From an uncultured bacterium (GTDB taxonomy: Bacteria > Armatimonadota > UBA5829), in the NCBI GenBank assembly GCA_938074205.1, contig CALJES010000017.1, positions 1 through 54,701 of the forward strand: DNA of 54,701 bases. The letters are read 5' to 3'. Under the pieces are notes generated by a model that had not been told where the DNA came from, did not search any database, and worked only from the letters and a program-made list of their open reading frames with translations. Both the position numbers and the translations under genes were made by a program. Within the stretch, counting starts at the first letter, position 1. The number at the start of each line of letters is the position of its first letter. Shown here piece by piece: positions 1-54,701 of the stretch.

Positions 1-582
1 CCCGACGCCAATCACGGCACTCGTTTTAATCGAACCAATGTGGGATTGAAACAGTTTTCAGCGCGTATACGTCACAGTCGTTATGCACAGTTTTAATCGA
101 ACCAATGTGGGATTGAAACCTTGCTGGTTTTGTTGTCGTGAATTACCCAAGCGGTGGTTTTAATCGAACCAATGTGGGATTGAAACGGCTGTTAGCCCGA
201 GCACGTTGCAATTGTAACAGTAGTTTTAATCGAACCAATGTGGGATTGAAACCTTCTTTCTCATCTTAGACCCTCCGACTTGATAGATGTTTTAATCGAA
301 CCAATGTGGGATTGAAACTTTTGGGGGGCCGCCCCGCCAAGCTGGCACCTGCGAGTTTTAATCGAACCAATGTGGGATTGAAACCGACAGCACGTCGCAC
401 GAGCTGTCATACGACCAGGATGTTTTAATCGAACCAATGTGGGATTGAAACTGCGGTCTTAAGACCGCTTCGTATACTTTCATTTGGTTTTAATCGAACC
501 AATGTGGGATTGAAACTCTACTTTTCCACGAGCTTCCGTTGACATAAGCGGAGTTTTAATCGAACCAATGTGGGATTGAAAC
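1..582 (+). CRISPR. CRISPR array, right end (9 repeats, 8 full spacers)
   Basis: Nine identical 30-bp repeats start at 23, 90, 157, 223, 289, 355, 422, 487 and 553. Each begins GTTTTAATCG and ends GGGATTGAAAC. Spacers are 35-37 bp; bases 1-22 are the end of another spacer, so the array continues left of the window. The ATTGAAAC 3' end is the usual crRNA 5' handle of type I-A/B/D and type III systems, so the array is probably read rightwards and the leader and cas genes should lie to the left. The last repeat at 553-582 is not degenerate. No cas gene lies in the window, so the subtype cannot be fixed. Confidence 0.97.
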
Positions 583-633
583 ACGTGCAATGTGCGCGCA
601 GGTATGCTATCATAATAACTAGCTAACCTGTCC

Positions 634-638
634 GGAGG
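634..638 (+). promoter_or_regulatory. Ribosome binding site of the Lys-rich protein
   Basis: GGAGG lies 7 bases before the ATG at 646 and fixes that start. The 63 bases between the last CRISPR repeat and this ATG hold no clear promoter; TATCAT at 608-613 is a possible -10 without a good -35. Confidence 0.6.
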
Positions 639-645
639 CTGTGTA

Positions 646-1206
646 ATGGCCATCAAAGCAGGAGATAGAGTGACCGTAGTAAGCCGCGACGTTACAGCAG
701 AGGACCAGAAGTCAGGTTTATACTATGCTTACTTCGGCGGGCTGACTGGCCGAGTTGAGAGAATCTACCCCGACGGTTCAGTATGCGTTGACGTTGACCT
801 GGAATCTCTCTCTGAAGAAGCACGGGCCAGACACTTGGCAATCCAAGAATCGGAGCAGCAACGCTGGCTGGAAGGGTTGTCGGACGAGGTGCGCAACCGT
901 CTGACGCCAGAGCAAAGGCAACTCAAGATGAGCTATCGAATTCTAGTCTCCAAAGAAGATTTGCGCGTCACTGCAACCATTAAATCCTCTGACAAGGACT
1001 CTAAAAAGGTGGCGTCCGGCGAGCCTAAAACCGCCAAAACCAAGAGTGCTTCAAAAGATCAGGCAAAGCAGGATAATAAACTGCAGAACAAAAACAAAAA
1101 GGAAGACGATAGGAAGCCCCAACCGGAAAAGCCAGGCCGGCTGAGCGAAGCTGATTTGGCTGCGGCAGAGGAAGCATATCTGCGCTCGCTCAGGGCACGC
1201 GCTTAG
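646..1206 (+). CDS. Conserved-looking hypothetical protein, Lys-rich tail
   Basis: A 186-residue soluble protein I do not recognise. Residues 1-110 look folded: an N-terminal stretch GDRVTVVSRD ... GGLTGRVERIYPDGSVCVDVD has the spacing of a small SH3/KOW-like barrel. A helical, Glu-rich part follows (residues 53-95). Residues 112-160 are low-complexity Lys/Asp/Gln/Ser sequence, likely disordered and possibly nucleic-acid binding. The last 20 residues are an acidic, Ala-rich helix. A GGAGG supports the start. It stands alone between the CRISPR array and a bidirectional terminator. Proximity to the array does not show a CRISPR role: it has no Cas motif. Confidence 0.8.
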   Translation: MAIKAGDRVTVVSRDVTAEDQKSGLYYAYFGGLTGRVERIYPDGSVCVDVDLESLSEEARARHLAIQESEQQRWLEGLSDEVRNRLTPEQRQLKMSYRILVSKEDLRVTATIKSSDKDSKKVASGEPKTAKTKSASKDQAKQDNKLQNKNKKEDDRKPQPEKPGRLSEADLAAAEEAYLRSLRARA

Positions 1207-1246
1207 CAGGAAGGCAATACGCGGGTAGCTTAACCAATACAAGAGG

Positions 1247-1277
1247 AAAAGGCCGCCGCGTGATGCGGCGGCCTTTT
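1247..1277. terminator. Bidirectional intrinsic terminator
   Basis: A 13-bp perfect stem, AAAAGGCCGCCGC (1247-1259) pairing with GCGGCGGCCTTTT (1265-1277), with a 5-base loop. The flanking A and T tracts make it work in both directions, ending the rightward gene at 1206 and the leftward prepilin gene at 1297. Confidence 0.9.
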
Positions 1278-1296
1278 AGCTACGGACTAACACAGA

Positions 1297-2112
1297 CTAC
1301 GGCTTGGGCCCCTTCAGGTTGAAGTACGGATCACTAACCCCTGCATAACTCTTCATCATTATGCCTGTGTAGGGATCGTGATTTGGCGCAGGTGCACCTG
1401 GAGGCTGCGGCGGAACGCAAGCAACAAAGGTAACGTGCCCATCGAACCACCCGACAGCGCTCTTGCCGTTATGCCACCCCGGAGGCCAACACGTGGTCGG
1501 ACTGCAGTAGTTGCTGTAATAGATCGACGGAGGATAGCACAGCATCGTGCCACATCCCCGGGAATACGTGTTCCAGTTACCGAACTGCCAGATTTCCAAC
1601 AACCTTATCGTTTTGGTAGGACGAGCCACTTCGGCCAGAGCGTGATAGTAACGTCTGTTATTCGGGTCTGTTGGATGTCCGCCGAGGTAATACCAGTTGT
1701 AGCCGTAGCACCGTTTCAGTGTATCAGACAACTTCTCGTGAGTTGGAATGTACTCAGACGGCGGCACCTCCGGGCAAACGTACACGCCACCCAGGTTGGA
1801 ATTACCGCTATTGTCCGCTTTTTTGAGCTGTTTTATGTAGGGGTCAATTAAAGCCTGCCAGAAATCGTTCATCGTGTCCCAACAAGTGTTATTGCGGTTG
1901 CGGTCCACACAGGCAGGCAGAATCATACCCCATTCATTTTCGTACATACTGCACGCCTGAAGGATCATCTTGAGGTTATTTTGGCATACTGACTGGCGTG
2001 CAGCACTACGTGCCGAAGTGAAGACCGGGAATAGAATCGCGGCCAAGATCGCGATAATTGCGATCACGACCAAAAGCTCTATAAGCGTGAATCCTTTCCC
2101 CCTCTGGATCAT
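1297..2112 (-). CDS. Prepilin-like protein with H-X9-DG C-terminal motif
   Basis: A 271-residue type IV pilin/type II secretion pseudopilin-like protein. The prepilin peptidase site is [18 protein letters not shown] near residue 7, with the conserved Glu at mature position 5 and a long hydrophobic helix. [16 protein letters not shown] follows, then a globular Cys- and Trp-rich part. Near the C-terminus [12 protein letters not shown] matches the H-X9-DG prepilin-associated signature. I chose the ATG at 2112 because GAGGGG (2122-2127) lies 9 bases upstream; an in-frame ATG at 2121 abuts that site and longer forms add a non-signal-like extension. It has its own promoter at 2203-2231. Such proteins occur in many copies in Armatimonadota and Planctomycetes; this one's substrate or role is unknown. 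Confidence 0.9.
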
Positions 2113-2202
2113 GTTCACCATCCCCTCTCTGTTGTAAGAAAATATTTTGCCACACAGCGGCTGGTTCAATTACAAGATCGTGCCTTATATTTCCCCACCG
2201 TC

Positions 2203-2231
2203 ACTATACTCTTAAAATCGAGTATTGTCAA
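2203..2231 (-). promoter_or_regulatory. Sigma-70 promoter of the prepilin-like gene
   Basis: On the minus strand TTGACA (2226-2231), exactly 17 bases, then TATAGT (2203-2208). Transcription should start near 2196, giving a leader of about 84 bases. Confidence 0.85.
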
Positions 2232-2247
2232 TAGTGCATTTTTCAAA

Positions 2248-2273
2248 CGTCCATTTACTGTGTAATTTGGACG
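2248..2273. repeat. Inverted repeat upstream of the prepilin -35 box
   Basis: CGTCCA (2248-2253) and TGGACG (2268-2273) are a perfect 6-bp inverted repeat, with TAC/GTA also pairing inside. It begins 16 bases upstream of the -35 box, a usual place for an activator site. A second perfect repeat, AGTGCA (2305-2310) and TGCACT (2314-2319), lies further upstream. Function unproven. Confidence 0.35.
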
Positions 2274-2447
2274 GAATACTTACTCTCCTAGCTCCTATAT
2301 GCTGAGTGCAAACTGCACTTGTTCTAACTTAACACAGTTCGAATTCGCTCAAGACGTTATCAGCCGAACATAACAAAACTTGCAAGCGCCGATCAATGGC
2401 GGGTTACCAATTATTTTCGGCAGGATGAAAAGATTTCTGTATTACGT

Positions 2448-2484
2448 GCGGCTGGATCAAGTGTAACGCCTTACACTCATCCGC
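2448..2484. repeat. Strong hairpin in the cspA-prepilin gap
   Basis: AGTGTAA (2460-2466) pairs with TTACACT (2471-2477) across a 4-base loop. GGAT/ATCC (2454-2457 with 2479-2482) and GCG/CGC continue the stem after small bulges. It lies about 105 bases downstream of the cspA stop on the minus strand and is not followed by a T tract, so it is not a plain terminator. The rest of 2274-2588 shows no gene. Confidence 0.4.
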
Positions 2485-2588
2485 AACGGAACACTTACCC
2501 TCTATACAACTTTACCGGAGCGACAAATTACCCTCGTAAACTTACAAATGGAGCAAAGATTGAGAAATGGGTTCGATGAAATACTGAC

Positions 2589-2804
2589 CTACTCCAAAGG
2601 CGCTACCTTCTTTGCCTGAAGACCTTTCGGTGTTTCGACCAGTTCGAACTCCACTAGTTGGCCGGGAGCTAGGCTTCTGAATCCATCCCTGAGAATTTCA
2701 GAATAGTGAACAAAAATGTCTTCGGATTGGCTCTCCGAGTCCGCAGGCCGTATGAACCCGTAACCTTTGGAATCACTGAACCACTTTACCCTTCCGATAG
2801 GCAT
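2589..2804 (-). CDS. Cold-shock protein (CspA family)
   Basis: A 71-residue single cold-shock domain, the usual family length, that binds single-stranded RNA/DNA and melts RNA structure. RNP1 is KGYGFI (residues 13-18) and RNP2 is DIFVHY (29-34); the N-terminal [15 protein letters not shown] is typical. The start has a G-rich site (TTGGGGGTAG) a few bases upstream. It is monocistronic, with a consensus promoter and a leader of about 53 bases. Confidence 0.96.
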
Positions 2805-2863
2805 AAGTTACTACCCCCAACACATTTCTCAAATTCTGACACACAGCGTCCGCCCCTCGCGCG

Positions 2864-2892
2864 AGTATAGCATGCCGTCCTAGGTATGTCAA
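2864..2892 (-). promoter_or_regulatory. Sigma-70 promoter of the cold-shock gene
   Basis: On the minus strand TTGACA (2887-2892), 17 bases, TATACT (2864-2869). The predicted start is near 2857. Confidence 0.85.
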
Positions 2893-2904
2893 CAGTCTTA
2901 TGCA

Positions 2905-2933
2905 CTAATATTTACCACATTCGCCAATATTAG
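2905..2933. repeat. AT-rich inverted repeat between the TPR and cold-shock genes
   Basis: CTAATATT (2905-2912) and AATATTAG (2926-2933) are perfectly complementary across 13 bases. The repeat begins 12 bases upstream of the cold-shock -35 box and also follows the last gene of the envelope operon. It could be an operator for cspA or a weak end-of-operon hairpin. It lacks the GC-rich stem of an intrinsic terminator. Confidence 0.35.
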
Positions 2934-2985
2934 CTTACAGGTGGAATGTTGAGATATGCAAACGATGGAAACTGAGTTGACTTAC

Positions 2986-3771
2986 CTATTTGGGTTTGTT
3001 TGGTGAACAGTTTTGAACGTGCTGCAGTAGCTTTTTGGCTTCTTGATACTCTGGAGCGATAACCAGCGCCTTGTTGAGCTCAATCTGGGCTTCTTGAATT
3101 CTGCCGAGTCTCCAATAAGCAGCTCCCAAATGATACCGAATGGTGGCATCATCGGGCATTAGCCTGACAGCCCTTGCGAGGATGCGCACGGCTGATTTGA
3201 AACGACCCAGCTTATACTCGACCCAACCCAAGGTGTCAACAATGGCGCCGTTGGTTGGCGCAAGAGCAGCCGCCCGCCGCGCTAGATTAAGAGCTTCTCG
3301 TAGTTTGATACCCTCCTCAGCGTAGAAATAAGCAAGGGCATTCATCGTGTGCGGGTTTTCGGGTGAGAGTTTGAGAGCTCTATTGTATGCCTGCTCAGCA
3401 CCTTCGACATCGCGGGCATTCTGAAGGGCATAACCAAGTGACATATACCACGAAGCGAGTTCCTCCGAGTGCAAGGTTTTGTCTAGCTTGGCTGTTGAAC
3501 CAAGAACCAGAAGCTGCTCGATTTGCACAGCGGCATCGAACCATCGTTTGTGCTTGAAATACAAGGATACTACCGATGAGTGGACATCGTATCTTGTAGG
3601 GTACCGGCTGAGAAGTGCTTTAACCTCGCGCCGTGCCTCGAGAACTCTCGACTGGCCCAACAAAGCATCTGCTTTCTGCAGCCGTGCCCCGACGATACGA
3701 TCCAGGCTCGAACATCCAGCAAGCGCCAGGCAAGAGCTAACCATAAGAAAGAAAGCTATTCGAAACTTCAT
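2986..3771 (-). CDS. TPR-repeat lipoprotein
   Basis: A 261-residue predicted lipoprotein. The signal MKFRIAFFLMVSSCLALAGC ends in a lipobox (LAGC, Cys20). The rest is tetratricopeptide repeats covering roughly residues 30-250, for example ASWYMSLGYALQNARDVEGAEQAYNRAL and AAYWRLGRIQEAQIELNKAL. TPR lipoproteins are protein-protein scaffolds, often in outer-membrane assembly or secretion. It is the last gene of the envelope operon; its ATG overlaps the stop of the preceding gene as TAATG. The client protein cannot be told from sequence. Confidence 0.9.
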   Translation of the reverse strand: MKFRIAFFLMVSSCLALAGCSSLDRIVGARLQKADALLGQSRVLEARREVKALLSRYPTRYDVHSSVVSLYFKHKRWFDAAVQIEQLLVLGSTAKLDKTLHSEELASWYMSLGYALQNARDVEGAEQAYNRALKLSPENPHTMNALAYFYAEEGIKLREALNLARRAAALAPTNGAIVDTLGWVEYKLGRFKSAVRILARAVRLMPDDATIRYHLGAAYWRLGRIQEAQIELNKALVIAPEYQEAKKLLQHVQNCSPNKPK

Positions 3772-4733
3772 TATCCTGATGTAGAACGCAAGCTCGACTT
3801 GACGCCGGCAGCAATCAGCGGAATCAAGAGCTCGTGGTGGCCAGTGATAGATAGCCCAACTCCTCCGATTTGCTTAACCCTCTCTACGACCTGTTTGTTA
3901 GGCCTGTAATGCTGAAAGAAATCGAGGTTCACACCGAGCATCTCCGAAAGGTCGTAACCCATGTTCAAGAGTACTGCCAATGCTTTGAGGATTACTTCTG
4001 GCAGGACCACTGCCGACCCGGCGTTAATCAGGACCCCACCATGCCCCAGCTCCGACATTGCTCGGGTGAGTATTCGAAAATCGCGGTGCGTACATTCACC
4101 AATGGCAGCCCCATCAGCGCTGGGATGCATATGTACCACGTCGCAACCGATCGCAACATGCACAGTAGCCGGAATACCTGATTGATATGCCTGGTGTAAG
4201 ATGCTAGCATCCACATACGGGGCTAGAGACTCACACAAGGCCATGCCCAGCACCTCGCCGAAGCCCAAACTTTCCCGACATGCCCTGTGAGCACAGCCAT
4301 TCACAAACTCAGCTGTTTCTCGAACCGTACCAAAAGTACCGGCGCTAAGAGCTTCGGCTACGTCTTCCGAAGTCGCACCGAATAGTGCTATTTCCGAATC
4401 GTGAATGGCACCGGCTCCATTCATTGCGACGGCCGTTATCACGCCTCGCCGAATAAGATCTACTACGATCCGACTGAGCCCGCACTTGATGACGTGCGCA
4501 CCTATGGCTAGTATTACCGGTTTGCCAAGCCTGCGCGCCTCTACAATGCGCTGGACGACTTGGCGAATTGCACGACCCGCGAGAATGTCCGGAAGCGAAT
4601 CGAAAAGATCAACCACCGAGCACCCACATTCAAGCGGCTTTGCAAACTGCTCTACACTGACAGTACTGCGCCTGCGGCTAATCTGTGTGGTTTTTAGTCG
4701 ACGAAGATCTATCTCTGGATAACGAGATGACAT
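3771..4733 (-). CDS. Deoxyhypusine-synthase-like protein, role unknown
   Basis: A 320-residue soluble protein. Conserved-looking blocks include KPVILAIGAHVIKCGLS, GVITAVAMNGAGAIHD, SGIPATVHVAIGCD, HMHPSADGAA and GHGGVLINAGSAVVLPEV. The overall pattern recalls bacterial proteins loosely grouped with deoxyhypusine synthase (NAD-binding fold). I see no convincing match to the catalytic lysine segment of true DHS, and bacteria lack hypusinated eIF5A. It lies 3 bases after the methyltransferase gene and overlaps the TPR lipoprotein start, so it is co-transcribed with LPS genes. A sugar- or nucleotide-binding role in the envelope is only a guess. Confidence 0.7.
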   Translation of the reverse strand: MSSRYPEIDLRRLKTTQISRRRSTVSVEQFAKPLECGCSVVDLFDSLPDILAGRAIRQVVQRIVEARRLGKPVILAIGAHVIKCGLSRIVVDLIRRGVITAVAMNGAGAIHDSEIALFGATSEDVAEALSAGTFGTVRETAEFVNGCAHRACRESLGFGEVLGMALCESLAPYVDASILHQAYQSGIPATVHVAIGCDVVHMHPSADGAAIGECTHRDFRILTRAMSELGHGGVLINAGSAVVLPEVILKALAVLLNMGYDLSEMLGVNLDFFQHYRPNKQVVERVKQIGGVGLSITGHHELLIPLIAAGVKSSLRSTSG

Positions 4734-4736
4734 CTG

Positions 4737-5534
4737 TTATTCCTCAGCTCGCGCATACACTGTCATCACATCGTTAGGCTGCGCAACACGGGAAAAAAGC
4801 GCCCTTACACGTGCCCGAAGGTGTCCAGGAAACAATGGAGCAGCCCAGACGGGGGGTTTTATGGGTCGGAAGCCTGTCTTTCGCAGCAGTGTTTCAACGC
4901 TTGAGCGGCCAAAATAGTAAACGTGCTCCGCCGGCTTCAAGTGACGCCATTTGTCGCGCTTTAGCCGGAAGGCAAAATGATCTACGTTTGGCGTGCCGAT
5001 CACTACTAAACCTCCGCTGACGAGCACGCGGCGCACTTCGCGCATATGCTTTGTCGGATCAGGGACGTGCTCCAGCACGTCCCACATAGTGACACAATCG
5101 AATGAACTGGATTCGAAGCCGATTTGTTCCAAGTCGCCGACGTGGGCGTTCAGACCCAGCTTCCTTGCTTCGTTTACGGCGTAGGCTGACACATCTATAC
5201 CACACGCGTCCCACCCTCGCGCGTTTGCAGCCTCCAGAAAGTATCCCAATGAACAACCAATGTCAAGCAATTTGCCGGGACGCATAATCAGTTCAATCTG
5301 CCTTAGCCGAGCATCGGCTCTCTTCAATCGGAACGCGCGCCGCCGCCGGTACAGCTCAAAATAACCAGAGTCGTACTGTTCATAGAGTTTATGGGGCAAA
5401 GGGTGAGTAAATGCCAATCCGCATTGACGGCACCTGTATACGTCGTGACTATCTTTGTGAACCAAGAGATAGCAGTTGTTCTCCTGACAGATATTGCAGG
5501 TTACTTCTGGACCTCCAGACTGCAAGACGCTCAT
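4737..5534 (-). CDS. SAM-dependent methyltransferase with N-terminal Cys motif
   Basis: A 265-residue class I methyltransferase. Two Cys pairs near the N-terminus (CNIC, then CRQCG about 20 residues later) look like a small zinc ribbon. The SAM-binding motif I is LLDIGCSLGYFLEAA; DCVTMWDVLEHVPDP and GGLVVIGTPNVDHF are the usual later motifs. Such enzymes in sugar clusters methylate deoxysugars or other glycan groups; the substrate is unknown. The ATG at 5534 follows the previous stop by 4 bases. A TTG at 5561 would give a longer form overlapping the LolA-like gene, with no better support. Confidence 0.85.
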   Translation of the reverse strand: MSVLQSGGPEVTCNICQENNCYLLVHKDSHDVYRCRQCGLAFTHPLPHKLYEQYDSGYFELYRRRRAFRLKRADARLRQIELIMRPGKLLDIGCSLGYFLEAANARGWDACGIDVSAYAVNEARKLGLNAHVGDLEQIGFESSSFDCVTMWDVLEHVPDPTKHMREVRRVLVSGGLVVIGTPNVDHFAFRLKRDKWRHLKPAEHVYYFGRSSVETLLRKTGFRPIKPPVWAAPLFPGHLRARVRALFSRVAQPNDVMTVYARAEE

Positions 5535-5538
5535 ATCT

Positions 5539-6294
5539 CTATTCGAAAAGCGAGTCAGCAAGACCAGTGTTGACCTTTATGTCAGAATACTCCGTGCTGC
5601 CCGCTTTTTCTCCGTCCGAAGTGTACACATCGATCGTTGTAGGTATCCAAATTACATTACCCACCTTGCGCGGATTCGAGTAATTCACCCTGAAAATCAG
5701 TGTCCCATCCGCAGCACGTTTCTCGAAGCGCTTGAGCCAAAGGTCCTTTGCATCCAGCCAGATGATGTGTGCCACCTCACCTTTGGGCCAGCGAAGTCGA
5801 ACCTTGATCTCGCCATTGGAAGAGGCTTCCGGGTCGTCGAGCACCTCGATCCTACGGTGGCGCCACAAGGACGTCGTAACGAGTCCTATGTCCAGCGCGT
5901 CTTGCAGTTTCGCAGGATCGTTGGAGTAATCCTTCCTGTTTGTAAAACGTATGGCGGGAGCCCGAACTATCTTGAGTGAGCCATTACATATGTACTCGAA
6001 TTTGACCATTCCGAGTTTGCCTTCGATGCGCAGCTTGTCTGGCTCCTTATAATACACTCGCGCCGACTGAAAGTCGTAAAGGCGGGCATAGTTAGACTCG
6101 ATTTTTTCCATAGCCTTCTTGTTCTTGTAGGTTACCGTACCCAAAAAGGATATGTCCTTCAACTCCGAACTTACTTGTTGAATACGCAACCTCAAATCCG
6201 CCTCGGTGAGCACGTCTCCGACACAATGGACGCGAAGAATGCTGGCAAAACCGATAGTCGCAATAAACAAAATGAACAGACAGCGATAAAGCAT
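5539..6294 (-). CDS. LolA-like periplasmic protein
   Basis: A 251-residue exported protein: signal peptide MLYRCLFILFIATIGFASILRVHCVG, then a beta-rich body. ISFLGTVTYKN, ARVYYKEPDKLRIEG, IIWLDAKDLWLKRFEKR and NVIWIPTTIDVYTSDGEK resemble the outer-membrane lipoprotein-sorting (LolA/LolB-like) fold. The ATG at 6294 sits one base after the stop of the GT2 gene, with AAGGA just before it. In an LPS operon it could carry lipoproteins or lipids through the periplasm; the exact cargo is inferred only from fold resemblance. Confidence 0.75.
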   Translation of the reverse strand: MLYRCLFILFIATIGFASILRVHCVGDVLTEADLRLRIQQVSSELKDISFLGTVTYKNKKAMEKIESNYARLYDFQSARVYYKEPDKLRIEGKLGMVKFEYICNGSLKIVRAPAIRFTNRKDYSNDPAKLQDALDIGLVTTSLWRHRRIEVLDDPEASSNGEIKVRLRWPKGEVAHIIWLDAKDLWLKRFEKRAADGTLIFRVNYSNPRKVGNVIWIPTTIDVYTSDGEKAGSTEYSDIKVNTGLADSLFE

Positions 6295-6295
6295 T

Positions 6296-7111
6296 CTATT
6301 CCTTACTTTCTGTATCGTTGATGTCGATGCACTCACTATTAGTTTGACGTTCCAATTCCCACAACATTGCATAGCGAAGAGCGGTCGAATAAGCGGTCAA
6401 GATACTCAGAACTAACCCATGCACTCCCTCTAAGAAGCCTAGTCTCCAAAAGAACATTCTGAAGAAGGCAAACGAGGGACGGGAGAGTAGATCAAAAATC
6501 CTAAACCGCTTACCGTCTATCTTCATCTGCTTGGCGCCGGTGGCGGCATATAGCGCCATTTTGCGCGCATAATCCTTAAGGTTCCGATAACTGTAATGCA
6601 AAAGATGAGCGTTGAGTGTGCCGACATTGCCCTTTACTAGAATACTCTCGTGGACAAGTCGATGCGGAAGATAAATCTTGTCTTTGCGAGCAAGCCTTAT
6701 GGAGTACGCAGGATACCATCCGCAGTGCCACATCTGGCGATCTATGAAAACCGTTAGTCGAGGTACGCGGTAACCGTCGTATTCACATCTTTCTACGGCT
6801 TGGCGTATTTCTGAAGCTAGCTCAGGGGTAACCACTTCGTCCGCGTCAACAATCAGTACCCAGTCATTGGCAGCATACTGCAAGGCTGCATTCCTTTGAT
6901 CGGAAAAGCCAGTGAACTCACGCTGGAAGACCTTTTCTGTGAAACACTTGGCGATTTCCACAGTGCGATCCGTGCTGTAAGAATCGACGACCACGATCTC
7001 GTCAGCAAAGCGCAGGCTCTCTAAGCACCTTTGAATGTTTTTCTCTTCGTTCCAGGTAATTACCAACGCAGATACGCCCACGGCTGCTCCCGTTAAGTCC
7101 CTAGTGTTCAT
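6296..7111 (-). CDS. GT2 glycosyltransferase, WaaE/KdtX-like
   Basis: A 271-residue family 2 glycosyltransferase. It shows ALVITWNEEKNIQRCLESL at the N-terminus, EIVVVDSYSTDRT, QRNAALQYAANDWVLIVDADE (the DXD-like metal site) and YRVPRLTVFIDRQMWHCGWYPAYSIRLARKD. This set is typical of WaaE/KdtX enzymes, which add a hexose to the inner-core heptose of LPS. The C-terminal third has amphipathic membrane-associating segments. The ATG at 7111 overlaps the previous stop as ATGA; a longer start at 7147 has no support. Confidence 0.88.
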   Translation of the reverse strand: MNTRDLTGAAVGVSALVITWNEEKNIQRCLESLRFADEIVVVDSYSTDRTVEIAKCFTEKVFQREFTGFSDQRNAALQYAANDWVLIVDADEVVTPELASEIRQAVERCEYDGYRVPRLTVFIDRQMWHCGWYPAYSIRLARKDKIYLPHRLVHESILVKGNVGTLNAHLLHYSYRNLKDYARKMALYAATGAKQMKIDGKRFRIFDLLSRPSFAFFRMFFWRLGFLEGVHGLVLSILTAYSTALRYAMLWELERQTNSECIDINDTESKE

Positions 7112-8133
7112 TGTGTTTGACCATTCAGTGCAACGTTTCTGGTGCACCGGACGTTCTTGCGAGCAAGCAAATCACGGACGGCTGCAATCACGCTACTCGG
7201 TTCGATCTCTGTCATGCACTTCTTACCAAATCTGCACTTATCAAGCCTGCACGGACTGCATTCGGCAGCTGAATATATCACAAAATGTCCCTCACCTTGA
7301 GGGCCGGTTATGGCGGGATTTGTCGGACCATATAGACCCACTACCGGTTTGCCCATAGCAGCGCACAGGTGAAGTATGCCTGAATCGACCCCGACAAGAA
7401 ACTCGCAGTTTGCCAGAACACTCGCAGCTTCAGCTATTGACGTCTGACCACCCAAATCTATTACCGAAGGACATAACTGAACGATTTCCTCATTTGCAAT
7501 CGCTCCAACTGCAACGACACGTATTCCTTGTGTATCGAGGAATTTCGCTACTTCAGCAAAGCCTTCATCTGTCCATTCTTTAAGTCTTCTGCGCTTGGAG
7601 GTTCCAGGAGCTATCACTGCAAAACAGTCGGATTCCGGTATACCTCTCGAAACAAGCAACTTTCTTCCCAATTCGCCAATGCTCGCTGGTACGCTGAGAA
7701 GGCCAGAATAGTCCTTTTTCGTGCAGATCGCTCCTGCAGCTTCTACCAAACGCAGGTTGTTCGCCGTGGAAGGCGGGTGAAAAAACGGCACACGTTCCGT
7801 AAGCAGCCACCCCAGGGAGGTATTCACAAAACCCAACCGACGACTAGCACGTGTGGCATAAGCAAGCAGCGCACACTCAGCACTCTGCGAAAACACAATG
7901 GCTAGATCGTAATTTGCGCTTCTCAAATCATGTACCAAGTTCAATACCTGCAAGCCTGAACCACGCACAACAACTCGATCCGCAAGACCCGTCCATTCGA
8001 GCAAATGGCGCAAGCCAGGTCTGACTACACTGGTGATATGCACCACGCCAAAGGAATCACGCAGCGATTTAAGCGCCGGCAGCGAAAACAAGAGATCACC
8101 AATCTGATTCAAATGGAAGCAAGCTATTCTCAT
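7108..8133 (-). CDS. Heptosyltransferase-like GT9 enzyme (copy 2)
   Basis: A 341-residue family 9 glycosyltransferase with GT-B fold. The N-terminal acceptor domain begins MRIACFHLNQIGDLLFSLPAL. The donor domain has VIAPGTSKRRRLKEW and FLVGVDSGILHLCAAMGKPVVGLYGPTNPAITGP, the ADP-heptose-binding signature. It ends with a Cys-rich segment (CSPCRLDKCRFGKKC) also seen in its neighbour and common in GT9. It presumably adds heptose to Kdo-lipid A or to the first heptose. It follows the other GT9 gene after 69 bases and overlaps the GT2 gene by 4. Confidence 0.92.
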   Translation of the reverse strand: MRIACFHLNQIGDLLFSLPALKSLRDSFGVVHITSVVRPGLRHLLEWTGLADRVVVRGSGLQVLNLVHDLRSANYDLAIVFSQSAECALLAYATRASRRLGFVNTSLGWLLTERVPFFHPPSTANNLRLVEAAGAICTKKDYSGLLSVPASIGELGRKLLVSRGIPESDCFAVIAPGTSKRRRLKEWTDEGFAEVAKFLDTQGIRVVAVGAIANEEIVQLCPSVIDLGGQTSIAEAASVLANCEFLVGVDSGILHLCAAMGKPVVGLYGPTNPAITGPQGEGHFVIYSAAECSPCRLDKCRFGKKCMTEIEPSSVIAAVRDLLARKNVRCTRNVALNGQTQ

Positions 8134-8202
8134 ACTCTGATCCGCAAGTTCCCAAAGTAGGCTGAGCTAGTTAGGTAAAACCGATGGCCTACCGGTTTGG
8201 CT

Positions 8203-9318
8203 CTACTCAAACCACGCTCTAAGAGCTTGTTCGACGTCCTCGGGCGTAATAGCGCGCATGCAATCCGTGTTCTTGCAGGTGGGGTGCCTGAGGCAAGGAC
8301 TACAGGGAAACTCTTTTGCTACCCACACGAAGTTCTCCTTCCGCGGAAAACACCGCCATGCGCTCGCTCCAAAGAGACCCACTGTCGGCTTATCCAGCGC
8401 GACGGACATATGAAGCAGGCCGGTATCCACGCCGACAACGGCATTGCACTTTTCGATAATCGCTCCGGCTTGTTTGAGAGTAGTATGGCCCGCCGCAATT
8501 ACCGGTTGTTTTTGACATCGACGAGCGATTTCCCGTGCCAACGGAACATCCGCTGAGGACCCCAGGATTATAGAACGGACCTCATGCTTGTCGGAGAGCA
8601 TATCGGCAAGTGCCGACCAGCCCTCAATAGTCCAGTGCTTATTAGCCCAAGTCGTTGCAGGACAGAACGCAACTGTGCGCTTGCCGTGAAGTCCGTGAGT
8701 TTCAAAGAAACGCGTCGCGAACATGCGATCCGCCTCAGTAAGAGGCATGTGCATCGTTGTATCGGTGGATCTTACCCCAAGCTTTTTTAATAGATCCAGA
8801 TTGCGCTGTTGAGCAGTGGGAATACCATCTCCGGGTTCATATTTCTCGTTATAAAACAATACACTGCCCTCAGCGCCGTCAGCAAACCCTATTCTCCTTG
8901 GAGCCCCAGATAGCCAGCACACAATCGCACTCCGTAAGAGCCCTTGCAAATCCAGGCACACCTCAAAATTCCTAGAACGCAATTGCTTACGCAATAGCCA
9001 CAGCCCTCTTGCAAAGTTCAGCACCCTAGACAGAGGGCTTCGCCCCCTAGTTCGATCCCACACAATGACATCGTCCAGATACGGATTCCCTATGACTATG
9101 TCTGCAGCTTTCTTTTCAACGACCCAAGCAATATAGCTATCTGGAAACGCCTTACGCAGAGCTCTTGCAACCGGCGTAGCCATTAATACGTCGCCTATAG
9201 CGCTGAGCTTTACAATCAATATGCGCTTAACGCTATCCAATTGCTCCTTTTCAACCAGCTCTGCAGCAGAACGCGTTTCAGCTGCTTGCTCACGTATCAC
9301 CGAGGACCTCACGAGCAT
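8203..9318 (-). CDS. Heptosyltransferase-like GT9 enzyme (copy 1)
   Basis: A 371-residue GT9 enzyme of the WaaC/WaaF type. RILIVKLSAIGDVLMATPVARALRK starts the fold near residue 31. The donor site is VAFCPATTWANKHWTIEGWSAL and AVVGVDTGLLHMSVALDKPTVGLFG. A CSPCLRHPTCKNTDCM tail matches the neighbouring GT9. The first about 30 residues are a non-conserved extension; the true start may be internal. The assigned ATG overlaps the acyltransferase gene by 29 bases. Probably the inner-core heptosyltransferase I or II. Confidence 0.92.
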   Translation of the reverse strand: MLVRSSVIREQAAETRSAAELVEKEQLDSVKRILIVKLSAIGDVLMATPVARALRKAFPDSYIAWVVEKKAADIVIGNPYLDDVIVWDRTRGRSPLSRVLNFARGLWLLRKQLRSRNFEVCLDLQGLLRSAIVCWLSGAPRRIGFADGAEGSVLFYNEKYEPGDGIPTAQQRNLDLLKKLGVRSTDTTMHMPLTEADRMFATRFFETHGLHGKRTVAFCPATTWANKHWTIEGWSALADMLSDKHEVRSIILGSSADVPLAREIARRCQKQPVIAAGHTTLKQAGAIIEKCNAVVGVDTGLLHMSVALDKPTVGLFGASAWRCFPRKENFVWVAKEFPCSPCLRHPTCKNTDCMRAITPEDVEQALRAWFE

Positions 9319-10258
9319 ATTTCCAGCGATCGTGCAACCAAAGCCACTGGGATGGATTAGAGCGAACCTCCTGCTCGATTGCAGCGGTTAGCAGCGAGGT
9401 AAGAGTCTTGATGTCTTCCTCTTGGTCGCCGGAAGGGACAAAATTTATTTCGGGATAGATAACGACTTTGTATCTACCGTCCTGAAGACGGCGTGCGAAC
9501 AAAGGCACGATTGGTGCCCCTGAGCGAATCGAAAGAAAGGCCGGTCCTATGGCCGTTGCTGCTTGACGGTTGAAAAACTTGACAGGTATACCCTGCAAAT
9601 CGTTCTGATCCGGCAGCATACCGAGTATCTCGTTGTTTTTGAGTCTGCGAAATGCGCCTATTATAGGTCGGTCCTTGTCGAATACCCTGTAGCCAGCAGA
9701 CTCGCGGATGCGAGTGGCTATGCTTGTCATTCCTGGATCGTCACTATCGCGCGCTATCACGTTGACCGGATATCCCAAGACGACCAGTTTCCGAGCCAAC
9801 AACTCCCAGTTCCCGTAATGGGCCGTGACAGCAATGCAGCCGCGTCCTTTGGCGAGCGCGGCGTCGAGATTCTCCAATCCGTCGACTTCTACGAGCCGAT
9901 CTATCTCGTCTCTGGTCATCCATATCAGGCGGAAGAACTGAAGGCTTTCTCGGGCGAAGTGCTTGAAAACATCCTTAGCAAGCCGCTCGATCTCCCCCGG
10001 TTTTTTTTCAGAACCGAATGCCGCTGTAAGATTCGATAAGGCAGTGGTTCGATAGCGCTTTGAGACAAGAAAAAACAATGAGCCCAATATATCGCCCAAA
10101 TACTTCACTGCGCCTGGATTAAGGAATCGCGATGTCCTCGACAGCCACCAAAACGTGAACCTGCCGAGGAGCTTAAGTAGTCGTTTTTTGAGGGGCAACC
10201 GCTTAGCGCGCTCTGTTAAAAACAGTCTTGAGGAGTTCTGAAAATCGCTTTTCATCAT
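9290..10258 (-). CDS. Lipid A acyltransferase, LpxL/HtrB-like
   Basis: A 322-residue member of the LpxL (lauroyl/myristoyl) acyltransferase family. It has an N-terminal hydrophobic segment, the catalytic H-X4-E in AVTAHYGNWELLARKL, then GMLPDQNDLQGIPVKFF and GAPIVPLFARRLQDGRYKV. It acts at the inner face of the inner membrane, adding secondary acyl chains to Kdo-lipid A. The start used is the first of two adjacent ATGs (10258/10255), inside the end of lpxK; the longer reading would run deep into lpxK. No strong ribosome site, so translation is probably coupled. Confidence 0.9.
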   Translation of the reverse strand: MMKSDFQNSSRLFLTERAKRLPLKKRLLKLLGRFTFWWLSRTSRFLNPGAVKYLGDILGSLFFLVSKRYRTTALSNLTAAFGSEKKPGEIERLAKDVFKHFARESLQFFRLIWMTRDEIDRLVEVDGLENLDAALAKGRGCIAVTAHYGNWELLARKLVVLGYPVNVIARDSDDPGMTSIATRIRESAGYRVFDKDRPIIGAFRRLKNNEILGMLPDQNDLQGIPVKFFNRQAATAIGPAFLSIRSGAPIVPLFARRLQDGRYKVVIYPEINFVPSGDQEEDIKTLTSLLTAAIEQEVRSNPSQWLWLHDRWKYAREVLGDT

Positions 10259-11300
10259 CGATTTCGAGCTCGATATCGAGAACGTAAAGATTGGATAGAG
10301 ACCGCTTCCCTTCCAATCTGACAGCATCCTTGGCAGTAGTAACGACTGCTTCCGCCGCATGTGCTTTACACCTGGACGCTACGTAATCTATGTCAGCATC
10401 GGTGTACGCATGATGGTCGGGAAAAGTAATGTACTCACAGATAACAGCTCCCAAAGAACTTATCGTATCGCAGAACGAAAACGGATTACCGATTCCGCAA
10501 AACGCAACAACCCGTCTCCCTTGCAGCCATGCCGGATCTATGACCGAAGAATCACCTGTCAGGAGCCGTCTGGGTTTGCGGCGACACGGAAACAACTGGG
10601 CATCGGGTGCAATGGTATACAAGACATGATTTAGTTTGTCACTCTCTGTACGGCCTGCAGCAGGGCTGTTCACAAGAACAGCGTGCGCTCGACGCAGACC
10701 GGAGATAGGCTCGCGCAAGTCGCCCATCGGCATAACGTAACCACTGCCAAAAGGTCTCGCGGCGTCTATTACAACTATATCCAAGTCGCGATGGAGTTGC
10801 CAATACTGAAACCCGTCGTCAATCACTATTACACTTGGAGCAAACTTTTCGCAAGCCAGCTTTCCACCTGCGCGTCTATCTTTGCCGACAACGATTGGTA
10901 CCCCGGGCAAAGACCGTGCGAGCAACACGGGTTCGTCTCCGCATTCGTGAACCACAGAAAAGATCTGGTTTCCGTCGGACACTACGACGGGAGCCGAAGA
11001 CTTGCCTCCGTAACCGCGGGACAAGACAACAACAGACTCTCCCATCGCATCAAGCATCCGGCAAACTTTCTCGACCGCGGGTGTCTTACCCGTGCCGCCG
11101 AAGGTCAAGTTTCCAACACTTATGACAGGTACGGGAAGTTTGTGTCTTCTGCGTAATTCGCTTTCATAAAGCCACAGGTATCCGGCCAAACCAGCACAGT
11201 ATATAACGGAAAACGGCCAGGATAAACCCCTAAAAACCCACGAGAGGAAACCCCTTTCCTCGCCAAGAATTACTCGCTCAAAGTATCCCCTAGTCACCAT
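10203..11300 (-). CDS. lpxK: Tetraacyldisaccharide 4'-kinase
   Basis: A 365-residue LpxK, normal length. It phosphorylates the 4' position of the lipid A disaccharide. The P-loop is ISVGNLTFGGTGKTPAV; VVLSRGYGGKS, VIVIDDGFQYWQLHRDLDIVVIDA and the C-terminal FPDHHAYTDADI / VVTTAKDAVRL blocks are family hallmarks. An N-terminal hydrophobic stretch (VIYCAGLAGYLWL) anchors it to the inner membrane. It follows waaA after a 79-base gap and overlaps the LpxL-like gene by 56 bases. Confidence 0.96.
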   Translation of the reverse strand: MVTRGYFERVILGEERGFLSWVFRGLSWPFSVIYCAGLAGYLWLYESELRRRHKLPVPVISVGNLTFGGTGKTPAVEKVCRMLDAMGESVVVLSRGYGGKSSAPVVVSDGNQIFSVVHECGDEPVLLARSLPGVPIVVGKDRRAGGKLACEKFAPSVIVIDDGFQYWQLHRDLDIVVIDAARPFGSGYVMPMGDLREPISGLRRAHAVLVNSPAAGRTESDKLNHVLYTIAPDAQLFPCRRKPRRLLTGDSSVIDPAWLQGRRVVAFCGIGNPFSFCDTISSLGAVICEYITFPDHHAYTDADIDYVASRCKAHAAEAVVTTAKDAVRLEGKRSLSNLYVLDIELEIDDEKRFSELLKTVFNRAR

Positions 11301-11379
11301 GCCGGCCTATTTACACATCCAATACCATTGCCAAAAGCCACAGCAGGCTGTCAGTCCGTGCCCGGACTATGAAGGCATG

Positions 11380-12678
11380 CTAAACCTCAGATTGCGCCCG
11401 CCGCAAAAGATCTGCCAGCGCCTCTGCCGTGCGTCTTGATGCTCCAGCGTTGGCCGCTATCAGTTCCGCACATCGCTTGCTGATGTCCATCAAGAGTTGT
11501 TGATCCCCTATAAGTCGGATTATTTCTCGAGCGAGACCTTGAGCGTCAGATACTTCGAAACCAACCCCAGCCCTTTTCGCTTGATTTGCTATATCTCTCT
11601 GTTTGAACGTATAGGGACCGAAAACTACAGGCTTAGCCTGCGAAATTGGCTGCAATATACTGTGACCGCCTTTTCGAATTAGAGTTCCTCCGACGAATGT
11701 GATGTCTGCAATAGCATAGACTCTGGCGAGTTCACCGAAGGTATCAAGGATTATGAGGTCCTCTTTTCCTGTAACGGACTCTGGTTGACTGCGAAAACCG
11801 CAGGACAAACCAAGGCTGACAGCCAAATCGCGAATCTCCTTTTTGCGCTCTATCTGTCGCGGAGCGACTATCAAGCGCAAATCAGGATAGACTTTGCGAG
11901 CCTCGACAAACGCCTGGAGCACTGGCCGGTCCTCGCCCGGATTGGTGCTGCCAGCGACAAAAACACGTGCGTCTAACGGTAGTTTGAGCGACTCGCGAAT
12001 TTTCACCTGAGCATCATCCGACAGCGGACTCTCGGCTTCGTCTGCCTTGCAATTACCCGTTACCACAACTCGAGATGGATCAGCGCCAAGTGCCACAATT
12101 CGTTCAGCATCCTCTGCGGATTGCATACAAAACAAATCAATATTAGAAAGGGTCCATTGGTAGATCCATGGTGCTAGACGCGCGCCGCGAAGCGTCTTGT
12201 CTGACACGGTGCCGTTGATGATGGCATTCGGAATCCCGTGACGCCTAAGGACGTGCCTCAGATTAGGCCATATCTCAGTATCAGTGCTTGCAAAAAGCGA
12301 AGGCTGTGTGCGCCCTACTGACAGCTGAACGCTAGGCAACAGATCAAAAGGATAGTAGAAAAAAGCATCAGCACCTGCAATGCACTTTCGAGCCATTTCT
12401 TGACCTGTGTGCGTGGTCGTCGAGACCAAAACCACAACTTCCGGCATTATCCTCCTTAACTCTGCGACCACACCGGCACTGGCCACCGATTCACCTACTG
12501 AAACCGCGTGAATCCAAACACGGGGTCTTTCCGAAGGCAAGTCCGGCAACCGCACAAAGCCCAACTGGTCTCGCCAGGAATGAAACGATTTCCTCGTGAT
12601 AAATACCCGCCAAAAAATGAAAAGAAGAATCGCCGGCGAAAAGAGGAGAATTGTCAGATTGTATACAATGAACGCCAT
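11380..12678 (-). CDS. waaA: Kdo transferase
   Basis: A 432-residue 3-deoxy-D-manno-octulosonic acid transferase that puts Kdo on lipid IVA. The N-terminal membrane anchor is MAFIVYNLTILLFSPAILLFIFW. The catalytic Glu region is WIHAVSVGESVAS, followed by LVSTTTHTGQEMA, FASTDTEIWPNL and GGHSILQPISQAKPVVFGPYTFKQRDI in the donor domain. I chose the ATG at 12678, 14 bases after the DUF374 gene, because it starts at the anchor; an upstream start would add 18 unlikely residues. Whether it adds one or two Kdo units cannot be told. Confidence 0.95.
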   Translation of the reverse strand: MAFIVYNLTILLFSPAILLFIFWRVFITRKSFHSWRDQLGFVRLPDLPSERPRVWIHAVSVGESVASAGVVAELRRIMPEVVVLVSTTTHTGQEMARKCIAGADAFFYYPFDLLPSVQLSVGRTQPSLFASTDTEIWPNLRHVLRRHGIPNAIINGTVSDKTLRGARLAPWIYQWTLSNIDLFCMQSAEDAERIVALGADPSRVVVTGNCKADEAESPLSDDAQVKIRESLKLPLDARVFVAGSTNPGEDRPVLQAFVEARKVYPDLRLIVAPRQIERKKEIRDLAVSLGLSCGFRSQPESVTGKEDLIILDTFGELARVYAIADITFVGGTLIRKGGHSILQPISQAKPVVFGPYTFKQRDIANQAKRAGVGFEVSDAQGLAREIIRLIGDQQLLMDISKRCAELIAANAGASRRTAEALADLLRRAQSEV

Positions 12679-12692
12679 ATCGCAGAGCAGCT

Positions 12693-13445
12693 CTACCGTA
12701 ATGAACCTATCGAAGTTGAAAGTAGTTCCCAAGCCCGTTGCTCAGCAGCATTTATGCTTTGCTCGACCCGCTCTGCTGCTTCGTCCACGTTCTCGTCAGG
12801 GCCTACCTCCAAAAGTTCACCAAATACCAAGACTGCCCTAGCAAACGGTGCAGGGACCAGATGCGAATCCCACGACGGCGCCTGCAGACACGGTTTGCAA
12901 GCGACTCCAACGGGTAGAATTGGTGCTCCGGACCGCTGTGCCAAGTGAATGGTACCCGGCTGCACCTTCCGTACAGGCCCCTTTGGACCATCCGGAGTAA
13001 CCGCTAGAACATTTCCTTCGCGAAGCCTCCTGACAGCCTCCAACAATGCTTGGGCACCCCGCCGCGCACTGGAACCGCGAATGGTGACAAAGCCACGTTT
13101 AAGCAAGATCCTGTGCTGAAGCTCTCCGTCCTTAGAAAGTGATACTATTGAATAAAACTTCATATTCCGGCAGTAGTAGATGGGCAGAGTGGTAGAACCG
13201 TGCCAGAGGACTATCACTCCGCCCCTGCCCTCTTTTACCATTTGCTGCAACCGCTGCCAACCTTCAACCCTAAACCGTACTGTAGCACACAAAGCGGTAG
13301 AGACCAACCATAATAAGGTAAAGGTCGCCTCGAACTTTAACCGCTCCCACAGCGCTGTCAGACCGCGAGTGAATCCAGAACCCTTGGATCCCGAAACTGA
13401 AAGACGAGCGTTTTTGCTATCCACCGCACCCCCGCACTTTCGCAC
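12693..13445 (-). CDS. DUF374 lysophospholipid acyltransferase-like protein
   Basis: A 250-residue DUF374 protein. The family block GGVIVLWHGSTTLPIYYC (HX4D-like site replaced by WHGS...P), VSLSKDGELQHRILLKRGF, RGSSARRGAQALLEAV, LAVTPDGPKGP and QRSGAPILPVGVA are all present. DUF374 genes often lie beside waaA and are thought to acylate lipid A or another lipid. It starts with a GTG overlapping the msbA stop as TAGTG, preceded by GGAAG. A second acyltransferase (LpxL-like) is nearby, so the two may add different chains. Confidence 0.88.
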   Translation of the reverse strand: MRKCGGAVDSKNARLSVSGSKGSGFTRGLTALWERLKFEATFTLLWLVSTALCATVRFRVEGWQRLQQMVKEGRGGVIVLWHGSTTLPIYYCRNMKFYSIVSLSKDGELQHRILLKRGFVTIRGSSARRGAQALLEAVRRLREGNVLAVTPDGPKGPVRKVQPGTIHLAQRSGAPILPVGVACKPCLQAPSWDSHLVPAPFARAVLVFGELLEVGPDENVDEAAERVEQSINAAEQRAWELLSTSIGSLR

Positions 13446-15238
13446 TACAATACTTCCTCAGCTCGAAACTGAATCTTGTACATTCGCGCAAAAAGTCCGC
13501 CGCTTGCCAGTAGCTCGTTGAATGAACCCACTTCCAATATCTGGCCGCGATCCATTACCATTATGCGGTCAGCACTGGTCACCGTGGAAAGTCGATGAGC
13601 GATTACCAGAGTTGTTCTGCCTCTCATCAATCTTTCCAGTGCCTCTTGCACTACGACCTCTGATGCCGCGTCGAGCGAAGATGTAGCTTCATCAAGAATG
13701 AGTATCCGAGGGTTTTTGAGCAGCGCTCTGGCTATCGCAATTCGTTGTTTCTCACCGCCGGACAGGCCGCTTCCTCCTTCTCCCAATCGAGTGTCGTAGC
13801 CGTTCGGCATTGCCTGGATGAAATCGTGAGCGTTTGCAGCCTTGGCAGCTTCGATGATATCGAGCAAGTCGGCACCCGGACGTCCATAGGCGATATTCTC
13901 GGCAATAGTACCGCTAAATAGAATGGTTTCCTGGGGAACTATTCCGATGTGAGCGCGCAGGCTTGCTATTTTCACGTCCCTGACGTCGCAGCCTTCCACA
14001 AGCACTTGACCCGACGTGGGATCGTAAAACCTTGGTATCAAGTCGGCGACAGTGGACTTGCCCGCACCACTTGGCCCTACAAGTGCTATCACCTCCCCGG
14101 GTTCTATCTTAAAGGAGACTCCGCGAAGTATGGGTTCGCCATCGCTGTACTGGAAATGCACTTCTCTGAACTCGACGTGCCCCCGAACATCACGCAGTTC
14201 TATGGCGTCCGGTTTCTCGACCAAGTCAGACTTAGCATCGAGCAAATGGAAAATGCGCTCTGCGCCGGCCATTGTCTGTTGATAAAGCACGTTTATCTTC
14301 CCGAACTGTTTGCCCGCGGAAGCCACTATGAAAGCAAGGTACGTAAACTCGAAAAGTTTGCCGATTCGGATCTCTCCGTTTACCACCATCAATCCAGCGA
14401 ACAAAAGAAGCATTGCTCCCGACAGACCGCCCATGAACTCGACCGTTGGAATCACCGCTGCAGCCCGCCTGGCAGCTCTCAATGCGGCTCGCAGTGCCTC
14501 GGCATTAACGCGCGCGAACCTGGTCATCTCGTGCTGCTCCATAGAGAACGCTTTGACAACCCTTATTCCTCGGATTGACTCCTCAACCACCGTGTTAAGT
14601 TCGGCAAGCTTTTCCTGAGTATCTGTTGTTAGCCTGCGGATCTTCTTTGAGAGCCGGTCTATCAGCATCCCCATCAACGGAACGAATATCAGTGTAAGAG
14701 CCGCCAGTTTCCAACTTATGGCGAACAAACCAGCGAGGCCGACGACTATCAGAACCGGAGCGTCGATAGCTTGGGTAACCACCTGACTAGCGTTTGTAAT
14801 TAGTCCTACGTCGTAAGTAATGCGTGCAATGATGTCGCCCGTCTTGTTTCGATGAAAGAAGCTCAGCGGCAAAGTTTGTAGGTGATCGTATACCGCGCGG
14901 CGAACGTCGGCACCAATGCGGTTCGTTACAGAAGCCGTTAGGTAATTGTTGGCATAAGAAAAAAGTGCCTTTGGAACGTGTACCAATACGGCAAGAAACG
15001 CAACAATCAATATCAATGCAGTCTTAGCATGCGGCGGCTCAAAAATGCCATAGCGTAGGCCTATTTCCACAGGAGGGAGGTTGAGGACGTCTTTGCCGCT
15101 TGCAACAGTCGCAAACCAGTTGATGACCACTCCCAGTGCGCGGACGCACGCTGCGCTTATCAGACTGCATAGCACGGCCGCGAAAAGTCTGGCCTTATAC
15201 ACAAGAACGTATTTTAGAAGTCTCCTGCGCACGTCCAT
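13445..15238 (-). CDS. msbA: Lipid A export ABC transporter, MsbA-like
   Basis: A 597-residue half-transporter with six membrane helices (residues 1-320) and one nucleotide-binding domain. Walker A is GPSGAGKST, the Q-loop IVPQETILFSG, the signature LSGGEKQR, Walker B ILILDEATSSLD and the H-loop VIAHRLSTV. Its place in the lpx operon supports lipid A-core flipping across the inner membrane. Generic multidrug exporters share these motifs, so the substrate rests on context. No good ribosome site precedes the ATG; 59 bases separate it from the methyltransferase gene. Confidence 0.93.
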   Translation of the reverse strand: MDVRRRLLKYVLVYKARLFAAVLCSLISAACVRALGVVINWFATVASGKDVLNLPPVEIGLRYGIFEPPHAKTALILIVAFLAVLVHVPKALFSYANNYLTASVTNRIGADVRRAVYDHLQTLPLSFFHRNKTGDIIARITYDVGLITNASQVVTQAIDAPVLIVVGLAGLFAISWKLAALTLIFVPLMGMLIDRLSKKIRRLTTDTQEKLAELNTVVEESIRGIRVVKAFSMEQHEMTRFARVNAEALRAALRAARRAAAVIPTVEFMGGLSGAMLLLFAGLMVVNGEIRIGKLFEFTYLAFIVASAGKQFGKINVLYQQTMAGAERIFHLLDAKSDLVEKPDAIELRDVRGHVEFREVHFQYSDGEPILRGVSFKIEPGEVIALVGPSGAGKSTVADLIPRFYDPTSGQVLVEGCDVRDVKIASLRAHIGIVPQETILFSGTIAENIAYGRPGADLLDIIEAAKAANAHDFIQAMPNGYDTRLGEGGSGLSGGEKQRIAIARALLKNPRILILDEATSSLDAASEVVVQEALERLMRGRTTLVIAHRLSTVTSADRIMVMDRGQILEVGSFNELLASGGLFARMYKIQFRAEEVL

Positions 15239-15297
15239 ATGTTGTAAGCAAGCAAGGGCTGTGCTCGCCCAAGAAGCTTTGACGCCCTATTTAAGCA

Positions 15298-15876
15298 TTA
15301 TCGACCGAGCGCAATCAGATAAGCCAGCGGCGATATGTGAACGGTAAGAGCGTTGACAACGAGCATCGTCGAAAGAACCAGGTTCAGAAATGCTGTTCGG
15401 TGTTCGCGATTGGATACGACCCGATCCCACGAAAAGGCTCCGTTTCCAATACTCGGCCGAAGCTTCGGCAACAAACGTGGAACCCTGCTAACATACTCCT
15501 CATATACAGCACCGAACGTGTTTCGCAGTTTGCTCTCTTCAAACGCGATCGCCCCGCCGTGGAAAGCCCAGAATATCACAAATCCAATAGCGAATATATC
15601 AGCTCGGCCAAAAATAGCCAAGTAACCGCAGAATATGAGAAAGGAGCCGAGATATAGCGGGTTCCGGCACAATGAATAAGGACCCGCGGTGACAAGCTCA
15701 TTGTCCTTGCTGAGATAGCCAGCAGCTAACAGTCTGATTGCCTGACCTATGATAACGAGCGGCACGCCTATGACGGTGTAGCGCGGCACCGGACGCCCGA
15801 CGACAAGCACCAAAATACCCAGCATTGTCATAAACGCCGTTCGACGACGCCATAGGAATTGGACCATTATGTTCAT
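15298..15876 (-). CDS. Ste14/ICMT-like membrane methyltransferase in the lpx operon
   Basis: A 192-residue integral membrane protein of the isoprenylcysteine methyltransferase/PEMT group. It has four or five hydrophobic helices and the SAM-binding signature ELVTAGPYSLCRNPLYLGSFLI, then EESKLRNTFGAVYEEYVSRVPRLLP. The ATG at 15876 is preceded by GGGAG at 7 bases; a longer frame start at 15936 overlaps lpxB. It lies between lpxB and msbA. Leptospira LmtA, a Ste14-like enzyme, methylates the lipid A 1-phosphate, so this is a candidate lipid A phosphate methyltransferase; that step is inference from context. Confidence 0.85.
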   Translation of the reverse strand: MNIMVQFLWRRRTAFMTMLGILVLVVGRPVPRYTVIGVPLVIIGQAIRLLAAGYLSKDNELVTAGPYSLCRNPLYLGSFLIFCGYLAIFGRADIFAIGFVIFWAFHGGAIAFEESKLRNTFGAVYEEYVSRVPRLLPKLRPSIGNGAFSWDRVVSNREHRTAFLNLVLSTMLVVNALTVHISPLAYLIALGR

Positions 15877-15932
15877 ACTATAACTCCCATGCTGGCACCG
15901 CCAATCTCCAATATAATGACCGTTGGAATGAG

Positions 15933-17087
15933 TCAAGCGAGACCGCTCATTTCTAGTATAGCCTCCGCGGCACGCTTGAACACACCCGGCTGCCCCAGTG
16001 TTTGCCTGATCTCAGCAAGCGAACGCCGCATTTCATCCGCCTTCGATTCTTCACGGATCAGACTGAGCGCAGCCTCAGCAAGATTTTTTCCAGTAACCTG
16101 CTCATTGATCAACTCCGGACAGACCTGACGTCCAGCTATGAGATTGGGCAAACCAATAAACCCCTCGATTTCGTGTTTCCGCAGCCTGTATTCCAACCGC
16201 ATAAGCACCGTGCCTCGATAGAATATAATCATCGGCGTTCCAATAATCGCGGCCTCGAGCGTAGCTGTACCAGACTTGCATATAACAATGTCGCTTGCGG
16301 CTATGCAATCGTACGTGCGATTTTCCAGTATGCGAACGTCGACACTATCCCGCAGAGTTGCAAAAGCAGACTCCACGCTGGCGCGGACCCAATGACTTGT
16401 CATCCCAATGGGTACCAAGAACTGTACTCCGCCGAGCTCACGATTAAGTATATGCGCGCATCGGGCCAACTGCGGTAGATGTTCGACAAGCTCGTGCCTT
16501 CTGCTGCCTGGCAGCAAACCGACGACTGGCAAAACCTCACGAAGCCCGAAGCTGCACCTCAAAAAGTCCCTTCCGCCCGAGGGCACAACCAAGTCGAGCA
16601 ATGGATGGCCAACCCATCTAGCATCTACACCCTGCTTGGCTAGGTACTCAGCTGACCACTGGAAAGGGCAAATCACCTTGCCGCCAGCCGCTTTGAGCTT
16701 GTCCGCGTTTCCCGGGCGTCTTCGCCAAGACCCCGGCGGAATAAAGTAAACTACGGGAATACCTGCCTTTGCAACGACCTGGGCTAGTCTCAGATTGAAC
16801 GCTCCAAAATCTATAGGTAGAAACAGAGCAGGCCGATCCTTGAGAATCAATCTCCTTAAATGGAGATAACCTCGGGCGATAACCGGTAACGTCTTGGCAG
16901 ACGCCCAAATACCTATTGCCCCGCCGTTTGCTGTATTCAGCTTGATATCTACTCCGGAAGCTCTAAGCCTTGGACCGCCTGCGCCCCAAAACCGAAAGTC
17001 GCCACCCATTTCCCTAAGTGCCGCGACAATGTGCGCACCGTAGAGGTCACCTGAGGCTTCGCCCGCTGAGATGGCAATTGAAAGCAT
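15933..17087 (-). CDS. lpxB: Lipid-A-disaccharide synthase
   Basis: A 384-residue GT19 enzyme joining UDP-diacylglucosamine and lipid X. It begins SIAISAGEASGDLYGAHIV, has FLPIDFGAFNLRLA, YFIPPGSWRRRPGN in the place of the usual P-x-VWAWR block, GLLPGSRRHELVEHLP, and KSGTATLEAAIIGTPMIIFYRG. Length is normal for the family. It follows lpxA closely (21 bases). Lipid X, its substrate, needs an LpxH/LpxI/LpxG activity that is not in the window. Confidence 0.94.
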   Translation of the reverse strand: MLSIAISAGEASGDLYGAHIVAALREMGGDFRFWGAGGPRLRASGVDIKLNTANGGAIGIWASAKTLPVIARGYLHLRRLILKDRPALFLPIDFGAFNLRLAQVVAKAGIPVVYFIPPGSWRRRPGNADKLKAAGGKVICPFQWSAEYLAKQGVDARWVGHPLLDLVVPSGGRDFLRCSFGLREVLPVVGLLPGSRRHELVEHLPQLARCAHILNRELGGVQFLVPIGMTSHWVRASVESAFATLRDSVDVRILENRTYDCIAASDIVICKSGTATLEAAIIGTPMIIFYRGTVLMRLEYRLRKHEIEGFIGLPNLIAGRQVCPELINEQVTGKNLAEAALSLIREESKADEMRRSLAEIRQTLGQPGVFKRAAEAILEMSGLA

Positions 17088-17108
17088 TAGACTCTTTCGG
17101 GAAACACT

Positions 17109-17933
17109 TTAAGATCTAGGGGTCTCGAGCTGTCTGCCGCCGAAACCAAGCCTGACATTTCGTATGAAGTCCAGCAGATACTGAAGCTCTTCGCTCGGCT
17201 CGATCTCGTTCTCAATCGCCTCGAGTGCTTGCGTGACGTTGAGGTTGGACCTGTAAAGCAGCTTATAAGCGTGCTTGAGGTCGGCCCGGATCTTGGCAGG
17301 CACACCGTTGCGGCGCAGACCGATGACGTTGAGGTCATAGATTTTGAGCGGTCGGCCATCGGCCATAGCGAACGGCGGAACGTCCTGCACAACTTTGGAA
17401 AAGCCTCCGATCATTGCCAGCTTGCCGATACGAACCTTCTGGTGAACGCCGACGATGCCACCGAAGACCACTTTGTCTTCAACCAGGGTATGTCCGCTGA
17501 TGCCCACCATGTTCGCCATAGTTATACCACTGCCGAGACAGCAGTTATGACCTATATGGCAGTATGCCATAAGCATGTTGTTGTCACCAATAATGGTTGA
17601 TTCTCCTTCGCCGCTAGCTCGATGAATCGTCACGTATTCACGGATAATGTTACCGTCGCCGATCCGGAGGAAGGTCTTTTCTCCTTTGAACTTGTAGTCC
17701 TGCGGCGGTCCACCAAGAACAGCACCAGTCATAATCCTGCAGTTCTTACCGATTGTAGTGCCAGTGTGGATGGTGACGTTGCCGTCAATTTCGGTGCCGT
17801 CCCCAATAACAACGTCTCCCTCTATGATTGAATAAGGGCCAATCTTAACCCCGCTCCCGATCTCTGCACTTGAATCTACCAGCGCAGTCGGGTGTATCTC
17901 AGTCTTCATTTCCTTCTCTACCATAGTGCTCAC
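17109..17933 (-). CDS. lpxA: UDP-N-acetylglucosamine acyltransferase
   Basis: A 274-residue LpxA, first step of lipid A synthesis. The left-handed beta-helix is made of hexapeptide repeats from IHPTALVDSSAEIG to about residue 190. The catalytic His region is MLMAYCHIGHNCCLG, and VTIHRASGEG and MVGISGHTLVEDKVVFGG are diagnostic, with a helical C-terminal end. The GTG at 17933 overlaps the fabZ stop (GTGA); an ATG nine bases in is equally possible. Confidence 0.95.
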   Translation of the reverse strand: MSTMVEKEMKTEIHPTALVDSSAEIGSGVKIGPYSIIEGDVVIGDGTEIDGNVTIHTGTTIGKNCRIMTGAVLGGPPQDYKFKGEKTFLRIGDGNIIREYVTIHRASGEGESTIIGDNNMLMAYCHIGHNCCLGSGITMANMVGISGHTLVEDKVVFGGIVGVHQKVRIGKLAMIGGFSKVVQDVPPFAMADGRPLKIYDLNVIGLRRNGVPAKIRADLKHAYKLLYRSNLNVTQALEAIENEIEPSEELQYLLDFIRNVRLGFGGRQLETPRS

Positions 17934-18409
17934 TTGGCAACCTTGTCCTCGACCACGCTGTCGGTTGATTTACTGTCTCGCTCTCTATCAACTAAAGCAA
18001 AAATGAACTCACCCTCCGCAGCAACCTCATCGTCTACGCGGGCGACCGCTCGGACTTTGCCGATATTGCCCTTTGCGGCAATTAGTTCAACCTCGGTGAC
18101 AAGTGTATCCCCGGGAACTACGGGTCTGCGAAACCTTACCCGGTCCATACCGCCGAAGTAGGCAAGCTTGCCCTCGTTACCCGTCATCGATAGGAGCAGC
18201 ACGCCTCCCACTTGCGCCATAGCCTCACACACTAGCACTCCAGGCATCACGGCGTGACCTGGAAAGTGCCCCTCAAAGAATTCCTCGTTGATTGTAACGT
18301 TCTTGTACCCGCGTGCTCTCGTTCCAGGTGTGAGTTCGACAATACGGTCTACAAGCAAAAACGGGTATCTGTGCGGCAAGACGTCGCGTATTTTTTCTAT
18401 GTCGAGCAT
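17930..18409 (-). CDS. fabZ: 3-hydroxyacyl-ACP dehydratase
   Basis: A 159-residue hot-dog-fold dehydratase of fatty acid synthesis. The start of the fold is IRDVLPHRYPFLLVDRI; the active site is EGHFPGHAVMPGVLVCEAMAQ with catalytic His and Glu. AYFGGMDRVRFRRPVVPGDTL is typical. The ATG at 18409 follows AGGGCGGTG and starts the conserved domain; an upstream frame start adds nothing conserved. In some bacteria FabZ is fused to LpxC; here the two are separate neighbours. The C-terminal tail is Asp/Lys/Ser-rich. Confidence 0.95.
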   Translation of the reverse strand: MLDIEKIRDVLPHRYPFLLVDRIVELTPGTRARGYKNVTINEEFFEGHFPGHAVMPGVLVCEAMAQVGGVLLLSMTGNEGKLAYFGGMDRVRFRRPVVPGDTLVTEVELIAAKGNIGKVRAVARVDDEVAAEGEFIFALVDRERDSKSTDSVVEDKVAK

Positions 18410-18506
18410 AATCACCGCCCTATAAATCAGCCTGCCGTTCCCGGACGAACCAAAAGTCGCTCGCACGAGACAACAGGTTGTAATCTACCTCTCCCAAATA
18501 ACCTTT

Positions 18507-19403
18507 CTAGCAAGCTTCTTCTCCGCGGCACACCTCAAGAACTTTTCTTGCAAACTCAATGTTGAGGGAATGTCCGGACTTTACAGCGACTATCTCTGCC
18601 TCTAACACGCAACCGATCAGCGCGATGTCACCAACGAGATCCATAACCTTGTGCCTAACCAGTTCATCCGGAAAGCGCAAACCAGAACTGATTCGATCCC
18701 GCCATATGACGATCGCATTCTCAACACTTCCTCCGCGCGCAAGATCGTTTTCCAGAAGCTGTGCGACTTCTTCATAAAGCACAAACGTCCGCGCCGGCGC
18801 GATCTCGCGTCCAAAATCACACTCACTCAGTTCATAGGTGGCCACCTGAGCTCCAATCATCGGGTGGTCATAATTCAACACATACGTAATTCGCAGCCCC
18901 ATACCGGGAACGGCGGCGATGAACGAGCCGTTCTGTTGAACCACCACTGGTTCGCCCAATCTCAGTATACGCCTGGGCAGCCCCTGCTCTACAACACCTG
19001 CGGCGTCTATGGCCTCAATGTATGGAAGAGCGCTCCCGTCAAGCGCTGGTGTCTCTGTGCCACGTACTTCAACAACAGCATTGTCAATTCCTCTACCGCG
19101 TAGCGCAGCCATGAGATGTTCTACGGTACGAACCCGCGTACCATTTACACCCAGAGCCGTCCCACGCGACGTATCAACCACGTTTGCTACGACCGCCGGT
19201 ATAGGATCGGATGAACCGATGAAGACAATACCCGTGTGTGGAGCCGCCGGATGAATAGTGACTGAACACTCGTCACCGCCATGAAGTCCTCTACCGTGCA
19301 GAGTCACGGCTGATGCCAAGGTTTGCTGGCTAGCAGCCGATTTTCTGCAATGCACAGTCGTCTCTCGTCTCGCAGCTTCGGGTTCAATGGTTAATGTCGT
19401 CAT
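18507..19403 (-). CDS. lpxC: UDP-3-O-acyl-N-acetylglucosamine deacetylase
   Basis: A 298-residue zinc deacetylase, the committed step of lipid A synthesis. Zinc ligands appear in [11 protein letters not shown] (His) and [15 protein letters not shown] (His and Asp); the catalytic His is in [23 protein letters not shown] at the N-terminus and [12 protein letters not shown] are family markers. About 25 extra residues precede the domain. Its start overlaps the lpxD end by 20 bases. No fusion with FabZ. Confidence 0.96.
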
Positions 19404-20448
19404 TCGTTTCGCCTCTTACCTGTGCACTCAAGCGCTGAACCTCATTTTCCAAAGTCTTTAGTCTCCTGAGCATTTCAGGCAGACGTAGCCACGCCGCTTG
19501 CGCACGCTTTTCTGCAAAATGGTCCCGTGCAGGGAAACCGGAGACAACAGAACCTTTTTGCAGATCGCCGATCACACCTGCGCGCGCTGCCACAACGCAT
19601 TCGTCACCAATACGCACGTTGTCCTTTACTCCGGCCTGCGCCGCCAGTGTTACATTATCACCAATCTCGACACTTCCAGCCACGCCGCTCAGCGCAACAA
19701 TCACGCAGTTGCGTCCGATTTTGACGTTGTGAGCAATATGCACAAGATTATCGATCTTCGAGCCACTTCCTATTATAGTCGCACCAAACTTCGCCCTATC
19801 AACCGTTGAATTGGCACCAATTTCAACGTCGTCCCCAATCTCCACGATTCCGACATGGGGGATCTTAAGCAGGCCACTTTCACCTCGGCGGTAGCCGAAG
19901 CCGTCAGCTCCTATCACGACTCCGGCGTGGAGGATGACCCGGTTTCCAATTCTACACCGCGGATACACAACCACACCTGGATGCAACACGCAGGATTCGC
20001 CTATTGTGACGTCCGCACCGATATACACATTGGGATGAATGATGGAGCTATCCCCCAGGACGGCCCTATCACCTATGAACACATTTGCGCCTACGCGGAC
20101 GCCACTGCCCAAACGCACGTTCGAGCCCACAACAGCGGTTTTGTCCACGCCAAGCGCCGGCAATTCCTCCTCAGGCTGAAAAAGTCGCAGAACCTCTGCA
20201 AAAGCGTCGGCAGGATTTTCGACTCTGATTATGCTCTTACCGGATACCGCTAGACCAAGGTTCGGAGCAGTAACCACACATGTTGCTCTCGATGCGCAGG
20301 CCTTCTTGAAAAACTTCTCGTTTTCTGCGAGGACTACATCGCCCTCAGAGGCATAGTCGACCGAGCTTACCCCGGTGACGACCGCGTCGCTATCACCGTC
20401 GACGACTCCGCCCAGCTTTTCAGCAAGCTCTCGTACCGTAACACGCAT
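19384..20448 (-). CDS. lpxD: UDP-3-O-acylglucosamine N-acyltransferase
   Basis: A 354-residue LpxD, third enzyme of the lipid A route. The N-terminal uridine-binding domain ([14 protein letters not shown] to about residue 100) is followed by hexapeptide repeats. The catalytic region is [29 protein letters not shown] and [13 protein letters not shown] with the active His. The ATG at 20448 lies 5 bases after the upstream stop and begins the conserved domain. Confidence 0.95.
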
Positions 20449-20453
20449 TGAAC

Positions 20454-21626
20454 TCACCGTAACGCGGCCGAAAGCACTGGACTCCAACACAAATTAGGGT
20501 CCTGAGTCAGCCATTGGCGAAACTGACGAGTGGCGTTTCGAACACCAGATCTAACCACAAATGTAACACGCAAGCCTTTTTTTGCGGCGATCCTGCGAAC
20601 TTGCTCAGCAACATCTCTTCTGATTTGCGACTCAATCGAACCCACTGTCTGCGCAGGCAAACGCCGGCCTAAGAAGCCGCGCCAAGTAACCGGCTGCGCC
20701 GATACCCCGGTAGAAACCGGCTTGAACTGGACTACCCATTCAGAACCGGACCAATGCGACTGCCAAGCCTCTTCCGGAAGGCCCAAACCTGAGAACACTT
20801 CGTTTCGTGCTTCGGCTATCGCCGCTTCGATCCTCGTGCGCTCAGCCATTTCTATTTCTGCCAATCTACCTTCAAACTCAGCCTTCTTGCGACTACGAAG
20901 ATCAGAGATCTTTTCGCCTAATTCCGCTCGCAGAATCGCGGTCTGCTGCGTAATAGCGTCTTCCAGACGTTTCTGCTCAGCAATCGTCTCCTCGAGATCG
21001 CGCTCGAGTTGAGCAAGCCAGTTGTTCGATTGATTACTCCTCGAAGCAGCAAAAACTGAGTTCAAGTGCTCCACAGCAGCCAGCAGAACTGCAATGCGAA
21101 TCTGTAGTTCACGTCTCCGGTTCTCGGGAACCAGGTAACTGAGTTCTTTTTCTTTCTCAGCAGCAGCGCGTTCCAGTTCCCTGATCTGAGCAGCCAGCTC
21201 CGGCTCAACGCTCGCCTCGATTGTTGCCCGTATACGTTGCAGTCTTGATCCCAAAGCTTCTCTGTGCATGGCTTCCAAACGACTGAATTCGCCGACAGCA
21301 GTCAAGGCCGTTTCTGCCACTAGGTCTTTCCTGTCCACACTAGGCGGCCGGATATAACTGCTCAGCGGAGATAGACTGAATGAGGGGCGCACTGCGATGT
21401 CCTTCGTCTGCTCCCCGTTCGGAACAGAAAAACTGGAAAACCTCTTTTCGTCCTGTATCGCTCCGAAGCAAGGATGCAGCGGTATCAAAGCTTGTATGTC
21501 GATGAAGACAGCGTGCTCAGATATATCTCGCTTTCTGATAGACGAATCATCTGTCAGCGAGCACAATACCACAAATGTTATCAGGCTAACGATTGCCACG
21601 CAAAGTAGGCATACAGCAGCCTTCAA
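20454..21626 (-). CDS. Unknown secreted or anchored coiled-coil protein
   Basis: A 390-residue protein I cannot name. An N-terminal hydrophobic stretch ([22 protein letters not shown]) is a signal or anchor. A long helical, Glu/Arg-rich coiled coil spans roughly residues 100-275. A C-terminal domain from about 278 contains two Trp-rich segments ([20 protein letters not shown]) and a basic end. Its place between ompH/skp and lpxD, where bamA or a second skp-like gene often sits, suggests a periplasmic envelope-assembly role. It is 3 bases from the ompH gene. Related genes may exist only in this phylum. Confidence 0.7.
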
Positions 21627-21629
21627 GGG

Positions 21630-22274
21630 CTATTTCACCTTGCGGTCGAGCTTGCTTATGACGTCGTCGGTGATGTCCGTACCGCCGAACCGGACAGCAT
21701 CCTTCACCAAGACCAGCGAAAGCCCCTTTGCCTCTGCAACCTTCTTCACTGCTTCCTGTATGTCCGCATCGGCTTGCTGATCAAGTTCCTGAAGCTTCGT
21801 CTGTAAACGGCTGTTGTAGTCATCTTCTAAGGCTTTGCCTGTAGCCTTGGACTTGTCCTGAAGCTCCTGCAGCTCTTTAAGTCGAGCCTTTTGCGAATCC
21901 GTGAGATTGGTTGCGCTCTGCAGCTGCTTGTACTCAGCATCCCGCTCGCGCTCTATCCTCTCGAGCTCTGCGATTCGGGCCTTATCCTGCTCAGTTGGAG
22001 AAGGTTTGATCTTGAGATCTATGAGTTCCTTGACCTCATCTTCACTCAGCATCAGGTTTTGGCTTCGAATATCTAGAATGCGACCTAATTGCTCTCGCAG
22101 TTCCTCGTACTCTTGCATGTATTGTTTCATTCGCGGCGCATCCCGGAGTACCTTTTGGACGTCAATAACGCCGATCTTGGGAACATTGTCGGCTCCCCAC
22201 ACAGATGCCACTGATACAGCCATCAAAATGATGGAGGCTCCGGCTGCGCATAACAAGCTGTGTAATTTTCCCAT
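21630..22274 (-). CDS. OmpH/Skp family periplasmic chaperone
   Basis: A 214-residue exported protein. The signal peptide is MGKLHSLLCAAGASIILMAVSVASVWGA. The conserved KIGVIDVQKVLRDAPRMKQYMQEYEEL start, a long central coiled coil, and the ADIQEAVKKVAEAKGLSLVLVKDAVRFGGTDITDDVI end are classic OmpH/Skp. It holds unfolded outer-membrane proteins in the periplasm. The ATG at 22274 has AGAGGTG about 8 bases upstream; a longer start at 22292 overlaps that site. It is the first gene of the large envelope operon. Confidence 0.92.
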   Translation of the reverse strand: MGKLHSLLCAAGASIILMAVSVASVWGADNVPKIGVIDVQKVLRDAPRMKQYMQEYEELREQLGRILDIRSQNLMLSEDEVKELIDLKIKPSPTEQDKARIAELERIERERDAEYKQLQSATNLTDSQKARLKELQELQDKSKATGKALEDDYNSRLQTKLQELDQQADADIQEAVKKVAEAKGLSLVLVKDAVRFGGTDITDDVISKLDRKVK

Positions 22275-22328
22275 TCGCTTGCACCTCTTCATTCATTTCG
22301 TGCAGCACAAAACGCTGCCAACTGAAAT

Positions 22329-22357
22329 ATGATATCAGAAACCCCAAACCCAAACAA
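22329..22357 (-). promoter_or_regulatory. Possible promoter of the envelope operon
   Basis: On the minus strand TTGTTT (22352-22357), 17 bases, TATCAT (22329-22334). Four and five of six consensus bases match. It is the best candidate in the 290-base gap 22275-22564, which otherwise shows no gene. Confidence 0.4.
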
Positions 22358-22564
22358 CGGCAGCTGGACCAGACGATCCGGTAACCAATCCCATCTAGAA
22401 AGACGACAACGGCGCGGTTACATTACTAGGTGCCTGCGTAAAACAAGAGTTTTGGACCGCAGCGAACAGAAGAAGGGCTATCCAAAGACAGCTGAGAATA
22501 TGGCAGAGGCAGATGGCTGGCTCGAATATACAAGCTAGGAGAATTCAGAGAAAGCACGTATTAC

Positions 22565-23860
22565 TTATGCGCGGCCGCCGACAGTGTTCAGTATGTGCTT
22601 GGGCAAGAGGTCAGGAGTAATCGATTTGGCATCCGAATCCGCTAGCACGACTGCACGCTCGATTACGTTTTCAAGCTCCCGCACATTTCCAGGCCACTTA
22701 TACTGCAAAAGAATTTCCATAGTCTCGGGACTCGCGTATTCGACGCGCTTGTTGTTCTCAGCAGCATAAATGCCTATAAAATGCTCGACAAGAGCCGGTA
22801 TATCCTCAAGACGCTCTCTGAGAGGAGGCACATCTATGGTTATAACCTGGAGCCTATAGTAGAGGTCCTCTCTGAACTTGCCTTCTTGAACGAGTTTCTC
22901 TAGGTTCTGATTGGTAGCGGTAATCAGACGCACATCGACCTTTATTGTTTCTGTACCTCCGACTCTCTCGAACTCGCGCTCTTGCAAAACTCGTAGAAGC
23001 ATCATTTGAACGGTCATCGGAATGTCGCCGATCTCATCAAGGAAAAGCGTGCCGTGGTTCGCAAGCTCAAACCTACCCTTCTTCTGACTAACAGCCCCGG
23101 TAAACGAGCCCTTCTCGTGACCGAACAATTCACTCTGCAGGAGCTGCTCCGAAAGAGCCACACACGCTACTGCAACAAACGGCTTATCAGCGCGAATAGA
23201 ATTGTAATGAAGAGCCCTTGCTACACCTTCTTTGCCGGTGCCGCTTTCACCGCGGATCAAAACTGACGCTCTGCTGTCTTTGACCCTGTCAATCATCCTG
23301 AAAACCTCAAGCATAGCAGGACTGGTACCCACCAATACATCCGCCTTGCTCTTTCTACCAGGTGCTGCTACTTTTTGGGCCGCAATAAGTGTGCCGCGTC
23401 CTTGCTCGTTGAGTTCTTTACGGTCTAGGGCGTTTCGAACCAGTATTTTGACGTCGTCGAGATCGAACGGCTTGCACAGATAGTCGAGCGCACCCAGCTT
23501 CATAGCCTCCACCGCGCTCTTTATAGTGCCGTGGGCTGTGATCATTAGAACAGAGGTATTCGGATCAACTTCTCTAGCTGCTGATAGGAGTTCTATTCCG
23601 TTAATATCAGGCATTATGAGGTCGGTAATGAGAACATCTACGCCGGGATTTGACTGAAGCAGTTCGAGTGCCTTCCTACCGTTCTCAGCAGTCAGCACTG
23701 TGTGGCCGTCCTTTGCAAGTACAGCCTCGAGAACACGGCGAATATTGGGCTCGTCGTCGACAATGAGAATTGTACCTGTTTTCTTACTCACATAGGGATA
23801 TTTCCATATCCAGACACGAATCTTGAGTTTGTAGGCTGATAATAAGGTGCAAGGATGCAT
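22565..23860 (-). CDS. NtrC-type response regulator lacking a DNA-binding domain
   Basis: A 431-residue sigma-54 activator. The receiver domain starts GTILIVDDEPNIRRVL with phospho-acceptor Asp in VLITDLIMPDING. The AAA+ domain has Walker A GESGTGKEGVA, the sigma-54 contact loop GSFTGA (a Ser variant of GAFTGA), Walker B TLFLDEIGD and the arginine-finger region. The protein ends about 20 residues after ENVIERAVVLAD, so the usual Fis-type HTH is absent, and downstream frames show none. GGGAG precedes the ATG at 23860; a GTG at 23791 would give a more standard N-terminus. It is co-oriented with the kinase gene upstream. Confidence 0.9.
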   Translation of the reverse strand: MHPCTLLSAYKLKIRVWIWKYPYVSKKTGTILIVDDEPNIRRVLEAVLAKDGHTVLTAENGRKALELLQSNPGVDVLITDLIMPDINGIELLSAAREVDPNTSVLMITAHGTIKSAVEAMKLGALDYLCKPFDLDDVKILVRNALDRKELNEQGRGTLIAAQKVAAPGRKSKADVLVGTSPAMLEVFRMIDRVKDSRASVLIRGESGTGKEGVARALHYNSIRADKPFVAVACVALSEQLLQSELFGHEKGSFTGAVSQKKGRFELANHGTLFLDEIGDIPMTVQMMLLRVLQEREFERVGGTETIKVDVRLITATNQNLEKLVQEGKFREDLYYRLQVITIDVPPLRERLEDIPALVEHFIGIYAAENNKRVEYASPETMEILLQYKWPGNVRELENVIERAVVLADSDAKSITPDLLPKHILNTVGGRA

Positions 23861-23929
23861 TCGGACTCCCAAATCGGGACAGATATGCGCAGCTAACGAT
23901 GTCGGGGTTAACAAGTCAGCAAATAACCC

Positions 23930-26900
23930 TTATGTACGCCGTTCGACAACCAGGTCTGTTTCGTCGACGGGAAGCCTCTCTACAACCGTTTTCGGCAAGG
24001 TAACCTTGAATGTCGATCCCTGTCCTGGCTGGCTGGTTACTTCAATCTTGCCGCCGTGGCTGTCTACTATCTTGCGAACAACGCTTAGCCCTAGTCCTGT
24101 GCCCTTCGTCTTAGTAGTAACGAACGGCTGGAAGATGCGATCGATTCTGTCCGCCGGAATACCTATCCCGGTATCAGATATCGAAAAGTAGACTCCACCG
24201 TCCGTCGCCGGTCCGGTTTCGATGGTCAAGATGCCGCCGTTGGGCATTGCTTGCAGTGCGTTGACTATAATGTTCCTCAGGACTTGTTCGACCTGACGGG
24301 CGTCCGCCTCAATAACAGGAAGCGAGGGATCAAGGTTCAGCGTAAGGGTGACGCCGCTCTCCTTGATGTTGACGTTCAAAAGCTGCAGAGTTTTCTCGAT
24401 TAGTTTGTTCAGATCTACAGGCCGCGGCTCGGGTTTTAGAGGTCTTGCGAATTCCAGGAACTCAGTGGTCAACTTGTTTAAGCCGTTTACTTCTTCGATA
24501 ATGATGGACAGGAACTCGACAATCGCCCCGTGATCGCCGTATTCCTTGTGGAGAAATTGAGCTGCGCCCTTAATGGAGCTCAGCGGATTTCTGAGTTCGT
24601 GAGCTATGGTCGCTGCAAGCTGTCCCACTGCTGCCAACTCGCGCACCCGAACAAATTCTTCCTGCAGCCGGATCTCGCGGCTGACGTCTTCAAATATTAC
24701 AACTACGCCGAGGTTGTCGCCGGCAGCGTTTCTTAAGAGCGAGAGGCTCATGTTCAGGAAAACTTCGGGTGAATCCTTAGGATGGAAGCAAACTTTGTAG
24801 CCGTGGTAGGTCTCACCGGTGCGGCAGACTTTTTCAACAGCCTGTTCCATTGCCCGTATTTCGGCTTCGGGTATGCTAAGCCGCGCCAGCACATCCCGAT
24901 AATCCAATCCTACCGCCCTGGAGGCTGCAAGTCCTGTTATTCTTTCGGCAGCATTGTTCCAAGTTAGAACGACGCCGTCGGTATCCAAGGTGACAACGCC
25001 TGCAGCAACACTTGTGAGTATGCTATCAGTATAGTTGCTCAGCGTGTGGAGTGCTTCGAGCTCCTTGTAGATTGCGGCTCCCTGGCTCGCTACAATAGAT
25101 AGCACCTTGACCTGCTCTTCCGTATATCGGTTCGGCCTACTGCTGCAGACTGTAAGAACTCCTACTACCTCATCCTGAACTACAAGCGGGATAGCCATAA
25201 CCGATTTGATATGGGTGCAGCGGCGTGCTACATCTGAAAACCTTGGATCCTTGCTCGCGTCCGGGGAGATCAAGGCTTTTCGCTCCTTGATAACCCAGCT
25301 CACAAAACTGCTCTTCTCAAGAGACTCCTCAGGCAGCAGCAGGTCTGACTGGCTTTGAGATCTTGCTGCCCTAACAACAGCAGCATTCCTCTCCCGGTCT
25401 ACAGTATAAATAAATAAGTGGTCGCAATCTACCATCTCCGCGACCACCGATAGTACAGAATTCAGGGCTTCTTCCAAGCTCTCGGCTGAACTTATTTGCC
25501 TCGAGAACTCGTACAACGCCGAGAGTTCCAAGACCCTCTGCTGCATCTTGAGTTCATATGCGATAGCGTTTTTGAGGACTATTGCGGCGTGAGCTGTGAG
25601 TATGCTTACGAGCTTTATTTCATTACCGTGGAATTCATCTCCACTGCTGTCGGCAAGCGCGAGAAAGCCTATGGTGGTGTCTTCGGTAACAAGCGGAACT
25701 AACAGGACACGTGATTGGAATTGACCGAATACATTATCGAACAAGCCCGCCGTTCCTTCAGTACAGGAATTTCTGGGGCGGTCCAGAACAAGGGGGAACC
25801 TCAGTCCGCGCACTGCACCTATGAACTGCTGGTCGTCAGAGTGTTTTTGCATGTAATCCCCAACCTTGCTGAGGCACCCCGTTGGAGAAACCAGGAACAC
25901 TCTTTCGCCCTGTGGATCCAACAAGAATAGGGCAGCACCGTCGCATCTGAGCATCCGGCTACAAGTTGATACTAGAACTTCTGCCGCCCTTTCCACACCA
26001 TACGCAGCGCTCAATGCTCTGCTGTGTTCATAGAGCGCATTCATTTCGGCATACTTTCGCTCCATTGCTTCGTAAAGCCGAGCATTTTCCACGGCGATGC
26101 CAGCTTGGTTAACAAACGCAGCCAACATCTCGATGTTGGTATTTCTTATAGGGCGGTTAGTTTTACGATTGTCAACTGACACAACGCCTATACATGTGTC
26201 ACGCACTATGATAGGTACCGCGAGGAACTCGAACAGTTTTTGTTCAGCCGAAGGTGATGAATAGCTATGCATGCATTCTGAAGCCACAACCTCTCTCGAG
26301 AAAATTGGCACACGCTCCTTGGCAGCTAGACCCAGCACGCCGTCTCCAAGCTTGACTCTTTCAGCGATCTCGTCTTCAGATGAGTAACCCGTGCGAGCGC
26401 CGGCGACTAGCTCTTCCGTTCGAGGGTCCAGTAGGTAGAGACAACACCGGTCGAATCCTACAACCTCCGTAATGCCACGAACTATCTTTTCAAGCACCTG
26501 GTTGACATCGAGCGTCGAATTGATGGCTTGCATAACGTTGGACACAGCCGATATCTCTTGGATTCTCTGGTGTAGACTAGCATACAGCTCCGCATTCTCG
26601 ATAGCCAACGCGGCATGGGTAGCAAAAACGCAAAAGAGCATCAGATCTTTTTGGGTGAACGGTGGTTTCGGATGATGTCTGCGAATTGAGAGAACTCCCT
26701 TGATGAACCCATCGCGGTTTTTCAGCGGAACACACATCGAGCCACTTACGTCGGGGTGAGGAATCACCTTTTTTTCGAAGCGACTGTCCGCCGCGATATC
26801 TGCGAGAAGTACGGGCTCTCCACTGACAGCAACCTGTCCCACTATTCCCTCGCCAAGTTTTACCCTCGTACCTTTGACTATATCAGGGGCCAAACCGTAA

Positions 26901-27520
26901 CTAGCTTTGATCACTAAGCAGTTGTCTCTCTCGTCAAGAAGCATGAGTGAGCACGTCTGAGCATCCATAACAGACGCAGCCTTCGTTACGATAAGGTCGA
27001 ACACCGGCTTGGGATCTGTAGATTCAACAGCTCTACCTATTTGGTAAATCGCAGCTATTTCCTCGATTCTCCTGCTGCTAAGCTGATGCGTGTCGGTTTC
27101 AGCCGAGCGCAAACAAGCGTTTTCGACGAGCACTGACAGGAAAACGGATATCTGATCCAGCAGGGCAGCATCCACCATTCGGCCATGGAAACCCTCCAAG
27201 ACGAGCGACGAATTGAAGTCGCCAGAAGTGGTCAGCGGAATCGTAACAGCTCGGCTGAATAGGTTTCTGGGCTGCGAGCATTCAGTTGGTGCCAAGTTAA
27301 CGGAGGAGCATCCCGAATGCGCATTCTCGCCGACTGCAGACACCCAGGTTTTGGACTCACCGGTAGATGATCGTCTGACAACGATCGATGCAGCTTCTAG
27401 AGCGAGCAATTCTCGCAGCTTATCCAAGACTACCTGGAGGCGTTCATCCGGACCCGAGACCGATCCGGCAGCTTTAATCAATGCAGGCAAAACTGATGTT
27501 TCGCGCGAGGAACCCAGCAC
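23930..27520 (-). CDS. Five-GAF, PAS histidine kinase
   Basis: A 1196-residue soluble sensor kinase. Five GAF-like domains run from about residue 1 to 800 (the first degenerate), each opening with a helical linker and an 'IENAELY'-like exit helix. Then come a PAS domain (NYTDSILTSVAAGVVTLDTDG, about 805-930), HisKA with the phospho-acceptor His in TIAHELRNPLSSIKG, and HATPase with NALQAMPNGG, DTGIGIPADR and KGTGLGLSVV. There is no membrane segment, so it senses internal signals. Start is GTG with AGAGG 9 bases before. Its partner is most likely the NtrC-type regulator 69 bases downstream. Confidence 0.93.
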   Translation of the reverse strand: MLGSSRETSVLPALIKAAGSVSGPDERLQVVLDKLRELLALEAASIVVRRSSTGESKTWVSAVGENAHSGCSSVNLAPTECSQPRNLFSRAVTIPLTTSGDFNSSLVLEGFHGRMVDAALLDQISVFLSVLVENACLRSAETDTHQLSSRRIEEIAAIYQIGRAVESTDPKPVFDLIVTKAASVMDAQTCSLMLLDERDNCLVIKASYGLAPDIVKGTRVKLGEGIVGQVAVSGEPVLLADIAADSRFEKKVIPHPDVSGSMCVPLKNRDGFIKGVLSIRRHHPKPPFTQKDLMLFCVFATHAALAIENAELYASLHQRIQEISAVSNVMQAINSTLDVNQVLEKIVRGITEVVGFDRCCLYLLDPRTEELVAGARTGYSSEDEIAERVKLGDGVLGLAAKERVPIFSREVVASECMHSYSSPSAEQKLFEFLAVPIIVRDTCIGVVSVDNRKTNRPIRNTNIEMLAAFVNQAGIAVENARLYEAMERKYAEMNALYEHSRALSAAYGVERAAEVLVSTCSRMLRCDGAALFLLDPQGERVFLVSPTGCLSKVGDYMQKHSDDQQFIGAVRGLRFPLVLDRPRNSCTEGTAGLFDNVFGQFQSRVLLVPLVTEDTTIGFLALADSSGDEFHGNEIKLVSILTAHAAIVLKNAIAYELKMQQRVLELSALYEFSRQISSAESLEEALNSVLSVVAEMVDCDHLFIYTVDRERNAAVVRAARSQSQSDLLLPEESLEKSSFVSWVIKERKALISPDASKDPRFSDVARRCTHIKSVMAIPLVVQDEVVGVLTVCSSRPNRYTEEQVKVLSIVASQGAAIYKELEALHTLSNYTDSILTSVAAGVVTLDTDGVVLTWNNAAERITGLAASRAVGLDYRDVLARLSIPEAEIRAMEQAVEKVCRTGETYHGYKVCFHPKDSPEVFLNMSLSLLRNAAGDNLGVVVIFEDVSREIRLQEEFVRVRELAAVGQLAATIAHELRNPLSSIKGAAQFLHKEYGDHGAIVEFLSIIIEEVNGLNKLTTEFLEFARPLKPEPRPVDLNKLIEKTLQLLNVNIKESGVTLTLNLDPSLPVIEADARQVEQVLRNIIVNALQAMPNGGILTIETGPATDGGVYFSISDTGIGIPADRIDRIFQPFVTTKTKGTGLGLSVVRKIVDSHGGKIEVTSQPGQGSTFKVTLPKTVVERLPVDETDLVVERRT

Positions 27521-27636
27521 GACGACTCGCCTCTTTTTCTCAATCTCAGCAAGCGGATGACCGCACCGACACTAAGCAATAGAACCGTGAAAATAGGCGT
27601 CGAGCCTGAACGCTCATCAAGAATTGTTCCACGCAT
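27478..27636 (-). CDS. Possible small membrane protein before the kinase
   Basis: A 52-codon frame (ATG at 27636) between the Nudix gene and the kinase gene, overlapping the kinase start by 43 bases. It encodes one hydrophobic stretch, PIFTVLLLSVGAVIRLL, followed by RLRKRG, the pattern of a single-pass membrane peptide. The ribosome site is poor (GGCGGT). The kinase ribosome site lies inside it, so it could couple kinase translation. Weakly supported. Confidence 0.25.
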   Translation of the reverse strand: MRGTILDERSGSTPIFTVLLLSVGAVIRLLRLRKRGESSCWVPRAKHQFCLH

Positions 27637-27663
27637 AGATACCGCCGGACCAATACAGGTTAT

Positions 27664-28206
27664 CTATGTCGCAAATCGCTGCTCCGCTAGATACTCAGCA
27701 ACCACGAGGTGTGCCGGCGCGCGAAATAGTCCCCAGCTTCGCAAACGCCCCGAAAGACTTTGCAGTTGCTGAGCCACACGCTTCAGCTCAGATGCATTAA
27801 CCTCTAGAAAACCTGAGATCTGCTCTAACGAATCCTCGGGATGCGGATTTTCTGTAGTAGGAGTGCCCAGAACTATGTGACTGGTTATGTCAACCACATC
27901 ATCGTGGATCGAATGACAGCGGAGCACGATCGTCTCTATAGTAAGAACCGGCTCACAGCGCAATCCTGTTTCCTCCCGCACCTCACGCAGAAAAGCTTCT
28001 TTTAGGCTCTCGCCAGGTTTCAAACCGCCGCTCGGAAGACGGTATACCGACTCCGGATAGAAGGACTTGGTCACTAACAAGACCTTGTCGTCAGGACGAG
28101 GGAGCACCATTACGACTTCAGTCCTAGTGTCTTCGGAGCCGCGGCTGGTTGTCAGATATTCTACGAAAGACGGCTCAACGTGAATTTCGAAAATCCTGTC
28201 CTTCAT
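27664..28206 (-). CDS. Nudix hydrolase, ADP-ribose pyrophosphatase-like
   Basis: A 180-residue Nudix protein. The Nudix box GGLKPGESLKEAFLREVREETGL matches GX5EX7REUXEEXGU fully. VEVVMVLPRPDDKVLLVTKSFYPES-like residues before the box (TEVVMVLPRPDDKVLLV) and the C-terminal PEDSLEQISGFLEV resemble ADP-ribose/NDP-sugar pyrophosphatases. It cleaves a nucleoside diphosphate linked to another group; the substrate is not set by sequence. AGGA lies just upstream of the ATG. Confidence 0.9.
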   Translation of the reverse strand: MKDRIFEIHVEPSFVEYLTTSRGSEDTRTEVVMVLPRPDDKVLLVTKSFYPESVYRLPSGGLKPGESLKEAFLREVREETGLRCEPVLTIETIVLRCHSIHDDVVDITSHIVLGTPTTENPHPEDSLEQISGFLEVNASELKRVAQQLQSLSGRLRSWGLFRAPAHLVVAEYLAEQRFAT

Positions 28207-28625
28207 ATCCTGTCTTTTCTCTAATTCAACACACGAGACAGGTTATTGATTATGCTAAAAGAATTTCGGACCTTCGCGTTCTAAGCGTGAGTCTAACGCT
28301 GTTGAGAGCTGCGCTTTAACAGCCGGCATCATTATCTATGCACAACAACTATGCACCAACACCGTTTCTCTAAGATAATTGTTCCTGCCTTATTATTCCA
28401 GATATTGAGGGTGATGTGCCGAACCAAATCGGAACAGGCCCGTTAGGAAGCGTTACAGCAGGTGATGCTACTACAGTAGTTGATTCGGCAGTGCCGTCCG
28501 ACCCTGCGGGCTGTGGCTGGGTCTAAAACTTGCCTGATGTGGCAACAGATTACGCACCGCAGAAGAGTCGCATCTATCCGGCTTGGAAGGTTAGGTACTA
28601 TTGCTTGCTTAAGTGGTTCTGTCAA
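28207..28625. other. 419-base gap between Nudix and PHP genes
   Basis: No RNA gene or clear promoter is seen. A 36-codon frame, GTG at 28416 to TAA at 28526, has GAGGG 4 bases upstream and encodes a Gly/Ala/Thr/Val-rich peptide without a signal; it may be chance. The upstream extension of the PHP frame (28530-28625) is not convincing coding sequence. Confidence 0.4.
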
Positions 28626-29468
28626 ATGAACAGTAGAGCCGACCTGCATGTTCACTCTACAGCTTCTGACGGCGCTCTAACACCGAGCGAAGTAGTCAAG
28701 GAGGCGCGTCGCGTCGGACTGGCAGCAGTCAGCATCGCAGACCACGACACGGCTGACGGCATTGAGGAAGCCCTTGAAGCCGGGAAAGCCTATGGCGTCG
28801 AGGTGATACCCGGAATTGAGATCAGCGCAACGCGAGACTCAACAGAGGTACACATTCTGGGTTACTTCATAGATCACAAGCAACGTCAATTGCTCGACGA
28901 AATGCGCAAGCTAAAGGAGGCGCGATTCGAACGCGCAAGATTTATGGTCGAAAGGTTGAGAGCCATTGGCGTACCGATTCGATTCGAACGGGTCGTAGAA
29001 CTCGCTCGCGGAGGTGCCGTCGGTCGACCCCACATAGCACGGGCGATTTGGGAAGTCGGAGCATCGTCTTCGGTAGACGCGGCGTTTGGAAAGTATTTGC
29101 AACCAGGAGGACCAGGCTATGTTCCGCGGCCCAAAGTGCTCCCGGAGCGCGCAATTGAATTAATTCTTGAGGCGGGAGGAGTGCCCTGCTGTGCACACGT
29201 CGCCAAGCTCCGTCGCGATGAGCTGATTCTTGAACTTGTTAAGAAAGGCTTGCTCGGAATAGAGGTTTACCACCCGGATCATACATCAGCCGTTTCGCGG
29301 TTCTACAAACGCTTCGCTGAGAAGCATTCCCTGGTCGCAGTGGGTGGCTCCGACGCCCATTGCATACCCGGCACCGCGAACGGCGGCATCGGCAGCGTAA
29401 CTGTCGATTACGACGTGGTCGAGCAGCTTAGGTCGCTTGCCGAGAACTTACGTCGGACAAGAATATGA
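28626..29468 (+). CDS. PHP-domain phosphoesterase, TrpH/RNase-Rnm-like
   Basis: A 280-residue PHP metal-dependent phosphoesterase. It opens ADLHVHSTASDGALTPSEVV, then SIADHDTADGIEEAL, VIPGIEISATRD, GRPHIARAI, CCAHVAK and GGSDAHC, giving the His/Asp/Glu metal ligands. This is the E. coli TrpH/RNase AM type that acts on nucleoside bisphosphates and short RNA ends. The ATG at 28626 begins the domain; the longer frame from 28530 is not supported. There is no clear ribosome site. The end overlaps the next gene as ATGA. Confidence 0.88.
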   Translation: MNSRADLHVHSTASDGALTPSEVVKEARRVGLAAVSIADHDTADGIEEALEAGKAYGVEVIPGIEISATRDSTEVHILGYFIDHKQRQLLDEMRKLKEARFERARFMVERLRAIGVPIRFERVVELARGGAVGRPHIARAIWEVGASSSVDAAFGKYLQPGGPGYVPRPKVLPERAIELILEAGGVPCCAHVAKLRRDELILELVKKGLLGIEVYHPDHTSAVSRFYKRFAEKHSLVAVGGSDAHCIPGTANGGIGSVTVDYDVVEQLRSLAENLRRTRI

Positions 29469-30406
29469 ATGCAGCCAACAAAAAATACGCATACAACGGC
29501 CGGTCAGTGCGCCGAACTATAATAGGTGCTGTGTACGTGATTGGCGCGACTGGACTGTGGAGCGCGGTTCCAATCTGCGTCAAGTTCGCGCTGAAAGCGG
29601 TGGACGCGTACACTATCTGCTGGATCAGGTTTGTCGTAGGAGCACTAATTCTGCTGTGCCTACAGGCGGTTCGGGGAACAATTCGCCCCGTGTCAAGAGA
29701 TGACGTGGCGTTGCTGTTTCTGGGAGCTGTTGGGATCGGCGGGAATTACGTGATGTACATCAGAGGAATCCAGAGCACATCTGCATCAGCTGGAAATATC
29801 GTAGTCCAGTTTGAGGTAATATCGCTGGTGATTCTGAGCTACTTTGTGCTAAAAGAACAGATGACACCATACAAGATACTTGGGATGATTGTCACCTTTG
29901 CCGGTGTCAGTGTTGCTCTTTGGAACGGCGAGAGCTTAAGAGGGCTGCTTTCGTCTGAGAACTTTTTTGGGAACTTGCTAATCTTGATAGCAGCGCCGTT
30001 GTGGGCGGTCTACGGAATAGCGCAAAAGATCCTAGCAGACCGAGGGTTCGGAGTATCATCGAGTCTAGTCTACATTTTTTCGATTGCGGCGCTGTTGACT
30101 TTCCCCGCGGTAGGGCTTGGCTTTAATCTGCACGGACAGTTCACAGCAAGCGTGATAACTGCTCTGATCGTGGTCTCAGTATTTGGAACCGCAATCGCCT
30201 ACGTGATGATAGGAAAGGGTTTTGAGCTCTTGGACGCGTCAACAGCGGGAATGATAACTTGTCTGCTCCCCATATTCACCATTGTGAACGCGCGAATCTT
30301 TTTGGGGGAGCAGTTAACTCCTATGATCGCTTTGGGAGCTGTGCTTGTGGTATCGGGGATATTCGTCATAGGTCAAGCCGAAGCCTCAGCACACGCTGAG
30401 CTTTAG
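29465..30406 (+). CDS. EamA/DMT family transporter
   Basis: A 313-residue membrane protein with ten predicted helices in two EamA repeats (about residues 15-145 and 165-300). IGATGLWSAVPICVKFAL and WIRFVVGALILL start repeat one; LLILIAAPLWAVYGIAQKIL starts repeat two. Drug/metabolite transporter superfamily; substrate unknown. It starts within the stop of the PHP gene, so the two are coupled. Confidence 0.92.
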   Translation: MNAANKKYAYNGRSVRRTIIGAVYVIGATGLWSAVPICVKFALKAVDAYTICWIRFVVGALILLCLQAVRGTIRPVSRDDVALLFLGAVGIGGNYVMYIRGIQSTSASAGNIVVQFEVISLVILSYFVLKEQMTPYKILGMIVTFAGVSVALWNGESLRGLLSSENFFGNLLILIAAPLWAVYGIAQKILADRGFGVSSSLVYIFSIAALLTFPAVGLGFNLHGQFTASVITALIVVSVFGTAIAYVMIGKGFELLDASTAGMITCLLPIFTIVNARIFLGEQLTPMIALGAVLVVSGIFVIGQAEASAHAEL

Positions 30407-30434
30407 TGCGTGACAGGTCCGCGCTGGGACAAGA

Positions 30435-30905
30435 TCAGTCCAGCGAGTACAACCCGAGACCCTCAACCTTGGTAACCTTCCAAATCCTTTTTGGAATGAG
30501 CAACGCGTGCCTGGCGCGCTCCTTGCGCAGATGAACTACGAGGTTTCTCTTGTATACTTCCCCGTCGTCCAGGAACTCTGCCTGAGCGTCAATTTGCAAC
30601 TCTGCTAGCATTCCGGAAACCTTCATAGACACTATTTTCGCCTTAACATCATATGGGCGTTCTATTTGAAACGCTTCCATAGCCAGTAGCCGTGCGCGAT
30701 CGTAGTTAATACCTTCATCATCCCTGTAATTGCGCGAGATGCACGACATGAGAGCCTGGAGATTTCTGTCTCGAATTGCCTCTTCAACGGCGTTAATCAG
30801 AGATCGGACCTGCACCTTGTCCGGCCGCCGGTCTAGCGTGGCAAACCCCCAAATAAGGTAAGTTGCAATGGACACCAGAATAATCAAGAGTAATATTCGC
30901 TTCAT
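30435..30905 (-). CDS. Small N-terminally anchored protein, NTF2-like guess
   Basis: A 156-residue protein with an N-terminal anchor (MKRILLLIILVSIATYLIWGFA) and a body of alternating helix and strand: LINAVEEAIRDRNLQALMSCISRNYRDDEG, then four strands with VHLRKE and RIWKVTKVEGLGL. This arrangement looks like an NTF2/SnoaL-type cone fold, but no catalytic site is seen. The ATG at 30905 follows AAAGGCGG. It converges on the transporter gene. Function unknown. Confidence 0.75.
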   Translation of the reverse strand: MKRILLLIILVSIATYLIWGFATLDRRPDKVQVRSLINAVEEAIRDRNLQALMSCISRNYRDDEGINYDRARLLAMEAFQIERPYDVKAKIVSMKVSGMLAELQIDAQAEFLDDGEVYKRNLVVHLRKERARHALLIPKRIWKVTKVEGLGLYSLD

Positions 30906-30939
30906 GCGAGTCCGCCTTTGGAAAAATGGCATTCCTGAG

Positions 30940-30945
30940 ATTATA
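30940..30945 (-). promoter_or_regulatory. -10 element upstream of the anchored protein
   Basis: A perfect TATAAT on the minus strand, 35 bases before the ATG at 30905. No good -35 box lies at the right distance. Confidence 0.4.
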
Positions 30946-31005
30946 GTATATGACACGAGGCGCAGGATTTCACGCTGGGATAAACAAAAACCGCATTAGA
31001 CGACT

Positions 31006-32070
31006 GTGGAAACTACACCTAGTTGGGAACAGGCTATATCCGAGATAATTGCTGAGCCGGGTGTGTCGATGGTCATAGGCGCCGTCGACACCGGAAAGAC
31101 GCACTTCTGCACGCTGTTGGCAAACGCTGGCATACGCGCGGGCATACGAACAGCTATTGTGGACGCAGACGTTGGCCAATCTGAAATTGGAGCACCGGGA
31201 ACAATCGGCATGGCAATTGTCGAAGCACCATTCGAGACGATGTCCGACCTTACCCCAAATGGGCTTTATTTTGTCGGGGCAACAAGCCCTATGCGGCACT
31301 TGGTTGAATGCGTTGTAGGAACCAAGAAAATGGTAGACGCAGCGCTCGCCGAAGGGGGTAAGCTAGTCGTGGTAGACACTACTGGATTGATAGACGGGGA
31401 GATCGGACGGAAACTGAAAACTTACAAAGCGGACCTTGTAAGACCCAAGTATCTTGTCGGAATCCAGAAGAAGCGTGAGGTGGAGTGTCTTTTAGCGCCG
31501 TTCGCAAAGAGTTCGGATATCCTGACGTTCAAACTATCTGCCTCAGAACTTGCGCGTCGGAAACCCGTGGAGTTTCGAACTGCACGCAGGCAGCTGAAGT
31601 TCTATAATCACTTTCACGAGTGCCCTGGCCATATTGTTCACCTGGACAGTGTAAGCACCTGGAATACCTGGCTAGGCACGGGCAGATCACTGAAGTGGCA
31701 GTATCAGAAGGCTCTTGAAGACAGTTTAGGATGTAGAGTTCTGCATGCGGAGGTTACAGGACGAGGTATCTACGCCATTTCTGAACAACCCTGCAATCAG
31801 GAAAAGTTGATATCCGCGCAGGAATATTTCAAGTCAGTACCAGTATCGGTAGTAGCCGCTGAAGTATTCACCAATTTACTCGTAGGGCTTGCCGACGAGA
31901 ACGGCAACACCCTGGACGTAGGCTTAATTCAGGCAATCGACTTCAAAGAACGCTTCATCTTTATTCTTTCACCTATAAAGACAATTTCACCTGTGCGAGT
32001 CATCCAATTTGGTTCTCTGCGTGTTACAAGGGAAGGAAAAGAATTGGGCACTGTGAGACACGATGTATGA
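31006..32070 (+). CDS. Clp1/Grc3-type polynucleotide 5'-kinase
   Basis: A 354-residue P-loop protein. Walker A is MVIGAVDTGKTHFC, followed by TAIVDADVGQSEIGAPGTIGMA, the D-x-G-Q signature of the Clp1/NOL9/Grc3 RNA kinase family. YFVGATSPMRHL, LVVVDTTGLIDGEIGRKLK and PKYLVGIQ are also family-like. The C-terminal half is a beta-rich domain like that of archaeal and thermophile members. It would phosphorylate RNA or DNA 5'-hydroxyl ends. The start is GTG at 31006 with an in-frame stop at 30997 and no ribosome site, perhaps a leaderless message. It overlaps the phosphatase gene by 8 bases. Confidence 0.85.
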   Translation: METTPSWEQAISEIIAEPGVSMVIGAVDTGKTHFCTLLANAGIRAGIRTAIVDADVGQSEIGAPGTIGMAIVEAPFETMSDLTPNGLYFVGATSPMRHLVECVVGTKKMVDAALAEGGKLVVVDTTGLIDGEIGRKLKTYKADLVRPKYLVGIQKKREVECLLAPFAKSSDILTFKLSASELARRKPVEFRTARRQLKFYNHFHECPGHIVHLDSVSTWNTWLGTGRSLKWQYQKALEDSLGCRVLHAEVTGRGIYAISEQPCNQEKLISAQEYFKSVPVSVVAAEVFTNLLVGLADENGNTLDVGLIQAIDFKERFIFILSPIKTISPVRVIQFGSLRVTREGKELGTVRHDV

Positions 32071-32701
32071 GCGTACTATATATCTCGTGCGGCATGGAGA
32101 ATCAGTTTATAACCTTGAGGGGCGCGTTCAAGGTCAGCAGGACCCACCTCTGAGCGAGACTGGTTTACGTCAGGCGCAAGCTTTGGCAAGACGATTTTCC
32201 TCACACAGTCTTGACGCTATTTATTCAAGCGATCTTTTACGCGCAAGCGAAACAGCACACATCATAGGCAAAGAACTGGGATTACACGTGGTCACAACGC
32301 CACTTCTGCGAGAATCTAGACTCGGTGTCATAGAAGGCCTTACGAAAGAGGAAATGGAGAGGCAGTACCCGGCCGCTGAACACGGCTGGCGTGAAGATCC
32401 TTTGAGCTATCGCCCGCCTGGGGCAGAGTCAATTTCAGACATAATACGCCGAGCGCGCACCTTTCTAAAACAGATTGACGAGAAACACAAGGGCAGATCG
32501 CAAATCTTAGCCGTGGGCCATATCGGCTCGATCAGGGCAATCATTTTGGCAGCGTTAGACCTTCCCGAACGAATCTATCAGGCTCTCCAGATCTCTAATG
32601 CATCCGTGTCCGTAATCAGGCTTGACGATATGCCCCGCCTAACACTCTTGAACGATATATGTCACCTTGAAAATGTTGTGGGAAGCGTAGAGGAATTCTA
32701 G
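32063..32701 (+). CDS. Histidine phosphatase family protein
   Basis: A 212-residue phosphoglycerate-mutase-like phosphatase. The catalytic His is in IYLVRHGESVYNLEGRVQG; DAIYSSDLLRASETA, LRESRLGVIEGL and the second His in ILAVGHIGSIRAI complete the site. Without the residues of true mutases it is more likely a phosphatase (CobC/GpmB type). Translationally coupled to the kinase gene, so the substrate might be linked to nucleic-acid ends, but that is a guess. Confidence 0.9.
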   Translation: MYERTIYLVRHGESVYNLEGRVQGQQDPPLSETGLRQAQALARRFSSHSLDAIYSSDLLRASETAHIIGKELGLHVVTTPLLRESRLGVIEGLTKEEMERQYPAAEHGWREDPLSYRPPGAESISDIIRRARTFLKQIDEKHKGRSQILAVGHIGSIRAIILAALDLPERIYQALQISNASVSVIRLDDMPRLTLLNDICHLENVVGSVEEF

Positions 32702-32726
32702 CGACAACACACGAGCTTCCGAAACC

Positions 32727-33830
32727 TCAGAATTGCCACTCAGGATGAGCAAACCTAGTGGCGCGCTCAGCAACTTTGACTGCCTCAATGCCGTCATCCA
32801 ACGTTACGCGCATCTTGTGCGACGGATCGTCTATTGCGGCAATAAAATCAGCCATAATGGAGCGCAAGTTGGACGCGTATGTCTCGAGCTTGGACTCGTC
32901 CAACGAAAGCACAGCGTCGACTAAGTGATCAACCTCGTATGTGTATTCGGAGGATTTCGCGGTAGTACATTCGGTTGGTTCGGCGCTAATATTCAATCGC
33001 GCCGGCAGGGATTTGATTGTTTCTAAGCCTTTGTGATTTGTCCAACCCCATATTCGCAGTTCTAGAGGTATCCAGCCTACCATGTCGACCTCACCAAGAT
33101 CGAATGCGAAGTGGAAAACAGTGTGCTCAAGCTCGCGCGGGCGTGAAAACGAGTGCCAAAACGTTCCCACTACCCCGTTTTCGTACCTGACCGCGGCGAA
33201 TACCCGATCTTCCATTCCGGGCTGGCGCTCAACACCCATTGAGAAGGCTTCCTTTGCCGGCGAGGAATTGATCCAATTTGCCAAGTCAAAAAAGTGGACT
33301 CCGTGTTCGAGCAGTATTCCTCCGCTTACGAGAGGATCCCAGAACCAATGCCCTTCCGGAACTGTATCCTGCATTGCGTAGTTTCTGAGATCCATCCGTC
33401 GCAGTTTGCCGAAAACCTCGTTCATAACTATCACGCGTAGGCATTCCACGATTTGGTTATGGCGAAGGACAAAGTTCACCGCAGTCACCCTTCCAACCGT
33501 CTCTGCCACGCGCTTTATGAGTAAAGCATCCTTTTCGCAAAGAGCAAGTGGTTTCTCCACCAACACGTGTTTCTCCGCTTGGAGCGCCTGTATTGCAAGG
33601 GTCTTGTGTGATGAAGGCGGTGTGGCAATAGAAACGATGTCGACGTTAGAGTCGGCCAAGAGATCGGCAGCACGCTGATAGAAGGCGACGCTGCCGGGAT
33701 TTCGTGCAGGGTCTGAGTCGCACACGGCAACGACCCGAGCATTATCCATCTTATCCCACGACTTGTGTAGGAACTCACCAAATCCGCCGTAACCTATAAT
33801 CCCTATGCCCTTCTTTTCGCGGCGTGCCAT
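32727..33830 (-). CDS. Gfo/Idh/MocA oxidoreductase
   Basis: A 367-residue NAD(P)-dependent sugar dehydrogenase-like protein. The Rossmann start is GIGIIGYGGFGEF; the catalytic Lys is in KHVLVEKPLAL. The C-terminal substrate domain has SGGILLEHGVHFFDLANW. GGGAGG lies upstream of the ATG. It faces the histidine phosphatase tail to tail and stands back to back with the polyprenyl synthase gene. The sugar substrate cannot be told. Confidence 0.9.
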   Translation of the reverse strand: MARREKKGIGIIGYGGFGEFLHKSWDKMDNARVVAVCDSDPARNPGSVAFYQRAADLLADSNVDIVSIATPPSSHKTLAIQALQAEKHVLVEKPLALCEKDALLIKRVAETVGRVTAVNFVLRHNQIVECLRVIVMNEVFGKLRRMDLRNYAMQDTVPEGHWFWDPLVSGGILLEHGVHFFDLANWINSSPAKEAFSMGVERQPGMEDRVFAAVRYENGVVGTFWHSFSRPRELEHTVFHFAFDLGEVDMVGWIPLELRIWGWTNHKGLETIKSLPARLNISAEPTECTTAKSSEYTYEVDHLVDAVLSLDESKLETYASNLRSIMADFIAAIDDPSHKMRVTLDDGIEAVKVAERATRFAHPEWQF

Positions 33831-33912
33831 TCAGGAAGACCTCCCTTAGAGAACAACACATAGGATATACACTTATAGAAGCCCATATTCCTGCAATGGT
33901 TGCCACTTGCGG

Positions 33913-33942
33913 TTGACACCCAGAACTCATAATGTCTATTAT
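33913..33942 (+). promoter_or_regulatory. Sigma-70 promoter of the polyprenyl synthase operon
   Basis: TTGACA (33913-33918), 18 bases, TATTAT (33937-33942). The start near 33949 gives a leader of about 24 bases with AGGAAA before the ATG at 33973. Confidence 0.8.
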
Positions 33943-33972
33943 GATGCACCGGAAAACGTATAGGAAATAACA

Positions 33973-35055
33973 ATGTTTGTCGATTTACGTGCCGCCCTGG
34001 CAGATTGCGAACGTAAAGTTAGCTCCTACATTCTGGATGAGCGCTTCCGCAATTGGTTCAGACCTAGCGATCTACAAGAAGCAGTTTTCGCCTATTTGGG
34101 AAGACCCGGCAAACGCTTGAGACCGGCTGTACTTCTATGGTCGTGTGGTGCTGTCGGCGGAGAAGAAGAGTTGGCTTTGCCGGCAGCGGCTGCAGTGGAG
34201 GTCTTTCACACCTGGACACTTGTGCACGACGATCTCATAGACAACGACGAAATGAGAAGAGGCGGTCCAACTATTCATAAGTTAGGCGAGACCATTGCAG
34301 CAGATAAACTGGGACTTTGTAAGCGAGACAGCAAGGAGTATGGACGAGATCTGGCTGTGCTTACCGGCGATTCGCAGCACGGTTTCACAATAAGCCTACT
34401 GTGCGAGTGCGCTCGTTCGAGCAAGATCGACCCCTACGTAGTGTTGGATGTCATATACCACCTTGAATCGTACGTAGTCAATACGCTTCTCGAAGGTGAG
34501 ATACTGGATGTGCAGTATTCCTTCAGCTCGATTGAAGAACTCAGCGAAGAGGACGTGCTGCGCATGCTCTGGATGAAGACAGGTGCGCTGTATGAGTTCG
34601 CCGCTAGAACGGGAGCAATGCTTGGCCTCAATACGCGCGACAAAGATCATCCGTGGGTTGCCTCGCTCTCGAAGTTCGCTGGCAAGTGCGGGACCGCATT
34701 CCAACTTCAAGACGATATACTCGGAATACTCGGCAACGAGGCACAGCTCGGAAAGCCCGTGGGCTCCGACATAAGGGAAGGCAAGAAGACGATGATTGTG
34801 CTCCGAGCATTCAAGAGTGCTTCTGAGAAGCAACAGCAATTCCTAAAATCCGTTATCGGAGACCCCCACGCCTCCGCTGAGGACGTGAGAAAGGCAGTGG
34901 AACTCATGTTAGCACTTGGTGCTGTAGAAGAGACCGCGAAAATGGCAAAAGAACACGTTGAGGCTGCAGTTTCAGAACTTGAGGCTCTGCCAGATTCTCG
35001 TTATAAACAGCTATTGGCCGCGTGGGCGCAGTATATGATTGATAGACAGTTCTGA
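33973..35055 (+). CDS. Polyprenyl diphosphate synthase
   Basis: A 360-residue trans-isoprenyl diphosphate synthase. The first Asp-rich motif is LVHDDLIDNDEMRRG. The second is FQLQDDILGILG, the DDxxG-type form common in geranylgeranyl diphosphate synthases. GKRLRPAVLLWS carries the isopentenyl-diphosphate-binding Arg. It condenses isopentenyl diphosphate to a C15-C20 or longer chain; chain length cannot be judged safely. First gene of a plus-strand operon that reaches 40099. Confidence 0.93.
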   Translation: MFVDLRAALADCERKVSSYILDERFRNWFRPSDLQEAVFAYLGRPGKRLRPAVLLWSCGAVGGEEELALPAAAAVEVFHTWTLVHDDLIDNDEMRRGGPTIHKLGETIAADKLGLCKRDSKEYGRDLAVLTGDSQHGFTISLLCECARSSKIDPYVVLDVIYHLESYVVNTLLEGEILDVQYSFSSIEELSEEDVLRMLWMKTGALYEFAARTGAMLGLNTRDKDHPWVASLSKFAGKCGTAFQLQDDILGILGNEAQLGKPVGSDIREGKKTMIVLRAFKSASEKQQQFLKSVIGDPHASAEDVRKAVELMLALGAVEETAKMAKEHVEAAVSELEALPDSRYKQLLAAWAQYMIDRQF

Positions 35056-35097
35056 AAACAGACCCAGTCCCCATTTTGTTGGGCAAATCCTCAAGCC

Positions 35098-36012
35098 ATG
35101 AGAGAGCCCTGCATAGTAGGATTCGGAATAGCGTGCCTCGATTACCTATTCGTCGCGCCCAAAGCTACCCCGGGGGGATTCGCCCCAATACTCGACTACA
35201 AGGTTGAGGGCGGCGGACTTACAGGAACCGCTCTGGTTGCGGCATCGCGGCTGGGTGCCAGGGCCATAATGCTCGGTCGGATCGGAAGTGATGACATTGG
35301 CGAGCAAATCGTGAAAGGCCTGGAAGCTGAAGGAGTCGACACTTCCCATCTGATCCGCCTGCCTGGCGCGACGAGTTACTTCTCAGTGGTGCATGTTGAC
35401 GCTGAAACGGCTGAGCGCACAATCTATGGTCGAGAAGAACAGAACATGGAGTGTTCTACGGACCTGATTCCCCTTGAAGTGATATCGAAAGCAGAAGTAT
35501 TGGTGCTGGACCCTCACTGGCCTGAAGGCGCACTGGTAGTTGCGCGGAAGGCTCGTGAGCTGGGAGTTCCTATTGTACTCGACTCCAGTCTAAAGCCCAG
35601 CCACATGGATGTGGTTTCAGAAAGTGATTATGCCATAGTTTCTCGCAGTGCCGCGATCAAGTTCGCTGGTACTGAAGATTGCATTCAAGCTGCTCAAATG
35701 CTGCGGTCGCTTGGCCCTAAAACCGCCGTGATTACGTGCGGCTCCGAGGGGGTATACTACGTAAGCGATAACGTAGAAGGTTACGTGCCTGCTTTCGAAC
35801 TGAAGGCCGTAGATACTACGGGGGCAGGCGACGTGTTTCACGGAGCGTTCGCTTTCGCAATTGCTCAGGAATGGGATTTGCGAGAGGTAATCATTTTTGC
35901 TTCAGCTGTTGCGGCGATTAAGTGCACGGAGCTGGGCGGCCGAGCAGGTATACCGAGCTTGGAAGAAACTCTGCGGTTCCTGCAAGAACACGACGTGCTT
36001 TTACCCAACTAA
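35098..36012 (+). CDS. PfkB-family carbohydrate kinase
   Basis: A 304-residue ribokinase-like kinase. GGGLTGTALVAASRLGA (first PfkB signature) and DTTGAGDVFHGAFAFAIAQ (second signature with catalytic Asp and anion hole) are clear. It phosphorylates a sugar or nucleoside; substrate unknown. Forty-two bases after the polyprenyl synthase gene. Confidence 0.92.
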   Translation: MREPCIVGFGIACLDYLFVAPKATPGGFAPILDYKVEGGGLTGTALVAASRLGARAIMLGRIGSDDIGEQIVKGLEAEGVDTSHLIRLPGATSYFSVVHVDAETAERTIYGREEQNMECSTDLIPLEVISKAEVLVLDPHWPEGALVVARKARELGVPIVLDSSLKPSHMDVVSESDYAIVSRSAAIKFAGTEDCIQAAQMLRSLGPKTAVITCGSEGVYYVSDNVEGYVPAFELKAVDTTGAGDVFHGAFAFAIAQEWDLREVIIFASAVAAIKCTELGGRAGIPSLEETLRFLQEHDVLLPN

Positions 36013-36068
36013 GCCGCGATTGACAGCCCCAAACGCTCAATGTTAGACTCTGGTTCGACAAGGCGATT

Positions 36069-36084
36069 GGAGGTTGGCACCTTG
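36069..36084 (+). promoter_or_regulatory. Ribosome site and TTG start of the isocitrate dehydrogenase gene
   Basis: GGAGG (36069-36073) lies 8 bases before TTG (36082-36084). This decides the start: the first ATG at 36040 would place the site inside the gene and add 14 unconserved residues. Confidence 0.7.
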
Positions 36085-37224
36085 GCTTATCGAATCACAC
36101 TTATTCCTGGAGACGGCACAGGACCAGAGATCACCGAAGCGGCGCGCAGGACTATAGAGGCGACAGGCGTCGAAATAGAGTGGGAAGTAATGCAGGCCGG
36201 CATAGACGTGATGGAAAAATGCGGCACGCCCCTGCCAGACGAGGTTCTGGAAAGCATTAAGAGGAACAAGGTTGCGCTGAAGGGTCCGATTACGACGCCT
36301 ATCGGCGGGGGATTTCGAAGCGTCAATGTAGCACTACGAAAAGCGTTGGATCTTTACGCGTGTATAAGGCCTTGCAAGTACTACCCAGGCATCAGGTCCA
36401 AATACACTGACGTAGATCTAGTAGTCGTAAGGGAAAACACAGAGGATTTATACGCCGGTGTTGAATGGGATGTTGGAACACCGGAAGCGAGGCGGATAAT
36501 CGAGATGAGCGAAGGAAAGATCCGAGAGGATTCCGCAATCTCCATTAAACCCATTTCAATCACCGGGAGCAGAAGAATAGTAAAGCTTGCCTTTGATTAT
36601 GCAATAGCAAACGGCCGCAAGAGCGTGACCGCCGTGTGCAAAGCCAACATAATGAAGTTCACAGACGGGCTGTTTTATCGAGTAGCTCGGCAAGTAGCGA
36701 AGGCCTACGGTGCCCAATTCGAACCTGGGACGCCCGAACCTGATAGCCCGGACCAAGAACTCGAAGCGGAATCGGGTCGCGGGGCACATTTGATATATAA
36801 CGAGAGACTTGTAGACAATATGTGCATGCAGCTAGTACAGAAGCCTGAGCTTTACGATGTGATAGTGCTTCCGAATCTTTACGGGGACATAATATCTGAT
36901 CTTTGCGCAGGATTAGTCGGGGGATTAGGCGTTGCCCCGGGAGCCAATATAGGCACTGAGGCAGCAGTTTTCGAACCGACTCACGGCAGTGCTCCCAAAT
37001 ACAAGGGTCAGAACAAGGTGAACCCTATAGCCATGATACTTTCGGGCGTTCTCATGCTCAGGCACATAGGAGAAGAAGCAGCCGCGGATAAGCTTGAACG
37101 AGCTGTTGCCAAGGTCATCGCCGAAGGGAAGTCCGTTACTTACGACATGAAACCTAACCGAGACGACCCGACGGCCGTCGGCACAAGTCAAGTGGCTGAC
37201 GCAATAATAGAGGCAATGCAGTGA
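36082..37224 (+). CDS. NAD-type isocitrate/isopropylmalate dehydrogenase family protein
   Basis: A 380-residue decarboxylating dehydrogenase. [13 protein letters not shown] starts it; [49 protein letters not shown] and [30 protein letters not shown] favour isocitrate dehydrogenase over isopropylmalate dehydrogenase. About 30 extra residues ([19 protein letters not shown]) interrupt the usual FEDRIVDN region. It turns isocitrate to 2-oxoglutarate in the TCA cycle if the call is right. Its stop overlaps the GTG of the next gene. Confidence 0.9.
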
Positions 37225-37943
37225 ACAACACTGAGAACGCAACAGTAATCGGCCACTACGACGCCAAACAACTTTCCAAACTCCGCATACTGCTGCAATG
37301 GGTGCTCGCACCCATCACCATACTTGTGATCGCTCTGGGCTGGAAGTATCCGCTGCTAGGATTTGCAGTCCCTCTGGTCATACTGACGGGAATTATTGGC
37401 GCTTTCATAAACGGTCGGTACGTGTGCGGGCATCTGTGTCCACGCGGAGCGTTTTTTGATCGAACGATCGCACCGATAAGCCCCAGCAAACCCATCCCGG
37501 CATTTCTGCGAACTAAGCCTCTGCGCTGGACCCTTGTTTTTCTGTTGATGGGCCTTATGATTTACCAGATTGCGCAGAACCCCCGAGACGCTTATCACTG
37601 GGGCAGAGTATTCTGGTTGATGTGCGTGATAACTACCAGCGTGGGGGTCATTCTGGGTGTAATACACCCGCGAACATGGTGCGCACTTTGCCCGATCGGC
37701 ACAATTCAGGCTGCGATCGGCGGCGGGAAAGGTGAGCTTTTGATAAATCCAGATATTTGCCGCGAATGCAAAGCCTGCGAGAATGCGTGCCCTATCAACA
37801 TTCCTATTGTGAAGCACAAAGCTGAGGGCGTGGTCAGAGAACCGGACTGTTTAAGGTGTCCTGAGTGCATAAAGGTGTGTCCTGTTGGCGCGCTCAACTG
37901 GCCCGACTTCAGCAAGCAATCAGGTACGGAGGAAAACACTTAA
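37221..37943 (+). CDS. Membrane 4Fe-4S protein, NapH-like
   Basis: A 240-residue membrane ferredoxin. Four hydrophobic helices carry two Cys motifs at the membrane face ([15 protein letters not shown]). The C-terminal part has two 4Fe-4S motifs, [12 protein letters not shown] and [12 protein letters not shown]. The layout is that of NapH/NosR/CcoG-like electron carriers between quinol and a periplasmic or cytoplasmic partner. The partner is not in the window. GTG start overlapping the previous stop, with GAGG 7 bases before. Confidence 0.9.
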
Positions 37944-39007
37944 TGATGCGACGATTAAAGCTGATAGCCGTAATATGCGCACTTTTTGGCGCAGCGCTCG
38001 CCCTTGCCCTCGCAGAACCACCTCGTCACGACTTTCCACCAGTAGGCTGCTGGGAAGTGCTTTGTGGCGATTTTCATATGCACACGGTTAATTCCGACGG
38101 CAAGCTTACCACGCGCGAGCGCGTCGAAGAGTCGTATAACCTCGGTTATGACGTGATAGCGATCACTGATCACGGTAAGCCTGGGCCATATAGGGTTGCA
38201 AGATACCTCGGAGAGCCTTTGGGGCTTATCGTGGTTCCTGGGTTCGAAACAGGTGTCCTGGGTAAGGAGCATTACGTTGCTTTGGGCGCGCCTGCGACTT
38301 TCAAGCCGCGCGATTCCCATCGGTGGTCTGAAAAACCAGGCGAAAAAACCGTTCATTACCAAGAGGAAATGCGAGCGATAGCCGAAGCAGGCGGAATCCT
38401 GTTTCAGGCTCACCCTCCTAACGAGTGGCGCGAGCCGACTGACTGGGGAGTAAAGCAAGGGATAATAGTCGGGGTTGAAATCCAGAACGGCTACGGAAAG
38501 GTTGAATCAGGATCTGGTCCTTTAGGCGGTGTCCAATGTTATCCTCATTCATTCGATTGGGCTCTAAAGAACAACTTGGCACTTTTTGCAAACAGCGATG
38601 TTCATGGTACTCGCAGACAGGGTCCTCAACCCGTTACACTGGTGTTTGTTAGCGAGCGTACACCTGAAGGCGTGATGGAAGCCATACGTGCTAGGCGGAC
38701 TGTTGCCTGGTTTAACGGCATCGTATGCGGACGAGAGGAACTAGTATCCAAGCTTTTGAGTGCTGCTGTGTCGGCCAAGAAATCCGGACCCACCCAGCTC
38801 ACGATCGAGAACTGCAGCCCTATCGCGTTCCGAGCAGAACTTCGGGGCAACACAATCGAGCTGCCCCCATACGAACGAACAAAATTGGAATGGAGTGGAG
38901 GCAGCAGCATGACCATCAGGTGGCTCAACGTCTGGACAAGTCTTACGAGTAATCTGGAGGTGGAGCTCAAAATCGTCGAACCCGAGGCTGTAACAAGTCT
39001 GAGGTGA
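37943..39007 (+). CDS. Secreted PHP-domain protein, copy 1
   Basis: A 354-residue exported PHP protein. Signal peptide [26 protein letters not shown]. Metal ligands appear in CGDFHMHTVNSDG, DVIAITDHG, VVPGFETG, FQAHPP and FANSDVHG. About 90 beta-rich C-terminal residues follow. GGAGG (37928-37932) precedes the ATG at 37943, which overlaps the previous stop. It shares the whole layout with the next gene, so the pair arose by tandem duplication. Export of a PHP phosphoesterase is less usual than the cytoplasmic DNA/RNA types; the substrate is unknown. Confidence 0.88.
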   Translation: MMRRLKLIAVICALFGAALALALAEPPRHDFPPVGCWEVLCGDFHMHTVNSDGKLTTRERVEESYNLGYDVIAITDHGKPGPYRVARYLGEPLGLIVVPGFETGVLGKEHYVALGAPATFKPRDSHRWSEKPGEKTVHYQEEMRAIAEAGGILFQAHPPNEWREPTDWGVKQGIIVGVEIQNGYGKVESGSGPLGGVQCYPHSFDWALKNNLALFANSDVHGTRRQGPQPVTLVFVSERTPEGVMEAIRARRTVAWFNGIVCGREELVSKLLSAAVSAKKSGPTQLTIENCSPIAFRAELRGNTIELPPYERTKLEWSGGSSMTIRWLNVWTSLTSNLEVELKIVEPEAVTSLR

Positions 39008-39046
39008 GCCAGCCTACTATCAAGCAAGATGAGGTGAGAAGAAGCA

Positions 39047-40099
39047 ATGTTTATACAAAAACACGGAATATTCACCTGGTTTCTGGCTATTATAGCAATC
39101 ATAGCAACAACCACTTCGTTCGCGTCTGGCCAAACACAACGTTTCGAGTTTCCCAAAGTCGGTGATTATTTCGTCCTGCGTGGCGACTTCCACATGCACA
39201 CCATTAACTCAGACGGTAGTCTTACCACTCGTGACCGCGTAGAAGAGTCTAAAGAACTCGGATACGATGTGATTGCAATAACCGACCATGGTCGAACGAG
39301 AGCGTATAGAGTAGCCAAGTACGTCGGCGATCAACTCGGACTGATTGTAATCCGTGGTCACGAGACCGGCATAAAGAACGGTGAACACTACGTTGTTTTG
39401 GGCGTAGATTCGGCGTATACGCCGATCGACTCCCACAAGTGGGCCAAGAATAGAGGCGAAGATACTGCCTTCTACCAGGATGCAATGAAGGATGTTGTAA
39501 ATCACGGCGGACTCATTATCTGGGCGCACCCACACACTGGACTGAACGAATGCACGATATGGGGGTCAGAGCAAGGGATAATAGTCGGCGTTGAGCTGAA
39601 GAACGACGTCGTTGGCGAGGGATGGAATACGGAAAAAAGCCACGGGACAAGCTGGTACCCGTTCGCGGTTGACTGGGCGCTCAAGTATAATTGGGCAATG
39701 CTCGCCTGCAGTGATGCTCATGGAAAGCGCAAGAAGAACCCAGCAGTAACGCTTGTATTCGCCAAGGAACGTAGTGAGGAGGGTGTATTGGAGGCTATCC
39801 GCTCCCGCAGGACTGTGGCTTGGTTTGAGGACATGCTTTGGGGTCCCAAAGAACTCCTCTCCGAACTGATGAGCTCCATTGTAAAGGCAACTCGCACGCC
39901 CGACGGCAAGTTTGTGCTCAAAAACTTGGGACCAGTCGACTTGGACGGTGAGGTGCAAACAAATCCTAAAAAGGTCTTCTACCTGAAACCGTATGGCGAA
40001 ACGGTCGTTGAGTCCGCCGATAAGGCTCCGACTGTCAGATGGTTGAATGTCTGGTACGGTTTGAAGGAGAACCTCAGGACAAGTTACACGGTTCAGTAA
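39047..40099 (+). CDS. Secreted PHP-domain protein, copy 2
   Basis: A 350-residue paralogue of the preceding protein. Signal peptide with core WFLAIIAIIATTTSFASG. Ligands in RGDFHMHTINSDG, DVIAITDHG, VIRGHETG, IWAHPH and ACSDAHG. The two proteins align throughout, including VAKYVGDQLGLIV versus VARYLGEPLGLIV and RSRRTVAWFEDMLWG versus RARRTVAWFNGIVCG. GAGGTG lies before the ATG. Last gene of the operon that starts at 33973. Confidence 0.88.
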   Translation: MFIQKHGIFTWFLAIIAIIATTTSFASGQTQRFEFPKVGDYFVLRGDFHMHTINSDGSLTTRDRVEESKELGYDVIAITDHGRTRAYRVAKYVGDQLGLIVIRGHETGIKNGEHYVVLGVDSAYTPIDSHKWAKNRGEDTAFYQDAMKDVVNHGGLIIWAHPHTGLNECTIWGSEQGIIVGVELKNDVVGEGWNTEKSHGTSWYPFAVDWALKYNWAMLACSDAHGKRKKNPAVTLVFAKERSEEGVLEAIRSRRTVAWFEDMLWGPKELLSELMSSIVKATRTPDGKFVLKNLGPVDLDGEVQTNPKKVFYLKPYGETVVESADKAPTVRWLNVWYGLKENLRTSYTVQ

Positions 40100-40139
40100 G
40101 TGGTTTTCCTGAAGCGTATTAAGCCGGAGCTTAGAACTC

Positions 40140-40292
40140 ATGGTTAGTGTCCGTGCCAGGCCTAAGGCGTTGAGCTTGACCTTACGTGTAAGCGGACCGG
40201 CAGATCGCTATAGAGCTGGAAAGCAGGTGCCTGTGACGGCAAATCACAAACCGAGTCTGGAACGTGGCCGGTATGTCGCGGCCGAGACGTGA
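40140..40292 (+). CDS. Possible 50-residue ORF in the convergent gap
   Basis: ATG at 40140 to TGA at 40292, with GGAG 10 bases upstream. The peptide is Arg/Lys-rich, has no signal and matches nothing I know. Its end runs into the hairpin at 40277-40305, which argues for a non-coding 3' region. Kept only as a weak possibility; the rest of 40100-40322 is empty. Confidence 0.2.
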   Translation: MVSVRARPKALSLTLRVSGPADRYRAGKQVPVTANHKPSLERGRYVAAET

Positions 40293-40305
40293 TACCTCGG
40301 CCGCG
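40277..40305. terminator. Hairpin between convergent genes
   Basis: CGCGGCCGAG (40277-40286) pairs perfectly with CTCGGCCGCG (40296-40305) around a 9-base loop. No T tract follows on either strand, so termination is likely but not certain. Confidence 0.5.
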
Positions 40306-40322
40306 CTGTTACCCGTATCAGT

Positions 40323-41396
40323 CTAGTCTATATCTACTATCCTGCCAGTGGCAGCACTCTCGTGCACTGCAGCAGCTATTTTCGTGACTTCTAGGCCCTC
40401 CTCACCTGAGGGGTATTTTCCTTTCAAGTCTTCCAGTCTGGCACCCTGTTGAAGCGCCAATATATTGTAAGCAAAGTCCTGGATCGACTCGATGCCGTAA
40501 CCACTATAGACTGTTCGGCCTTGTTTGTCGACGGTTTCGCGGATAAAGCTGTTGTTATAGGTTCTCATTCCCTCCCCCGCGATGCAAGAGCGTGACCCGC
40601 GGTATTGAGTATCTATTTCCCACACACCCTTTGTGCCGACCAGCCTTATGTCCTGGTTTACAATCGCTTCGAACTCCCGCGGAAGGATCCAACTTAAGTC
40701 GAAACTGACAACAGCACTGTTTTTGAACTCAACCATCGCGCTTATGGAATCGTACGTATCGATTCCGTAATCATTCTTGAGGGTTTCCTTGTGACCAATC
40801 GCGTAGACCCTCTTGCCTGTCGTTTTCATCGTCCAGCAAACAAGGTCGAAGAAGTGAACACCCAAGAACCACCCCGGGCTTGAAGACGGCGCCCAGTGCG
40901 GGAACCACTCCACTGGAACCTCAATTCGGTCTTCCATACAAACCTGTCCATAAAGGATCTTGCCCAACTCGCCAGACGAGACACGGCGTTCCATTGCCAT
41001 GTGCTCCGGATCGTAGCGTTTGTGAAAATCGACCTGAAGGAGCACGTTGGCTTTGCGAGCCGCCTCTACCATTGCCTCGCAGCCTTCCACGGAGGTGTCC
41101 AAAGGCTTTTCGCACAGCACGTGCTTACCAGCCTCACACGCAGCGACCACTATTGGTTTGTGCGTGTGATCCGGAGTGACAACCGTGATACCGTCTAGAT
41201 CTTCCCTTTCCAACATCTCGTTGTAGTCGGCATAGACTGGACAGCCGTAGGTTTTTTGCACCCATTCCGCCCTTTCGGGGTTGATTTCGGCAACCGCCGT
41301 CAGCTCGGCGACGCCGATGCGCGAGAGCTGCGTGAACGCATTGAGATGATTGACGCCGAATATTCCGGCGCCCACTACGCCAATCTTAACCGGCAT
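40323..41396 (-). CDS. Gfo/Idh/MocA oxidoreductase (second)
   Basis: A 357-residue sugar dehydrogenase-like protein. Rossmann start KIGVVGAGIFGVNHLNAF, catalytic Lys in KHVLCEKPLDTS, and the C-terminal GVHFFDLVCW segment. It resembles myo-inositol 2-dehydrogenase-type members, but substrate cannot be fixed. The ATG has a full AAGGAGGT upstream. It lies 102 bases downstream of the glycoside-hydrolase-like gene and is probably transcribed with it, as often seen for sugar-use genes. Confidence 0.92.
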   Translation of the reverse strand: MPVKIGVVGAGIFGVNHLNAFTQLSRIGVAELTAVAEINPERAEWVQKTYGCPVYADYNEMLEREDLDGITVVTPDHTHKPIVVAACEAGKHVLCEKPLDTSVEGCEAMVEAARKANVLLQVDFHKRYDPEHMAMERRVSSGELGKILYGQVCMEDRIEVPVEWFPHWAPSSSPGWFLGVHFFDLVCWTMKTTGKRVYAIGHKETLKNDYGIDTYDSISAMVEFKNSAVVSFDLSWILPREFEAIVNQDIRLVGTKGVWEIDTQYRGSRSCIAGEGMRTYNNSFIRETVDKQGRTVYSGYGIESIQDFAYNILALQQGARLEDLKGKYPSGEEGLEVTKIAAAVHESAATGRIVDID

Positions 41397-41498
41397 TGCA
41401 GCGATACCTCCTTGACTTCAACTGCAGCATTTTACGATTAGTGACCCCACAAACGCAATGATGTGACGAAGCCAGCGTGTGAAACACGATAGCCCTAC

Positions 41499-44090
41499 TC
41501 ACCGCCAATTGAGTTCCAGAGTAACGGATTCTGGCTTGTTCGAAAACGTCACAGCGAGGATTTCGGCATCCTCGTCAATTAGCCATTTCTCCGACGCCGT
41601 CACTACGGGCCGCCGCCCGTTTTTCGCTATACGCAGCACTCCTTTTGTACCAAGCGGGCCGGAAATTCTGAAACGACTGTAATCTGCAGTTTCGATCTTC
41701 TCTTCAACCCTATAAGAGCTATATAGCAACCTAGGTACTCCGGCAAACCGATCCGTTATATCACAATAGAGTGCGCACTTCTGCGGGCCGACAACCGGGT
41801 CATTTATGACAGGCAGCTTAGGGTCCAGAATGTCTACGTACCGACCCCTCAATCGCTTTTCGCCTTCAAATGTGCGCACTGCGACGTAAGGCCCCCTCCG
41901 AATAGCCATATGGTGCTGCTCTCGATACTCGAGACCGGCTTTTTTACAAGCATAGGCCGTGATCCTGCGAAGAATGTCCGCCGACTCCTTGGAGGATGCG
42001 AAGTAAGAGGGCGCGATTCCCACGTGGATAAGCGTGCCTTTTCCGTAGTGGTGTTCCATGATTGCGCAGTTGCCTCCCGGTCCAGAGTATAGCTGCCCTT
42101 GAAGATCCTTGTCCGTATAAAGAGGAATGAGTGTTAAAGGAAATCGGGAGTTTACCTCGAACCAACCCCTGTTTTCGAATATTGGTTTCCCGCGGATACT
42201 GAAATACGAATTCTCTGGTTTGGTGCTGACCTCGACCAGGAACTGATTCTCCATCTCGACTTCCAGGATGGGCTTCGAATCCGCTGGCACAGTGAATTTG
42301 TATACCCAGAATGCATCGCCGTCAGCAAACCGCACTCGACCATTAAAGAAGCTGCCGCTTTCTGCAACAAGATAGTTTTTCTCCTCCTCGCTTCCAGCTT
42401 TGAAATAAGCTTGCTCGATCCCGTTAATCGTAATTTTTGCCCAGGCTACTGCAGCTCCCCAACCGTCTTCAGGAAAGGCATCTCGAAATCTGACGTATAT
42501 CGCGTCTGCCTGTTTGGCAAATCTTTCGAGATCGTAGCTATATACTCTGCGGTTACTGGCGTTTCTGACAGCTTTCTTCTCACGATCTATCTCCTGATAC
42601 TCTTCTGGACCAACTAGTGAGATGAAATCATTCGGCGCACCAAGGCGAGAGTAAAGGTCAGCCTGAGGGGAATTGTAACCGCGCTTTCGCCACCATTCCG
42701 GTAGTGCGTTGTAAGCATCAGTCCCGCCAAAAAAGACCAGCACGCCACCTTTCTTTACCCAGTCAGCTATTGCCTGGTTGTATTCCGGTCTGATGGGCTT
42801 CATGATGTCGTAAGAAAGAAGAATGACTTTGTATGGGTCGAGGTAACCCTTCTCAGGTGCGCGTTCGAGCTGCGCCACTTGGACCGGTATGCCTCTGTAG
42901 ATCAACGGGAGTGTGAGACCGTAGAAACAGTCATAGTTGCTTACGTGAGGCGAACCACGCTGCCAGCCCATAGAATCAGCAATCAGGGTAGCAACCCCCT
43001 GTGTAGCCGTGTCCCACTTTGGATTCTTATGGTTGTGCATATCCTGAAGCGCATTTATGACCGACCCGATCTCTGTCGCAAACTCGTCTGGAACGCGCCC
43101 GTAAATGCGCGTGGGCCACGGCATCACCTCATATGCGTCCACCTCAGGGAACATAAGCGCGGCGACAAGTGTTTTGTGGTAGTTATCTCTATAGTCCTCC
43201 ATAGAGCGATTAGGATTGTCTTCCAGAGGATCCATCAAGAACCACAGGCGCTTGTCGGAACCCCTCACAAGATTGTAGAGACTGGAGTATTCGAGGAAGG
43301 CATTCTCGAATGTGCGTTCTGCCACTACACCCTCGTACCGACAGGGAGAACGAGCCGTGCCTGTCCACACTTGGCCGATAATCTCCTGAAGATTAGGAAG
43401 ACCAAAGCACTGATAGTGAGGATAAACGATTCCCCAGGCGTAGTAGTTGACTGCAGAGTGACACGCAACCATGCGACGAACCTTAGGGTTCTGTTTTTCC
43501 GCGGCGTCTAAGATGGCTTTCACAATATCGTATTCCATTTTTGCCTTGAGCCGATCAGACTTCCACCGAGCTTCGATTGAGCTCGTAGGATCCTGCCAAG
43601 GCTCACCGTAATGCTCTTGCCAAGCTCGCTTAAATGACTCGGAATACCCAGCCGCCGCGAAGAACTCAGGCTCCTCAGGAATGACCGCGGATGTACCGTT
43701 TGCGATAGCATTAGCGAAATAGTCCAGCGCAACTTTTACTCTGTTCCGAGTAGGCACCATATAGTATGAACCGGGACCGCACGTCAACAGTGTCCCATCG
43801 GCGGTCGTCTGCACTTCATCGGGATGCTCTTTGGCGTATTCCGAGCCGGCGCGAAAACCGTACATCGTTTGGACTATGAAGCCCTTGTCCTTCCAACTCT
43901 GTATTCGTTCCCTGACGTCCGAATAGACAATCACAGCGTCCGTGCGAATGTCATTATCTGGACGATACTCCGTGGGAGTTTGGAAGGAAGTGTAGGGTAT
44001 TCGCGTCTCATTATTTGCGGATATCCCATTTGTGGATATCTCGGAAGCGACGAACAGAACTACTAAAACCGGAGCCCAATACGAAAGCAT
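41499..44090 (-). CDS. Large secreted glycoside-hydrolase-like protein
   Basis: An 863-residue exported protein. Signal peptide MLSYWAPVLVVLFVASEISTNGISA. The first about 350 residues look like a TIM-barrel glycosidase (ERIQSWKDKGFIVQTMYGF, SAVIPEEPEFFAAAGYSESFKRAWQEHYGEPW with candidate acidic residues). Then comes a Rossmann-like segment (YKVILLSYDIMKPIRPEYNQAIADWVKKGGVLVFFGG), as in the trimerisation domain of GH42 enzymes, and beta-sandwich parts. I cannot assign a GH family. GAGGTG precedes the ATG at 44090; a GTG at 44102 is less likely. Confidence 0.75.
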   Translation of the reverse strand: MLSYWAPVLVVLFVASEISTNGISANNETRIPYTSFQTPTEYRPDNDIRTDAVIVYSDVRERIQSWKDKGFIVQTMYGFRAGSEYAKEHPDEVQTTADGTLLTCGPGSYYMVPTRNRVKVALDYFANAIANGTSAVIPEEPEFFAAAGYSESFKRAWQEHYGEPWQDPTSSIEARWKSDRLKAKMEYDIVKAILDAAEKQNPKVRRMVACHSAVNYYAWGIVYPHYQCFGLPNLQEIIGQVWTGTARSPCRYEGVVAERTFENAFLEYSSLYNLVRGSDKRLWFLMDPLEDNPNRSMEDYRDNYHKTLVAALMFPEVDAYEVMPWPTRIYGRVPDEFATEIGSVINALQDMHNHKNPKWDTATQGVATLIADSMGWQRGSPHVSNYDCFYGLTLPLIYRGIPVQVAQLERAPEKGYLDPYKVILLSYDIMKPIRPEYNQAIADWVKKGGVLVFFGGTDAYNALPEWWRKRGYNSPQADLYSRLGAPNDFISLVGPEEYQEIDREKKAVRNASNRRVYSYDLERFAKQADAIYVRFRDAFPEDGWGAAVAWAKITINGIEQAYFKAGSEEEKNYLVAESGSFFNGRVRFADGDAFWVYKFTVPADSKPILEVEMENQFLVEVSTKPENSYFSIRGKPIFENRGWFEVNSRFPLTLIPLYTDKDLQGQLYSGPGGNCAIMEHHYGKGTLIHVGIAPSYFASSKESADILRRITAYACKKAGLEYREQHHMAIRRGPYVAVRTFEGEKRLRGRYVDILDPKLPVINDPVVGPQKCALYCDITDRFAGVPRLLYSSYRVEEKIETADYSRFRISGPLGTKGVLRIAKNGRRPVVTASEKWLIDEDAEILAVTFSNKPESVTLELNWR

Positions 44091-44195
44091 GTCCAAAACC
44101 ACCTCGCGTGCATGTTACGAACAACAGCCCTCCAAGCGCAAGCGCACAAAACCGAGCTTTAACAGAACCATACGCACACGGTAATCGTCTCTTAA

Positions 44196-44223
44196 TTGAC
44201 ACCAGTCGCGAGCGTGGTATAAT
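44196..44223 (+). promoter_or_regulatory. Sigma-70 promoter of the S41 protease operon
   Basis: TTGACA (44196-44201), 16 bases, TATAAT (44218-44223). Both boxes are perfect. Transcription should begin near 44230. Confidence 0.85.
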
Positions 44224-44230
44224 TGAGTTA

Positions 44231-44260
44231 GCCGGGCAGGTTATCCCGGCGGTTTTTGTT
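44231..44260 (+). promoter_or_regulatory. Leader hairpin with T tract, possible attenuator
   Basis: GCCGGG (44231-44236) pairs with CCCGGC (44245-44250), then GGTTTTTGTT. This resembles a short intrinsic terminator placed at the very start of the transcript, before the ATG at 44273. It could also simply stabilise the 5' end. Confidence 0.35.
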
Positions 44261-44272
44261 ACGATCAACGGC

Positions 44273-45682
44273 ATGAGAAACTACAGAGCCTTAACATTTA
44301 TCCTGCTCATTACAGCTTTCTTCGCCACCGGCTACGCTGCCAGAATCGCCACTATAGCGCACGAACGATCAGCCATCCGTCAGTTCAGCCCATCTCCCGT
44401 ACGAACACCCGGTGTACCGGTAGCGACAACCCACCTAGAAAGCGCAGGTAACATTGATCTTGGTCCGCTTGAGGTAATGCTGACAGTGTTGAGAAGCCTG
44501 CGAGAGCACTTTGTTGACCCCATAACACCGAGCGACGAAGGCCGCATGGCACGCGAAGCACTACGGGCAATGCTAGCATCGTTGCAAGATCCCAATACGC
44601 GCTTCCTGGATCCCGACCAACTGAAACTCGTCAGCGAGGCAATGAGAGGCCAATACCATGGGATAGGCGCATTTCTTGCCATCAAGAAGATCAAAGCAGG
44701 TAATATTCAGGAAGAACATCTGATACTAGTAACCCCCATTGACGATGGCCCGGCAGCCAAAGCCGGACTAAGGGCTGGCGACGACATTGTGGCGATCGAT
44801 GGTCGAGATGTCCTTCCCTTGGATCCCTTCCAGCGAGCCAGCGAAGTCATAAAAGAGGAAAGGAAAAAGGCTATTGACAAGGACGTCCTGCGAAAGCACA
44901 TCGAATCGGAAACAAAGCGGATAGAAGAAGGCATACCGATACTAAAAGCTGAGCGCATGTTGACAAGTGAGGATGACAAAGAGCTCGAACTTACCGTCGT
45001 CAGAAAAGGGACTCCACAACCCATCAAGGTGAAGGTCAAAACCGAGGCTTTTTTTGTCCAACCTGTGTCGTGGAAGCTTACCGATAACGACCAGCTCGGC
45101 TACATCAGACTGGGTTGCTTTACCGATCGCACGCCAGACGAACTTGAAAGTGCTGTGTATGGTCTCAAGTCAAAAGGCGCAAAAGGAATTATTCTCGACC
45201 TGCGGAACACCGCAGCCGGCAACTTGGAAACTGTACTTTCAGCTGCCAAGGTTTTCATACCAGGAAGGGTTTTTGCAATTGAGCACAAGTCGCGCAACCG
45301 AAAAGTGCCGATACGGGTTGAACAATATCCGAGGGACCGTGTTTGGAACGGTCCGATGGTCGTTCTCGTAAACTCAGGAACTGCTAGAATGGCTGAAGCT
45401 TTGGCTGTCGCTTTGAAGGACAATATCGCCGCGAAAATTGTTGGTGAACCTTCGTATGGAGACCCATCCAGCGTGACGCTTATGGAACTCCGTGATGGGT
45501 CTGGCATAGCCATGACAACGGGAAAACTTGTTCCGTTGAGGAGCCCCGACTACCATGGAAAGGGACTTCACCCTGATATCCTAGTTGCTTCGAACGCGCA
45601 GCGGGATGAACAGCTGAATGAAGCGACGAAGCTTTTGCGGTCAATGACAAGGAGCTTAGTGTCCACACAGTCTGGGACATAG
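44273..45682 (+). CDS. S41-family pseudoprotease, catalytic triad lost
   Basis: A 469-residue CtpA-like protein with an N-terminal signal/anchor (ALTFILLITAFFATGYAA), a PDZ domain (PIDDGPAAKAGLRAGDDIVAIDG) and an S41 core. A charged insertion of about 40 residues splits the PDZ domain after residue 190. Aligned without gaps to the next gene, the catalytic Ser is Arg372, the Lys is Asp397 and the Gln is Val401. It therefore cannot work as a normal S41 peptidase and may bind substrates or regulate its active neighbour. Start at 44273 puts the signal peptide first. Own promoter; 4 bases to the next gene. Confidence 0.9.
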   Translation: MRNYRALTFILLITAFFATGYAARIATIAHERSAIRQFSPSPVRTPGVPVATTHLESAGNIDLGPLEVMLTVLRSLREHFVDPITPSDEGRMAREALRAMLASLQDPNTRFLDPDQLKLVSEAMRGQYHGIGAFLAIKKIKAGNIQEEHLILVTPIDDGPAAKAGLRAGDDIVAIDGRDVLPLDPFQRASEVIKEERKKAIDKDVLRKHIESETKRIEEGIPILKAERMLTSEDDKELELTVVRKGTPQPIKVKVKTEAFFVQPVSWKLTDNDQLGYIRLGCFTDRTPDELESAVYGLKSKGAKGIILDLRNTAAGNLETVLSAAKVFIPGRVFAIEHKSRNRKVPIRVEQYPRDRVWNGPMVVLVNSGTARMAEALAVALKDNIAAKIVGEPSYGDPSSVTLMELRDGSGIAMTTGKLVPLRSPDYHGKGLHPDILVASNAQRDEQLNEATKLLRSMTRSLVSTQSGT

Positions 45683-45686
45683 AGAG

Positions 45687-47063
45687 ATGAAAAGGCTAAA
45701 TATCAACAAGCTAATACCCGCGCTTTTTCTATTGCTCTCAGCCTTCGTAGTAGGCTTTATTGCACCGGATGTGCTAGCAAGTCACGGTGATTTGCGCAGT
45801 GTAACATCTAGTCTGCAACTGCTTCCGCAACGCCTAGAAACCCTGCTAGTTCAGGCTCAGGTTGAAAAAGAAAATGAGCCGTTGCCCATTATCGAAACAT
45901 ACTCCGCAGTGTTGGAGCAACTGAAGGCAGATTACTACGGCCAGGGAAACATCGACGAGCGCAGGCTTACTTATAGCGCAATTCGCGGAATGCTAAGCGC
46001 TTTGAATGACCCCTTTACCCGTTTCTTGGACCCCGATGAATACAAGAGTATGCGCGAGGAGAATGAGGGCAACTTCACCGGAATAGGAGCTCAGCTGGAC
46101 ACGAATAAGAACGGCGAGGTTTATGTTAAAGAGCCTCTGCCCGACACGCCTGCCATGCGCGCTGGCGTAAAAGCCAATGACGTCATCGTTAGTGTCGACG
46201 ACAAACCAATCAAGAATCTGGACATTGAACAAGTCGTCAAAATGATTCGGGGGCCTGCCGGGACCAAGGTCAAGTTGGGAATTAGGCGAACAGGAGTGCC
46301 CAGGATTATCTATAAGGTCATAACGCGGCAAGTGGTGCAGTTTCGAATGGTCAAGTATCAAATGCTGGACAGCAAAGACGGTATCGGCTACATTCGGCTT
46401 TATCAGTTCAATGAGCAGTGCGATACGCAGTTTGACCAGGCTTTGACGCAACTGGAGAAACAAAATCTGAAGGGCCTGATACTGGACCTCAGGGGTAATC
46501 CGGGAGGACTTCTCCAAGCTGCCGTAGACATTGGCAGCAGGTTCATCCCCAGCGGACCTGTTGTCGTGATTCAAGAGCGCGGCGGGCAAAAGAACCCAAT
46601 TTACGTAAAGGAAGAGAAGCACAACCACAAGAGGTATCCATTGGTAGTGCTGGTGGACAAGCACAGTGCAAGCGCCTCCGAAATCGTATCCGGCGCGATA
46701 AAAGACACCGGCGTTGGAACTCTCGTCGGCACCAGAACTTTTGGCAAAGGTCGAGTTCAAACCATAATGCCTTTGCAGGACGGCTCTGCCGTAGCTATTA
46801 CCACAGCAAAGTACCTCACGCCTAACGGAACTGACATTCACAAGAAGGGCATAGAGCCTGACGTTAAGGTGGAACCCCCCGACACATTCGAAGTAGGCGA
46901 CCTGAAGACCGATGTGCAGCTAGCCAGGAGCATCCAGGTTTTGAAGGTGAAGATGGGCTTGCTGCCAAATAGCGTACTTGACGAGTTGAAAAAAGCCGCC
47001 CAAGCGGGTTCAACTCAGAGCAGTTCGACCACCAGTTCAGAGCGAGCTGCAAAGCCTAACTAA
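45687..47063 (+). CDS. C-terminal processing peptidase, CtpA-like
   Basis: A 458-residue active S41 peptidase. Signal/anchor NKLIPALFLLLSAFVVGFIAPDVLA; PDZ domain (GIGAQLD ... AGVKANDVIVSVDDKPI); catalytic Ser329 in HSASASE, Lys354 and Gln358 in TFGKGRVQ. The 25- and 4-residue spacings match Bacillus CtpB. It cleaves C-termini of envelope proteins in the periplasm. The tail is Ser/Thr/Gln-rich. Its stop codon lies inside the first copy of a 33-bp direct repeat. Confidence 0.94.
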   Translation: MKRLNINKLIPALFLLLSAFVVGFIAPDVLASHGDLRSVTSSLQLLPQRLETLLVQAQVEKENEPLPIIETYSAVLEQLKADYYGQGNIDERRLTYSAIRGMLSALNDPFTRFLDPDEYKSMREENEGNFTGIGAQLDTNKNGEVYVKEPLPDTPAMRAGVKANDVIVSVDDKPIKNLDIEQVVKMIRGPAGTKVKLGIRRTGVPRIIYKVITRQVVQFRMVKYQMLDSKDGIGYIRLYQFNEQCDTQFDQALTQLEKQNLKGLILDLRGNPGGLLQAAVDIGSRFIPSGPVVVIQERGGQKNPIYVKEEKHNHKRYPLVVLVDKHSASASEIVSGAIKDTGVGTLVGTRTFGKGRVQTIMPLQDGSAVAITTAKYLTPNGTDIHKKGIEPDVKVEPPDTFEVGDLKTDVQLARSIQVLKVKMGLLPNSVLDELKKAAQAGSTQSSSTTSSERAAKPN

Positions 47064-47144
47064 ATAAGTCGACAACCAGGAACTCGATGCTGAACTAAAA
47101 GAGTTCCTGGAAGCTGCAAAGCCTAACTAAATAAGTCGACAACC
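47045..47144. repeat. 33-bp direct repeats flanking a hairpin
   Basis: Identical 33-bp copies, beginning AGCTGCAAAGCC and ending GTCGACAACC, at 47045-47077 and 47112-47144. Between them CCAGGAACTC (47076-47085) pairs with GAGTTCCTGG (47101-47110). The first copy holds the last codons and stop of the ctpA-like gene; the second is non-coding. It looks like a recent duplication or a small palindromic insertion. The hairpin may weaken read-through to the deacetylase gene. Confidence 0.9.
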
Positions 47145-47151
47145 CCCTCCT

Positions 47152-48129
47152 ATGACTCCGAAGAAAAAGGCCAGACTTAAGAGCGCTGAGTCGATTCTTC
47201 CCTTGGTAATACTGACCGCTGCGATCATTATCGGCGTGGCAGCTGGAAATTACCTGGGTAGAATGGATTCCGAACACTTTAAATCCAGATCTGTCAGAAG
47301 CATCTCAGGTAAAAATCGGGACTACCGAACTCCAACTGTGAACGAACGCCAGGAAGAGCGGGCAGCAACCGCAAATCGCCGGGCCGAGCAACGCAGCGTG
47401 AATCAGGAGCCGCATCGTGCTAGTGATAGACTTTTACATGGCAGCCTCCACGCGTCGAAACCAGACAAGCCGGCCACCCAACGTCCTGGTCTGGTATCCG
47501 CGCCGCACAAATCTGTCGACCAGCCAAGCAGGGAGCCATCACGCCACGACGGAGCGAATCTTGTCGCACTTACCTTCGATGCTGGAGCGTCAAGTGCGCC
47601 GACGCCGAGTCTGCTGGACACACTAAAATCAGCGGGGCTGCGAGTCACCTTCTTTTTAACAGGCAAATGGTGCGAACGAAACCGATTCCTTGTTAGTAGG
47701 ATAGTAGACGAAGGTCACGAGGTAGCCAATCATACCTATTCGCATCCTGACTTGCGTAAGCTAACTGACCAAGAGATCCGATATGAACTTGCGAAGACAG
47801 ACGAGATAGTTCAAAAGATAACCGGCCAGCACTGCGCGCCTTATTTTCGACCACCATATGGAGCCCGTGACAAACGCGTGATCGAAGCCGCTCGAGAAGC
47901 AGGCTACACCTGTGTGTATTGGTCGCTCGACACCTGGGACGCTTTCAAACGCGGCATAACGGCGGACGAAATCAAACAGCGGGTGATCAGTAAGGTGAAG
48001 CCAGGAGACATCGTTCTCATGCATTGCGGCAGTTGGGCTACCGCAGAAGCCTTGCCTGCTATTATACGCGAACTCGAGTCTCGTGACTTTAGAATAGTGC
48101 CTGTCTCAGAGTTGATCGCACCACCATAA
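47152..48129 (+). CDS. Polysaccharide deacetylase (NodB/CE4)
   Basis: A 325-residue membrane-anchored deacetylase. A single N-terminal helix (ILPLVILTAAIIIGVAAG) and a disordered, charged linker (residues 35-135) precede the NodB domain. Motif 1 is LTFDAGA (the second Asp is Ala, as in a known subgroup), motif 2 NHTYSHPD with both metal His, motif 3 RPPYGARD, motif 4 SLDTWDA, motif 5 VLMHCG. It removes N-acetyl groups from a cell-wall or surface polysaccharide. No ribosome site is seen before the ATG. Third gene of the S41 operon. Confidence 0.9.
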   Translation: MTPKKKARLKSAESILPLVILTAAIIIGVAAGNYLGRMDSEHFKSRSVRSISGKNRDYRTPTVNERQEERAATANRRAEQRSVNQEPHRASDRLLHGSLHASKPDKPATQRPGLVSAPHKSVDQPSREPSRHDGANLVALTFDAGASSAPTPSLLDTLKSAGLRVTFFLTGKWCERNRFLVSRIVDEGHEVANHTYSHPDLRKLTDQEIRYELAKTDEIVQKITGQHCAPYFRPPYGARDKRVIEAAREAGYTCVYWSLDTWDAFKRGITADEIKQRVISKVKPGDIVLMHCGSWATAEALPAIIRELESRDFRIVPVSELIAPP

Positions 48130-48170
48130 TAGACTGGCCTGATTCTACCAATCTGAAATGCGTAAGCCAA

Positions 48171-49844
48171 CTAACGAGGAACCGGCTGCCAGTCATCTGG
48201 AGAAGCCACTAGCACAGTGTACGCAAAATACTCGTCGCCGCTATACGGGGGAGGCTTGGGATCAACAAACTCAACTGAAAGCACACCTGTAGCGATGACA
48301 TAGTCGCCGACTTGCACGCCGTAGCTACTTCCCGGCAGCTTTATCCTGAGCCCTTTCGGAATCGTAGCGCGCGCTGGCAACTGATTTACTATTCCCGCAC
48401 CGTCATCTATTATGGCGGTTGCATTCCACCACGGCAGCGAGCTGTCTACCCAAACGACCTGACCAAAGACTCGTACACGCATGCCGACATTAGATAGGCC
48501 GCTGCTCTGAAATAGAGATGGCTGTACAGCTGTATCGACCCCGCCTACATCTTTGGTAGATATGGCGAGCGGACCAGGCAATGGCGCATCACTGGCTGAA
48601 ATTACCCAATCAACCGCAGCAACATGTGCCTCCAGATTGTGATTGACTACTGACCCGATTACTGTCACCTTATCCCCGGTCTGAGGAATCTGTGCACTTG
48701 CAGCATTAAATAGTACCGCGATACCTGCCGTCCTGTTTGGCTCCAGCACGTAAGCCTTATAATACGACCCGTCTAAAGACACTATGATGGGCTCCGCTGA
48801 CACGAACGTGACCAGCTTATCTTCAAGCACGACACCAAAGTCGCCAAGTGAGGATTTGAGCTCACCTATACTAATTGGCATGGGTGACGTTAAAGTCGCG
48901 TGATCTACAGCAACCACATGCCATTCGAGCTCCCAGCGCTGCCGTACGTCGATAAAAACTGTGATTACACCCCGGTTCCCAGCTACAGCCGACACGCTAG
49001 CCAATAACCACCTGGCGTCATTTGTCTGAGGAAAGCCCGTCCACCACTTGATTGAAGGTGAATTGGGATCGATTCCACCTTCGGGATCAATGCCCACACG
49101 AACTTTAGTGTCCCAGGGTATTCCGCCTCGGTTGAAAGCGACATAGCGAACTGAAAACACGCATCGTTCGCCTGGCGGCCAAAGTACTCGTTGGAAAACA
49201 CCTCCATTCTTGCAGCCCCAATTCGCTGCTGCACCCAGAAAATACAAACCGTCAAATGCCTTGATGCCACCAAACCATGCAGTGCATGACGTTGAACATG
49301 GACCTACTATGCCATCTATCGGGTTATAACCTATGGTTTCGTCGCCAGTTGTATACAGAACCCACGGGTACAATTTGCGAGTAGAATCCATTCCGTGTTC
49401 ATCGAAGCCACCATTAATTAGCGCCGGTGAAGGGGGCGGTAGAGTGAAAAACGTGCAGTCGGAGGAACACAAGCGAGGATACCCGAGGCCAGTACTGCCA
49501 CACACTCGGAAGTGATAAAGCCTATTCTCCTCCAACCCAGACAGCACCACTTTGTGTCGCTCGACAAGCCTTGGGTCTTCAAGCGTTTCCTTGCCATACG
49601 AGGCTGTCGTACCGTATTGGACTTTTGACGTAGTCGGAACGTTAGTCACCCACCGAATGACCATCTCACCAGTCGGTGTGGGGCTTGCGCATATTTGCGA
49701 AAACTGGATATAACCTTCCTGAAACCTAGATGAGTTTGTCAACCGAACTCCGTCGGTTTGAGGCTGAACTTGTAAGGCGGCCCCCGGCACGCTCAGCCTA
49801 GCAAACACAATGCAAACCCCCACTAGTGCGAATAAGGACCTCAT
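48171..49844 (-). CDS. Secreted protein, Fn3-like plus two OB-like modules
   Basis: A 557-residue exported protein. Signal peptide MRSLFALVGVCIVFARLSVPGAA. Residues 42-135 look like the fibronectin III-like N-domain of purple acid phosphatases (GEMVIRWVTNVPTTSKVQYG, VVLSGLEENRLYHFRV). A Trp-rich beta-sandwich follows (about 140-320). Two tandem OB-like modules end it: SIGELKSSLGDFGVVLEDKLVTFV and ISTKDVGGVDTA ... GLSNVGMRVRVFGQVVWVD ... IDDGAG. No enzyme motif seen. AAGGG lies 8 bases before the ATG at 49844. Surface binding is a guess. Confidence 0.85.
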   Translation of the reverse strand: MRSLFALVGVCIVFARLSVPGAALQVQPQTDGVRLTNSSRFQEGYIQFSQICASPTPTGEMVIRWVTNVPTTSKVQYGTTASYGKETLEDPRLVERHKVVLSGLEENRLYHFRVCGSTGLGYPRLCSSDCTFFTLPPPSPALINGGFDEHGMDSTRKLYPWVLYTTGDETIGYNPIDGIVGPCSTSCTAWFGGIKAFDGLYFLGAAANWGCKNGGVFQRVLWPPGERCVFSVRYVAFNRGGIPWDTKVRVGIDPEGGIDPNSPSIKWWTGFPQTNDARWLLASVSAVAGNRGVITVFIDVRQRWELEWHVVAVDHATLTSPMPISIGELKSSLGDFGVVLEDKLVTFVSAEPIIVSLDGSYYKAYVLEPNRTAGIAVLFNAASAQIPQTGDKVTVIGSVVNHNLEAHVAAVDWVISASDAPLPGPLAISTKDVGGVDTAVQPSLFQSSGLSNVGMRVRVFGQVVWVDSSLPWWNATAIIDDGAGIVNQLPARATIPKGLRIKLPGSSYGVQVGDYVIATGVLSVEFVDPKPPPYSGDEYFAYTVLVASPDDWQPVPR

Positions 49845-49879
49845 AACCGCCACCCTTTAAGCGACGACATAAATAGTAC

Positions 49880-49905
49880 GCGGCACGCGATACCTCGCGT
49901 GCCGC
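49880..49905 (-). terminator. Terminator-like hairpin after the 151-residue protein gene
   Basis: GCGGCACGCG (49880-49889) pairs perfectly with CGCGTGCCGC (49896-49905), loop 6. On the minus strand it is followed by GTACTATTTATG, only moderately T-rich. It lies between the stop at 49971 and the next start at 49844. Confidence 0.55.
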
Positions 49906-49970
49906 CCGCCGATGAATTAATCGACCCACCCATATTAGTTCTGTATACGCCAGTGTGCTTGAGAAAGCTA

Positions 49971-50426
49971 CTACGATCCTGGAGGCGCTATTACAGTTAT
50001 ATCGTCCTGCCGCCGCGGTCTCAGATTAGGATGTATCTTGCCTGCCGGATTTCGCCACGTGCTGCAAATACAAGTCACTGCTACGTATGAACCAACCGGC
50101 GGCGGCTCGATTGTATTCCCCGGCGCCAGATTATCGTAACTAACTCTCAAACCAATATGCCCTGAGCCATCATCACGATTGGCTCCGTCATTTATGTAGA
50201 AGATCTTGTTGGCGGTATCGACGAAAGTCACCTTACCCCAAGTTCGTATCAGAAGACCTATGTTGTTCAGACCCGTGCCACCTTCCACTCCGGGCGTATA
50301 CTCATTCAATGCGCCGCCACCTACATCCTTGTTGGATAGCGCGATAGGCGCCGGACCGTCAGCCATGGCACACGTTATCAGCATTGCCAGCACCAAAGCA
50401 CCACTTGCGATCGTCGGCACTTTCAT
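49971..50426 (-). CDS. Small secreted OB-like module protein
   Basis: A 151-residue exported protein: signal peptide MKVPTIASGALVLAMLITCAMA, then one module. The module reads ALSNKDVGGGALNEY ... GLNNIGLLIRTWGKVTFVDTANKIFYINDGA ... VGSYVAVTCICS, predicted all-beta and OB-like. It is a single-module relative of the flanking larger proteins. GAGGTGA precedes the ATG, and a good promoter lies upstream. Role unknown; one Cys pair (CIC) near residue 120. Confidence 0.85.
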   Translation of the reverse strand: MKVPTIASGALVLAMLITCAMADGPAPIALSNKDVGGGALNEYTPGVEGGTGLNNIGLLIRTWGKVTFVDTANKIFYINDGANRDDGSGHIGLRVSYDNLAPGNTIEPPPVGSYVAVTCICSTWRNPAGKIHPNLRPRRQDDITVIAPPGS

Positions 50427-50509
50427 TTTCTCACCTCTTTGCTAATTCATCTAGCCCAAGCGACTTGTTATGCCGAGCATCGATTAGTCGGCGTAAAATT
50501 TCTAATTGC

Positions 50510-50538
50510 TTTATACCTTATAATCCAGCCGTTGACAA
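50510..50538 (-). promoter_or_regulatory. Sigma-70 promoter of the small module protein
   Basis: On the minus strand TTGTCA (50533-50538), 17 bases, TATAAA (50510-50515); five of six match in each box. Confidence 0.7.
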
Positions 50539-50557
50539 GACCCAAAATGATACAAAC

Positions 50558-50597
50558 TCGGGGTGCCCCGGTTTTTTTGTACCCGAGACACCCCCAT
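50558..50597. terminator. Terminator region after the 1217-residue protein gene
   Basis: CGGG/CCCG (50559-50562 with 50567-50570) form a tight hairpin followed by GTTTTTTTG on the plus strand. A longer alternative, CTCGGG pairing with CCCGAG, spans the T run. On the minus strand the hairpin is followed by AGTTTGT. It probably ends the minus-strand gene that stops at 50620. Confidence 0.45.
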
Positions 50598-50619
50598 CAC
50601 TAACTAAGCTGGTTGACTA

Positions 50620-53600
50620 CTATGGGCTTACCCACTCGAGCTGATCAAGCCCGCCGCCGCCGGTACCAGGCACGCATCGCATGTGGAGCATGCGGATTCG
50701 ACCGGTCCCGGAGACGTACTTGTTACTAGAAATTCCGGTTACAACGGCTATTTTACCGATGTCGCTTGGGTCGCGCGGCCAGTTCTCGAACCAGTTGAAG
50801 AGCCGCACGCACTTGACACCGGTCATTCTGGTGTTCGGTGGGTAGTCGGTTTCGGCGCTCACGTCGCTTACAGTGCCGCTGCCATCATCGATCCAACACC
50901 ACATATATCTGTAGCTCGGATCCCAACCGTAACCGACAATCTTCCCGGCCACTCGCACCAGCACGCCTTCGGTGTTCAAACCGGTAGCAAATACAGCCGG
51001 CGGACCAATCTGATCAATGACAGCCGGGGTTCCCTGACCGGGGCCGGGATTAGGCACATCGCTTAGCCATCCACCACCGAGCGATTTCACCGTCAGCTCC
51101 AGGAATGGTGGCAGCGAAGCGGGCGGTCCTACGGTCGGCGTCTCGGTCAATTGTAGCTCTCGAGGCTTGTCCATATAGTCGTTTTGAGAGGTACCAGTGC
51201 TGTTAAGCAGGCCCTTCATACGAGTGATTGTATCTCCAATCTGCAGACCAGGTGGTAGATACTGCGCTGTTGCTCCAGTGTAGACCTTCAACCCTGAAAC
51301 ACCGGCTTTAGGATCGCCGGTTCTGTTCATCTGCTCTACCCAGAACCACTTTCCAGCATCGTATCCTCCGATATCACCCACATCCACGTAGGTGACGACG
51401 AGAGGATTCGTCGTGCTGTCGAAGATCGCGGTGCCGTCTGTAGCTCTCTTGATTACGCCGAGCTCAGAAGCAATAGGTATCACATGCACGTCGCTGGGCT
51501 TTCCGGGTTTAAGAGAGCGTGCTCCAGGCGCATGTTGATCCAGGACGCAATACATATCTACCCGATCTCCAACCTTTGGCAGAATAATACCAGTGGTGGC
51601 CAGGGTATCGACGACACACAAAGCCTGATATCCGTCATATGGCAACTTCACCGTGAACCGCTCATTAGCCGCATCCACCGATACGACTTCAGCGTCGAGA
51701 ACTCTGTAGTAGCTATACAGAACGTTGCCGGTGAAGTAGGTGCCGCGGTCCATGGTTCTTACTGGCAACTGCGAGTTGTTGTGAGAAAGGATAACCGGAG
51801 GCATGGTCGGAGTCACAACGCCTGCCGAATAGCCACTGGCTTTGTCGTAACTGCCGATCACGACGATCCGATCGAGTTCGACAACGTCCGGATCACCAGC
51901 GCGCACATTTATCTTTACGCCCATATTGACGCCAAGGAACTTGGTATCGCCAACGAAGTAGTAACCGTTGAAGCCCTTCCTATTCTTGGCAGGATCCGCA
52001 GCCTGCCGCGTCACAACGCCCATTGCGCAAACTGTCCGGCCGCCAGGCCGATAGCCGCCTATAGACCACTTATAAACGACCTGCGTCGCGACCAAAGGCC
52101 AGACACGGCCGTTGACCCCTGTTGTAGTGCCGCCCAGGGTAACGCTGATGTTCGCCTTGGGCCAGTCGGTTTCGCCCAGGTTGTCGGGCCAACTTCCTGT
52201 TGCACCGTGAGCGTTTGCTACGTTGAATTCAGCAGGATAGGTGGCCCCAGGATATGTCTTGCCCGAGTAGACTTCGTCAGGTTGCTGGGCAGGGTAGACC
52301 ACGTTGTTTGCGCCTTCCGTCGCATCAATCACGTAGTTGCCGTCTGCGTCGGTGACTGTTTCTGTCGTCCATGTGCCATACGCATCAGTAACAGAGCACT
52401 TGACCGTGACATTCGCAGCCGGGTAGCCTGTGTAGCCTTCCGTGATGCGACCGGAGATCTTTCCGCCAGTGACGTATATCTGTAGCGACCCTTCCTGCAC
52501 GGGGACCTGCGGGTAGTGCACATCAAACATGTAAACTTTTACCGTATGCCAACCCGCAGCTGAACCTCTCGCCACAGTAGCGTCGTTCCAGTAAGTGTTT
52601 TGATATCCGTCGCGTCCGCGCAGCGTCATAGCCCAACCGCTATTCGGATCTCCCACGGTTCCCCAACCCAGGCTCGGGCAATGAATCTTGACCGAGGCAA
52701 TGTCGTTCACGGTCGGCGTGTTGTTACGGTCTTCAGCCACCACGGTAATCCGCGTGGTGGTATTGCCGTCAGCAATGATTGGGTTGGAAACAGATTCCCC
52801 AACGGTTACCGAACCAGAAACGAATACAGGGATATACTCACCTGGCCAGTAGACCTCCATTCGGCTCGTCGTACTGTGGGAAGTCGGTACCCCAAGCGGC
52901 TCCTCATAAAGGCCAAAGAAAGCCGCCGAGACTCCTATGATCGTGGTCTGACCACCGGTTAGAACGACATTCCCGGCTGGGTCGGCTTTAACAAAATACG
53001 GCCACTTGTTGCCGGAATAGTTCGTGGCCAAGCCGTAGGTTTTGAACGACGAAGGTGGGTTGTTATAAGGGTCTATATTTGCCATTTCCGCAAGCGGAAA
53101 CTTGTAAACCTTCTGGTGCGGAACGTCGGTATCGCGCGGATCAGTATAGTTGTACTGTTCGTCGTTCGGCCCGGTCGGCATACCCGATATGCGGGCGATC
53201 CAAACATCTCCGTTGTAGATATCTATGCCCGTTGCGCGACTGTACTGCGGGTAGCGTATCGAAGTCGCCTGCCATGGGGTCATCTGATCGGTGTCCCACA
53301 CGGAGATCTCCCCGGTCTCTGGGTATATCCCGCCGCCCACAGCCCCCGCGACGTAGAGGTAGTTACCAACGAAGCAGCATCCTAAAAACGTGTCGTCTAT
53401 TGCAGGGCCATATGCCAGTGGCGATCTGATATCCGGCGGAGCCGGTGTAGCACCCTTACCGTATGCAAGTCGGCTGTTGGTAGATGGCGGCGCACTGGGT
53501 GAAAAATAGGTTTCAGCGATGCGGAAAGTATCGCCCTTGCCGATCACAGCAATGTCACGGCCTTGCTGGCACGTTTTTGTGGCGGTCTGCACCCATTGCG

Positions 53601-54273
53601 TGCCGTTCCACTTGAATTGGAAATATCTGGCATTTGTGCGATCCTCGATATAGAGATTGTTATCCTCGTCAAAGTCCAGGCCCCAGGGAGCACTGCCACC
53701 GAAGCCCTCGGTTGGAACAGGAAGCATGCCTTTCAGCGTGCCGTCAGCATAGAACTCGTATACGCCCTTTGCCTTACCGCCCGCAGTAGACCAATTGGAG
53801 ACATAGATTCTACCGTACAGTTCACTGTTGGGATCGCGGTTTATAGTGATTCCGTATGGTCTCCAACCCTCAGAGGTGCCGTCAGGGTTCACCTTTTCCC
53901 AAATGGGAACTAGCATTTTGTTATCCGGCGGGTCACCGGGACCGTATACAGCAGCTCCCGTAGCAGTAATGCGCACTTTGTAGTTACCTGCAGGCGGCAC
54001 AGGCGATTGGCTGGCGGGGTCCCACTGAAGATCAGTGTGGATCCCCTTTGTGCAGTGAGCGTCCGGATGTGTGAATGACCACGACTTTGCCACCCAACCG
54101 TCTGAGGTTCTGACGATTTCTACTGTGACGCTAGTAGCATCTTTGTTTAGCAGGTAAGTGATCTGGTAGGGGCAATTCCCTGTCAGGCTTACCTCGTACA
54201 CGCCTATGCCCGCCCAAGACACACCAGCAGTGAGAAAGGCGATGCATAGAACTACGAAGAATGCTTTTTTCAT
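50620..54273 (-). CDS. Giant secreted beta-propeller and OB-like module protein
   Basis: A 1217-residue exported protein. Signal peptide MKKAFFVVLCIAFLTAGVSWAG. Residues 25-115 resemble a FlgD-type Ig domain (VPPAGNYKVRITATG). Residues 140-480 read as NHL-like beta-propeller blades (PYGITINRD, PWGLDFDEDNNLYIEDRT, GIDIYNGDVWIARI). Then come Ig-like parts, a carboxypeptidase-regulatory-like domain (ISGRITEGYTGYPAANVTV ... DADGNYVIDA) and several OB-like modules to the end (LTVKSLGGGWLSD ... GLNTEGVLVRVAGKI ... IDDGSG). It is probably a surface or extracellular binding protein; no catalytic site seen. A G-rich ribosome site precedes the ATG. Confidence 0.88.
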   Translation of the reverse strand: MKKAFFVVLCIAFLTAGVSWAGIGVYEVSLTGNCPYQITYLLNKDATSVTVEIVRTSDGWVAKSWSFTHPDAHCTKGIHTDLQWDPASQSPVPPAGNYKVRITATGAAVYGPGDPPDNKMLVPIWEKVNPDGTSEGWRPYGITINRDPNSELYGRIYVSNWSTAGGKAKGVYEFYADGTLKGMLPVPTEGFGGSAPWGLDFDEDNNLYIEDRTNARYFQFKWNGTQWVQTATKTCQQGRDIAVIGKGDTFRIAETYFSPSAPPSTNSRLAYGKGATPAPPDIRSPLAYGPAIDDTFLGCCFVGNYLYVAGAVGGGIYPETGEISVWDTDQMTPWQATSIRYPQYSRATGIDIYNGDVWIARISGMPTGPNDEQYNYTDPRDTDVPHQKVYKFPLAEMANIDPYNNPPSSFKTYGLATNYSGNKWPYFVKADPAGNVVLTGGQTTIIGVSAAFFGLYEEPLGVPTSHSTTSRMEVYWPGEYIPVFVSGSVTVGESVSNPIIADGNTTTRITVVAEDRNNTPTVNDIASVKIHCPSLGWGTVGDPNSGWAMTLRGRDGYQNTYWNDATVARGSAAGWHTVKVYMFDVHYPQVPVQEGSLQIYVTGGKISGRITEGYTGYPAANVTVKCSVTDAYGTWTTETVTDADGNYVIDATEGANNVVYPAQQPDEVYSGKTYPGATYPAEFNVANAHGATGSWPDNLGETDWPKANISVTLGGTTTGVNGRVWPLVATQVVYKWSIGGYRPGGRTVCAMGVVTRQAADPAKNRKGFNGYYFVGDTKFLGVNMGVKINVRAGDPDVVELDRIVVIGSYDKASGYSAGVVTPTMPPVILSHNNSQLPVRTMDRGTYFTGNVLYSYYRVLDAEVVSVDAANERFTVKLPYDGYQALCVVDTLATTGIILPKVGDRVDMYCVLDQHAPGARSLKPGKPSDVHVIPIASELGVIKRATDGTAIFDSTTNPLVVTYVDVGDIGGYDAGKWFWVEQMNRTGDPKAGVSGLKVYTGATAQYLPPGLQIGDTITRMKGLLNSTGTSQNDYMDKPRELQLTETPTVGPPASLPPFLELTVKSLGGGWLSDVPNPGPGQGTPAVIDQIGPPAVFATGLNTEGVLVRVAGKIVGYGWDPSYRYMWCWIDDGSGTVSDVSAETDYPPNTRMTGVKCVRLFNWFENWPRDPSDIGKIAVVTGISSNKYVSGTGRIRMLHMRCVPGTGGGGLDQLEWVSP

Positions 54274-54333
54274 TAAGGACTCCCCCCTCTCGGTAGTTAA
54301 AAGCCGACCAATCTGAACCGGCTGCAGCGATTA

Positions 54334-54363
54334 ATTATTCCGCATGCTTCGAACAATTAGCAA
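54334..54363 (-). promoter_or_regulatory. Possible promoter of the giant secreted protein
   Basis: On the minus strand TTGCTA (54358-54363), 18 bases, AATAAT (54334-54339). Four and five of six consensus bases match. Confidence 0.4.
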
Positions 54364-54470
54364 TGGTTTGTGTTTGAACAGTTTAAGCAACTTGTGTAGG
54401 AGAATAAGATGCGCTAATCAACCTCCCTCAGAGATTGCACTCTCCGATGTATTGCGCCCAACTGCCCCCT

Positions 54471-54558
54471 ACTACGGAACTGGGGTGGGCCTTCAGAGCC
54501 ATGCTCCTTCGGGCTACCACCCCTTTTCAAGGGGGACAACGCCCCATATTTTCGTAGT
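54471..54558. repeat. Nested palindromic element
   Basis: Outer arms ACTACG (54471-54476) and CGTAGT (54553-54558), then TGGGG (54481-54485) with CCCCA (54542-54546), enclose an inner perfect hairpin CCCCTT-TTC-AAGGGG (54520-54534). It lies between two minus-strand genes and has the look of a structured RNA end or a REP/MITE-like element. No T tract follows. Confidence 0.4.
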
Positions 54559-54611
54559 GGCCGGATTTGATTTTGTGTTTGTTATGCGTTGCCTGGCTCG
54601 AGGCCTATATA

Positions 54612-54701
54612 CTATGATGGGTTGTAGGCCGGAATGATCAGAGCCAAGTTGTCCTTGTAGGTGCGCAGCCAGTAGGAGTTCTTAGCTCTGAGCGTGTCAT
54701 C
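54612..54701 (-). CDS. C-terminal end of an unknown protein (cut by window)
   Basis: An open frame enters from the right edge and stops at TAG (54612-54614). The 29 visible residues include RAKNSYWLRTYKDNLALIIP and end in PAYNPS. The residue make-up looks like real protein, but the piece is too short to name. It is read in the same direction as the secreted proteins to its left. Confidence 0.55.
   Translation of the reverse strand, partial: DDTLRAKNSYWLRTYKDNLALIIPAYNPS

Follow-up and report, generated by a model that had tools for sequence, protein, structure and literature searches.

A candidate LPS-lipid methyltransferase gene of the ICMT fold between lpxB and msbA in an Armatimonadota lpx operon

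The window, meaning the whole stretch of 54,701 nucleotides that was analysed, contains a lipid A operon in the order lpxD-lpxC-fabZ-lpxA-lpxB-X-msbA-DUF374-waaA-lpxK-lpxL-GT9-GT9. All genes from lpxD through the heptosyltransferases are located on the same strand. Kinship with related contigs assigns the host to Armatimonadota. Gene X, a candidate lipid A/LPS methyltransferase gene, is separated by 56 bp from lpxB on its 5' side and by 59 bp from msbA on its 3' side. It starts with an ATG codon at 15876-15874 and ends with a stop codon at 15298-15300 on the minus strand. The preliminary description had placed a Ste14/ICMT-like membrane methyltransferase between lpxB and msbA, and the reading frame, the fold and both neighbours were confirmed. 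The features of the locus are as follows.

17930..20490, minus strand: fabZ, lpxC and lpxD, with which the operon opens
17109..17933, minus strand: lpxA (TIGR01852, 310.8 bits)
15933..17087, minus strand: lpxB, upstream neighbour of X (TIGR00215, 218.6 bits, above cut-off)
15884..15888, minus strand: Shine-Dalgarno-like GGGAG, 7 nt 5' of the ATG of X (read from the sequence)
15298..15876, minus strand: candidate methyltransferase gene X, 192 aa, ICMT/PEMT fold (ORF call, Pfam/HMM matches, AlphaFold2 model)
15838..15849, minus strand: N-terminal RRRT, residues 10-13, with Arg12 common to the relatives matching the LmtA model (alignment)
15652..15684, minus strand: GPYSLCRNPLY, residues 65-75, RHPxY-type SAM-site motif of the ICMT superfamily, invariant or nearly so among orthologues
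15535..15540, minus strand: Glu113-Glu114, EE motif of the ICMT superfamily, invariant among orthologues
15301..15462, minus strand: C-terminal extension, residues 139-192, with invariant Glu158 at 15403-15405 and with an extra helix (HMM matches, AlphaFold2 model, alignment)
13445..15238, minus strand: msbA, downstream neighbour of X (best match TIGR02203 MsbA, 519.9 bits, below the cut-off of 602)
12693..13445, minus strand: DUF374 acyltransferase-like gene between msbA and waaA (PF04028, 82.9 bits)
9290..12732, minus strand: waaA, lpxK and lpxL-like genes of this operon (names based on tblastn/HMM conservation among lpx clusters and on the sequence)

The top Pfam match of X was PEMT (PF04191), and its score of 40.3 bits exceeded the curated cut-off of 25 that defines the core domain of the superfamily. 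The Pfam ICMT model scored 23.9 bits, just under its cut-off of 24. The AlphaFold2 model of X (pLDDT 90.7, pTM 0.84) was matched in structure comparison to eukaryotic ICMT 5vg9 with a Z score of 11.5 and an rmsd of 2.6 over 127 residues, and to archaeal Ma-ICMT 4a2n with a Z score of 10.7; both matches span residues 1-138 of X. As shown by the alignment of 27 X orthologues, R71, P73, Y75, E113 and E114 were invariant, and the motif around GPYSLCRNPLY was conserved in generic ICMT/PEMT proteins too. By its core domain, ICMT fold and SAM-site motifs, the membrane protein X belongs to the ICMT/PEMT methyltransferase superfamily.

The part of X that follows this core has no counterpart in the canonical ICMT and MddA models. 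ICMT/Ste14 shares the fold and the SAM-site motifs with X, but the C-terminal extension is lacking from the ICMT models and from 4a2n, which ends near X residue 139. The NF040696 ICMT model scored 35 bits on X against a cut-off of 160; prenylated CaaX proteins, the ICMT substrates, are generally absent from bacteria. The methanethiol S-methyltransferase MddA (NF045656) has the core methyltransferase domain in common with X, but its model stops at X residue 137 and scored 24.5 bits against a cut-off of 270. We know of no linkage of MddA to LPS. PEMT likewise shares the core domain, but it is a broad Pfam model that is defined by neither the extension nor an LPS context. While the ICMT and MddA models stop at X residues 137-139, the LmtA model alone continued into the extension, to residue 172. 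Foldseek retrieved no structure covering the C-terminal extension, and this absence is no sign of a new fold. Arg12, Arg48 and Glu158 were common to X and nine of nine LmtA-model relatives in the alignment, and the same three residues were found in the window clade, the Marinimicrobia/Poribacteria clade and the Acidobacteriota proteins. The 13 generic ICMT proteins used for comparison had been chosen by low score and form a partly circular set; independent controls for the extension and the linkage were the ICMT and MddA models, 4a2n and the Bacillota-type phylum described below.

To survey the neighbours of X, we used the best 30 X matches among 201 Armatimonadota genomes. The lpxB gene adjoined X in 29 of these 30 loci and msbA was located on the other side in 28; the exceptions were one locus at a contig end and one with the order fabZ-lpxA-X. 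When lpxB was positioned by a separate search, 34 genomes had X on the lpxB strand at a distance of no more than 1.5 kb. Six more lpxB-X genomes were recovered by tblastn, so that 40 or more genomes, drawn from 15 families, show the lpxB link. Two additional families carried lpxA-X or lpxA-X-waaA, one of them (f42) as fabZ-lpxA-X-waaA. The conservation of gene neighbours, which the preliminary description had named as a check, was thus borne out, and the retention of lpxB-X-msbA in most of the best loci indicates that the placement of X is beyond chance. The occurrence of X was patchy. Whereas lpxB was detected in 190 of the 201 genomes, any X-like match was detected in 107, and X was missing altogether from genus g3, which belongs to the same family as the window's genome. 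This pattern indicates an accessory decoration and not a core step of the pathway.

Bacterial genomes were also scanned once with the alignment from Armatimonadota, which yielded 80 loci selected without regard to their neighbours. Among them, Marinimicrobia showed the order X-lpxB-DUF374-lpxK, and Poribacteria showed lptF-lptG-X in 3 of 3 loci examined. X followed two heptosyltransferase genes in Acidobacteriota (GT9-GT9-X, GT9 confirmed) and in one case lay 3' of waaA-lpxK. A Bacillota record contained lpxC-fabZ-lpxA-X, and in two further bacteria X came after a gene for an LpxB-like protein. No lpx gene adjoined X at other loci, including those of Omnitrophota, Eremiobacterota, Synergistota and Planctomycetota, which indicates that the LPS linkage of X-type genes is frequent and not universal. 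At two Eremiobacterota-type loci (L044 and L055) the methyltransferase gene was seen by eye to follow two GDP-mannose-type nucleotide-sugar dehydratase/epimerase-like genes, a context that hints at a polysaccharide or lipid-linked role. A plasmid search returned just distant ICMT-like genes such as czcN.

From the Bacillota-type phylum to which this Bacillota record belongs, 119 genomes were searched for X, using the alignment from Armatimonadota, and for lpxB. Matches over the whole X model were found in just 2 of the 119, both within fabZ-lpxA-X-(lpxI)-lpxB operons of LPS-bearing Bacillota, and in one of these genomes (G287) lpxI, lpxC and lpxB of the X operon were confirmed. In contrast, none of 18 partial ICMT-like loci of this phylum had an lpx neighbour. 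The exact chance of such a split (2 of 2 full-length against 0 of 18 partial loci) is 1/190. In the X copy of G287 (L208:4558-5193) the SAM motif has diverged to RRPDAWG in place of RNPLYxG with the reading frame still open, so this copy may be inactive or functionally altered.

Methyl phosphate in lipid A has been described solely in Leptospira (PMC10248169), and the rarity attributed to it in the preliminary description agrees with this record. The responsible enzyme, LmtA of Leptospira interrogans (lipid A Kdo2 1-phosphate O-methyltransferase, TIGR04571), shares with X the ICMT core, the N-terminal Arg, the RHPxY and EE motifs and a C-terminal extension with a conserved Glu, and the match to X reached position 199 of the 252 positions of the LmtA model. 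The two differ in length (192 aa in X, 252 in LmtA), in a TSGRNT-type insert before the SAM motif, which is invariant in LmtA relatives and absent from the window clade, and in genomic setting, since X is located inside the lpx operon and the LmtA relatives examined were unlinked to lpx genes (no lpx gene within 1.5 kb at L115, L116, L144 and L174-L179). These relatives, full-length TIGR04571 matches of 208-253 bits from Planctomycetota, Omnitrophota and one Armatimonadota genome, served as proxies in place of Leptospira LmtA.

The LmtA model scored 46-48 bits on X, below the cut-off of 325 of an exception-type model meant for Leptospira. Among models of characterised enzymes LmtA nevertheless ranked highest on X (48.2 bits, against 35 for ICMT and 24.5 for MddA), and it was also the best such model for 8 of 9 other members tested, mostly LPS-linked, the exception being the G287 copy. 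The profile of the window clade could be aligned with that of the LmtA relatives over residues 2-173 (E 1.8e-26). In the best trees, the LmtA relatives grouped with the Marinimicrobia/Poribacteria/Eremiobacterota clade, apart from the window group, and a joint clade of the window group and the LmtA proxies was not rejected (AU p 0.396). Orthology of X and LmtA was considered and found unsupported: within the window's genome, the lpx-linked X scored 46.3 bits on the LmtA model and an unlinked paralogue scored 48.7, far from the range of the full-length relatives. Hence, of the likeness to LmtA proposed in the preliminary description, the ranking of LmtA as best characterised model and the match through the extension held, but a specific kinship was not supported. 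One Armatimonadota genome (G008) contained both an LmtA relative (L144, C90:16072-16815, 220 bits) and an lpx-linked X (C99:24672-25175). The presence of both types suggests different targets or positions, unless contig C90 is a contamination.

LPS-gene linkage over several phyla, together with Arg12, Arg48 and the Glu158-bearing extension shared with LmtA relatives, argues strongly that the substrate of X is an LPS lipid. A substrate from the lpx pathway had already been proposed from the position of the gene, and both the operon context and the linkage in other phyla support it. In ICMT enzymes, SAM enters from the cytoplasm and the lipid acceptor from the membrane. The product of LpxB is the first molecule with a disaccharide 1-phosphate, and MsbA clears the finished lipid from the cytoplasmic leaflet. 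Given this order of the pathway, the location between lpxB and msbA leaves X well placed for capping a lipid A phosphate before export. X would be a SAM-dependent methyltransferase of the inner membrane with the ICMT fold. Its substrate would most likely be lipid A or Kdo-lipid A, as produced by LpxB, LpxK and WaaA, met on the cytoplasmic side before MsbA flips it. The most likely reaction would be O-methylation of a lipid A phosphate, which would turn it into a methyl phosphodiester and remove one negative charge. By analogy with the architecture that X shares with LmtA, phosphate, either the 1-phosphate or the 4'-phosphate, may be the acceptor group, a point on which the balance is close to even and the case weaker than that for the LPS lipid. 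We regard O-methylation of lipid A phosphate before MsbA export as the best explanation as a whole and give it a probability of roughly 0.5. Our literature search found no biochemical or lipid A data for organisms bearing X, including no lipid A structure from Armatimonadota.

A different group of the LPS lipid, for instance the carboxylate of Kdo, a hydroxyl on a core sugar or a substituent, may be methylated instead of the phosphate. This is the less probable choice, although it deserves consideration, because a carboxylate is the acceptor of known ICMT enzymes and the linkage of X varies along the LPS pathway, from heptosyltransferases in Acidobacteriota to lptFG in Poribacteria; the coexistence of X with an LmtA relative in G008 also favours it. 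Yet in Armatimonadota, Marinimicrobia and the Bacillota-type phylum X has genes for the lipid A backbone as its neighbours, which often precede any Kdo or core step, and Arg12, Arg48 and Glu158 form an architecture shared with the LmtA model.

It is improbable that X is a PEMT-type phospholipid N-methyltransferase producing mono-, di- or trimethylated phosphatidylethanolamine, with its lpx placement reflecting joint regulation of the envelope. The PEMT model gave the top Pfam match, but it picks up further lpx-linked family members as well (L107, L208 and L209), so that the PEMT name is weak evidence. Moreover, the association with LPS genes recurs across phyla, and no choline or phosphatidylcholine genes were seen beside X. 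ICMT-like genes are common, and two further matches were found elsewhere in the genome of X; even so, it is very improbable that X is simply one more ordinary protein of this kind, with an unrelated function and an accidental place in the operon. This reading is disfavoured by the neighbourhood kept over 15 Armatimonadota families, by the LPS linkage in other phyla and by the partial ICMT-like loci of the Bacillota-type phylum, none of which was lpx-linked.

The distribution of lipid A phosphate methylation, if X carries it out, has to be seen more broadly than before. The suggestion of a second lineage with the chemistry of Leptospira proved too narrow, as the architecture of X is found beside LPS genes in several phyla. 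Because relatives of X are kept beside lipid A/LPS genes in these phyla, methyl-capped lipid A may be more widespread than Leptospira. Tentatively, and with somewhat less than even odds, LmtA could form a single branch within a wide and so far unrecognised subfamily of ICMT-fold methyltransferases of LPS lipids, which have an N-terminal Arg and a C-terminal Glu extension and whose genes occupy lpx, lpt or core-LPS operons in five or more phyla. Methyl-capped lipid A would then be a common charge-lowering decoration outside Leptospira, and the lpx-linked type may act at a position different from that of LmtA, for example the 4'-phosphate. In the limited literature set searched, no paper joined isoprenylcysteine-type methyltransferases with lpxB and msbA or reported lpx-linked ICMT-like genes, and within it the wider distribution of lpx-linked X-type genes seems undescribed. 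Should the lpx-linked genes prove to encode this chemistry, the modification would reach across several largely uncultured phyla, with its gene in the core lipid A operon itself, and genome-based prediction of lipid A charge and of phosphate-based host recognition of LPS would change.

Some other features of the window and its assembly were noted. Two long ORFs on the minus strand, 41502-44102 and 50623-54273 (867 and 1217 aa), had no Pfam match at 1e-5. The assembly of the window contains lpxA, lpxB, lpxC, lpxD, lpxK, waaA and msbA, and a whole-genome search gave no match to LpxI (PF06230) or LpxH (TIGR01854). With the rest of the pathway present, the UDP-diacylglucosamine hydrolase should be an LpxG-like or strongly diverged enzyme, one of an unrecognised type, or one whose gene is absent from the assembly. 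The DUF374 gene at 12693-13445 possibly encodes an LpxJ-type secondary acyltransferase, and a DUF374 gene is also located 3' of lpxB in Marinimicrobia.

Follow-up and report, generated by a model that had tools for sequence, protein, structure and literature searches.

The gene pair and its setting

The window analysed here, the whole stretch of 54,701 nucleotides, carries two adjacent S41 genes, the upstream one encoding a catalytically dead S41/PDZ protein (hereafter pseudo-CTP) and the downstream one an active CTP (CtpA). These are the only S41 genes in the source genome (3.02 Mb, 97.9% complete). The pair and its flanking elements are:

44196..44223, + strand: extended -10 sigma-70 promoter of the pair, TTGACA-16-TG.TATAAT
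44231..44258, + strand: terminator-like leader hairpin, GCCGGG-N8-CCCGGC followed by GGTTTTT, between promoter and start codon
44273..45682, + strand: pseudo-CTP gene, 469 aa (ORF call, Pfam, alignment, model, orthologues)
45687..47063, + strand: ctpA, 458 aa (ORF call, Pfam, TIGR00225 prc above cutoff)
47152..48129, + strand: polysaccharide deacetylase, PdaB/PgdA-like, a frequent downstream neighbour (Pfam/NCBIfam profiles)

A preliminary description of this DNA had placed the two genes 4 bases apart under one perfect promoter, and both statements hold: 4 bases separate 45682 from 45687, and the promoter matches consensus at 12 of 12 positions, with TG preceding the -10 element. In the close relatives L058, L059, L061 and L063 the -10 is identical and most of the -35 is retained. 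The leader hairpin was absent from that description; its stem and T run are invariant in the same four relatives with a variable loop, and it is possibly an attenuator.

Peptidase_S41 (PF03572) scores 105.9 bits in the upstream and 205.8 bits in the downstream protein, and Pfam finds a PDZ domain in both. With the NCBIfam model TIGR00225 (prc), CtpA reaches 362 bits and the pseudo-CTP 194, under the cutoff of 218.6. A polysaccharide deacetylase follows ctpA in the window, PF01522 was detected in 14 of the 33 genes scanned downstream of such pairs, and an M23 peptidase with a PcsB-type coiled coil precedes the pair in 6 of 32 neighbours scanned. The setting of the pair thus points to peptidoglycan, in whose control Pseudomonas CtpA and E. 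coli Prc act (PMC11021448, PMC8764530).

Directly behind ctpA lies a perfect 33-nt direct repeat (47045-47077 and 47112-47144), by which the last codons and stop of ctpA are copied into the following gap; between the copies stands AGGAACTC...GAGTTCCT. Elsewhere in the window, all on the minus strand, are a CRISPR array of nine repeats matching Rfam CRISPR-DR2 (23-582), an RtcR-like CARF-AAA-HTH regulator (22565-23914; PADLOC RtcR_PspF2, 3.8e-102) and beside it a 1196-aa protein with no PADLOC match (23930-27520). Partial matches to the MADS defence proteins mad2 and mad3/mad8 (4737-5561 and 13445-15238, both minus strand) may represent a diverged defence island or general domains.

Lost catalytic site and retained parts of the pseudo-CTP

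The residues at the catalytic positions of the two proteins, assigned by alignment, are:

45386..45388, + strand: Arg372 of the pseudo-CTP, replacing the catalytic Ser
45461..45463, + strand: Asp397 of the pseudo-CTP, replacing the catalytic Lys
45473..45475, + strand: Val401 of the pseudo-CTP, replacing the catalytic Gln
46671..46673, + strand: catalytic Ser329 of CtpA
46746..46748, + strand: catalytic Lys354 of CtpA
46758..46760, + strand: catalytic Gln358 of CtpA

From an ungapped alignment of the two proteins, the preliminary description had concluded that CtpA keeps the triad at the spacing known from Bacillus CtpB and that the pseudo-CTP has lost all three residues. We confirm this reading: no gaps appear through the SASASE...FGKG..Q stretch when D1P and CtpB are included, and the spacing of 25 and 4 in CtpA equals that of S309/K334/Q338 in Bacillus subtilis CtpB (PMC3808539). 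We then compared 112 pseudo-CTPs from 22 families of Armatimonadota with 133 active CtpA-type sequences. Ser-Lys-Gln is present in 133/133 of the latter. At the Ser position the pseudo-CTPs have N (39), G (38), R (16), S (14), K (3), A (1) or D (1), and at the Lys position D (86), E (7), N (5), L (5), R (3) or others; Gln is retained in 51/112. Ser and Lys occur together in none, the single sequence with Lys at the Lys position (L209, doubtfully aligned) having Gly at the Ser position. Members of family f43 (L194-L198) have Arg at Ser and Leu or Met at Lys, unlike the common N/G-D-Q pattern. Both the triad loss and the pairing, with its gene order, are thus conserved through 22 families, a recurrence far beyond chance. 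Among the 112 orthologues there is no homologue bearing an intact triad, the finding that the preliminary description had named as its refutation. These data strongly support the view that the upstream protein is a pseudoprotease and has an active CtpA as its partner gene product.

The other parts of the pseudo-CTP are:

44282..44374, + strand: N-terminal hydrophobic helix, aa 4-34, putative export signal or membrane anchor (helix in the model)
44462..44584, + strand: N-terminal dimerisation region, two helices, aa 64-104 (interface positions hydrophobic)
44648..45058, + strand: PDZ domain, aa 126-262, with carboxylate loop GIGA at aa 130-133 (Pfam, alignment, model)
44816..44929, + strand: pseudo-CTP-specific PDZ insertion, aa 182-219, two predicted helices (alignment, model)

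An AlphaFold2 model of the pseudo-CTP (60 sequences; pLDDT 83.5, pTM 0.76) matches CtpB, H. pylori CtpA, P. aeruginosa CtpA and D1P over residues 60-456, with Z 27-32 for CtpB/CtpA. By this full-length structural match, the prediction gives the pseudo-CTP a complete CTP body, minus the chemistry, in line with the earlier statement that the fold and PDZ domain are kept. The closest described architecture is that of the S41A CTP CtpB of Bacillus subtilis (PDB 4c2c-4c2h), which shares N-terminal dimerisation helices, PDZ, cap and core, aligns over 344 residues (Z up to 32) and has the GIGA loop in common. The pseudo-CTP differs from it in that Ser, Lys and often Gln are gone, Arg168 is replaced, a helical insertion has entered the PDZ domain, and a paralogous partner gene is constantly present.

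Conservation is unevenly distributed over this body. As a ratio of column information, dead family over active partner, the N-terminal dimerisation helices score 0.90 and the first PDZ half 1.03, and the values fall to 0.67 in the second half of the PDZ domain, 0.69 in the Ser helix, 0.56 in the Lys/Gln loop and 0.48 in the weakly conserved C-terminal (dimerisation) helix. The F..G motif of the N-terminal hydrophobic helix is retained in both proteins of the family. At the 12 positions that correspond to dimer-interface residues of Pseudomonas CtpA (PMC8764530), the pseudo-CTP of the window is hydrophobic in 12/12, and the mean of the dead family is 0.90. Similarity to two reference sets, unpaired CTPs from the phylum and CTPs from other phyla, follows the same division: for helix H1 and the first PDZ half, the pseudo-CTP is as close to the references as its active partner is (p 0.09-0.97), helix H2 is intermediate (p 0.04 and 0.3), and in the core and catalytic loops the pseudo-CTP is much further away (p 5e-4 to 2e-8). 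These comparisons argue that selection is relaxed at the catalytic site of the pseudo-CTP and not everywhere.

Within the PDZ domain, the carboxylate loop is nearly invariant in the pseudo-CTPs (G 112/112, I 95/112, G 111/112, A 90/112). Arg168 of CtpB, the PDZ sensor that couples ligand binding to the active site (PMC3808539), has its counterpart in only 7/112 (T in 51/112); its near-universal replacement would be expected in proteins that have no active site left to align. Adjoining the sensor site is the inserted segment, which the preliminary description had given as about 40 charged residues. Its length stands, with 65 residues against 27 between equal anchors in the window (about 38 extra); its charge, 48% in the window, does not generalise, being commonly near 30% in orthologues. 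The segment measures 45-78 residues in pseudo-CTPs compared with 22 in most actives, and in the model it forms helices at 185-198 and 203-218 (pLDDT about 66-74).

Distribution and origin of the pair

Homologues of the upstream protein occur in 14/15 genomes of its family, 18/19 of its order and 26/28 of its class, the two genomes of the class in which none was found being incomplete assemblies. Across the phylum, the dead-protein profile matches 188/291 genomes at 1e-60, a count whose weak end includes a dozen from families (f18, f22, f24, f26, f31) whose loci, where read, hold an unpaired active CTP, and whose limit misses some weaker members known to exist. Gene order is constant: the dead gene stands first and on the same strand as ctpA in 109/109 loci, with spacings from overlaps to gaps of 246 bases and a 4-base overlap (-4) as the commonest arrangement.

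No dead copy was found adjoining any of 80 CTP genes from phyla other than Armatimonadota. Genome searches gave none either, whether in 24 whole genomes from such phyla, in 194 from the cyanobacterial phylum to which genome G298 belongs (at 1e-64) or in 3 from the UBP13 phylum. In the phylum of the Clostridium genome G310, 5/199 genomes passed 1e-62; individual examination placed two of these with the active CTPs by score, and the other three match in the C-terminal part only. A full-length match from the same phylum (L317) was rejected as a pseudo-CTP because it has an intact SASASE...FGKG..Q and a better active-profile score. Altogether, none was detected outside Armatimonadota in more than 400 genomes of other phyla, at limits under which a far-diverged member could escape. 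A scan of genome contigs with a single pseudo-CTP sequence gave no match, and the pseudo-CTP alignment contains no stretch conserved enough to serve as a scan pattern.

All dead members form one clade (support 100 in FastTree, SH-aLRT 100 in IQ-TREE), as do the paired actives (97 and 92, respectively); how these two clades branch relative to the unpaired actives is not settled by either tree. This picture fits one duplication with early loss of Lys, later drift at Ser and co-inheritance since. In the two pseudo-CTPs of family f6 (L134:6303-7733, minus strand; L221:1-1245, minus strand), and only there, the PDZ insertion is missing at its usual place, and another is found in an earlier PDZ loop. 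They have Arg at the Lys position, and the active partner from f6 splits off first within the paired clade; the f6 pseudo-CTPs may show an early stage.

A candidate built-in partner of CtpA

We propose, as a reading to which we give an even chance, that the pseudo-CTP is a non-catalytic, PDZ-bearing partner that hetero-dimerises with CtpA through the N-terminal helices and recruits or gates substrates. One copy of a duplicated CtpA would have lost the catalytic Ser-Lys pair a single time, close to the root of those Armatimonadota lineages in which the pseudo-CTP occurs, and both proteins would have been inherited since as a tightly linked and probably translationally coupled pair. They would be exported together and may co-assemble through the N-terminal helices. 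The PDZ domain of the dead subunit could then hold substrate C-termini, with the helical insertion beside the groove, and the dead subunit may present substrates to the single active subunit or gate it. Likely substrates are envelope proteins, for example peptidoglycan hydrolases. The preliminary description had suggested a hetero-oligomer whose dead subunit selects or limits substrates, and the preferential conservation of the dimer helices and the PDZ carboxylate loop agrees with this. A dimer with one active site appears workable, since only one CtpA of the dimer is activated in Pseudomonas CtpA-LbcA (PMC11021448). The replaced sensor Arg168 and the diverged second half of the PDZ domain suggest that peptide binding by the pseudo-CTP may be altered.

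A further hint comes from the active partners. At CtpA position 72, which lies in the interface, paired actives have changed from F to Y, and in the dimer region positions 84 (V to Y) and 97 (G to A/S/N) have also shifted, the pseudo-CTP keeping the older residue in each case. The PDZ domain shows four more departures of the paired actives, at positions 139, 146, 148 and 149, again with the older class of residue in the dead partner. All seven positions head a post-hoc scan that set the paired actives against unpaired CTPs from the phylum and CTPs from other phyla. Such shifts would be expected if, within one dimer, the two subunits had taken on separate roles. Across 107 pairs (Neff 64, underpowered), inter-protein mutual information showed no enrichment of the dimer helices, and its top pairs resemble gaps and phylogeny.

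Homodimers of each protein fit the retained helices equally well. One alternative is a pseudo-CTP homodimer that replaces no CtpA subunit and delivers substrates or activates in trans, as in NlpI-Prc and LbcA-CtpA. Such a free adaptor would likewise retain the dimer helices and carboxylate loop, and characterised CTPs do have unrelated adaptors (PMC11021448); yet paired actives changed at 72, 84 and 97 and the pseudo-CTP did not, which hints, indirectly, at two different, matched surfaces, and we regard this alternative as rather unlikely. The same retained loop without catalysis could instead serve as a brake or decoy, the pseudo-CTP holding the same C-termini and limiting CtpA either as a homodimer or as a poisoned subunit, at a pseudo-CTP:CtpA ratio that tight gene linkage would fix. 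With a conserved insertion gained and the sensor Arg lost, however, its PDZ domain is no plain copy of that of CtpA, and we hold a braking role to be improbable.

The catalytic pocket itself might have acquired a new function, binding a ligand or performing other chemistry. Its mostly N/G-D-Q composition, with the recurrent Asp and Gln noted above, indicates that it is not drifting freely, and retinol-binding protein 3 (IRBP/RBP3), whose S41-fold modules have the same fold by sequence and structure matches, offers a precedent for this fold without peptidase use. That protein, however, consists of eukaryotic tandem modules that bind retinoids and has no protease partner gene, unlike the pseudo-CTP. 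Against a conserved new pocket, the Ser position varies among seven residues, members from f16 and f43 lack the Asp-Gln pattern, and the catalytic loops are among the parts least conserved relative to the active partner, so that we rate this possibility slightly lower still. A pseudogene decaying in place and kept by proximity would account for the lost triad and deserves next to no credence: frames are open, the PDZ and dimer regions are conserved, the members form one old clade, and retention throughout the phylum, in 22 families, rules decay out.

Taken one step further, the heterodimer reading would make CtpA in Armatimonadota an obligate asymmetric heterodimer with one active site, in which the dead paralogue is a built-in adaptor supplying substrate binding and gating; we put this stronger form at a little under an even chance. 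In Pseudomonas aeruginosa CtpA-LbcA and E. coli Prc-NlpI, too, a CTP engaged in controlling peptidoglycan works alongside a protein that is not itself a protease. Those partners, LbcA and NlpI, are TPR lipoproteins unrelated to the CTPs, whereas the candidate partner here, which would take their role, is a dead copy of the protease itself.

CTPs are restrained by PDZ domains and by unrelated adaptor lipoproteins. Dead relatives that act in the pathway of an active protease include ClpR of the Clp proteases, CspC of C. difficile and MamO; these belong to other protease families, and none is an S41A CTP. What is new here, in the papers searched, is the occurrence of a dead partner in the CTP family. 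The literature searched, with subscription papers mostly outside it, contained no report of an inactive CTP paralogue, an S41 pseudoprotease or an Armatimonadota CTP pair. If the stronger heterodimer reading is true, the pseudo-CTP would be, as far as those papers show, the first pseudoprotease subunit in the CTP family.

How CTPs choose their substrates is a standing question, and a dead-copy partner kept phylum-wide makes it testable by co-expression and gene removal, to which cultured species such as Fimbriimonas ginsengisoli are in principle open. The pair is also a natural experiment on which parts of a CTP serve something besides cutting. If the stronger form of our proposal is true, it would represent a hard-wired form of the half-activated dimer of Pseudomonas CtpA-LbcA and a division of labour within a duplicated protease.
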